Positions 1 to 31,797 of a stretch of DNA of 31,797 bases are shown here, one piece after another (the first letter of the stretch is position 1; every line of letters begins with the position of its first letter). The position numbers and the translations under genes were made by a program. The stretch spans positions 1 to 31,797 of the forward strand of contig JACRIR010000050.1 in NCBI GenBank assembly GCA_016215705.1, in the 5' to 3' direction. Below the pieces are notes generated by a model, which was given only the letters and a program-made list of their open reading frames with translations, was not told where the DNA came from and did not search any database. The DNA comes from Candidatus Poribacteria bacterium (lineage in GTDB: Bacteria > Abyssobacteria > SURF-5).

Positions 1-1
1 C

Positions 2-29
2 GGGGTCAGGTCTTGAAATTTGAATTAAG
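2..29 (+). repeat. Left 28-nt inverted repeat of the RAYT element
   Basis: Matches the reverse complement of 1007-1034 with a single mismatch (position 18). It lies directly at the window edge, as expected if the sequence assembly stopped at a multicopy repeat. Confidence 0.8.
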
Positions 30-55
30 GAACTACTATAGAGTAAGATGAGCGT

Positions 56-1030
56 ATGGCACGACCACTCAGAATAGAATACGAGGGCGCGGTATATCAC
101 ATCACTGCGCGGGGAAACGAGAAGAAGGCGATATTCCGCGACGAAGCGGATTACGAGACATTTCTTGAGCTCCTGAAGCAGCTTCCCGAAAGATTCGCTG
201 TGGTTATCCACGGATATGTCCTCATGACCAACCATTACCATATCCTCGTCGAGACCCCGCAACCAAATATCACGCGGGCGATGCATTACCTGAACTCTAC
301 CTATACCGGATATTTCAACAGGGTCCATCGGCATGCGGGCCACGTGTTGCAGGGGCGATACAAGGCGTTTCTGATTCAAAAGGACAGGTACTTGCTCGCC
401 GTAAGTCGTTATATCCATCTGAATCCTGTTCGGGCCGGATTGGTTGCCAGACCCGAGGCATACAAATGGAGCAGCTATTCGCAATATCTTGGGAGAAGAC
501 GCGCCGACGGATGGCTTTCACGTGCTTGGGTGCTTGAACAATACTCAAAAGATCCGGCGCAAGCCCGAAGACTTTACAGAAGATTTGTCGAGGAAGGAAT
601 CCAAGCGCCGGAGAACCCCTTCAAATCGCTTGTCGCCGGATTGGTTCTCGGTACCGAAGTGTTCGTTGAGGAAATCAAGAAGAGGCTGTCAATAGACAGG
701 CATCGTGATGTCCCGCAAACCAGGACCTTGGCGAGGAATCTCACGTATGAAGACATTCTGGCGATGGTCGCTGAACAAGTCGGGGGCGAGGAGAAGGCAA
801 TCATAGCGCGGGGCAGGCGAGATGTCTTCGCGCGGGGTGTTTGTCTCTATCTCTTGCGAACATTGACGGACATGAGGAACGACGAGATAGGGGCGCGTTT
901 TGGGATCAGCCACAGCGCCGTAAGTAAAGCGGTTTCGAACATGAAGAGGCAAATGGCGTGTGATCGCAAGACCAAGAAAAGTGTCGCCGAGATTGAATGC
1001 AAATTGCTTAATTCAAAATTCAAGACCTGA
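56..1030 (+). CDS. REP-associated tyrosine transposase (Y1_Tnp family) with DnaA-like C-terminal helix-turn-helix
   Basis: 324 residues. The first 170 or so form a Y1_Tnp HUH nuclease domain: an N-terminal YHITARG strand (14-20), the metal-binding H60-Y61-H62 in [10 protein letters not shown], and the helix [19 protein letters not shown], whose Y112 or Y119 is the likely nucleophile. Residues 255-300 ([20 protein letters not shown] then SHSAVSKAV) resemble the DNA-binding domain IV of DnaA, a known C-terminal addition in RAYTs. Known RAYTs cleave single-stranded DNA at REP hairpins headed by GTAG, and GTAG-headed hairpins occur elsewhere in this window (20776-20860, 26407-26434). The ribosome-binding site is weak, so the start is the longest reasonable ATG. 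The gene is intact. Whether it moves itself or disperses the palindromes is inference. Confidence 0.9.
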
Positions 1031-1034
1031 CCCC
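1007..1034 (-). repeat. Right 28-nt inverted repeat of the RAYT element, carrying the gene's 3' end
   Basis: Reverse complement of the repeat at 2-29 with one mismatch. It encodes the C-terminal residues (NSKFKT) and the stop codon of the transposase, so the protein C-terminus is set by the repeat sequence. Confidence 0.8.
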
Positions 1035-1205
1035 CAGGAAGGCAGTTTTTTCAGGAGCGGTGGGAGTGGTCTTCGGCTATTTTCCCGCCCGAAAGGCCGC
1101 GCGTCTCAATCCCATCGATGCGCTTCGCCACGAGTAGGATGACCCATTTTCATTCGTGTTTGTCAGCGCATGCTCGTGGCCGATAGAGTTGCGGTATTGA
1201 TGGGA

Positions 1206-2288
1206 TCAATACATGCCATGCTTCTTTGCAGCCTTGATCATGGCGAGAAAGTTTTCGGGTTTAACGCCCGGATGGATGGTGTTCGAGTCGCAGAGGATGT
1301 AACCGCCGCCCGGCGCAGCGGCTATAATGGCGTTGATGACAGCGGCTTCTACTTCTTCACCGGTCCCGAAGCAGAGCAGGTCTCCGCAGTCGATGTTTCC
1401 CAACAGGCAGATTTTGCCGCCGCAATAGTCCTTCACCTTTTTCAGGTCCATGCCTCCCTGCGGCTGAAGCGGATTGAGTCCGTCGTAGCCCATATCGAGC
1501 ATCGCATCCAGAATCGGCCAGAGATTGCCGTCACTGTGATGCACGACCTTGAGGCCGAGCTCGTGCCCTCGGTCCAGGAGCCGCTGATTGTAAGGCATAA
1601 TGAATTCCTTGAAGAATGCGGGCGACATGATGGTGCTCTTGTTGGATGCAAAGTCATCCTCGATGATTATCACATCGGCGCCGGCTTTCGCCACGAAGCC
1701 GATGACCTCAAGATTATAGTCGAGCACGAGTTGGAAAATGTGATGGACCAAGTCGGGATGGTCGATCATGTCCATCAGTAGGTTTTCCATTCCTCTTATC
1801 TCCCAGCCGCGCGTAAACACGCCGTCGATCATGAAGAACTGCGCCAGCCTGTTTCCGAATCGCGCTTGCGCCATGTCGAGCAAGAAGAGGTCTCTATCCC
1901 GGTTGGGGGTGGGGGGCTGATAGCGCCTTATGTCTTCAGGAGTCTTTATCACCGCCTCGACCGGAAAAGCCAACCCGAATTGATTCCGCTCGAGCACCGC
2001 GCCCCATTCGTCGCGATAGCGCTTCTCATCAAGAGGAGTCTCCTCGCCGAGCGGCAACGAGGTGATTCCATCAATTTCGAGTTCCTCATGGATCAGGTAA
2101 GCGGTTTCAATCAACTTCATTTGTTCCTCTTGATCCATAAGGTTGATGGGTTTTGGCTCGGGGAGGCCTTCTGTGAAGTGTTTGCCTATGTTAATGATGC
2201 TTATCTCGTTCATCGCGTGGACCCACACGGGGACGCGGTCCGGCTCGCGGAGACTTAGTGCGGTGAGAATACGTTCTCTGGGAGTCAT
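1206..2288 (-). CDS. Uroporphyrinogen decarboxylase (UroD)-superfamily protein, MtaA/CmuA-like methyltransferase
   Basis: 360 residues, a TIM-barrel of the UroD superfamily, which includes HemE and the corrinoid-linked methyltransferases MtaA and CmuA. It opens with TPRERILTALSLREPDRVPV, the typical start of the non-HemE branch. Landmarks are VVHHSDGN, GLNPLQPQGGMD and GNIDCGDLL. The zinc-binding H-x-C of MtaA is here H-S-D, and the C-terminal cysteine is in ILCDSNTIHPG. I infer a methyl or methyl-like group transfer on a small molecule, not heme synthesis. The start is ATG at 2288, nine bases after an AGGA; a TTG six bases upstream is too close to that site. It is the last gene of the minus-strand island that begins with the TetR gene near 10280. 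Substrate unknown. Confidence 0.85.
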   Translation of the reverse strand: MTPRERILTALSLREPDRVPVWVHAMNEISIINIGKHFTEGLPEPKPINLMDQEEQMKLIETAYLIHEELEIDGITSLPLGEETPLDEKRYRDEWGAVLERNQFGLAFPVEAVIKTPEDIRRYQPPTPNRDRDLFLLDMAQARFGNRLAQFFMIDGVFTRGWEIRGMENLLMDMIDHPDLVHHIFQLVLDYNLEVIGFVAKAGADVIIIEDDFASNKSTIMSPAFFKEFIMPYNQRLLDRGHELGLKVVHHSDGNLWPILDAMLDMGYDGLNPLQPQGGMDLKKVKDYCGGKICLLGNIDCGDLLCFGTGEEVEAAVINAIIAAAPGGGYILCDSNTIHPGVKPENFLAMIKAAKKHGMY

Positions 2289-2379
2289 AGCCAAAGTCCT
2301 GGTTTCGTTTTATTTTGGGTTTTAGATTGAAAAGAATCCGCAAAATTCGAACTGATTCTTTGCCGCAAATCCCCCTTTG

Positions 2380-2399
2380 TCCCCCTTTGCAAAGGGGGA
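2380..2399. repeat. Perfect 20-nt palindrome of the ccccctttgcaaaggggg family (copy 1)
   Basis: The pattern is t-ccccc-ttt-gc-aaa-ggggg-a. Close relatives lie at 18457-18478 and 28944-28965, always between genes. It is preceded here by a partial direct repeat (ccccctttg at 2371-2379). No U-run follows it on either strand, so a simple terminator role is not obvious. Confidence 0.75.
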
Positions 2400-2425
2400 A
2401 AGAGAGAAGGCGATTCTTGACTCTT

Positions 2426-2457
2426 CCCTTTCGCCTTTGCCCTTTCGCCTTTCGCCT
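2426..2457. repeat. Short tandem repeat of the cctttcgc heptamer/octamer type
   Basis: Pyrimidine-rich tract in which ccctttcgcc, tttgccc, tttcgcc and tttcgcc follow each other between the UroD and SDR genes. Similar text occurs at 9572-9582. It looks like a degenerate minisatellite; no gene or regulatory role is visible. Confidence 0.5.
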
Positions 2458-2480
2458 ATTACTTCCTTTTTCCGCTTTTT

Positions 2481-3314
2481 CTAGTGGTTGAACTCCATTC
2501 CGCCGGTAACCGCGACCGCCTGCCCCACCATATAATTCGCTCGCTCGGAGACAAGGAACGACACGACGTTCGCTATGTCCTCGGCGTTTGCAGCGCGACC
2601 CAGCGGGATCGTATCGATAACTGCTTGTCTTGCTTCTTCCACCGTGCCGCCCTTGACGAACGAGAGGAACTCGTACTCCTCGAAGCCGAGGTCAGTCTCG
2701 ACCATAGCAGGGCACACACAATTGACGTTGATATTGAATTGGGCAAACTCAGCCGCAAGGACCTGAGTGAGACCGACCACCGCAAATTTCGATGCGCAGT
2801 ATGCGCCGTACGAGGCCGATCCGCGCAAACCCGCCGTCGACGCGATATTCACGATCTTCCCGCTCTTCTGTTCTATCATTGCGGGAAGCACGGTCTGGCA
2901 GCACAGGTAAGCGCCTTTGGCATTGACCGCGAACGTCTTATCCCACGCCGCCTCACTGATGCTGAGGAAAGGACCGACTCCGACCGCCGAGCCTGCGTTG
3001 TTGACGAGGATATCGACACGCCCAAACTCCGTGAGCGCGCCGTCCACCATCTCTTGTATCTCACCTTTCTTTGTGACGTCCACCTTGAATGCGAGGGCGC
3101 GCCGCCCGAGCGCCTCGATCTCGCGCACGACATTCTGCAGTTGCTCCCAATCGCCGAGATTGTAGAACGCGAGATCACCTTCGTACTTCCGGCAGATGTC
3201 GCTTATGACGATGTCTGCGCCGTCACGCGCGAGGCGCAGCGCGCAGCCGCGCCCGATTCCACGCGCACGGCCCACACCGGTCACGATTGCGACTTTCCCT
3301 TTCAAGTCAGGCAT
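2481..3314 (-). CDS. Short-chain dehydrogenase/reductase (SDR), classical type (first of two)
   Basis: 277 residues. The Rossmann nucleotide-binding motif is TGVGRARGIGRG (12-23), with two extra residues compared with the usual TGxxxGxG. NNAG lies at 105-108, and the catalytic Ser159, Tyr172 and Lys176 (YCASK) are all present. The C-terminal segment GQAVAVTGG is typical of the family. It is an NAD(P)-dependent oxidoreductase for an alcohol or ketone; the substrate cannot be read from sequence. I place the start at ATG 3314 because gggggtggg lies just before it and the nucleotide-binding fold begins at once; upstream in-frame codons run into the repeat-rich intergenic DNA. Neighbours on the same strand are the ThDP enzyme (309 nt upstream) and the UroD protein (192 nt downstream). 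Confidence 0.9.
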   Translation of the reverse strand: MPDLKGKVAIVTGVGRARGIGRGCALRLARDGADIVISDICRKYEGDLAFYNLGDWEQLQNVVREIEALGRRALAFKVDVTKKGEIQEMVDGALTEFGRVDILVNNAGSAVGVGPFLSISEAAWDKTFAVNAKGAYLCCQTVLPAMIEQKSGKIVNIASTAGLRGSASYGAYCASKFAVVGLTQVLAAEFAQFNINVNCVCPAMVETDLGFEEYEFLSFVKGGTVEEARQAVIDTIPLGRAANAEDIANVVSFLVSERANYMVGQAVAVTGGMEFNH

Positions 3315-3442
3315 TTTCCCACCCCCATGTTTTCCCTCTTGCCATCGGTCCATCGTCCACAGTTCATAGTACGTGGTTGAAGATGCAAGAAACGGTTCCT
3401 TGTCCTCCCTGACAAAAGCTTCAATATTCGGCACCTGTTTCC

Positions 3443-3485
3443 CTTAATTCGGGGACACCTTGCTGCAAGGTGTCCCCGAATTAAG
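3443..3485. repeat. Palindrome of the ggggacacc family (copy 1)
   Basis: Perfect inverted repeat with 21-nt arms around one base. The arms read cttaattcggggacacc plus ttgc, and the tip is the cctt-gctgc-aagg variant. It lies in the 309-nt gap 3315-3623, which otherwise holds the small palindrome at 3533-3550 and no supported gene. See also 7671, 18509, 20874, 24219 and 26285-26541. Confidence 0.85.
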
Positions 3486-3532
3486 TGCTCGCGCCGGCAC
3501 AACACCATACTGCCTCTGTGCCGTTGAAAGAC

Positions 3533-3550
3533 GTGCGAATGAATTCGCAC
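3533..3550. repeat. Small gtgcgaat/attcgcac palindrome
   Basis: Eight-bp stem around two bases, followed by a related gcgcaatgaattgcggccctac segment (split here: gcgcaatgaattgc, ggccctac) at 3559-3580. Its core matches the stem of the much longer hairpin at 20776-20860, so I treat it as a shortened member of that family. Confidence 0.5.
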
Positions 3551-3623
3551 CCACACAGGCGCAATGAATTGCGGCCCTACAGATACATATGTGCGAAGTC
3601 CGCCATTCATCATTCCGCGTTCA

Positions 3624-5345
3624 TTATTCCGCCGGAGTCTCTCCCGTGTAGACTCTCGCGAAATGAGCAAGGCCTGGCGGCCATGTATTGGCCTCTTTAT
3701 TGGTGACCACGTGAATCACCGACGGCAATCCCGACTCGACGGCCCTCCGGAGAGCCGGTCTCAGGTCCTTGACATTGTCGACGTATTCACCGTGGCAGTC
3801 CATCGCCTGCGCGATTTTATCATACCGGATGGGATAATGCGCAACACCGACCATAAACTCGGGTCCGCCGAATTCCATTATCTGACCGGGCGCCTCCATT
3901 CCCCACTGATAGTCGCAGTTAATGATAACGACGATCGGCAGCTTTTCGCGTTTGGCCGTTTCCATCTCCATCAGATTGAAGCCGACGGCGCTGTCGCCCG
4001 TTATCACATAGACTGACTTGTCCGGATTCGCCAATTTCGCTCCGAGCGCATAAGGAATGCCTATGCCGAGGTGCCCGAACTTCGAGGTCCACAGCAGGCA
4101 ATCGGGATTGAAGATTGCATGGTAATGCGCCGTGTAAAGCCCGTTGTTGCCGCCGTCCTGCACCATGATCGAGTTTCGCGGAAAAAACTCCCTGACCGTT
4201 TTGGCCATGCTGCCTGGATGCACAGGCGAATCCGGCGTGTCGGTTGCGCTTTGGAGCAGTTCTTCCGCCCATGCGGCATTGATCTGTTTCAACGACTCAA
4301 CGAGCGCGACAGGTTTGCATTTGCTCGTAAGAGTCTTGACGCGTTTCAATATATCGGCGACAACTCGCTCGGCATCGCCTACGATAGCCAGGTCGATTTC
4401 ACGATTCAGCGCGATCATCTCGGGATCGATGTCAATCTGAATTATCTTCTGCTCGTCGGGCTTGCCCCAATCGGGATATTGTCCGCGAAATTCCGTCTCG
4501 CTCATCTGAGTGCCAACCACTAGGACGACGTCGGCTTTCTTGCGCGCCTCCCATATCGCCGGACTCAAGCAATGGAAGCACTGAGGATGGTCTTCCGGGA
4601 TAAGTCCGCGGGCGCCCGCCGATGTCGAGACCACAGCGCCCAGATGCTCCGCCAGCTCGTGCACCCCTGCCGCAGCCTTCGAGTGTTTTACTCCGCCGCC
4701 GACGTGGACCAACGGGTTTTTGGCGCTTACGAGCATTTGCGCCGCCTGCTCGACGAGTTCCGGATTGCCGGCCAACCGGTATGTGACACGATATCGCTCG
4801 GGCGCAACGACCCTCACCGAATCCTCCTCGCCGGCAGCATAGAAAACCTCGTCCGGCACGTCGAGTTGAACCGGGCCGGGTTTTCCGGAGGCTGCAATGC
4901 GGAAGGCTTTCTGTATCAGCTCAGGAATACGCGCCCAATCGTTGACGACCGCATTCCACTTGGTCACAGGCTTGAAGAGATTGATCTGATCGCAGTACTG
5001 GAAAGAGCCGCCCTTGTCCGGATAGATCACTCCTTTGCGTCTCTGGCACGTCAGCGCCACAACGGGGCTCCCTTCGGCGTATGCGGTTGCTATGCCTGAC
5101 ACAAGATTCGCCGTGCCGGGCCCTGCGCCCGACATGCAAACAGCAGGCCGGCCAGTGAGCCGCGCATGGGCGTCCGCCATGTGGGCCGCCGCCGCCTCGT
5201 GGCGCGGAGGAATCAGCCTGATGCCGTAGTCCTTCAGTTTTCCCAGCAGCGGATTATATCCCGCATCGCAAACTGCGAATATGTATTTCACTTTTTCCTG
5301 AACGAGACATCTTAGAATGAGTTCTCCACCGGTGATTTGCGCCAT
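3624..5345 (-). CDS. ThDP-dependent enzyme of the acetolactate synthase / oxalyl-CoA decarboxylase superfamily
   Basis: 573 residues with the three-domain layout of the family. The N-terminal pyrimidine-binding domain holds the catalytic Glu50 (PPRHEAAAAHMADAHAR), and GSFQYCDQINLFKPVTKW (about 114-131) fits the family. The central domain lies around 190-330. The C-terminal diphosphate-binding domain reads GDSAVGF (450-456) through N476-C477-D478. The ThDP motif is normally GDG...NN; GDS is typical of oxalyl-CoA decarboxylase and 2-hydroxyacyl-CoA lyase, while NC in place of NN is unusual. No acetolactate synthase small subunit is nearby, so branched-chain biosynthesis is unlikely. I favour a carboligase, lyase or decarboxylase in the catabolic island. 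The start is ATG 5345, six bases after aaggaga. The aminotransferase gene ends 50 nt upstream. Confidence 0.85.
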   Translation of the reverse strand: MAQITGGELILRCLVQEKVKYIFAVCDAGYNPLLGKLKDYGIRLIPPRHEAAAAHMADAHARLTGRPAVCMSGAGPGTANLVSGIATAYAEGSPVVALTCQRRKGVIYPDKGGSFQYCDQINLFKPVTKWNAVVNDWARIPELIQKAFRIAASGKPGPVQLDVPDEVFYAAGEEDSVRVVAPERYRVTYRLAGNPELVEQAAQMLVSAKNPLVHVGGGVKHSKAAAGVHELAEHLGAVVSTSAGARGLIPEDHPQCFHCLSPAIWEARKKADVVLVVGTQMSETEFRGQYPDWGKPDEQKIIQIDIDPEMIALNREIDLAIVGDAERVVADILKRVKTLTSKCKPVALVESLKQINAAWAEELLQSATDTPDSPVHPGSMAKTVREFFPRNSIMVQDGGNNGLYTAHYHAIFNPDCLLWTSKFGHLGIGIPYALGAKLANPDKSVYVITGDSAVGFNLMEMETAKREKLPIVVIINCDYQWGMEAPGQIMEFGGPEFMVGVAHYPIRYDKIAQAMDCHGEYVDNVKDLRPALRRAVESGLPSVIHVVTNKEANTWPPGLAHFARVYTGETPAE

Positions 5346-5395
5346 GAGTCGTCTCCTTTGCCATTCGTTTGAATGATGCTGCGTCTTTGCGTGAG

Positions 5396-6751
5396 TTACA
5401 GCACTCCGTCCTCTTTAATTTCTATCAACGATGTCTTCATTACATCGATGATTTTGTCCACGTCTTTCTCTGTGTGAGCGGCCGACATGAATACGGTGTG
5501 CAGGTCCGGCAAATAAACGCCGTGGTATCGCATGTAGTTGCCAAAAGCCGTTCCCTTCAGCCATCCCTCGGGGCTGACCAGGTCGCGCGGACTCTTCGGG
5601 GCACCCCAGCAAAAATGGGAAACAAACCATGAACTGAGCCCGATCAGTTGGAACTCGAATTCGTTTTCCACCGCAAACTTACGCATTTCCCGCTTGATTC
5701 GACTGGCCTGACCATCGATGTAATCGTAAGTCTCCGGATGGTCGCGCAGATATTCCAGCACCGATGCTCCCACGCTTGTGGTGACAGGGTTACCGCTGAA
5801 CGTGCCGACTATCGCACATTTCTCGGCAATATCCTGAAAGAAATTGCCGCTTGTGATGAGCGGCTGCAAGGCGTCCACACTGCCTGCTATCGCGCCGACG
5901 GGGAATCCACCCCCGATGATTTTCCCATATGTTGCCATGTCGGGTGTAACCCCAAAGTGCGCCTGTGCGCCGCCATAGCTCAAACGAAAACCGCTGATGA
6001 CCTCATCAAAAATGAGCAGCACGCCGCATTCGCGAGTTACCTCCCGAAGCTCTTTGAGGAAATCTCCCATGTCAATAGGGAGAATGCTCGGCACCGGCTC
6101 GATGATGACGGCCGCCAGTTCGTCTTTGTGTTTCCTTATTCTCTCGAGACTCTCAGGCCGGTTATATGCGAGTGTAATCACCTGGTCGACAGCCGCCTGC
6201 GGTATTCCCCGCGTATCCGCAACACTAAGGGGGGCTTCCTCTTCTCCTGAGCCTACTGAGAAAATGCTGCTCACCTGCGCGTAATCGTGCACGCCGTGAT
6301 ACCCGCCTTCGAATTTGGCGATCTTGTCCTTGCCTGTGCGCGCGCGGGCCACCTTCATCGCGTGCATGGTTGCCTCCGTTCCGGAATTGGCGAAAGCGAC
6401 ACGCTCGGCGCATGGGATTGCATCCACCATGAGTTCCGCCAGGCGCACTTCGTTCTCATGCGCAATATCGTACACCGTGCCATTGCGGATTGCTCTCTCC
6501 GCCGCTTCAACGACTACCGGATGGCCATGACCCAATATCAGAGTCCCGTAGCCCATGGTTACGTCGACGTATTCGTTGCCGTCGAAATCAATGAGTTTCG
6601 AGCCGCTTGCTTTCTTGATGAAGGCGACACCCTTGGGCGCACGGAAGGGGCCAGTCGCAACCGGCGAAAGAAGCGCTTTCTTCGCCCTTTCCAGAATCTC
6701 ATTTGATTTCTTCAACTTCTCAGAAAAACGGTCTTCGATCTTCCTTGACAT
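5396..6751 (-). CDS. Class III (PLP) aminotransferase, glutamate-1-semialdehyde 2,1-aminomutase-like
   Basis: 451 residues. Fold-type I landmarks are all present: FANSGTEATMHAM for phosphate binding, GGYHG, the FDEVISGFR aspartate (Asp249) and the Schiff-base lysine in TYGKIIGGGFPVGA (Lys277), with numbering from the ATG chosen here. The family includes HemL but also many aminotransferases and aminomutases of secondary and catabolic pathways. Context without other tetrapyrrole genes argues for one of these. The start is ATG 6751: an aaggagg site ends ten bases upstream, whereas the GTG at 6760 would sit one base from it. The upstream SDR gene stops 15 nt before, so the two are surely cotranscribed. 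The amino donor and acceptor are unknown. Confidence 0.87.
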   Translation of the reverse strand: MSRKIEDRFSEKLKKSNEILERAKKALLSPVATGPFRAPKGVAFIKKASGSKLIDFDGNEYVDVTMGYGTLILGHGHPVVVEAAERAIRNGTVYDIAHENEVRLAELMVDAIPCAERVAFANSGTEATMHAMKVARARTGKDKIAKFEGGYHGVHDYAQVSSIFSVGSGEEEAPLSVADTRGIPQAAVDQVITLAYNRPESLERIRKHKDELAAVIIEPVPSILPIDMGDFLKELREVTRECGVLLIFDEVISGFRLSYGGAQAHFGVTPDMATYGKIIGGGFPVGAIAGSVDALQPLITSGNFFQDIAEKCAIVGTFSGNPVTTSVGASVLEYLRDHPETYDYIDGQASRIKREMRKFAVENEFEFQLIGLSSWFVSHFCWGAPKSPRDLVSPEGWLKGTAFGNYMRYHGVYLPDLHTVFMSAAHTEKDVDKIIDVMKTSLIEIKEDGVL

Positions 6752-6766
6752 GTCTGCCACGCCTCC

Positions 6767-7537
6767 TTACAGATTTTCCAGCAAAGGCAAAACAAGCCCC
6801 ATGCTGAGGCCGGCAGTCATTCCGCCGTCAATGCAAATGGCCTGGCCTGATATGAACGAACAGTCATCGGCGCACAAGAAATGAAAAAGGGCCGCGACCT
6901 CCTCGGCTTTGCAGAGGCGGCCGAGCGGCATCATCAATTTGGCGATTTTCAGTTCGGCGCCTCCGCCGTCCGTATACGCCATCGGAGTGTCGACCGTGCC
7001 GGGACACACGCAGTTCACGCGGATGTTGCGCGCCGCAAGCTCGAGCGCGGCAGTCCTTGTTATTCCAACGACAGCGGACTTGGACGCGACGTAAGGACCA
7101 TACGTGGGCGCTCCCTGAACACCTGCCAACGAAGCAGTGCTTACGATTGAGCCGCCGTTTACCATGTGGTCAACGGAATGCTTAATCCCGAACACCACAC
7201 TCATGGCGTTGAGCCTGTAGCTCGACTCAAAGTCTTTCGCGGGGAGATACTGAATAAAGTTAGGCCCCTCGCCGTCGCCGCCGCCGGCATTGTTGATCAC
7301 GATGTCGATGCGCCCGTACTTCCGCGCCGTTTCATCCATGAGAGCCTTTACCTGCCCCTCGCTTGTAACATCTGTTTTGATGAAGAGTCCGCCAACCTCC
7401 TTTGCAAGCGCCGTGGCGTCCGCAATGTCCGCCATGACCACATTTGCACCCGCCACGACGAAACGTTTCGCCGTTGCCAGGCCGATACCGGATGCCGCGC
7501 CGGTAACTACAGCGACTTTACCTTTGAGTGAGAACAT
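6767..7537 (-). CDS. Short-chain dehydrogenase/reductase (SDR), classical type (second of two)
   Basis: 256 residues. It carries TGAASGIG (12-19), an acidic residue after the second strand (MADIAD, suggesting NAD preference), NNAG at 82-85, and the catalytic Ser136, Tyr149 and Lys153 (YVASK). The C-terminus is extended by GLSMGLVLPLLENL beyond the usual GG end. The start is ATG 7537, with aaggggga eight bases before it. It is the first gene of a tight pair with the aminotransferase. An SDR beside a PLP aminotransferase fits an alcohol-to-ketone-to-amine interconversion, which is inference. It is clearly different in sequence from the SDR at 2481-3314, so the two probably act on different steps. 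Confidence 0.9.
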   Translation of the reverse strand: MFSLKGKVAVVTGAASGIGLATAKRFVVAGANVVMADIADATALAKEVGGLFIKTDVTSEGQVKALMDETARKYGRIDIVINNAGGGDGEGPNFIQYLPAKDFESSYRLNAMSVVFGIKHSVDHMVNGGSIVSTASLAGVQGAPTYGPYVASKSAVVGITRTAALELAARNIRVNCVCPGTVDTPMAYTDGGGAELKIAKLMMPLGRLCKAEEVAALFHFLCADDCSFISGQAICIDGGMTAGLSMGLVLPLLENL

Positions 7538-7670
7538 TTGGTTTTTCCCCCTTCAATACTTCCCAACAGTTGGAGTCGTTATTCCGCGCCCTCGTTTCCC
7601 GGGAGCGCCTGTCCCGCCGGCCGCGTGGTTGATTGTGAAAGAAACACACAAATCATCACGCGCAGACGGA

Positions 7671-7715
7671 CGTTTATTCGGGGACACCATGCGGCATGGT
7701 GTCCCCGAATAAACG
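7671..7715. repeat. Palindrome of the ggggacacc family (copy 2)
   Basis: Perfect 45-nt inverted repeat with 22-nt arms around one g. The arms read cgtttattcggggacacc plus atgc, the ccatgc-g-gcatgg tip variant. The sequence gattgtgaaagaaa (7631-7644), found close beside other copies, lies 26 nt upstream. It is in the 241-nt gap between the symporter and SDR genes and has no U-run. Confidence 0.85.
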
Positions 7716-7778
7716 AGGTTTTCCCTGGAGTGCAGTTCGGCCCGACCGTAAGCCGCAAACTGTGGACCGCAAACCGTT

Positions 7779-9179
7779 CTACAGCAGTTCCTTGAAACCT
7801 TCCTCATTCCACGCTTCTCCCGCGCGTTTGGCCTCGATGGCCTCGAGCAGAGCTTTATGCCTTTCTCGCGTCATCGGCATGAAATAGGCGATGACGACCG
7901 AAATCGCAATTAGTCCAGCCAGGAGCGGCCCGAACATGATTCTCAGCCCCATGAGCACCGCAGGCACCTGGACCATGTTGGGCACATAGCCGATCCAGTT
8001 CAGAATTTGACCTATCAACAATAGCGCAAAGGCCGAGCCTATTTTCAGCACAAAGGTGGCGACGCCATAATACAAGCCCTCTCGCCTCCTGCCGCTCTTG
8101 AATTCATCAACTTCGACCACGTCCGCTATCATAGCCCAGCATAGTTGAAACGAAGCGCAAGCGCCTGCCGAACCCAATGCGGCCAAAACATACATGAAGG
8201 CGGTGTGGTGCGGGCGCACCGAGAAGTTGCCGATCCCATAAACCAAAGCCCAGATCCCCATGAAAACAATGAAAGCGCCACGCTTTCCGAGGCGGTTGGA
8301 GGCAACGGTGATTGCCGGCACCCACAGAACAGTGCAAACAAAAAAGAACAGGAAGAAAAGGGAAATCTGACCCTCCGAGAAACCCATCCAATACTGGAGG
8401 AAATACATTCCCATCGCGCCGCTGGCCGACACGGCGGTAATGGCAAAAAGATACGTCCACACGAGGTAGCGAAATGGCCGGTTTCTGAAAACCGCATTGA
8501 ACATGTCCTTGAAGCGCAACGGTTCAGTTTCCTCGACGTAACGCTCCCACCCCCGCGTGAGACGCCATGTAAGCAGAATCGGGAAAATACAGGCAACCCC
8601 GAGTATGAGACCGGCCACGGACCAGCCTGTTTTCGGATTCGAGAACCGCTGAACAATCAACAGAGGCACGGTGGCTGCGACAATCGAGCCCACCTGGCTC
8701 CACACGACCCGGAAACTCACGAGGCTTGTGCGCTCATCATAATCCTTCGTCATCTCGGGCGCCAGTGCCGTGTAAGGAACGTCAAGAGCCGTTATCGCCG
8801 CGTCCATGAATACGCACACAGCCAGATAGTAGGCAACCAGCGCGCGCCCGTGAAGAGGCGGAACCGAGAAGAGCAGCCACAAGACAAAACCAAAAGGCAC
8901 TGCGACCGCGAGAAGATAGGGCCTGCGTCTCCCGTATCGGCTGTGAGTCCGGTCGGAGATGATCCCCATCGCGGGATCCGTGATGGCGTCCCACGCGTTC
9001 GCGGCGAAAAGTATCACTCCCGCGACGTCGGGACCGATGCCCACGACGTCAGTCATGAAAAACAGGAAATATAACCCAAACATGGTGAACACGAGGGATG
9101 AAGCCCCCTCGGCGCCGCCATACGCGATTTTAATCCCGAGGGGGATGTGCTCTGCCGTCTCAATTCGATTGCCTGTCAC
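7779..9179 (-). CDS. GPH-family (MelB-like) sugar/cation symporter, MFS superfamily
   Basis: 466 residues with about twelve hydrophobic segments. The cytoplasmic loop DPAMGIISDRTHSRYGRRRPYLL (here DPAMGIISDRT plus HSRYGRRRPYLL) is diagnostic for the glycoside-pentoside-hexuronide:cation symporters, as is the first-helix signature GIKIAYGGAEGASS. MelB coordinates Na+ or H+ through acidic residues in helices II and IV; DALDVPYTALAPE in the fourth segment is consistent with this. The start appears to be GTG 9179, with gaggcgat four bases upstream. As the only transporter of the island it probably imports the substrate, likely a glycoside, sugar acid or similar polar compound, driven by a cation gradient. 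Gaps of 241 and 477 nt separate it from the SDR and the TetR gene, so it may have its own promoter. Confidence 0.88.
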   Translation of the reverse strand: MTGNRIETAEHIPLGIKIAYGGAEGASSLVFTMFGLYFLFFMTDVVGIGPDVAGVILFAANAWDAITDPAMGIISDRTHSRYGRRRPYLLAVAVPFGFVLWLLFSVPPLHGRALVAYYLAVCVFMDAAITALDVPYTALAPEMTKDYDERTSLVSFRVVWSQVGSIVAATVPLLIVQRFSNPKTGWSVAGLILGVACIFPILLTWRLTRGWERYVEETEPLRFKDMFNAVFRNRPFRYLVWTYLFAITAVSASGAMGMYFLQYWMGFSEGQISLFFLFFFVCTVLWVPAITVASNRLGKRGAFIVFMGIWALVYGIGNFSVRPHHTAFMYVLAALGSAGACASFQLCWAMIADVVEVDEFKSGRRREGLYYGVATFVLKIGSAFALLLIGQILNWIGYVPNMVQVPAVLMGLRIMFGPLLAGLIAISVVIAYFMPMTRERHKALLEAIEAKRAGEAWNEEGFKELL

Positions 9180-9288
9180 ATCGCCTCACAAAATTTCGAA
9201 GATCGAATCCGTCCGACAATTTGAAAACCGCTAATCTTCACGGGGAGCACAGCGCGGCGTAGCCGCAACCAAAAAAAGGAACCTGAGC

Positions 9289-9426
9289 CACAGAGATCAC
9301 TGAGCTCACTGAGACGCAACAAAAGAAGAAGAGGCAGTCTCAACCACGGATTGACACGGATTAGCACTGATTTGGAAGAAGAAAAAAAGAAGTGCCTGGA
9401 CCACGAATTACACGAATTACACGAAT
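9289..9426. repeat. Three micro-tandem arrays of 9-10 nt period
   Basis: Array one (9289-9315) is cacagagat, cactgagct, cactgagac. Array two (9345-9374) is cacggattga, cacggattag, cactgatttg. Array three (9402-9426) is cacgaatta, cacgaatta, cacgaat. All start with CAC and drift in sequence. They lie in the 477-nt gap 9180-9656, where I see no gene; the remainder is A-rich and then pyrimidine-rich. Related text (ccgcaaagacgcaaagg) occurs at 20739-20755. Function unknown. Confidence 0.6.
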
Positions 9427-9656
9427 GGGTGTTTGTTAAAGCGGTTTCCATAAAAAGGGACTCCCTTTCATGCCAAAGAGTTATGCATGTGCTTTATGAG
9501 AATCACGACAGAGATTTAGGATTTCGAACGTGAGTAGTACACGGAAAGCCATTCCTGCTCGGCAAGTCTCCCCTTTCGCCTCTTTCTTGGCTTTCAACTT
9601 TCGACTCTTGACTCATAACTTTAGACACTTTAGCTCATTTTAGGCATTTCGCACTT

Positions 9657-10280
9657 CTACTCCCCTTTTCCTCTTTTCCCCCTATCCTTATCTTCTATGT
9701 AAAGCTCAATCAACCGCTTTGTCATTCGAGACATCCGATCGAGCGACACGTTTCCCCGGTCCATATCCCATTGCAGTGAAACACCGTCCTGAATCGCGAC
9801 GACCATGGTCGCGAGTTCGTACAATTCCAAAGCGGAAAGCCCGTAAGACTTGCCGGTCTCCGCCAGCAGATTCGTGATGCCCTCCCGGAAGCGGGAATAG
9901 AGCATCCTGAAGCTCTCGCGCACCTTGTCGTTCTCCCTGGCCTCGACCCATGCATCATAGAAAAAGGTGGAATGCTCGTCATTGATCATGTCGGGCCCGA
10001 AAAGAAACTTAAACGCCTTATTGAAACGAGTTTTCGGATTCCTGTGGCGGTTCACCTCGGCCCGGTACCGCGCGACAGCCTGGTCGACAATACTCTTCAC
10101 AAGTTCCTCGATCATCTCTTCGCGGTCTTTGAAGTAGTGGTGAAGTATGCTGGTTTGGACTCCGGCTTCCTTCGCTATCTGCCGAATCGAGGCCTTCTGC
10201 AGACCCTTCCTGGAAACACATCGTGAAAACGCTTCAATGATCTGCGTCCGCCGCTGTTCTTTCAGACTCTTTCTGCCCAC
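9657..10280 (-). CDS. TetR-family transcriptional regulator (BetI-like)
   Basis: 207 residues from the start chosen here. The N-terminal helix-turn-helix reads KASIRQIAKEAGVQTSILHHYF with the conserved HHYFKDREEM following. The C-terminal ligand domain (about 60-200) resembles the BetI-type TetR_C (FFYDAWVEARENDKVRESF). I place the start at GTG 10280, preceded by gagagg at nine bases, which gives the usual family length. A longer reading to ATG 10334 would add an atypical tail. It is at the head of the minus-strand island and probably represses it in the absence of an inducer. An AT-rich stretch at 10318-10340 (ctatatatatcacatatcg) could hold the promoter or operator, but I see no clean palindrome. 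Confidence 0.88.
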   Translation of the reverse strand: MGRKSLKEQRRTQIIEAFSRCVSRKGLQKASIRQIAKEAGVQTSILHHYFKDREEMIEELVKSIVDQAVARYRAEVNRHRNPKTRFNKAFKFLFGPDMINDEHSTFFYDAWVEARENDKVRESFRMLYSRFREGITNLLAETGKSYGLSALELYELATMVVAIQDGVSLQWDMDRGNVSLDRMSRMTKRLIELYIEDKDRGKRGKGE

Positions 10281-10707
10281 GCTATTTATCCTCTCCACAA
10301 TATTTTGTTTGGACGCCCGTTCTATATATATCACATATCGGTCTTCTTGTCAAGCCCGAAATAGGCAACCAAAATCCGCAGGTAAGAAAAGACACTGCTC
10401 GACCGATACGTCTCATAGTACCGAGAACATTGAACATTCTCATTCTTCACCCGTCGGGCTTTCAGCATGCGCTCCTTGACGATACCTCGACCGGGCAAGA
10501 ACAGCTACAACGCTGTAGAATAAGGCTGATAGGGGCATTATGTCCAAATCAAGCGTTCCTTACGTGCGGATTTTGGAGGCAGAGGAGTCCGTTGTCACGG
10601 AGCATATCGTGCGGCGTGAGTAACCGGCGCTTTCAGGGATGCTGATGATGCCGGCAGAAATCACGAGATATGGCCGACCGTGTCGGACACTTTGAGAGTT
10701 CCCCATG
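10281..10707. other. Intergenic region without a supported gene
   Basis: The 427 nt between the TetR start and the lipoprotein promoter contain only short overlapping open frames without recognisable protein features. Divergent promoters for the two flanking genes must lie here. I see no repeat-family member and no RNA gene. Confidence 0.5.
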
Positions 10708-10737
10708 TTGACTCAGAAGCAAGTTTTCCGATACAAT
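10708..10737 (+). promoter_or_regulatory. Sigma-70-type promoter candidate for the TPR lipoprotein
   Basis: TTGACT (10708-10713), 18-nt spacer, TACAAT (10732-10737). Transcription would begin near 10744, giving a leader of about 37 nt that includes the aaggagg ribosome-binding site at 10769-10775. Confidence 0.5.
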
Positions 10738-10780
10738 CATGCACAGCGCTTCCGAAGACAGATCAGCTAAGGAGGACCAA

Positions 10781-12880
10781 ATGCATCGGATAATCTTGCC
10801 GATCTCGAGGCTTCTGGTTATCGGTCTTATCTTCGCTCTTCCTGCCTGTGGTGCAAAAGAGACGGCGTCGATACTGGTCAACATAAAGAAACGCGCATTG
10901 GAGAAAAATGCAAACAGCTACCGGCCACCCAAGCGCAACTCCGCCGGCGAGGCATTGGTGACTCTTAAGCCTCCCTATACTGAGTGGAGTTGGGGAAAGA
11001 ACGGCAGGGTCAGCGTTCAGAACGCCGTGTCGGCCATGTGCGATCAGGCCGGAATAGGGTATGACCGCAAGAAATCATACGAAAACACGGACCCGATATG
11101 CAAGAAGTGGACTTATCCCAATTATGAGGACAAGCCTTGGAAGGAGGCGTTGGCGGAAACTCTTACGCCGGTCAATCTTACGTACGTGGTTGAAGACAAC
11201 ACAGTCGTCTTGATGAAGATTGAAGACGCGCGCAGGCGAGAGCAATCGATTCAAGGTCTGCGCGCCGAGATCGCCGAACTTTTGTCGGCCGGCGCTTATC
11301 GACGGGAATTGGGCGACGCGGTCATTGTATTTCCTTTGCTCGACAGTGACGGCAAGACGACTGCCGTCGGAACCTTGCTTTGCGAGCTAGGAATGCTGAA
11401 GGCAGCCTATGTCCCGGATAAGGCACTCAATCTCCATGTGCCGTCCGTCGTCGAGCTTTACCATGACATGGGATACGACGGAACCAGGGAATCTCCGACG
11501 GAGCATGAGCGAGAAAGGATACTCAGGCGCTTTGAAACCAAGGACGCAGCAACCGGCGCGCTCGAAATTGCAGGCGCCGGGACATTCGAGATCAATCTTC
11601 ACTTTGACGGGTCTCGCGGGAAAAGGGATTTCTCCACCTCCGGGCAAAAGAACGACTTGCACCGGGTTCCTCAGTGGATAGCCCATTGCATACATGAGTA
11701 TCGCGGAACCAGGCTTTCTCGCTCGCAGGAAGAGTATGTTGGTCTGCCCGAGCTTCACGACACGGCCGGCCTTCACACTCTTACGGGATTGGAGCGCGAC
11801 TATTGGAATGGCAAGAAAGATGTCATTGAGTGGACGCGCTTCATAAAATTGAATCCCGATTCGGTGTTCGCGCTCTACCACTATTGTCTTGTGTCGAGAG
11901 ATACCGAGCGGGACAACTCGTTTCGCTGCATAACCGAGCATCTGGAAGGTTCTGCAAGGAATGAGTTAGTGGAGTTCCTTGAAGCTGACTGGCGACACAA
12001 TGCAGGCAAATTCGAGGATTCCGCTCCTGTTTTCTTCAACCTGCTCAAGGGAGACTACCGCAATGATGCGCTTTACGAGCGATTGGATGAGGGGTTATTG
12101 GCGCTTGGTCTGGGAGAGAATGCCGAAGGGCTCCACGATCTTTGGGAAAAACATTGCCCGAAATCATCGAATCCGCTCCGGTCAAAGGGGTCTTTCCACA
12201 TAAATTATGCGTGGAATGCTCGAGGGAGCGGTTGGGCGTCGACTGTGACTGAAGACAGGTGGGAGAAATTTAATGAGCGCCTCCATTTGGCCGAGCAATA
12301 CCTCACCCGCGCATACGAACTCGATCCGACTGACCCCCGCACCCCATCCGCCCTTGTGAAGGTCACCCTCGCTCTCGGTTATGAGCGTGACCAGATGGAA
12401 CAGTGGTTCAGCAGAGCCGTTGAGGCTGACCCGAAGTACTACCCTGCATATCGAAACAAGCTTACGTATCTTATGCCGAAGTGGCACGGAAGTCGCGGGG
12501 AGATGTTTGAATTTGCCAGAGAATGCGCCGCGAACGCGCCGGAAGGCTCCCGCGCGGAATTCATGCTGCGTCTGGCGCATAAAGAAATGGCCTATCGATG
12601 GGGGGATGAAACCGGCAAAGATTGGACGCACTATTACGAAGACCGGAAGGTTTGGGGCGAACTGAAGTCGCTTTACGAAAAGTATTTGTCCAAGCACCCC
12701 GATTCAATATCGGACCGCAACTACTTCGCGGAAACGGCTTTCTATGCGCATGACTATGAAGAAGCGGCGCGTCAGTTCGACCTGATCGGCAAATATATCG
12801 ACACGGAATGCTGGTCAGAGCAGTATTACTATGAATGCCGGTCCGAAGCCTATGCCAAAGCGAAGCGAAACAAAAGTTGA
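10781..12880 (+). CDS. Orphan lipoprotein with STN-like N-terminal region and TPR-like C-terminal repeats
   Basis: 699 residues. The signal peptide ends in a lipobox Leu20-Pro21-Ala22-Cys23, so Cys23 should be lipidated and the protein anchored in a membrane facing the periplasm. Residues about 80-150 (SVQNAVSAMCDQAGIGY ... PWKEALAETL ... LTYVVEDNTVVLMK) resemble the STN domain of secretins and TonB receptors; this is a pattern match by eye. From about 500 onward, helical repeats such as YLTRAYELDPTDPRTPSALV and WFSRAVEADPKYYPAYRNKL have the spacing of TPRs. The start is ATG 10781, five bases after a strong aaggagg; an in-frame ATG at 10739 would bury the signal peptide. Neighbours are functionally unrelated and it has its own promoter. 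I cannot assign a function. Confidence 0.75.
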   Translation: MHRIILPISRLLVIGLIFALPACGAKETASILVNIKKRALEKNANSYRPPKRNSAGEALVTLKPPYTEWSWGKNGRVSVQNAVSAMCDQAGIGYDRKKSYENTDPICKKWTYPNYEDKPWKEALAETLTPVNLTYVVEDNTVVLMKIEDARRREQSIQGLRAEIAELLSAGAYRRELGDAVIVFPLLDSDGKTTAVGTLLCELGMLKAAYVPDKALNLHVPSVVELYHDMGYDGTRESPTEHERERILRRFETKDAATGALEIAGAGTFEINLHFDGSRGKRDFSTSGQKNDLHRVPQWIAHCIHEYRGTRLSRSQEEYVGLPELHDTAGLHTLTGLERDYWNGKKDVIEWTRFIKLNPDSVFALYHYCLVSRDTERDNSFRCITEHLEGSARNELVEFLEADWRHNAGKFEDSAPVFFNLLKGDYRNDALYERLDEGLLALGLGENAEGLHDLWEKHCPKSSNPLRSKGSFHINYAWNARGSGWASTVTEDRWEKFNERLHLAEQYLTRAYELDPTDPRTPSALVKVTLALGYERDQMEQWFSRAVEADPKYYPAYRNKLTYLMPKWHGSRGEMFEFARECAANAPEGSRAEFMLRLAHKEMAYRWGDETGKDWTHYYEDRKVWGELKSLYEKYLSKHPDSISDRNYFAETAFYAHDYEEAARQFDLIGKYIDTECWSEQYYYECRSEAYAKAKRNKS

Positions 12881-12939
12881 TCTGCTGAAACGTCTCCAAG
12901 ACTCCATTGCATAATCATCGGGCGTCATTCCGACGATGA

Positions 12940-12972
12940 CCGTCATCCTGAGTGAAGGACTCAGAATGACGG
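12940..12972. repeat. Stem-loop straddling the ends of two convergent genes
   Basis: Arms ccgtcatcctgagt (12940-12953) and actcagaatgacgg (12959-12972) pair at 13 of 14 positions around gaagg. It covers the last 12 nt of the activase gene, including its stop codon, and ends the 60-nt gap after the lipoprotein gene. It could act as a bidirectional transcription stop or mRNA 3'-end protector, though there is no U-run. The motif looks like a dispersed repeat. Confidence 0.55.
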
Positions 12973-15900
12973 GAAGGAAGCTTTTTTCAGATACGGGATG
13001 ATTACCTCGTTCTTGTTGCCGCCGGTTCCGTCATATGTGATCGATACGACCGGGACGCCCGTCTTGTTTTCGATCTCTTGCGCCATCGCTTCCGTGACGA
13101 GAGAAGGGCAGCAAAACGCCGGACTCGTCTGAATAAACAACGTGATGTCCGGATGGCGTCTCACCAAATAGAATATCTTCAACAGGTTGTCCATCGACTC
13201 GCCCGTGTGCTCCAGCCTGACATGATATTGCGCCAGGATTTCTTCCGCTGACTCGTCGTAGAGAGGATCGGGCTCTTTAAGAATTCGCTCAAAATACTTG
13301 TAGTATTTGTTCTCCATGTGTGTTACCGCAGCGATAAGCGCCTTCGAGGAAAACGCGCCGGTGTAATTGCCCTCGATGAACCATTTCCTCACGTACGGCC
13401 TTGTGACCATTTTCACATATGACGTATAGGGCGTAGTCACGACTTCGCCGCCATTGTCTTCGATGAAATGGATCAGGTCCTGGTTCATAATATCGTTGTC
13501 CCGGGCGTACAGGTCTCCGAAGATCGCCAGTTTCGGTCTCGGCGCCGATCCGGCCGACTCGGAGTCGATTGCCGTAAAGCGAGATACGACCTCCGCCAAG
13601 GCGGTTTCTTTCGAGCGATTTCCGCTGAATGCGTCTACCATGATGTCGATGCCAGCGGCAATGACCTTATCAGTTGTTCCCCTGACTTTCTCATATGGCC
13701 TGAGCTTGCATCCCATCTTCTTGATCATTCCGCCGAACATGAAAGCAAAGTAGGTGTTGACCGGCAACTTCAACGAAATGTCCGCAAATGACAGCCCTCC
13801 GGCATAGACACCGGCCTTCTCGAATCCATTCCCGTAAGAGTTCAGAAGGGTTTTTGTGTAGCAGGGGAAAAGGCCGATGTTGCAGGCTATCGCGGATTCG
13901 GCAGTCCATAGGACCGTATTGGACGGGTCAAGACCATGAGTCTCGACATAATCCACGAACTCCTGCGTCATTATGTTCAATGGAATGCACTGACCGGTAT
14001 TGTTTCGCAAGCTCTTGCGGATACTCGTATTGTTCTCTTCGAGCAACCGCGCGTCGATTCCCTCTCTTCGCAGATTCGCCGCCACCAATCTCAACGAGAT
14101 GTTGTCCCAGTTCGGAATGATCAGCGTCTTGTGGGCAAGCTCGTTCTTGTTGGTCCGGATAAAAGGACGCGCGCTCGAGGCCGGCGTTTTCGCAGTCCGG
14201 CCACGGCGGTGGTTCCTGAAGGACCGGATTGCGGCTTCGATCCGGGTCTCGTAACCGACGCTTGAGCTATGTTCATCGAGTTGCAGCACAAGATAGGGTT
14301 TCTTATGAGATTCCATGAGTTTCTTGAAATATTCGATCACGAAGGAATCAGGCGAGCACCTGAAAGAGGTAACCAATACCGGATACGCCCCATCCGCTCG
14401 CGCAGTCGCTTCAGCGGCCTTGAGAATCTCCGATGCATAATACCAGTGGAATTGTTCGAGTAGCGGCCTGACGGACTGCACTCCCTGTTCGTCGCAATGG
14501 ATCATATCCTGGAAGAAAGTCTTGATGCCCAATGACGCAAAGATACGGTGGATGCCCTTGTTCATGGATTCGGAAAGAACGGTATATGGCCTTCCCAAGA
14601 GGACAACGTGGACATCGTCGGTCCTTGCAGATTCGGCTATATAGGTCTCATTCAGTTTTGATAAGGCCGATTTCTTGAACTCGAATGCTTTGTCATAGGC
14701 AGTTGAAACATCCATGAACCGGATGCCGTCCCTCACGATTCCCTTCAGGAGGCGGTACAGTTGAGTCTTGGCGTGCAATGAGGGGTAAAGATACTGTATG
14801 AGAGGCGCAAGGATTTTCGATTTTCCGTCCGCACCCGTGTCGTCCCCGTTTTCGAGAGTGGAGCAGAGCACAGGCGAATATTGAGTGTAATAGCAATACT
14901 GTCGTCTGCCCCCTTTCTCTTTTTTTTCGAGGTAAACGGGCAGGAATACGTAGTCTGCTTTGTCCAACAGATACTTGACATGTCCATGCAGAGCGATCAT
15001 TGGCGCGCAGAATTCGGCGCGTGCAATCTTGCGACCGTCCCTTATGGCTTGATCATATCCCTCGCTGGTCACGGTCGTGATGGAGAGTTCATTGAAGAAC
15101 ATTCTCCAGGATGCCAGGTCCTCATACAGATGAAGCGCTGAAGGGATGCCGATGGTGAGACGGGCGCATCGTTCCGGTTTGGGTTCAAAAGAGAAGGACT
15201 TCCTTCTCGCCTTGAGCAGGTCAAAACCAGAGCGGTTGTTGTCCACACGTCTCTGCACGTCGTAGTCTCTCCCGCAAAGAAAACCGTACGCCACGGGTTC
15301 GCACTCGAGGTCCGCAATAGTTATTTTGCAGTGATTGGCGCAGAGTTCGCACACTTCCGACCTTATGGGGATTCGCTTCTTGTGAATATCCAATCCTTTG
15401 AATCCCGTTGTTGAGACCGCCTGCTCGAGCAGCATGATCGCTGCGCCGATCGCCCCGGTCAGATGACAGTACCTTGAAACGTGGAGCGGTTTTCCCAGTC
15501 GCTGCTCGAACGCCGCGACAAGCGCCCTGTTCTTCGCGGTCGCGCCCTGGAAACAAATTACTTTCCCAATGCTGTTTTCGATGGCAACTTTGGTGAGGTA
15601 GTTTTCGGTTATCGAGTGAAGCGCCGCCGCAAGGACTTCATTCACCGAATAGCCTTCCGAAAGGAAGTGGTTCATGTCCCGTTCCATGAAGACTGTGCAT
15701 CTGTCGCTGACAATCGGAGACCGCTTATGCTCGGTTCGCGAGGAGTATTCCGATAGAGGACACCCAAATTTCTGCGCCTGCTCTTCAATGAAGCTGCCGG
15801 TCCCCGCGGCGCAAACCGTGTTCATCACGGAGAAGGTAACCGCGCCGTTTGCCAACGTTGTGAATTTCGAGTCCTGCCCGCCGATCTCGATGATGGTATC

Positions 15901-17184
15901 CACGTCCGGCTTCAGTTCTATGGCCGCTCGCGCGTGGGCAGTGATCTCGTCCACGACCAAATCCGCGCCTACAATTTTGCCGAGCAATTTTCGTCCGGAC
16001 CCTGTTACAGCGACCGCTGCAATCCGCAAGTCTATTCCTTTCTTTTCAATCATGTCGGAGATCGAAGCGAACAGACTCTGGACGGCCATGACCGGTCTGC
16101 CGGCGGTTTGAGTGTAGAATCCGGCAAGCACTGCCTTGTCGGGGTCCACCAGGGCGGCTTTCGTGCTGGTGGAGCCGATGTCGATTCCGAGATACGCTTT
16201 GACTTCTCCCCTCTCTTTCAGGTCCTCATATATGTCGATTTCGACGGTGTTCGGAAGAATCGGATTCAATCCGGAGTATTCATAACTCTCAACGCCTCTG
16301 AAATCGGGATAATCCGCCAGCCTCAACTCGAGCGGTTCAAAGAAATATTTCTTCTCCCCGATGTCTTGTGCGCAGAGGACGTCGTCTGCCGAGGCAATCG
16401 GCAGAGGATCGTGCAAATGAAGCTCGGCCAACAAGCTCAGTGCGGCGCCAACCGCGCCGTATGGCGCCTTCTCGACGATCACCCGCACACCTGTCATAGC
16501 CTCGATATGCCTCACGACCGCCATGTTTCTCGATACTCCGCCGGAGAAGATCATTGGCGGACGCGGCTTATCAGAAGTAAACAAGGTGTCCACCACATTC
16601 TTCGCCAGACCATAGCACAAGCCATCACAGATTTCCTCTAACCTGAAACCTTCCTGCTGAGCGTGCACAAGGTCGGTCTTGGCGAATACGGCGCATCGGG
16701 ACGCTATTTTCGGGATTCCGCCGGTGTTGCGGAATGCGGTCTTGCTCAAGTCCTCGATGCTGCCGAGGTTCAGTCTCCGAGCCTGCTGATCGAGAAAGCT
16801 GCCCGTTCCGGCCGCGCATGAAGTATTGGCTTTGAAATGGAGACGGCTGCCTCCTTCACTGAAGCTGACCAGGCCGAATCGTTCGCCGCCGACAATCAGA
16901 ATCGCTCCGAATTCAGGATGAAGATGACGGCAGGCCGCAATAACGGAAACTCGATTATCATATCTGCGGGTCGTTCTGAGGATTGGCGGAGTGGAGGTCG
17001 TGGCGGCGATCCAGCCGATTTGGCGCAGGTCGAAGTGTGTCAGAATGCTCTTAAGCGCCTCCGGGATGTTTCCATGATGGAGTTCATAGGCGGTTCGGGC
17101 GATTTCACCTTTATGGTTGATCTCGGCGACCGAAATCGAAACCGATCCGATGTCGACCCCAAGAATATGAAATGGCAAAGTCAT
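12961..17184 (-). CDS. Giant 2-hydroxyacyl-CoA dehydratase activase-related protein (two BcrAD/BadFG ATPase domains plus DUF2229)
   Basis: 1407 residues. Two ASKHA ATPase domains lie in tandem. Domain 1 (about 5-255) has GVDIGSVSISVAEI, CAAGTGSF with Cys123, SRCAVFAKTD with Cys164, and SGGVSRN. Domain 2 (about 331-588) has GIDIGSTSTKAAL, IGGQDSKF, CAAGTGSF with Cys458, and SDRCTVFME with Cys496. In HgdC/BcrA-type activators these two cysteines of each subunit hold the dimer-bridging [4Fe-4S] cluster, so this chain may form an internal pseudo-dimer. Cysteines 612, 615, 619, 628 and 637 precede a DUF2229 region (about 660-900). The last 400 residues resemble the dehydratase-like tail of the family. 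The start is ATG 17184 with ggagggga before it. No dehydratase subunits are nearby. Known activators drive ATP-dependent one-electron transfer; the target here is unknown. Confidence 0.88.
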   Translation of the reverse strand: MTLPFHILGVDIGSVSISVAEINHKGEIARTAYELHHGNIPEALKSILTHFDLRQIGWIAATTSTPPILRTTRRYDNRVSVIAACRHLHPEFGAILIVGGERFGLVSFSEGGSRLHFKANTSCAAGTGSFLDQQARRLNLGSIEDLSKTAFRNTGGIPKIASRCAVFAKTDLVHAQQEGFRLEEICDGLCYGLAKNVVDTLFTSDKPRPPMIFSGGVSRNMAVVRHIEAMTGVRVIVEKAPYGAVGAALSLLAELHLHDPLPIASADDVLCAQDIGEKKYFFEPLELRLADYPDFRGVESYEYSGLNPILPNTVEIDIYEDLKERGEVKAYLGIDIGSTSTKAALVDPDKAVLAGFYTQTAGRPVMAVQSLFASISDMIEKKGIDLRIAAVAVTGSGRKLLGKIVGADLVVDEITAHARAAIELKPDVDTIIEIGGQDSKFTTLANGAVTFSVMNTVCAAGTGSFIEEQAQKFGCPLSEYSSRTEHKRSPIVSDRCTVFMERDMNHFLSEGYSVNEVLAAALHSITENYLTKVAIENSIGKVICFQGATAKNRALVAAFEQRLGKPLHVSRYCHLTGAIGAAIMLLEQAVSTTGFKGLDIHKKRIPIRSEVCELCANHCKITIADLECEPVAYGFLCGRDYDVQRRVDNNRSGFDLLKARRKSFSFEPKPERCARLTIGIPSALHLYEDLASWRMFFNELSITTVTSEGYDQAIRDGRKIARAEFCAPMIALHGHVKYLLDKADYVFLPVYLEKKEKGGRRQYCYYTQYSPVLCSTLENGDDTGADGKSKILAPLIQYLYPSLHAKTQLYRLLKGIVRDGIRFMDVSTAYDKAFEFKKSALSKLNETYIAESARTDDVHVVLLGRPYTVLSESMNKGIHRIFASLGIKTFFQDMIHCDEQGVQSVRPLLEQFHWYYASEILKAAEATARADGAYPVLVTSFRCSPDSFVIEYFKKLMESHKKPYLVLQLDEHSSSVGYETRIEAAIRSFRNHRRGRTAKTPASSARPFIRTNKNELAHKTLIIPNWDNISLRLVAANLRREGIDARLLEENNTSIRKSLRNNTGQCIPLNIMTQEFVDYVETHGLDPSNTVLWTAESAIACNIGLFPCYTKTLLNSYGNGFEKAGVYAGGLSFADISLKLPVNTYFAFMFGGMIKKMGCKLRPYEKVRGTTDKVIAAGIDIMVDAFSGNRSKETALAEVVSRFTAIDSESAGSAPRPKLAIFGDLYARDNDIMNQDLIHFIEDNGGEVVTTPYTSYVKMVTRPYVRKWFIEGNYTGAFSSKALIAAVTHMENKYYKYFERILKEPDPLYDESAEEILAQYHVRLEHTGESMDNLLKIFYLVRRHPDITLFIQTSPAFCCPSLVTEAMAQEIENKTGVPVVSITYDGTGGNKNEVIIPYLKKASFPSF

Positions 17185-17300
17185 TGGGTCCCCTCCAATG
17201 CCGACCGCCAGGCGTCTCACACTTCCCGGACTCAAGGAGAAGTATTGCACATTTTGGCCTCATTTGTCACCTGTTAACAACATATTCTGATTCTCTTCGC

Positions 17301-17329
17301 TTGAATCTTTGGAGGATTTGCGGTAACAT
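17301..17329 (+). promoter_or_regulatory. Weak sigma-70-type promoter candidate for the AICAR transformylase gene
   Basis: TTGAAT (17301-17306), 17-nt spacer, TAACAT (17324-17329), upstream of the gene at 17403 in the 218-nt divergent gap. Matches are partial and no activity is shown. Confidence 0.3.
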
Positions 17330-17402
17330 TTGCCACATGAGACTACGTTTCAGATGCAATGGACAAGACCGAATCGCACGAAAGTGGGAGGAGAAGGGAT
17401 AG

Positions 17403-18425
17403 ATGAAGGAGAAATTTGTTGTTGAAGGAAAGCTGGCCGCCATATGTAAATACGGCGAGAACGCCTGGCAGCCAGACGCCGGCTTGTACGTAGTTGATCG
17501 AGACGACCCTTTGTCGCTGGGCAATTTCAAGGTTATCGAAGGGTCCGAGCCAAGCTACAACAATATCTGTGACCTGGACAGGCTGCTTCAAACCGTAACT
17601 CATATCGCAGCGGCTTGGCCGGGGGAAGAATTCGCCATAGCCGTCGGTGTCAAACATGGGAATCCGTGCGGCGCGGCCTTCGGCATAGCGTCGGAGCCGG
17701 AGGAAGTGGCGTCAAGAATGATGACCGGCGACAGTCGCGCAATCTTCGGCGGGTCGGTCATAATGAATTTCCCATGCACTGCCGATGTCGCAGACAGATT
17801 ATTGATAGGCGGGCGACCCGCGCTTGATACTATCATTGCGCCGGAGATAGACAAGAAAGCCATCGAATGGCTGGCAAGAAAAGGTGGAAAATGCAGGTTT
17901 ATGGTCAATCCCGCCTTAGCCGGTCTATCTGCCGAGAGTCTCGACAAGAAACAGCGTTTTCGCTATGTTCGTGGCGGAGTTCTGGCGCAGCCTAACTACG
18001 GTTTTGTGTTGAGCTTTGAGCACTCTGATCTGAAGGTTTATGGAAAGAGGTCGGAGAACCACGAAGACGACCTGCGCCTGGCGTGGGCAGTTGGTTCAAC
18101 CTCAAACAGCAATACTGTCACGCTCGTGAAAGATAGAATGTTGATCGGCAACGGCGTGGGCCAGCAAGACAGAGTCGGCGCGGCTGAACTAGCGATCAAA
18201 CGAGCCAGGGATGCCGGGCACTCAACTGACGGGTCTGTCGCGTACAGCGACAGTTTTTTTCCATTTGCAGATGGTCCGGCTGCCTTAATAGCATCCGGCA
18301 TCAAGGCCATTCTTTCCACCAGCGGTTCGGTCAACGACGTGAAAGTCCAGGCGCTTTGCCAGGCGGCGGACGTAACCTTGTATCAATTGCCCGACAAAAT
18401 TGCGCGCGGCTTTTTCGGTCACTAG
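17403..18425 (+). CDS. Stand-alone AICAR transformylase (formyltransferase half of PurH)
   Basis: 340 residues that align only with the formyltransferase part of bifunctional PurH. KYGENAWQ (17-24) equals the RYGENPHQ motif at the start of that domain. SYNNICDLD, the catalytic KHGNPCG (Lys84-His85), NTVTLVKD, GNGVGQQDRVGAAELA and SDSFFPFADG all follow in order. The N-terminal IMP cyclohydrolase (MGS-like) domain is absent and the gene is complete, with ggagga and aaggga upstream of its ATG. The expected reaction is 10-formyl-THF-dependent formylation of AICAR to FAICAR in purine synthesis. IMP cyclohydrolase would then have to be encoded elsewhere. Split versions exist in some archaea and bacteria. 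A changed substrate cannot be excluded given the divergent sequence. Confidence 0.82.
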   Translation: MKEKFVVEGKLAAICKYGENAWQPDAGLYVVDRDDPLSLGNFKVIEGSEPSYNNICDLDRLLQTVTHIAAAWPGEEFAIAVGVKHGNPCGAAFGIASEPEEVASRMMTGDSRAIFGGSVIMNFPCTADVADRLLIGGRPALDTIIAPEIDKKAIEWLARKGGKCRFMVNPALAGLSAESLDKKQRFRYVRGGVLAQPNYGFVLSFEHSDLKVYGKRSENHEDDLRLAWAVGSTSNSNTVTLVKDRMLIGNGVGQQDRVGAAELAIKRARDAGHSTDGSVAYSDSFFPFADGPAALIASGIKAILSTSGSVNDVKVQALCQAADVTLYQLPDKIARGFFGH

Positions 18426-18456
18426 TCGAGTGCTTCCTAATTTTTTATTGCAAAGC

Positions 18457-18478
18457 TCCCCCCTTTGCAAAGGGGGGA
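18457..18478. repeat. ccccctttgcaaaggggg-family palindrome (copy 2)
   Basis: Perfect 22-nt palindrome (t, six c, ttt, gc, aaa, six g, a) 31 nt after the stop of the AICAR transformylase gene. Related to the copies at 2380-2399 and 28944-28965. Confidence 0.75.
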
Positions 18479-18508
18479 ACGCCGCCGAATCAATGCTATG
18501 TTATTATT

Positions 18509-18537
18509 GTGTCCCCGAATTATGGGAAACGAGGCGG
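18509..18537 (-). repeat. Half-copy relic of the ggggacacc palindrome family (copy 3)
   Basis: On the minus strand it reads gcctcgtttcccataattcg then gggacac. The gtttccc-taattcggggacac part matches the flank and left arm of copy 1 at 3443, but the second palindrome arm is missing. It lies in the 214-nt gap before the DUF2400 gene. Confidence 0.55.
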
Positions 18538-18639
18538 GTTTCCTATTGGTGAAGCGAAGAAGCTTCTATGATAGGGTGTGCGGCCAGAAAGATGATTAAG
18601 TTTGCGCCTCTTTGTGGACCTCGTGGATGAAGACGTAAG

Positions 18640-19500
18640 ATGGATTTGGCACTTTTGAAAAAGAAGCTGGATGCGTTGTACAGGAACTACGACAAGGCAT
18701 ATCTGTCGACCGACCCGCTCATGTTTGCGCACCGGTACAAGGATGCGGCTGACAGGGAGGTAGTCGGCCTTGTGGCGTCGTCGCTCGCGTATGGAAACGT
18801 CAAAATGATTCAACGAAACGTCGAGCGCGTGCTCAGGCCGATGGGGACGCATCCCGCAGAGTATGTGCGTGATTTTGATGCGCACTCCCGCCGTTCGGAT
18901 TTTTCGGGATTCGCGCACCGGTTCAACCGGGAGGCCGACATCGTTTTGCTTATGCACTACATGAAACAGATGCTGGAAACAAGCGGGGCAATCGGGGAAT
19001 TCTTCGAGGGTGGCTATCGCTCCGATGACAGCAATATTAGAGATTCGCTTTCTAGTTTTGTCGGGCGAACGCTCGCGCTCGATTGCTCGCCCGTGTATCC
19101 CGAAGGCGTGTTGCCGGAGTCTGCGGGCATCCGGTTCTTCTTCCCCTCCCCCGCTGCCGGCAGCGCATGCAAGAGGCTCAACTTGTATCTTCGCTGGATG
19201 GTCAGGCGTGACGATGGCCTCGATTTCGGACTGTGGGATTTCGTATCACCTTCGCAACTCGTGATTCCGCTGGACACGCACGTTGCACGCATCTGCAGTT
19301 TGATCGGACTGACAAAGCTGAGGACGGCGGGATGGTCAATGGCCGTCGAGATAACCGAGAATCTGAAGAGGCTTGACGCATCGGACCCCGTGAAATACGA
19401 TTTTGCGATATGCAGACTCGGTATACTCGATAAATGTCCGAGAAAGCCGCTGGCGCATGTGTGCGAGAAGTGCGAGATACGCAAACTGTGTTCGAGGTAA
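18640..19500 (+). CDS. TIGR02757 / DUF2400 family protein, HhH-GPD (endonuclease III-like) Fe-S protein
   Basis: 286 residues, the usual family length. The sequence PLDTHVARICSLIGL (from 210) parallels the VDTH motif of endonuclease III, so Asp212 matches its catalytic aspartate. Four C-terminal cysteines (Cys266, 275, 278, 284; C-X8-C-X2-C-X5-C) resemble the [4Fe-4S] loop of the same superfamily. The glycine-rich helix-hairpin-helix and the catalytic lysine of bifunctional glycosylases are not apparent. The family is widespread but its role is not established; DNA binding or repair is the reasonable inference. The start ATG 18640 has only a weak ribosome-binding site. The threonine ammonia-lyase gene starts 16 nt after its stop, so they form an operon. 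Confidence 0.87.
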   Translation: MDLALLKKKLDALYRNYDKAYLSTDPLMFAHRYKDAADREVVGLVASSLAYGNVKMIQRNVERVLRPMGTHPAEYVRDFDAHSRRSDFSGFAHRFNREADIVLLMHYMKQMLETSGAIGEFFEGGYRSDDSNIRDSLSSFVGRTLALDCSPVYPEGVLPESAGIRFFFPSPAAGSACKRLNLYLRWMVRRDDGLDFGLWDFVSPSQLVIPLDTHVARICSLIGLTKLRTAGWSMAVEITENLKRLDASDPVKYDFAICRLGILDKCPRKPLAHVCEKCEIRKLCSR

Positions 19501-19516
19501 AAGGAGAAATGAGGAG

Positions 19517-20725
19517 ATGGCGGTAACATTGAAGGACATCGTTGAGGCCAAGAAACGCATACAGGATACTATTTACCGGACAGCGCTCATGGAGACGAAG
19601 TCGATCAGTTCGTTGACAGGTTTGCACGTTCGCATTAAGCCGGAGAACTTGCAGAAGACCGGCTCGTTCAAGATACGGGGCGCGGCCAACAAGATTGCGC
19701 TCCTGAGCGCAACAGAAAGGGCCAAGGGGGTAATCACTGCTTCGGCTGGCAATCACGCTCAGGGGGTCGCTTACGCGGCCAGGCAGGCCGGCATCGAGGC
19801 CACAATCGTGATGCCAAGCACGACACCGATTGCAAAGGTTGAGGCCGTCCGCCAATATCACACGAATCTCGTTCTCGAGGGCGAGACATACAACGAAGCG
19901 GCGGACCACGCGCGCGCGCTCCAGATCAAGACGGGCGCCATATTTGTTCACGCTTTTGACGACTACGACGTGATCGCAGGTCAGGGAACCATCGCGCTCG
20001 AAATACTCGAGGAATGGCCCGAAGTTGACAGCGTGCTTGTGTCTATCGGCGGCGGCGGATTGATATCCGGAATAGCGACCGCCATAAAGGAGACCAAACC
20101 GCAGGTGAGGATAGTCGGAGTTCAGGCGTCGGGCGCGCCGTCAGCCAGGGTCGCTCTCGAGGAGGGCCGCCCGATTAAATTGAGTTCGGCGCATACGTTG
20201 GCGGACGGCATTGCCGTCAAACAGGTAGGTGAACGAACATTCCCGATCATAAGAAGCCTGGTGGATGAGGTTGTGACGGTGGATGAGGACGAAATCGCGT
20301 CTGCGGTCCTCCACCTGCTCGAGAAGAGCAAGGTCGTGGTGGAAGGCGCAGGCGCCGCGCCGGTGGCCGCTCTCATGTATCACAAAGGCATCGCCAAGAG
20401 ACACAATGTTGTTGTCGTGCTGAGCGGTGGAAACATTGACGTCAACATGCTCGGCAAGATCATCGACAGCGGCCTGGCGAAATCGGGCAGATTCATGACC
20501 GTCGAGGTCGTGCTCGAGGACGTGCCCGGTTCGCTACAGAAGCTTTTGCAGCATGTTGCGGAACTCAAAGGCAACGTGCTCACGATCGAGCACAATCGCA
20601 CGTCGGCCAAAGCGCCGTTCGGCAAAACGTTCGTCACGCTGCACCTTGAGACACGCGGGTATGAACACGTCGAGGAGATCGGGCGAGTACTGGCGAAGCA
20701 TTACAATGTCCAGCCGAAGCCATAA
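19517..20725 (+). CDS. Threonine ammonia-lyase (threonine dehydratase) with C-terminal ACT domain
   Basis: 402 residues, the single-ACT type. The fold-type II PLP core has NLQKTGSFKIRGA with the Schiff-base Lys52, SAGNHAQGVA for substrate and carboxylate contact, and the phosphate-binding loop GGGGLISGIA. Residues about 325-402 (FMTVEVVLEDVPGSLQKLL ... NVLTIEHNRT) form one ACT domain, which in this family senses an amino acid. The reaction is threonine to 2-oxobutyrate and ammonia, either as the first isoleucine step or in catabolism. The short form with one ACT is commonly called TdcB- or IlvA-like; I leave the symbol open. The start is ATG 19517, ten bases after aaggag. It follows the DUF2400 gene closely. 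A catabolic serine/threonine role is equally possible. Confidence 0.92.
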   Translation: MAVTLKDIVEAKKRIQDTIYRTALMETKSISSLTGLHVRIKPENLQKTGSFKIRGAANKIALLSATERAKGVITASAGNHAQGVAYAARQAGIEATIVMPSTTPIAKVEAVRQYHTNLVLEGETYNEAADHARALQIKTGAIFVHAFDDYDVIAGQGTIALEILEEWPEVDSVLVSIGGGGLISGIATAIKETKPQVRIVGVQASGAPSARVALEEGRPIKLSSAHTLADGIAVKQVGERTFPIIRSLVDEVVTVDEDEIASAVLHLLEKSKVVVEGAGAAPVAALMYHKGIAKRHNVVVVLSGGNIDVNMLGKIIDSGLAKSGRFMTVEVVLEDVPGSLQKLLQHVAELKGNVLTIEHNRTSAKAPFGKTFVTLHLETRGYEHVEEIGRVLAKHYNVQPKP

Positions 20726-20775
20726 CCACTTTTTTCACCGCAAAGACGCAAAGGGGCCAAAGGAGACTGTCCCAT

Positions 20776-20860
20776 AATTCTGTAGGTGCGAATTTATTCG
20801 CATGGGGGATGTGAAAAATGCCTGAAAACATTATGCGAATAAATTCGCACCTACAGAATT
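20776..20860. repeat. Long GTAG-headed hairpin with perfect 28-bp arms
   Basis: Left arm 20776-20803 and right arm 20833-20860 are perfect reverse complements around a 29-nt loop. The arm runs aattctgtaggtgcg then aatttattcgcat. A GTAG tetranucleotide lies at its foot, as in substrates of RAYT enzymes. Shorter relatives are at 3533-3550 and near 26841-26862. No U-run follows, so it is not a standard terminator although it lies 50 nt after the threonine ammonia-lyase gene. Confidence 0.75.
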
Positions 20861-20873
20861 CGGCGACTGTTTG

Positions 20874-20938
20874 CCTTAATTCGGGGACACCATGCCGCAT
20901 GGTGTCCCCGAATTAAGGGGCGTTTCCTTCACAGTTAA
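20874..20938. repeat. Palindrome of the ggggacacc family with conserved flank (copy 4)
   Basis: 20874-20918 is a perfect 45-nt inverted repeat (arms ccttaattcggggacacc plus atgc around one c). On the minus strand it is preceded by ctgtgaaggaaacgcc, matching the flank of the copies at 24219 and 26285. The gap 20726-21004 holds only this and the hairpin at 20776. Confidence 0.85.
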
Positions 20939-21004
20939 GCCGCCGCTGGTGGAGGTAGTCGCATGTTCGTTTCGTGCTTTCCCAATTCATCATTGCTCGG
21001 CGGC

Positions 21005-21535
21005 TTACAGCTTCTTCCTGAGAACCGCGTGGCATTTTTCGCAGAACCCGTTGCTTTTGAGGTCGATGTCTTCGACCGAGTATGAGAGATACATGACGCA
21101 GCGGAAGTCTCTGCAGTGAATAAGCCCGAAGCAGTGTCCGAGCTCGTGTATGGCTTCTTTTTCACAGCGATGATAGAGCAAGGAAGCGTCTTCCGGCAAG
21201 CCGTAGAATCTCTGGTGCAGCCGATGAATGGAAATGATGGCGGCCGGATTGTTGAACTGCGCCTCCCCGAAAACAAAGGAAAGCGGCGGGATGAACAGGT
21301 CGACGGAGGCTACGCCGAGCAGTTTCGTGTCGGCCCCCGCGCGGTGGAGGAGCAGCCTTTCAAGAAGCTTAGTGGAATAATACTGCTCCCTCACGATATC
21401 GTACGCGCCTTCAAGCGAAATCGTGGAATCGCTCACCTTGCAGGGGAGCTTCAAGGTTTCGGGGAGTGAAAGCGCAAGGAATTCGGTAATGGAGTCGTCC
21501 ACTCCGCCGACGGGAAAGATCAGTATCTCGGCCAA
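21005..21535 (-). CDS. Archaemetzincin-family zinc metallopeptidase
   Basis: 176 residues. The diagnostic pattern is complete: His130-Glu131-Leu-Gly-His134, Gly137, His140, Cys141, Cys146, Met148, then Cys165-x-x-Cys168. That gives the catalytic zinc site (HExxHxxGxxH) plus the second four-cysteine zinc site specific to archaemetzincins. There is no signal peptide, so it should be cytoplasmic. Physiological substrates of the bacterial members are not established. Translation begins at TTG 21535: the family's N-terminal strand (EILIFPVGGVD) starts there, and there is no better in-frame start before the preceding stop. Only two bases separate it from the stop of the sigma-54 regulator, so it is probably translated by coupling and shares that operon. 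Confidence 0.88.
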   Translation of the reverse strand: MAEILIFPVGGVDDSITEFLALSLPETLKLPCKVSDSTISLEGAYDIVREQYYSTKLLERLLLHRAGADTKLLGVASVDLFIPPLSFVFGEAQFNNPAAIISIHRLHQRFYGLPEDASLLYHRCEKEAIHELGHCFGLIHCRDFRCVMYLSYSVEDIDLKSNGFCEKCHAVLRKKL

Positions 21536-21537
21536 AC

Positions 21538-22884
21538 TTATGGGTTCTTGATGTTGTACTTTTTGATTTTTCTATACAACGTCACACGGTCGATATTCAG
21601 GAAGCGCGCAGCCTGCGAGATGTTCCAATCGGTCTCGGCGAGCGTGCTGCGGATGTGTTCCCGTTCGACGGCATCGAGAGTCTTTTCCGCCGAGACACGC
21701 GGCGTCTCGACCGTACTCATCGGCAGATGGCCGACCTGGATCGCATTTGATTTACAGACGACCACCGCCCGCTCGATAGCATTTTCGAGTTCCCGGACGT
21801 TTCCCGGCCAGGGGTAGTTCATCATTCGTTCGAGCGCTTCCGGCGCGATACTCTCTATATGCTTGTTTGTGGTCTGGCTGTATTTCCGGAGGAAGTGCTC
21901 GGCGAGCGAGGGGATGTCGTCGCGGCGCTCGCGCAACGGCGGAATCCGTATGGTGAAGACGTTCAGGCGATAATACAGATCGCTTCGGAACAGTCCGGAT
22001 TCGACGCTCCCCTCGAGGTTCTTGTTCGTCGCAGCAATCAGCCGGAAATCCACCGCGATTTCTCTTTCGCCTCCTATGCGTCTGATTTTCTTTTCCTCGA
22101 GCACGCGGAGAAGGTTCACCTGCGTTTTCTGGCTGATGTCGCCGATTTCATCAAGGAAAAGGCTTCCGCCGTCCGCCATTTCAAACTTGCCCTTGCGCCT
22201 GTATTGAGCGCCCGTGAAAGCGCCTTTCTCATGTCCGAAGAGCTCGCTCTCGAGAATGCCTTCGGGCAACGCTCCGCAATTCAGAATGATCATGGGCATA
22301 TAGCGCCTGCGGCTGTTGGCGTGGATGGCCTTGGCGACAAGCTCCTTACCCGTACCGCTTTCTCCCCTGATCAGGACGGAGGTGTCGGTTTTCGAGACCG
22401 TCTCCACGGCCTCAACCACCTCGCGCATTCCCCCGCTGCCCCCGATTATGTCGTGCGCCAGTATGGATTCATCGAGGCTCTTCTTTAGTCTCACGTTTTC
22501 GGCGGCCAGGTTCTTGCGCTCGACCGCGTTCCGGATCAGATGGCCGACGTGCTCGGGATCGAAAGGCTTCGTGAGATAATCATATGCCCCTTGTTTCAGG
22601 GCTTCGACGGCGGATTCGACGGATGCGAAAGCCGTCATGATGATGATGACGGCGTCGGGATTTACCTCCTTGATCTTTTTCTGGAGCTCGAGCCCGCTCA
22701 TCCCCGGCATTTTGACATCGAGCAGAAAGATGTCCCAATCCTCTTCCGTCAATTTTGCGAGGGCTTCTTTTCCCGTCGAGGCGGAGCCTACGGCGTAGCC
22801 GTCGTCGCGAAACCATTCTGAGAGCGATTTGAGCACTATCGGCTCGTCGTCGACAACCAGAATGCGCACGTTTTCGTTGTTCAT
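21538..22884 (-). CDS. Sigma-54-dependent response regulator, NtrC/AtoC type
   Basis: 448 residues. The receiver domain (6-118) has the acidic pair Asp12-Asp13, phosphorylatable Asp56 (LLDVKMPG) and Lys106 (YLTKP). The AAA+ domain has Walker A GESGTGKE (174-181), the sigma-54 contact loop GAFTGA (221-226) and Walker B SLFLDE. The C-terminus is a Fis-type helix-turn-helix (WNISQAARFLNIDRVTLYRK). It therefore activates sigma-54 promoters when phosphorylated. The start is ATG 22884; the gagggggt site just upstream overlaps the stop of the cytochrome gene. The histidine kinase two genes upstream is the obvious partner. A matching promoter candidate lies at 31456-31470, ahead of the GcvH-like genes. 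Confidence 0.95.
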   Translation of the reverse strand: MNNENVRILVVDDEPIVLKSLSEWFRDDGYAVGSASTGKEALAKLTEEDWDIFLLDVKMPGMSGLELQKKIKEVNPDAVIIIMTAFASVESAVEALKQGAYDYLTKPFDPEHVGHLIRNAVERKNLAAENVRLKKSLDESILAHDIIGGSGGMREVVEAVETVSKTDTSVLIRGESGTGKELVAKAIHANSRRRYMPMIILNCGALPEGILESELFGHEKGAFTGAQYRRKGKFEMADGGSLFLDEIGDISQKTQVNLLRVLEEKKIRRIGGEREIAVDFRLIAATNKNLEGSVESGLFRSDLYYRLNVFTIRIPPLRERRDDIPSLAEHFLRKYSQTTNKHIESIAPEALERMMNYPWPGNVRELENAIERAVVVCKSNAIQVGHLPMSTVETPRVSAEKTLDAVEREHIRSTLAETDWNISQAARFLNIDRVTLYRKIKKYNIKNP

Positions 22885-22897
22885 CTCACAAACCCCC

Positions 22898-24190
22898 TCA
22901 GCGCGTAAACGAGCGCCTGGAACTCTGGCGGTAGCGGGAGGCAAACACGATACAGCCCACAACGGCCCCCAGACTCACAAGCGCGCCAAGCGACCAGAGC
23001 GCCGCAGTCCTGATTCGGCGAAGATTCTCGAAATCGCCGTTCACCCGCTCGACATGGATGCGCGCCTGGAAAATCTCCGGCCGCGCGTTGGGATGACAAT
23101 GAGACTTTCCACAAGTGGTCTTCAAGTTTGAGACGTATATCGAGGACTCCGGATCATTCGACGGGAGAATGTCGTGATAACCGTGGCAACTGACGCACGT
23201 GGCAACCGAGACGATGCCGATGTCCTTCCCCATGCCGTGGTCGCTCTTCGTGAACGTAGACACCTTATTTGTAAGAATGTTGTACTTGCTCATCTTCGTC
23301 ACGTCGTCATGGCATCGGGCGCAGGTGTACGTTACATTGAAGGCCGACACACTCGATTCAGGATTCCAGGGCGCGGCTATCTTGTGCTCGCCGTGGCAAT
23401 CAGCGCAGACGGGCGAATCCGATATCCCCATCTTGTACGCTTTGCCGTGAATGCTTTGGCTGTACGCCAGGTACTCGTTCAGGTGGCATTTGCCGCAGGT
23501 GGCCGGTTGATGCGGTTTCAGGTCGGCCTCGCCGTTCCCCTGGATGTCGTGCACGCCGTGACAATCAGTGCAGACGGCGGACATGCGAACAAGTCCGTCC
23601 TTGAAAAGGGCTTTGCCGTGGACGCTTTGCTGGTATTCCGCGTATGGTTGCTCGACGTGTATGTTGTGCTTCACCACCATCTGCATGTTGTCGTGGCAGA
23701 CGGCGCACGTGCGCGGGATGTTTGCCCTATATATGGTCGAATCGGGATCAGATGCTGCCCTGATGTTATGCTTGCCATGGCAATCCGAGCAGGTGGCAAC
23801 GTCCTTATCGCCTTTCTCGGACGCGCGGCCGTGGACGCTCGTCTTGTACTGCTGCATCGGCGTGAAATTCGGCGCGCCCTCGGGATTGCCTTTGTAGTGG
23901 CAGGATGTGCAGTTTACCAGCGCCAGGGTCTTGGCGTGGGGGATTTTCTCGCTTGCGGGCTGCGTTTGCGGGACGTCGGAATGGCAGTCGATGCATTTGA
24001 GTTTCCCGTGTATCGACTTCGAGAAGGACGCGCGGTCCACATAAATCAGTTGCCTGCGCGCAGTTTCCTTGTCGCCATGGCAGATAAGACATGCTTCGTT
24101 TTCAGCCTTGTTTGACCCATCCGCAGCCCATGCGTCTCCGGCGACTGCTATCAGCAACAAGAATGCCACTATTCCGGAGAGACTGATCAT
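22898..24190 (-). CDS. Membrane-anchored multiheme cytochrome c (eleven heme-binding motifs)
   Basis: 430 residues. A signal peptide occupies 1-23 (ending GDAWAADG), and a hydrophobic C-terminal helix (about 396-417) followed by basic residues anchors the protein with hemes in the periplasm. Ten CxxCH motifs start at Cys34, 66, 94, 134, 162, 207, 232, 262, 290 and 332, plus one CX4CH (Cys360-Cys365-His366). Five S-x-H-G segments (SIHGK, SVHGR, SVHGK, SIHGK, SDHGM) supply distal histidines in repeating modules, as in c3/c7-type nrfH-like cytochromes. The start is ATG 24190; longer readings run into a palindromic repeat. The gene is 170 nt after the kinase and 13 nt before the regulator. A role as electron carrier for the NrfD/Fe-S complex nearby is likely but inferred. 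Confidence 0.93.
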   Translation of the reverse strand: MISLSGIVAFLLLIAVAGDAWAADGSNKAENEACLICHGDKETARRQLIYVDRASFSKSIHGKLKCIDCHSDVPQTQPASEKIPHAKTLALVNCTSCHYKGNPEGAPNFTPMQQYKTSVHGRASEKGDKDVATCSDCHGKHNIRAASDPDSTIYRANIPRTCAVCHDNMQMVVKHNIHVEQPYAEYQQSVHGKALFKDGLVRMSAVCTDCHGVHDIQGNGEADLKPHQPATCGKCHLNEYLAYSQSIHGKAYKMGISDSPVCADCHGEHKIAAPWNPESSVSAFNVTYTCARCHDDVTKMSKYNILTNKVSTFTKSDHGMGKDIGIVSVATCVSCHGYHDILPSNDPESSIYVSNLKTTCGKSHCHPNARPEIFQARIHVERVNGDFENLRRIRTAALWSLGALVSLGAVVGCIVFASRYRQSSRRSFTR

Positions 24191-24218
24191 AAATCTCACG
24201 GGAAAACGACGCCCGTTC

Positions 24219-24280
24219 CTTAATCGGAGACACCATGCCTCAGGGTGTCCCCGATTAAGAGTCGCTTCTTTCACAATTAA
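24219..24280. repeat. Degenerate palindrome of the ggggacacc family with flank (copy 5)
   Basis: Arms 24219-24234 (cttaatcggagacacc) and 24244-24259 match at 15 of 16 positions. On the minus strand it is preceded by ttaattgtgaaagaagcg then actc, the same flank as at 26285-26303. Immediately beyond, cctgcc-gca-ggcagg (24281-24295) forms a separate small stem. All lie between the kinase and cytochrome genes. Confidence 0.7.
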
Positions 24281-24360
24281 CCTGCCGCAGGCAGGCTGGT
24301 CGTTCCTCAAGAAAAGTTTAGGTTTTCGGCTTTCGGGTTTCAGGTTGAAATCTCCTCTTC

Positions 24361-26022
24361 TCAGGCTGCGCTTTCCGTATCTGTTGTCACTTCCTGCTTT
24401 TCGATTGCAGCGTCACGGGGTGACTGCGGCAGCAGGATAGTAAAGGTTGTTCCCTCGCTCAAGACACTTTTCAAGGATATCGAGCCGCCATGTCTCTGCA
24501 CTATCGAAAGTGCGACCGCAAGCCCGAGACCGACTCCTCCGCCTTCCTCCTTGGTTGTAAAAAAGGGCTCGAAAACGCGGCGCGCCGTTTCCTCGGTCAT
24601 CCCGACGCCGTTATCCTGGACGGTCATCTCGACAAAATTTGTTTCTGGGATGTATCGGCAGCCGAGCTTCAGGACGCCTTCGTCCACGACCGCGTCGCAA
24701 CCGTTTATCAGAAGCGCGAGCAGCACCTGCTTTATTTTCTGGGAGTCGCAATTCACATACGGTATTCCGTCGTCGAGGTCCAACTGCAAGTGAATGTTCC
24801 TCAGTGTAACAAGGTGCTCGATGAGGCGGACGGATTCATGAATGATGGTGCGTATATCGTTTGGGGCCAGCACCAGGTCGGACTGGCGCGAAAACTGCAA
24901 AAGGTTCTTCACGATTTCGCCGCAGCGCAGGGCCTCGTTCATTATCATGTCGAGAATTTCTCTGCTCTTTCCGAAGCCGTTCTCGGAGAACTTGTTGTTG
25001 TCGATCCGTTTTATGAGTAACTTCGAGTATGCGACGATGCCTGACAGCGGATTATTGAGCTCGTGTGCGACAATGGCGGCAAGCCGCCCGACCGAAGCCA
25101 TCTTCTCTGCCTGTAGGATTATCTGATTCGCTCTCTGCAACTCCTGGGTCTTGTTTTCGACACGATCTTCGAGAGTCTTCGTCCATTCGGTGATCTCACT
25201 GTGGGCCTTCTTCAGATCGCGCGTCATCTTGTTGAACGAACTGGCAAGCACTCCCAATTCGTCCGACGACTTGGCGTCGATAATGTAGTCCATGTCGCCC
25301 ATCGCGATGCGCTTCGTGCCCATTATGAGCTTCTTGACCGGCCCGTAAATCATGAGCCACACGAACCCCGCGGACACGAGTGAGATCGCGATCATGATGA
25401 CGAGCAGATTGAGGAAAATATTGCGCTGATATTCCGCAATGCTATCGTCAACTTTCGCGAGAGAGATATTGATGTCAAGCACCCCGAGAACCTTCTTCGA
25501 TTCGGGGTGCACGTGACAATCTGCGTTGAAGCACTCCGGCTCGTTTTCTATCGGCTGTATGAGGCCGAGAAGACGCTCGCCCCCATTGACCCGGAATATT
25601 CGAGCCCGGTCGGGCCGCGAGAGCCTGGCAATCGGCTGCTCTTTTGTGTGACAGGCATAGCAGGCTTCGGCTTTCTTATCGACGAACGTGTTCATCTCGG
25701 CTTCGTCGGTGGAGAAGGTGATCTTGCCCTCTTTATTCAGAATCCGGATTCTGTGTATCCCCGGCTCGTTTCCTATCTGTTTTATCGTGTGGTAGAGTTC
25801 ATCGCGGCGATTCTTGAGCATCGACAGACGGGTGCTTCGCGTTACGATGTCGCCGATTCCCTGGGCGCTTGTAAGCACCAGACTCTCCAGGTGCTTCCGG
25901 CTGTTCTCGATGTTGATGTAGCCGAAGACGCTGAAGATAACCAGCGCGCTACCCACCACACATATGATGAGTTTTATGGTGAGGCTGTTTGATATGCTGA
26001 GTACTCTCTTGATTAGACTCAT
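24361..26022 (-). CDS. Sensor histidine kinase with two c-type heme motifs in its periplasmic domain
   Basis: 553 residues. TM1 is about 16-36 and TM2 about 202-225, with a sensor domain of some 165 residues between them. That domain holds Cys121-Tyr-Ala-Cys124-His125 (CxxCH) and Cys164-X4-Cys169-His170 (CX4CH), both plausible covalent heme sites. A HAMP domain (about 226-278) and a coiled-coil follow. The phospho-acceptor is His320 in VAHELNNPLSG. The ATPase domain shows NGCDAV, DNGVGM and EPFFTTKEEGGGVGLGLAV. The C-terminus has no receiver. By known examples of heme c sensors it should respond to redox state or a gas ligand in the periplasm. It probably phosphorylates the sigma-54 regulator at 21538-22884, with the cytochrome gene lying between the two. 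The ribosome-binding site is weak. Confidence 0.92.
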   Translation of the reverse strand: MSLIKRVLSISNSLTIKLIICVVGSALVIFSVFGYINIENSRKHLESLVLTSAQGIGDIVTRSTRLSMLKNRRDELYHTIKQIGNEPGIHRIRILNKEGKITFSTDEAEMNTFVDKKAEACYACHTKEQPIARLSRPDRARIFRVNGGERLLGLIQPIENEPECFNADCHVHPESKKVLGVLDINISLAKVDDSIAEYQRNIFLNLLVIMIAISLVSAGFVWLMIYGPVKKLIMGTKRIAMGDMDYIIDAKSSDELGVLASSFNKMTRDLKKAHSEITEWTKTLEDRVENKTQELQRANQIILQAEKMASVGRLAAIVAHELNNPLSGIVAYSKLLIKRIDNNKFSENGFGKSREILDMIMNEALRCGEIVKNLLQFSRQSDLVLAPNDIRTIIHESVRLIEHLVTLRNIHLQLDLDDGIPYVNCDSQKIKQVLLALLINGCDAVVDEGVLKLGCRYIPETNFVEMTVQDNGVGMTEETARRVFEPFFTTKEEGGGVGLGLAVALSIVQRHGGSISLKSVLSEGTTFTILLPQSPRDAAIEKQEVTTDTESAA

Positions 26023-26284
26023 GTGCTCGTGTTATCCGGAATGTGCCACTCTGCGGAACCCCCTGCGCTCGCACGGGGCGGAAGTAGAAAGACGCGGGCT
26101 CGTTTTCGCGTGTGTTTCCAGATTGCATTGACCGCTACGACCGGAATATATTCTACTTCAATGGCTTGCGTGCGGTCAAGCAAGAGGAGATGCGACACAA
26201 AAGGCGCCTCCGTCTGCCTACATTTTGCCGAGACCGATGAATTCGTCATTCTGAGCATCCGACCCACGCCTATGACGGGTCAAT

Positions 26285-26326
26285 TGTGAAAGAAGCGCCT
26301 CTTAGTTTGGGGACACCATGCGGCAT
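26285..26326 (+). repeat. Partial ggggacacc palindrome with flank (copy 6)
   Basis: The flank tgtgaaagaagcgcc (26285-26299) is followed by ctcttagtttggggacacc and the atgcggcat tip, after which the second arm is missing. The flank is nearly identical to those at copies 4 and 5. Confidence 0.65.
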
Positions 26327-26329
26327 CGC

Positions 26330-26541
26330 CAGCTTATTCGGGGAGACCTTGCCGCAAGGCTAGTGTCATGTCACACTTGAGCCTGCAAGTGTGAGCGTAT
26401 GGTTTTGTAGGGGCGCGGCGCGCCGTGCCCCTACGGGAACCGACAAAACAGAGTTGACAGAACACTAGCTTATTCGGGGACACCTTGCCGCAAGGCCAGC
26501 TTATTCGGGGACACCTTGCCGCAAGGTGTCCCCGAATAAGC
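26330..26541 (+). repeat. 31-nt tandem array of half-palindromes ending in a full palindrome
   Basis: Units at 26330-26360, 26466-26496 and 26497-26527 are near-identical (start cagcttattcgggg, end ttgccgcaaggc). The last unit continues into a complete 43-nt palindrome (26499-26541). Units one and two are separated by the MITE-like insertion at 26364-26464 and would be directly adjacent without it. The arrangement resembles expansion of a BIME-type repeat. Confidence 0.8.
26364..26464. mobile_element. MITE-like insertion of about 101 bp with CTAG target duplication
   Basis: Flanked by CTAG at 26360-26363 and 26465-26468. The ends are imperfect inverted repeats: tgtcatgtcacact at the left, and tgttctgtcaact read inward from the right. 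Inside are a 9-bp stem (tcacacttg 26371-26379 with caagtgtga 26386-26394) and a 28-nt GTAGGGGC-type palindrome (26407-26434). It has no coding capacity. Removing it with one CTAG restores the 31-nt tandem array, where the sister junction reads ccag. A four-base CTAG/YTAR target is typical of IS5-type elements, so a transposase of that kind may have mobilised it. Confidence 0.65.
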
Positions 26542-26575
26542 GGCGTATTTCTTAGGGGAAGCGGAGAATCAGCCG

Positions 26576-26609
26576 GCGCAGGGGAGCCGGGGTTTGAGCT
26601 CCCCTGCGC
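26576..26609. repeat. Perfect 12-bp GC-rich stem-loop
   Basis: gcgcaggggagc (26576-26587) pairs with gctcccctgcgc (26598-26609) around ten bases. It lies about 270 nt downstream of the NrfD-type gene on the minus strand. No U-run follows, so intrinsic termination is doubtful. Confidence 0.5.
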
Positions 26610-26700
26610 ACGCTCCGTCCTCTCCTGCATAAGGCAGAACTTGGTTTCTCTTCCGCTTTGCTGCTGCGACGGGGACTGTGAATCCGTCACATAATTCCTT

Positions 26701-26729
26701 GTAAGGGCGACCCGACGGGTCGCCCCTAC
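26701..26729. repeat. GTA-headed hairpin, gggcgacccg type
   Basis: gtaagggcgacccg and cgggtcgcccctac pair around one base with a single mismatch. It is related in head sequence to the GTAGGGGC palindrome inside the MITE-like element (26407-26434). Confidence 0.6.
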
Positions 26730-26877
26730 GACCGGAATTCAAACCCTATTCATCACCTGTCATTCGCCCACAGTTGCGTCGAGCAAATTCTGCCAAATTG
26801 CGGGCGAAGATTCCCATATCAGCCTAAGCTCTGCGATGCCCTGTGAATGAATTCGGCCTTACAGGCGATATCACCAC

Positions 26878-28086
26878 TCATTCTCCCACAGGCGCTGCCA
26901 TGCCGGCGTTGTGAGGTGTCCTGCGCTGCGGGACAAGCAGCTCAAGCGTTTCCGCCGGTTCCGCCGCCGGTTTTTCTTCCGGGAACACGCGGAGATATTT
27001 GACAGCGGCCGCAAACAGCGCGAAGCCGGCGGCGACGAGGAACATGGTTGCCCCTATCTCCATCCATGAAGGGAAATAATTCGCGCCGGAGGACCGCATC
27101 ATTCCGGTTATGCTCACGTTGAGCCGGTTCATCACGAATCCCATGACGACCATGACGGACGCGACGAACAGGCCGCCCTGGCTTTCGCGAATCCTGCGAA
27201 CGGACAAGAGCGCCAGCGGGGCCACCACGCCGAATCCCATCTCGAGCATGAACATCTTGCTCTCGTGGCTTCCGTCGAGCAGCAACTTGAGGGCGCCCCT
27301 GTTATACAGGTCCTTTGTCTTCAACACAAAGTAGACTGCCAATATCACGAGAACAACGCGGCCTATGCTCGCCAGGATATCCAGTTCCAGCCGCTTGTTG
27401 AACGCGCGTCGGCTCAGGTAGGACTCGAATATCACCATTGAGAATCCGGTCGCGATGGCCGATATGAAGAACATCAATGGAAGGATGGGTGTGTACCACA
27501 GTGGATGCAGCCTGCCCGGAACAATCAGAAACACCGTGCCCAGCGAGGACTGGTGAAGCGTGGACAGTATGAAGCCCATGATCACGAGCGGAATCGTTAT
27601 CGTCTTCACTATTTTTATCGGTTTCTTCCATTTCAGGCGCTCGAAGATGATCGGGCTGAATTCGAGCGACAACACGGTCGTGTACATCATCACGCACCAG
27701 GCTACCTCGAACATTACGGAGTGCGGATTCCACATGATAAGCGGGTGCCAGATGCGGTAAGGCCGCCCGATATCGAGTATCAGTCCGGCGTTTACGAGCA
27801 GATAGCCCAGGAAGGCGCTCAGCACCGTCGAGGGGAGAATCGGCTTGTATTTCTTTATGTTGAAGACGTGCACGATCAATGTAATCGTGAAGCCGCCGGC
27901 CGCCAGGCCGACTCCGCAGAGGACGTCAAATCCGACCCACAAGCCCCACGGGACTTTGTCGCTCAGGGCGGTCGAAGCGCCGAGTCCTTTGAAAAGCCTG
28001 ATGTATGTGACGTACAAGCCCATGACCATTATGGCTGCAAACACTAATCTCCAGAACGTGATCTTAGGTATCCATTTCCGGTTCAT
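26878..28086 (-). CDS. NrfD/HybB-type integral membrane quinone-interacting subunit
   Basis: 402 residues with about ten hydrophobic helices, as in HybB/HmcC rather than the eight of short NrfD/PsrC proteins. Landmarks include VPWGLWVGFDVLCGVGLAAGG, GLILDIGRPYRIWHPLIMWN and PHSVMFEVAWCVMMY, which match the HybB branch. Such subunits exchange electrons between the quinone pool and an associated four-cluster ferredoxin. The C-terminal tail (about 370-402, EEKPAAEPAETLELLVPQRR) is hydrophilic. I chose ATG 28086 with ggag upstream. A TTG at 28110 that overlaps the stop of the Fe-S gene by three bases would add eight residues and is possible. It directly follows the Fe-S subunit gene. No hydrogenase, molybdopterin or nitrite reductase subunit is present in the window. 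Confidence 0.92.
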   Translation of the reverse strand: MNRKWIPKITFWRLVFAAIMVMGLYVTYIRLFKGLGASTALSDKVPWGLWVGFDVLCGVGLAAGGFTITLIVHVFNIKKYKPILPSTVLSAFLGYLLVNAGLILDIGRPYRIWHPLIMWNPHSVMFEVAWCVMMYTTVLSLEFSPIIFERLKWKKPIKIVKTITIPLVIMGFILSTLHQSSLGTVFLIVPGRLHPLWYTPILPLMFFISAIATGFSMVIFESYLSRRAFNKRLELDILASIGRVVLVILAVYFVLKTKDLYNRGALKLLLDGSHESKMFMLEMGFGVVAPLALLSVRRIRESQGGLFVASVMVVMGFVMNRLNVSITGMMRSSGANYFPSWMEIGATMFLVAAGFALFAAAVKYLRVFPEEKPAAEPAETLELLVPQRRTPHNAGMAAPVGE

Positions 28087-28106
28087 ATTCTCTTTTTCTC
28101 CATTTA

Positions 28107-28916
28107 TCAATTCTTCTTGAAACGATCAAGGAAGCGTTTCAGACTCGAACTGTCGTCGGTCCCTTCCTGCGCGCGTTTTTGGGCCTCGTTGATTCTCTCA
28201 TCTTCGAGGACCATACGGCGATTGATAATCCATGCGACGCCGCCTAGCAGCGTCCCGCCCACGAGCACGAAATCGGGAATCTTCGAGAGCACCGACCACG
28301 TAAGCAGCGGGAGCGGTTTCTGGATAAGGTTCGATTTGAAACCGATCTGCTCGAAGGGGACGGCGGCAAGAAACAGCATCGAGGTACCGCCGACCTCGTG
28401 TTCGCCGAAGATATGGGCCTGATATTGGCCGGGAGTGTCTGCTATTCTCTTGCGCGCCTCGAGCAGGAGCGCGCCTCGTTCGCCGAACGTTGTGGCGCCG
28501 GTCGGACACGCCTCAGCGCATGCGGGCATTCCGCCTGCCAGCACGCGGTCGTAACAGAACCAGCATTTCCTCACGCGGGGCAGCGCCTTGCTCCATTCAT
28601 ACGTCGGAACCTGGAACGGGCAGGCCTGCATGCAGTATCTGCAGCCGATGCACTTGTTCTCGTCATAGACCACGGGGCCCTCTTCCAACTTCTTAAGAGC
28701 GCCGACCGGGCAAACCGATGCGCAAGCCGGCTCGATGCAGTGCATGCACATCTTGCGCACGTAATAGTCGCCTCTCTGGAAGACCTTGGTGAATTTGCAC
28801 TCGGAGAGGTCTGTCTGATCGCAGTCTTCCGGCAAGTTGTTCTTCTCGCGGCATGCCTCCTCGCATGAGAGGCAGCCGATGCACATTGTCGTATCTATCA
28901 ACATTCCCTTCTGCAT
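28107..28916 (-). CDS. Four-cluster [4Fe-4S] ferredoxin subunit with C-terminal membrane helix (HybA/DmsB-like)
   Basis: 269 residues. Sixteen cysteines occur in the classic four blocks: CIGCLSCEEAC (Cys12-22), CMHCIEPACASVCP, CIGCRYCMQACP, and CWFCYDR with CAEACP. A hydrophobic helix near 222-243 (IPDFVLVGGTLLGGVAWII) anchors the C-terminus. Unlike HybA, DsrO or PsrB-type periplasmic subunits, there is no Tat signal, so the clusters should face the cytoplasm. The start is ATG 28916 with gaggagg before it. The stop lies 20 nt before the NrfD-type ATG. Together the two would link the quinone pool to a cytoplasmic-side partner, for which the GcvH-like proteins encoded just upstream are candidates. 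That last point is inference. Confidence 0.93.
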   Translation of the reverse strand: MQKGMLIDTTMCIGCLSCEEACREKNNLPEDCDQTDLSECKFTKVFQRGDYYVRKMCMHCIEPACASVCPVGALKKLEEGPVVYDENKCIGCRYCMQACPFQVPTYEWSKALPRVRKCWFCYDRVLAGGMPACAEACPTGATTFGERGALLLEARKRIADTPGQYQAHIFGEHEVGGTSMLFLAAVPFEQIGFKSNLIQKPLPLLTWSVLSKIPDFVLVGGTLLGGVAWIINRRMVLEDERINEAQKRAQEGTDDSSSLKRFLDRFKKN

Positions 28917-28943
28917 GTATTCCTCCTCAGAAACAGTCCCCTT

Positions 28944-28965
28944 TCCCCCTTTCGCAAAGGGGGGG
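28944..28965. repeat. ccccctttgcaaaggggg-family palindrome (copy 3) next to a G10 run
   Basis: tccccctttcgcaaaggggg differs from the other copies by one extra c at the centre. The run at 28959-28968 is ten consecutive G. It lies in the 73-nt gap between the third GcvH-like gene and the Fe-S gene, and could form secondary structure in the polycistronic mRNA. Confidence 0.65.
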
Positions 28966-28989
28966 GGGATTTTGCCGCCCCTCAGTGCA

Positions 28990-29703
28990 TTACGAATTCT
29001 TCAGAAACTCTTCCTCGAACATCTTCCACGCCTCGTCATCCAGCGACTCGAGCAAGCTGTCCAGCGACAGAGCGCCGTCCTGCATTGTGACGCCTACCGT
29101 CTGGAGTCTCGGCAACTGCGCCGCCACCAACTGATGCAGCCGGAACAGTTCCTCGTATACCCACTTGGCCGCTTCCTCCGCGATTCTCAGCGCCTTGATG
29201 TCGGTTGCCAGGTTGGCGGGCTTTATCTTGCAGACCCATTCCGACGGATCAGCATTGAGGCGGCCCGCTGCATTCTCATTCACTGAAACAACGGTTCCCC
29301 CGATGGGCGCGACGAAATCGGCCCTGCGGGCCCCTTGCCGCACCGAGAACAGGCATTCGCCCCGGCGCACGCTTTGTCCAATGGCCGGAAGATCGACCGT
29401 GTCGACCTTTCCAATCGCCCTGCGCGCGAGAGCATCCACACCGACCGCTGCGTCGCCGCTCTTCTCGACCGAGGCCCACGTGTGCCCGCGATGCAAGAAA
29501 GCGTTTGGCACGGGGTGAATTCCGAAATCGTTCAGACACGCAGTTATTCTTGAAAAGCTTGGGAGCACGTGTGATTGCCGCTCGGGCGGATCGGGAATGA
29601 AGAAGCCGTAGACCTCTTTGCCCCGTTTGGCCGAAATCATTTGAATGACCACGTCTACCACAAGAAACGCCAGCGCTATGCCCACTACCGCAATAGGAAC
29701 CAT
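28990..29703 (-). CDS. Membrane-anchored GcvH-like protein lacking the lipoyl lysine (divergent member)
   Basis: 237 residues. An N-terminal helix (2-23) is followed by SAKRGKE, so by the positive-inside rule the rest faces the cytoplasm. Residues about 70-160 have the H-protein fold: HRGHTWASV, AAVGVDALARRAIGKVDTVDLP, and FVAPIGGTVVSVNE. In true GcvH the lipoylated lysine lies four residues before the aspartate in S-x-K-A-A-S-D; here that position is Ala125 (QGARRAD), so lipoylation is not expected. The C-terminal 80 residues are helical and acidic (SLLESLDDEAWKMFEEEF). It starts at ATG 29703, seven bases after aaggag. It is the third of three such genes in a row and lies 73 nt before the Fe-S gene. 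No GcvP or GcvT is nearby. Confidence 0.8.
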   Translation of the reverse strand: MVPIAVVGIALAFLVVDVVIQMISAKRGKEVYGFFIPDPPERQSHVLPSFSRITACLNDFGIHPVPNAFLHRGHTWASVEKSGDAAVGVDALARRAIGKVDTVDLPAIGQSVRRGECLFSVRQGARRADFVAPIGGTVVSVNENAAGRLNADPSEWVCKIKPANLATDIKALRIAEEAAKWVYEELFRLHQLVAAQLPRLQTVGVTMQDGALSLDSLLESLDDEAWKMFEEEFLKNS

Positions 29704-29754
29704 CTCTCCTCTCCTTTCAAAATATTCCGAACATAGGAAAATCCATTTGCCGGC

Positions 29755-30534
29755 TCATTCCGGCTCGTGCATGAAGACGCGGCCGGCGAACTTGCGCCAG
29801 TCCGTCGTCGCGAAGCGGTCGGCCAGTCCTCCCTCGGGCAGGCCGCCATCCTGAAACACCAGACCCATCTTGCCGCTGAAGGCGGTCCTCAGTTCCGCAG
29901 CAGACTCCTCCATCCACCTTTTCGCTATGTTTCCGCGAAGAAGATTCCGAAGGTTCTGCTTGAGATTCCTGCTCTTGACCACCATAAGCCAACCGGCGCC
30001 GTAGGGTTCCCTCGAGAGGGTTTCGGGATTCGCCAGCACGCTCTCGTTGATGGCGACAACTTCGCCGTCGAGCGGAAAGAGCATGTCGAGCTTTCTGGCG
30101 TTTCGAGACAGAGTCCATCCCTTTCCCCCCTGCATGCAGGGCTCGCCCACGCGCGGAAGCTTTATTGAAGAAGGCTCTCCGATGAGCTTGGAGGCAAACT
30201 CATCGACGCCGATTACGGCCGTGTCCGGACTGCGGGGAGCCACCCATGCGTGTCCTTGATGGTAGTAAAACGCCTCGGGCAAAGCGTATCCCTCGACACG
30301 AACAGGAGCGCTGCCGGCAGGTTGTGAGAGAGACATGCCAAGAGACCCGATGATGGCGGAGTCTTCTGCATATGCTCTTTCACCAGTCTCGGCTTCGCCA
30401 CTCGCGCCGTGAAGAACCCGCACACGAACAAACCGGGCAACATGGTCAAAGCAGGCTACGGTGATGAGCGATAAGCCCATCAAAAGGAGAAACGTCAATA
30501 CAACGATTAGGGCCGGCATTGCGATGGGTATCAT
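29755..30534 (-). CDS. Membrane-anchored GcvH-like protein lacking the lipoyl lysine (tandem paralogue 2)
   Basis: 259 residues. The N-terminal helix (4-27) is followed by HVARFVRVRV, again suggesting a cytoplasmic soluble part. Residues 79-190 form a GcvH-like domain (YYHQGHAWVA, AVIGVDEFASKLIG, LPRVGEP, LFPLDGEVVAINE, EPYGAGWLMVVK). The lipoyl position is Ala146; a lysine two residues on (Lys148) is out of register. A conserved tail follows (MEESAAELRTAFSG, FQDGGLPEGGLADRF). It is plainly paralogous to the protein at 30619-31362, with most residues identical from residue 78 onward. Cys133 (GEPCMQGGKGW) is shared with that paralogue. The start is ATG 30534 with aaggagg at nine bases; an upstream in-frame start lacks such a site. 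Confidence 0.82.
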   Translation of the reverse strand: MIPIAMPALIVVLTFLLLMGLSLITVACFDHVARFVRVRVLHGASGEAETGERAYAEDSAIIGSLGMSLSQPAGSAPVRVEGYALPEAFYYHQGHAWVAPRSPDTAVIGVDEFASKLIGEPSSIKLPRVGEPCMQGGKGWTLSRNARKLDMLFPLDGEVVAINESVLANPETLSREPYGAGWLMVVKSRNLKQNLRNLLRGNIAKRWMEESAAELRTAFSGKMGLVFQDGGLPEGGLADRFATTDWRKFAGRVFMHEPE

Positions 30535-30618
30535 GTTCTTTCTCCTCCTTAGGGAAGCCGGTTCACGGTTCACGGTTTGCAGTTTACAGTTGAATCACAG
30601 AGAAAGCTGAACACCTTA

Positions 30619-31362
30619 TTAACCCCGTCGCTCGACCATGAAAACGCGATCGGCAAATCTTTCCCAATCAGCCTCGTCAAAACACTCTGCCAATCCCTCT
30701 TTCGGAAGACCGCCATCCTGGTACACAGCGCCCAGTTTGCCGCTGAAAGCAGACCTGAGCTCAGCCGCAGACTCTTCCATCCACCTCATGGCAATTGCTC
30801 CATTGAGAAGGTTGCGCAGATTTCGCTTCAACTCGCGGGGTTTCACCATTGCGAGCCACCCATTGCCGTAAGGTTCCTTCGTCAGAATCTCGGGGTTGTT
30901 GAGAACGCGCTCGTTTATTGCGACCACTTCTCCGTCCAATGGAAACGGCATAGCGAGCATTCTCCCCTTCGTCGAGAAAATCCAACCTTTTGCGCCCTGC
31001 CGGCAGCGTTCGCCAACGCGCGGAAGCTTTACGGATGTCGGCTTCCCGATAAGTTTGCCCGCGAAGTCGTCCACACCAATCACTGCCGTGCCCGATTCCT
31101 GAAGAGCCACCCAAGCGTGGCCTTGGTGGTAGTATAAGGATTGCGGAAGGGCATAGCCTTCTATGCGGACAGCAGCGTCGGCGGCCGTAGGCAAGACCAC
31201 GACGGTCCGGGGAGTGGAACGCTGAGTGTCGCCAATGTCGAGCGGCCCGATGAAGGGTCCTTCCGGAACCGCTTTCGGAACAATCCCTTTCTTCATGAAT
31301 CCGGAAAGATAGCTCACACCGACGAAAACACCAAAAGTCAGGAGTGTCAGGAAGAGGGACAT
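30619..31362 (-). CDS. Membrane-anchored GcvH-like protein lacking the lipoyl lysine (tandem paralogue 1, first gene)
   Basis: 247 residues. The N-terminal helix (2-22) is followed by MKKG, giving a cytoplasmic C-terminal part. The GcvH-like domain (about 66-178) shows YYHQGHAWVA, AVIGVDDFAGKLIG, LPRVGERC, FPLDGEVVAINE and EPYGNGWLAMVK. The lipoyl position is Gly133, with Lys132 next to it. The tail MEESAAELRSAFSG ... YQDGGLPKEGLAE matches the neighbouring paralogue. The start is ATG 31362, nine bases after gagagagg; two in-frame ATGs further upstream (31371, 31395) are badly spaced or without a site. As the first gene of the presumed operon it lies 94 nt downstream of the sigma-54-type promoter candidate. 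I infer a scaffold or carrier role with the Fe-S/NrfD subunits. Confidence 0.82.
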   Translation of the reverse strand: MSLFLTLLTFGVFVGVSYLSGFMKKGIVPKAVPEGPFIGPLDIGDTQRSTPRTVVVLPTAADAAVRIEGYALPQSLYYHQGHAWVALQESGTAVIGVDDFAGKLIGKPTSVKLPRVGERCRQGAKGWIFSTKGRMLAMPFPLDGEVVAINERVLNNPEILTKEPYGNGWLAMVKPRELKRNLRNLLNGAIAMRWMEESAAELRSAFSGKLGAVYQDGGLPKEGLAECFDEADWERFADRVFMVERRG

Positions 31363-31455
31363 AATTATCATCCTCTCTCGCGTTGAGAAATGCATCCGGT
31401 TGTCGTTAACCTTGCCAGTTCACATGTTGCCTGTTGTCTCATGCCATAGTTAGTA

Positions 31456-31470
31456 GGCAATTTCCTTGCC
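31456..31470 (-). promoter_or_regulatory. Sigma-54-type (-24/-12) promoter candidate
   Basis: On the minus strand: GGCAAGGAAATTGCC, that is GG, ten bases, GC, with GGCA and TTGC in the consensus places. Transcription would start near 31445, leaving about 80 nt before the first GcvH-like gene. The core is near-palindromic, so a plus-strand reading also fits, but no gene follows on that strand within the window. The sigma-54 regulator at 21538-22884 is an obvious activator. Confidence 0.45.
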
Positions 31471-31644
31471 TCTCTTGTGGCGATGGATTCTGGCGTGTGC
31501 AAGTACTTTAGAATGAAGTAGTTACAAAGTCAGGCGGAACCCGATCGCATATGCATCAAAACTCCCCTATAATGTTGCACTTATCATCATAATTTGTAAC
31601 TCACTTATTTCCAATATGTTATGATGTGGCATAAGTCAACGCTG

Positions 31645-31665
31645 AGTGTTGAGGATGTCAACACT
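31645..31665. promoter_or_regulatory. Perfect 8-bp inverted repeat, possible operator or activator site
   Basis: agtgttga and tcaacact surround ggatg. It lies about 175 nt upstream of the sigma-54 candidate, a distance at which enhancer-binding regulators act. The remaining sequence 31396-31797 (402 nt) shows no gene; its last 60 nt are purine-rich. The regulatory role is inference. Confidence 0.3.
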
Positions 31666-31797
31666 TGATCCATAACCCGGTTCCGGCAAGGATTCATGGC
31701 AGCATGGCCACAACGAAAAAGAGGACATGCGACCACGGGTTTGGGGAAAGAAGAAAGAGGAAAGAGGTATTCGTAATCCTGCGAAGCGCGGGACTCC

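Follow-up and report, generated by a model that had tools for sequence, protein, structure and literature searches.

Described membrane complexes that combine an Fe-S protein with a quinone-interacting NrfD-type subunit include the Hmc complex of sulfate reducers (HmcA-F), hydrogenase 2 (Hyd-2) with its HybA and HybB subunits, and DsrMKJOP. The locus analysed here is a block of nine minus-strand genes at positions 21005-31395 of a 31,797-nucleotide stretch of DNA (the window) from the Candidatus Poribacteria genome of a deep-subsurface bacterium, whose lineage is probably Ca. Abyssubacteria. At its centre are the two proteins that define the NrfD superfamily, a PF03916 membrane subunit (26878-28110; NrfD, E = 1.9e-31; 10 transmembrane (TM) helices, both ends predicted inside) and a ferredoxin-type Fe-S partner (28107-28916; Fer4_11, E = 2.3e-23) with a C-terminal hydrophobic helix. 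Their closest NCBIfam models are HmcB and HmcC, and the block has a HybA-like Fe-S protein and a 10-TM HybB-like NrfD protein in common with Hyd-2. In contrast to these systems, it lacks HmcA, HmcD, HmcE and HmcF, the hydrogenase subunits, and DsrM, DsrK and DsrJ, and it encodes instead GcvH-like subunits, a heme kinase, a sigma-54 regulator and an archaemetzincin.

The original prediction had held that this is not Hyb, Psr, Nrf, Hmc or Dsr as known, and the model scores bear this out. The Fe-S subunit fell below the equivalog cut-offs for HmcB (253 of 420 bits) and HybA (201 of 263 bits), as did the NrfD subunit for HmcC (322 of 550 bits), HybB (295 of 450 bits) and QrcD (152 of 570 bits), while the Dsr models scored low (DsrP 59 bits, DsrO 110 bits). 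With the partner subunits missing as well, membership of the Hmc, Hyb, Nrf, Psr, Qrc or Dsr complexes was rejected. The claim that no catalytic subunit is present also stood, as no hydrogenase, molybdoenzyme or NrfA occurs among the nine genes and none is constant across related loci. A search of the open literature returned no description of a complex with these subunits, in line with the earlier view that no described system with this content was known. The proposed cytoplasmic location of the Fe-S subunit needs amending, however: the window copy has no Tat signal, but half of its orthologues do.

Pfam matches confirmed the families predicted for all nine genes (GCV_H, Fer4_11, NrfD, HisKA/HATPase/HAMP, multiheme cytochrome c7/c3, Sigma54_activat with Response_reg, and Peptidase_M54). 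Three GcvH-like membrane proteins head the block. Protein 1 (30619-31395; GCV_H, E = 4.3e-21) is of the D-type, its closest kin being the copy that follows NrfD elsewhere; protein 2 (29755-30573) is its lineage-specific duplicate, 59% identical over the full alignment and its sister in the tree; and protein 3 (28990-29703) is of the U-type, an orthologue of the copy that precedes the Fe-S gene elsewhere, lying within a clade of 16 rows (support 96/90). The GcvH-like subfamilies thus follow gene position. The idea that the nine genes form one unit was upheld by linkage across phyla, but not as a single uninterrupted operon, because an 859-bp gap (26019-26877) lies between the GcvH/Fe-S/NrfD genes and those from the kinase onward, giving two transcription units. 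This gap contains a dispersed palindrome, with an exact copy at 26507-26533, that is found at 84 places genome-wide.

We then compared the GcvH-like proteins with GcvH and LbpA, with which they share a fold and a Pfam family. All three window proteins matched GCV_H above its cut-off (E = 4e-21, 1e-16 and 5e-15), and databases place them in the glycine cleavage H-protein family, yet all scored below the 115.85-bit cut-off of the TIGR00527 equivalog (73.1, 64.7 and 47.4 bits). An AF2 model of protein 1 (pLDDT 85.7; TM helix at residues 5-37) has the H-protein fold, with a Foldseek TM-score of 0.92 to 3ab9. Unlike GcvH and LbpA, these proteins carry a membrane helix at the N-terminus and an additional segment, containing a DGG motif, at the C-terminus, and they lack the lipoyl-lysine: lysine occupies the lipoyl site in 72 of 74 canonical GcvH proteins versus 10 of 114 members of the GcvH-like family, in which position -8 from the conserved Pro is lysine in 2 of 40 and position -7 is lysine or arginine interchangeably. 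They form a separate family that has the H-protein fold but not the lysine to which GcvH attaches its lipoyl group.

Members of this family also occur fused to receiver domains. TM-receiver-GcvH-like proteins with a CheY-type receiver lie beside the same kinase in four other genomes, without an archaemetzincin; soluble receiver-GcvH fusions occur at at least seven loci; and the phosphorylation residues were intact in all three receiver-GcvH fusions checked. An apparent NrfD-GcvH fusion (L128) was not relied on, since a frameshift lies inside its GcvH part on the same contig. Around the N-terminal helix, charge was greater after than before the helix in 37 of 51 proteins, with the opposite in 8; this would put the GcvH domain on the cytoplasmic side, where a fused receiver would also have to lie, and weakly suggests the same orientation for the D-type.

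The original prediction depended on these genes occurring together outside this genome, and it survived because they do: in many distant taxa the GcvH-like, Fe-S and NrfD genes are found together, accompanied by those for the kinase, regulator and archaemetzincin, and by neighbourhood comparison the set recurs in at least seven phyla. Gene order and strand vary between genomes, and the adjacency of the GcvH/Fe-S/NrfD genes to the kinase unit is kept in many. In Desulfobacca-like genomes, arrays of soluble GcvH-like genes lie with the kinase, the regulator and mostly the archaemetzincin but without Fe-S and NrfD genes, so the link between the GcvH-like proteins and NrfD is not exclusive. The periplasmic multiheme cytochrome c (22898-24310; 10 CxxCH motifs, one CGKSHCH and a hydrophobic C-terminal helix) is accessory rather than core to the module, as only Abyssubacteria have it at this position. 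Taken together, these data make it probable that the block is a genuine device for redox control, widespread but unstudied, in mostly uncultured anaerobes and deep-subsurface lineages.

The histidine kinase (24361-26022) has HAMP, HisKA and HATPase domains and a predicted periplasmic sensor. The expectation that it senses with covalent heme fits its sequence, with the correction that it has two candidate heme motifs, CxxCH and C-x4-C-H, which lie 43-44 residues apart in most relatives; CxxCH is present in 30 of 31 kinases. The sensor distantly matches the c-heme domain of GSU0935 (3b42, E = 1.7e-4) and had no Pfam DUF3365 match at E 0.01. The AF2 model of the kinase was poor (pLDDT 72, pTM 0.38), and a fold search with it returned kinase-core matches only. 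A periplasmic sensor with CxxCH would be common to this family and to c-heme Cache/PAS sensors (GSU0582/GSU0935, DUF3365/Tll0287; PMC12889525), whereas the conserved C-x4-C-H motif is an addition of the window kinase family.

The response regulator (21538-22890) has the receiver, the AAA+ domain with GAFTGA and the Fis helix-turn-helix of an NtrC-type sigma-54 activator. The candidate -24/-12 promoter proposed ahead of the first gene (AGGCAAG-gaaa-TTGCC, 31456-31471, minus strand) is present but modest (shuffle p = 0.025), and is a weaker match than those found elsewhere. The promoter candidate at L137 reads TGGCACG-ctat-TTGCA. Across loci, such promoters precede 22 of 46 GcvH-headed operons versus 2 of 41 kinase operons (p = 6.5e-6), which makes the GcvH/Fe-S/NrfD operon the predicted target of the regulator.

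The last gene (21005-21535) encodes an archaemetzincin of the M54 family, a rare kind of predicted protease, scoring 166.4 bits against the NF033823 cut-off of 145. It has the family-model match and the complete extended zinc motif in common with AmzA and AMZ-tk; of 30 module copies, 26 likewise carry the full HExxHxxGxxHCx4CxM...CxxC motif. Among 290 sampled genomes, 17 of the 20 that encode the GcvH-like family also have an archaemetzincin, compared with 31 of the 270 that lack the family (Fisher p = 2.7e-12). In the available text of two papers, known archaemetzincins are described as stand-alone enzymes with no assigned role, and no gene neighbourhood of this kind is mentioned (PMC3427221, PMC4681839). 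Bacterial archaemetzincins would, if our reading is true, gain a testable biological context.

Our preferred reading, with a probability of roughly 55%, is that these genes specify both a membrane redox complex linked to quinone and the circuit that controls it. The HmcB/HybA-type Fe-S subunit would dock on the 10-TM NrfD-type quinone subunit, joined by the membrane-anchored GcvH-like proteins, which would most likely sit in the cytoplasm as docking or control domains and form the interface between the complex and the heme-sensing two-component system. The kinase may read one or two covalent periplasmic hemes, responding to redox state or to a gas such as NO, and phosphorylate the NtrC-type regulator; acting with sigma-54 RNA polymerase, the regulator would then switch on the GcvH/Fe-S/NrfD operon. 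In the sister form, where the kinase faces GcvH-like proteins with their own receiver, the complex itself should be the direct target of control. The archaemetzincin is found with the sigma-54 form, where it probably belongs to the regulatory branch and may, for example, cleave the regulator or one of the GcvH-like subunits. Gene content, linkage across phyla, the lost lipoyl-lysine, the placement of promoters and the receiver fusions are observed here; the physical complex, the direction in which electrons flow, the phosphotransfer and the part played by the protease are inferred.

A less probable but credible alternative is a plain respiratory electron-transfer complex. Here the Fe-S and NrfD subunits would connect menaquinol with a soluble electron partner, the GcvH-like proteins would be structural parts, and the kinase and regulator would serve transcription only, with no signalling through the GcvH domain. 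NrfD complexes are normally respiratory (PMC8076601), the sigma-54 promoters would fully account for the kinase and regulator, multiheme cytochromes lie beside some copies, and soluble family members adjoin HdrA-, QmoC- and FdhB-like genes. Most loci, however, have no catalytic subunit, and this account leaves unexplained the receiver-GcvH fusions, with intact phosphorylation residues, beside the same kinase. The missing catalytic subunit would instead suit a redox co-receptor, a sensor rather than an energy-conserving enzyme, whose Fe-S and NrfD subunits read the quinone pool and relay it through the GcvH-like proteins to the kinase; the constant kinase linkage and the soluble GcvH-like gene frequently placed between the NrfD and kinase genes (L117, L119, L123, L137) point the same way. 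We consider this unlikely, because the GcvH/Fe-S/NrfD operon is the regulator's predicted target, as for an effector, and at some loci no NrfD gene accompanies the kinase family (L155, L160, L163).

The H-protein fold, and the soluble relatives that adjoin Hdr-like genes, might also suggest lipoate-binding carriers like LbpA of the sHdr sulfur-oxidation pathway. LbpA keeps its lysine strictly (PMC6067878), whereas the GcvH-like proteins have lost it and so are unlikely lipoyl carriers; this role was rejected at the standard site, and we regard it as very improbable. Even less weight falls to two unrelated operons that are neighbours by chance in this genome: the 859-bp gap would allow it, but the same adjacency recurs in many genomes in varied order and strand, and the neighbourhood data rule it out.

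If the proposed complex with its control circuit is true, it represents a widespread, unstudied membrane redox system run by a built-in heme sensor through H-protein-family proteins, and it adds a possible way of controlling respiration, by phosphorylating a subunit of a quinone oxidoreductase. More tentatively, and at rather less than even odds, non-lipoylated H-protein-fold proteins may be an unrecognised class of signalling adaptor that forms a direct link from two-component systems to quinone oxidoreductases of the NrfD, Dsr-like and Qmo/Hdr-like kinds. Phosphorylation of a receiver-GcvH subunit would then switch respiratory electron flow, and in the sigma-54 form the archaemetzincin would be the regulatory protease, which would give bacterial archaemetzincins their first biological role.

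All-against-all clustering of neighbouring ORFs yielded no constant hidden catalytic subunit and gave mostly shadow frames of known genes. It also recovered Hdr/Qmo/FdhB-like genes next to the soluble variant, and a small triheme cytochrome with a Cys-rich protein at five loci, mainly Rokubacteria-like. Separately, the window's genome also contains a Dsr-like cluster (C2, L131) with a heme kinase of the same family and a receiver-GcvH fusion.

The window corresponds to contig C225 in a 5.47 Mb draft genome whose nearest relatives, within the same family, are G001 and G002. A block of nine genes occupies its minus strand between 31395 and 21005. The first three specify membrane proteins with a GCV_H domain; the other six specify, in this order, a ferredoxin-type Fe-S protein and an NrfD protein, then a histidine kinase and a decaheme cytochrome, and last an NtrC-type regulator and an archaemetzincin. 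In the original prediction these appeared to form one functional unit. All nine do share a strand, but the NrfD and kinase genes lie 859 bp apart, and this gap contains an exact copy of a 27-bp dispersed palindrome, GGGGACACC(A/T)TGCGGCA(T/A)GGTGTCCCC, that recurs exactly at 84 places in the genome (in the window at 3451-3477, 7680-7706, 20883-20909 and 26507-26533). The block is therefore probably at least two transcription units.

A profile built from the three window GcvH-like proteins matched relatives in the named genomes of Rokubacteria, several deltaproteobacterial lineages including Desulfobacca, Gemmatimonadota, Acidobacteriota, Ignavibacteriota (Melioribacteraceae), Bacteroidota and Ca. 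Abyssobacteria. Comparison of neighbourhoods in these and in additional genomes revealed a recurring set: a GcvH-like gene preceding Fe-S (U-type), Fe-S, NrfD, a GcvH-like gene following NrfD (D-type), the heme kinase, the sigma-54 regulator and archaemetzincin, often with a soluble GcvH-like gene between the D-type copy and the kinase. Conservation in distant taxa, the check proposed with the original prediction, was borne out, with the same gene set present in several phyla in varied order and strand (for example at L037-L041, L044, L116, L117, L119, L122-L125 and L137; at L043 the set has a single GcvH-like gene). Only the Abyssubacteria copies (the window, L115 and L116) have a cytochrome gene next to the kinase at this position. 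A triheme cytochrome and a small Cys-rich protein are conserved beside the module in L037, L039, L040, L126 and L140. Full-text search of literature outside subscription-only papers found no matching system, in agreement with the original prediction; no complex named in a 2021 survey of NrfD-like complexes (PMC8076601) has a GcvH-like subunit, and neither NrfD nor Hmc is mentioned in the paper on the Ca. Abyssubacteria genomes.

In an alignment including genuine GcvH (the genome's own copy at C165, L001), the lipoyl-lysine site is lysine in 72/74 canonical GcvH proteins versus 10/114 family members. The canonical lysine lies at -8 from an invariant proline, where the family has lysine in 2/40; at -7 there are 18 K and 16 R, a pattern that speaks against displacement of the lipoylation site. 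Unlike GcvH, the family continues into a C-terminal segment in which a DGG motif is conserved. The AF2 model comprises a TM helix (5-37), an H-protein domain that superposes on E. coli H-protein at 1.3 A (TM-score 0.92), and additional C-terminal helices. A tree resolved position-specific subfamilies, placing window GcvH-like 3 with U-type copies and GcvH-like 1 and 2 as a lineage-specific duplication inside the D-type group. The charge distribution flanking the TM helix puts the GcvH domain on the cytoplasmic side, a prediction that is clear for U-type copies (14/16) and weak for D-type copies (12/20).

In four families (L129, L141, L142 and L143) the membrane GcvH-like protein reads TM, receiver, GcvH-like domain, extension, and its gene adjoins a second receiver-GcvH protein, a same-family heme kinase, Fe-S and NrfD. 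All three fusions checked retain the phosphoacceptor Asp along with other receiver residues. At these four loci, neither archaemetzincin nor an NtrC-type regulator lies nearby, and no significant sigma-54 site precedes the GcvH or Fe-S genes. Receiver-GcvH fusions and a same-family heme kinase also adjoin a DsrMKJOP-like cluster in the window's own genome (C2, L131 9564-18055) and in G001 and G002 (L132, L133); dsrAB is said to be absent from published Ca. Abyssubacteria genomes (PMC6121073). Taken together, the receiver fusions provide the best evidence for the GcvH-like domain as a signalling interface, and they locate it in the cytoplasm.

The kinase (24361-26022, minus strand) belongs to a group whose periplasmic domain carries CxxCH in 30/31 and C-x4-C-H in 29/31 sequences, mostly 43-44 residues apart. 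Its sensor is distantly similar to the Geobacter GSU0935 c-heme sensor (3b42, E 1.7e-4), and NO-binding behaviour is described for a related c-heme Cache family (2026 preprint, PMC12889525); candidate signals are NO or redox state.

A weight matrix for the general -24/-12 consensus, assessed against mononucleotide shuffles, gave sites at p < 0.05 before 22/46 GcvH-headed versus 2/41 kinase-headed operons (Fisher 6.5e-6), so the adjoining sigma-54 regulator likely activates the GcvH operon. Strong sites include TGGCACG-ctat-TTGCA (L137), TGGCACG-ctcg-TTGCT (L056) and TGGCACA-ttca-TTGCT (L047); the promoter candidate predicted ahead of the first window gene, AGGCAAG-gaaa-TTGCC, held up as a weaker site (p = 0.025).

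In a set of 290 genomes, chosen as relatives and almost all from separate families, 48 encode archaemetzincin (NF033823) and 20 have the full-length GcvH-like family, called by inspection of matches reaching the C-terminal extension. Archaemetzincin is present in 17 of these 20 versus 31/270 others (Fisher p = 2.7e-12, a guide only because related genomes are not fully independent), and in 13 genomes with both it lies within 15 kb of the family on the same contig. It tracks the sigma-54 form and not simply the presence of an NrfD complex, an indication that it belongs to the regulatory branch. A second archaemetzincin-like protein has no HExxH zinc motif and may be a form without proteolytic activity; it adjoins multiheme cytochromes in G001 C135 (L144) and G002 C7 (L152).

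Desulfobacca-like and Syntrophobacterales loci carry a soluble variant, with arrays of soluble GcvH-like genes, a PAS kinase, a sigma-54 regulator and, in most, archaemetzincin; Fe-S and NrfD are absent. Several adjoin HdrA-, QmoC- and FdhB-like genes, and the GcvH-like protein at L046 (9947-11044, plus strand), encoded next to HdrA- and FdhB-like genes, carries a fused 4Fe-4S dicluster domain.

Fe-S orthologues with a Tat motif (15 of the 30 scored) would be periplasmic. No such motif was found in the window protein, whose C-terminus is nonetheless positively charged, as would suit a cytoplasmic tail. The cytoplasmic-side link that the original prediction gave to the Fe-S subunit is therefore a candidate placement.

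Elsewhere in the window, an IS200-like Y1 transposase of the REP-associated type with a DnaA C-terminal HTH domain (56-1030, plus strand) may mobilise the 27-bp palindromes, and a 1429-aa fused CoA-dehydratase activase (12961-17250, minus strand) combines DUF2229 and HGD-D-like parts.
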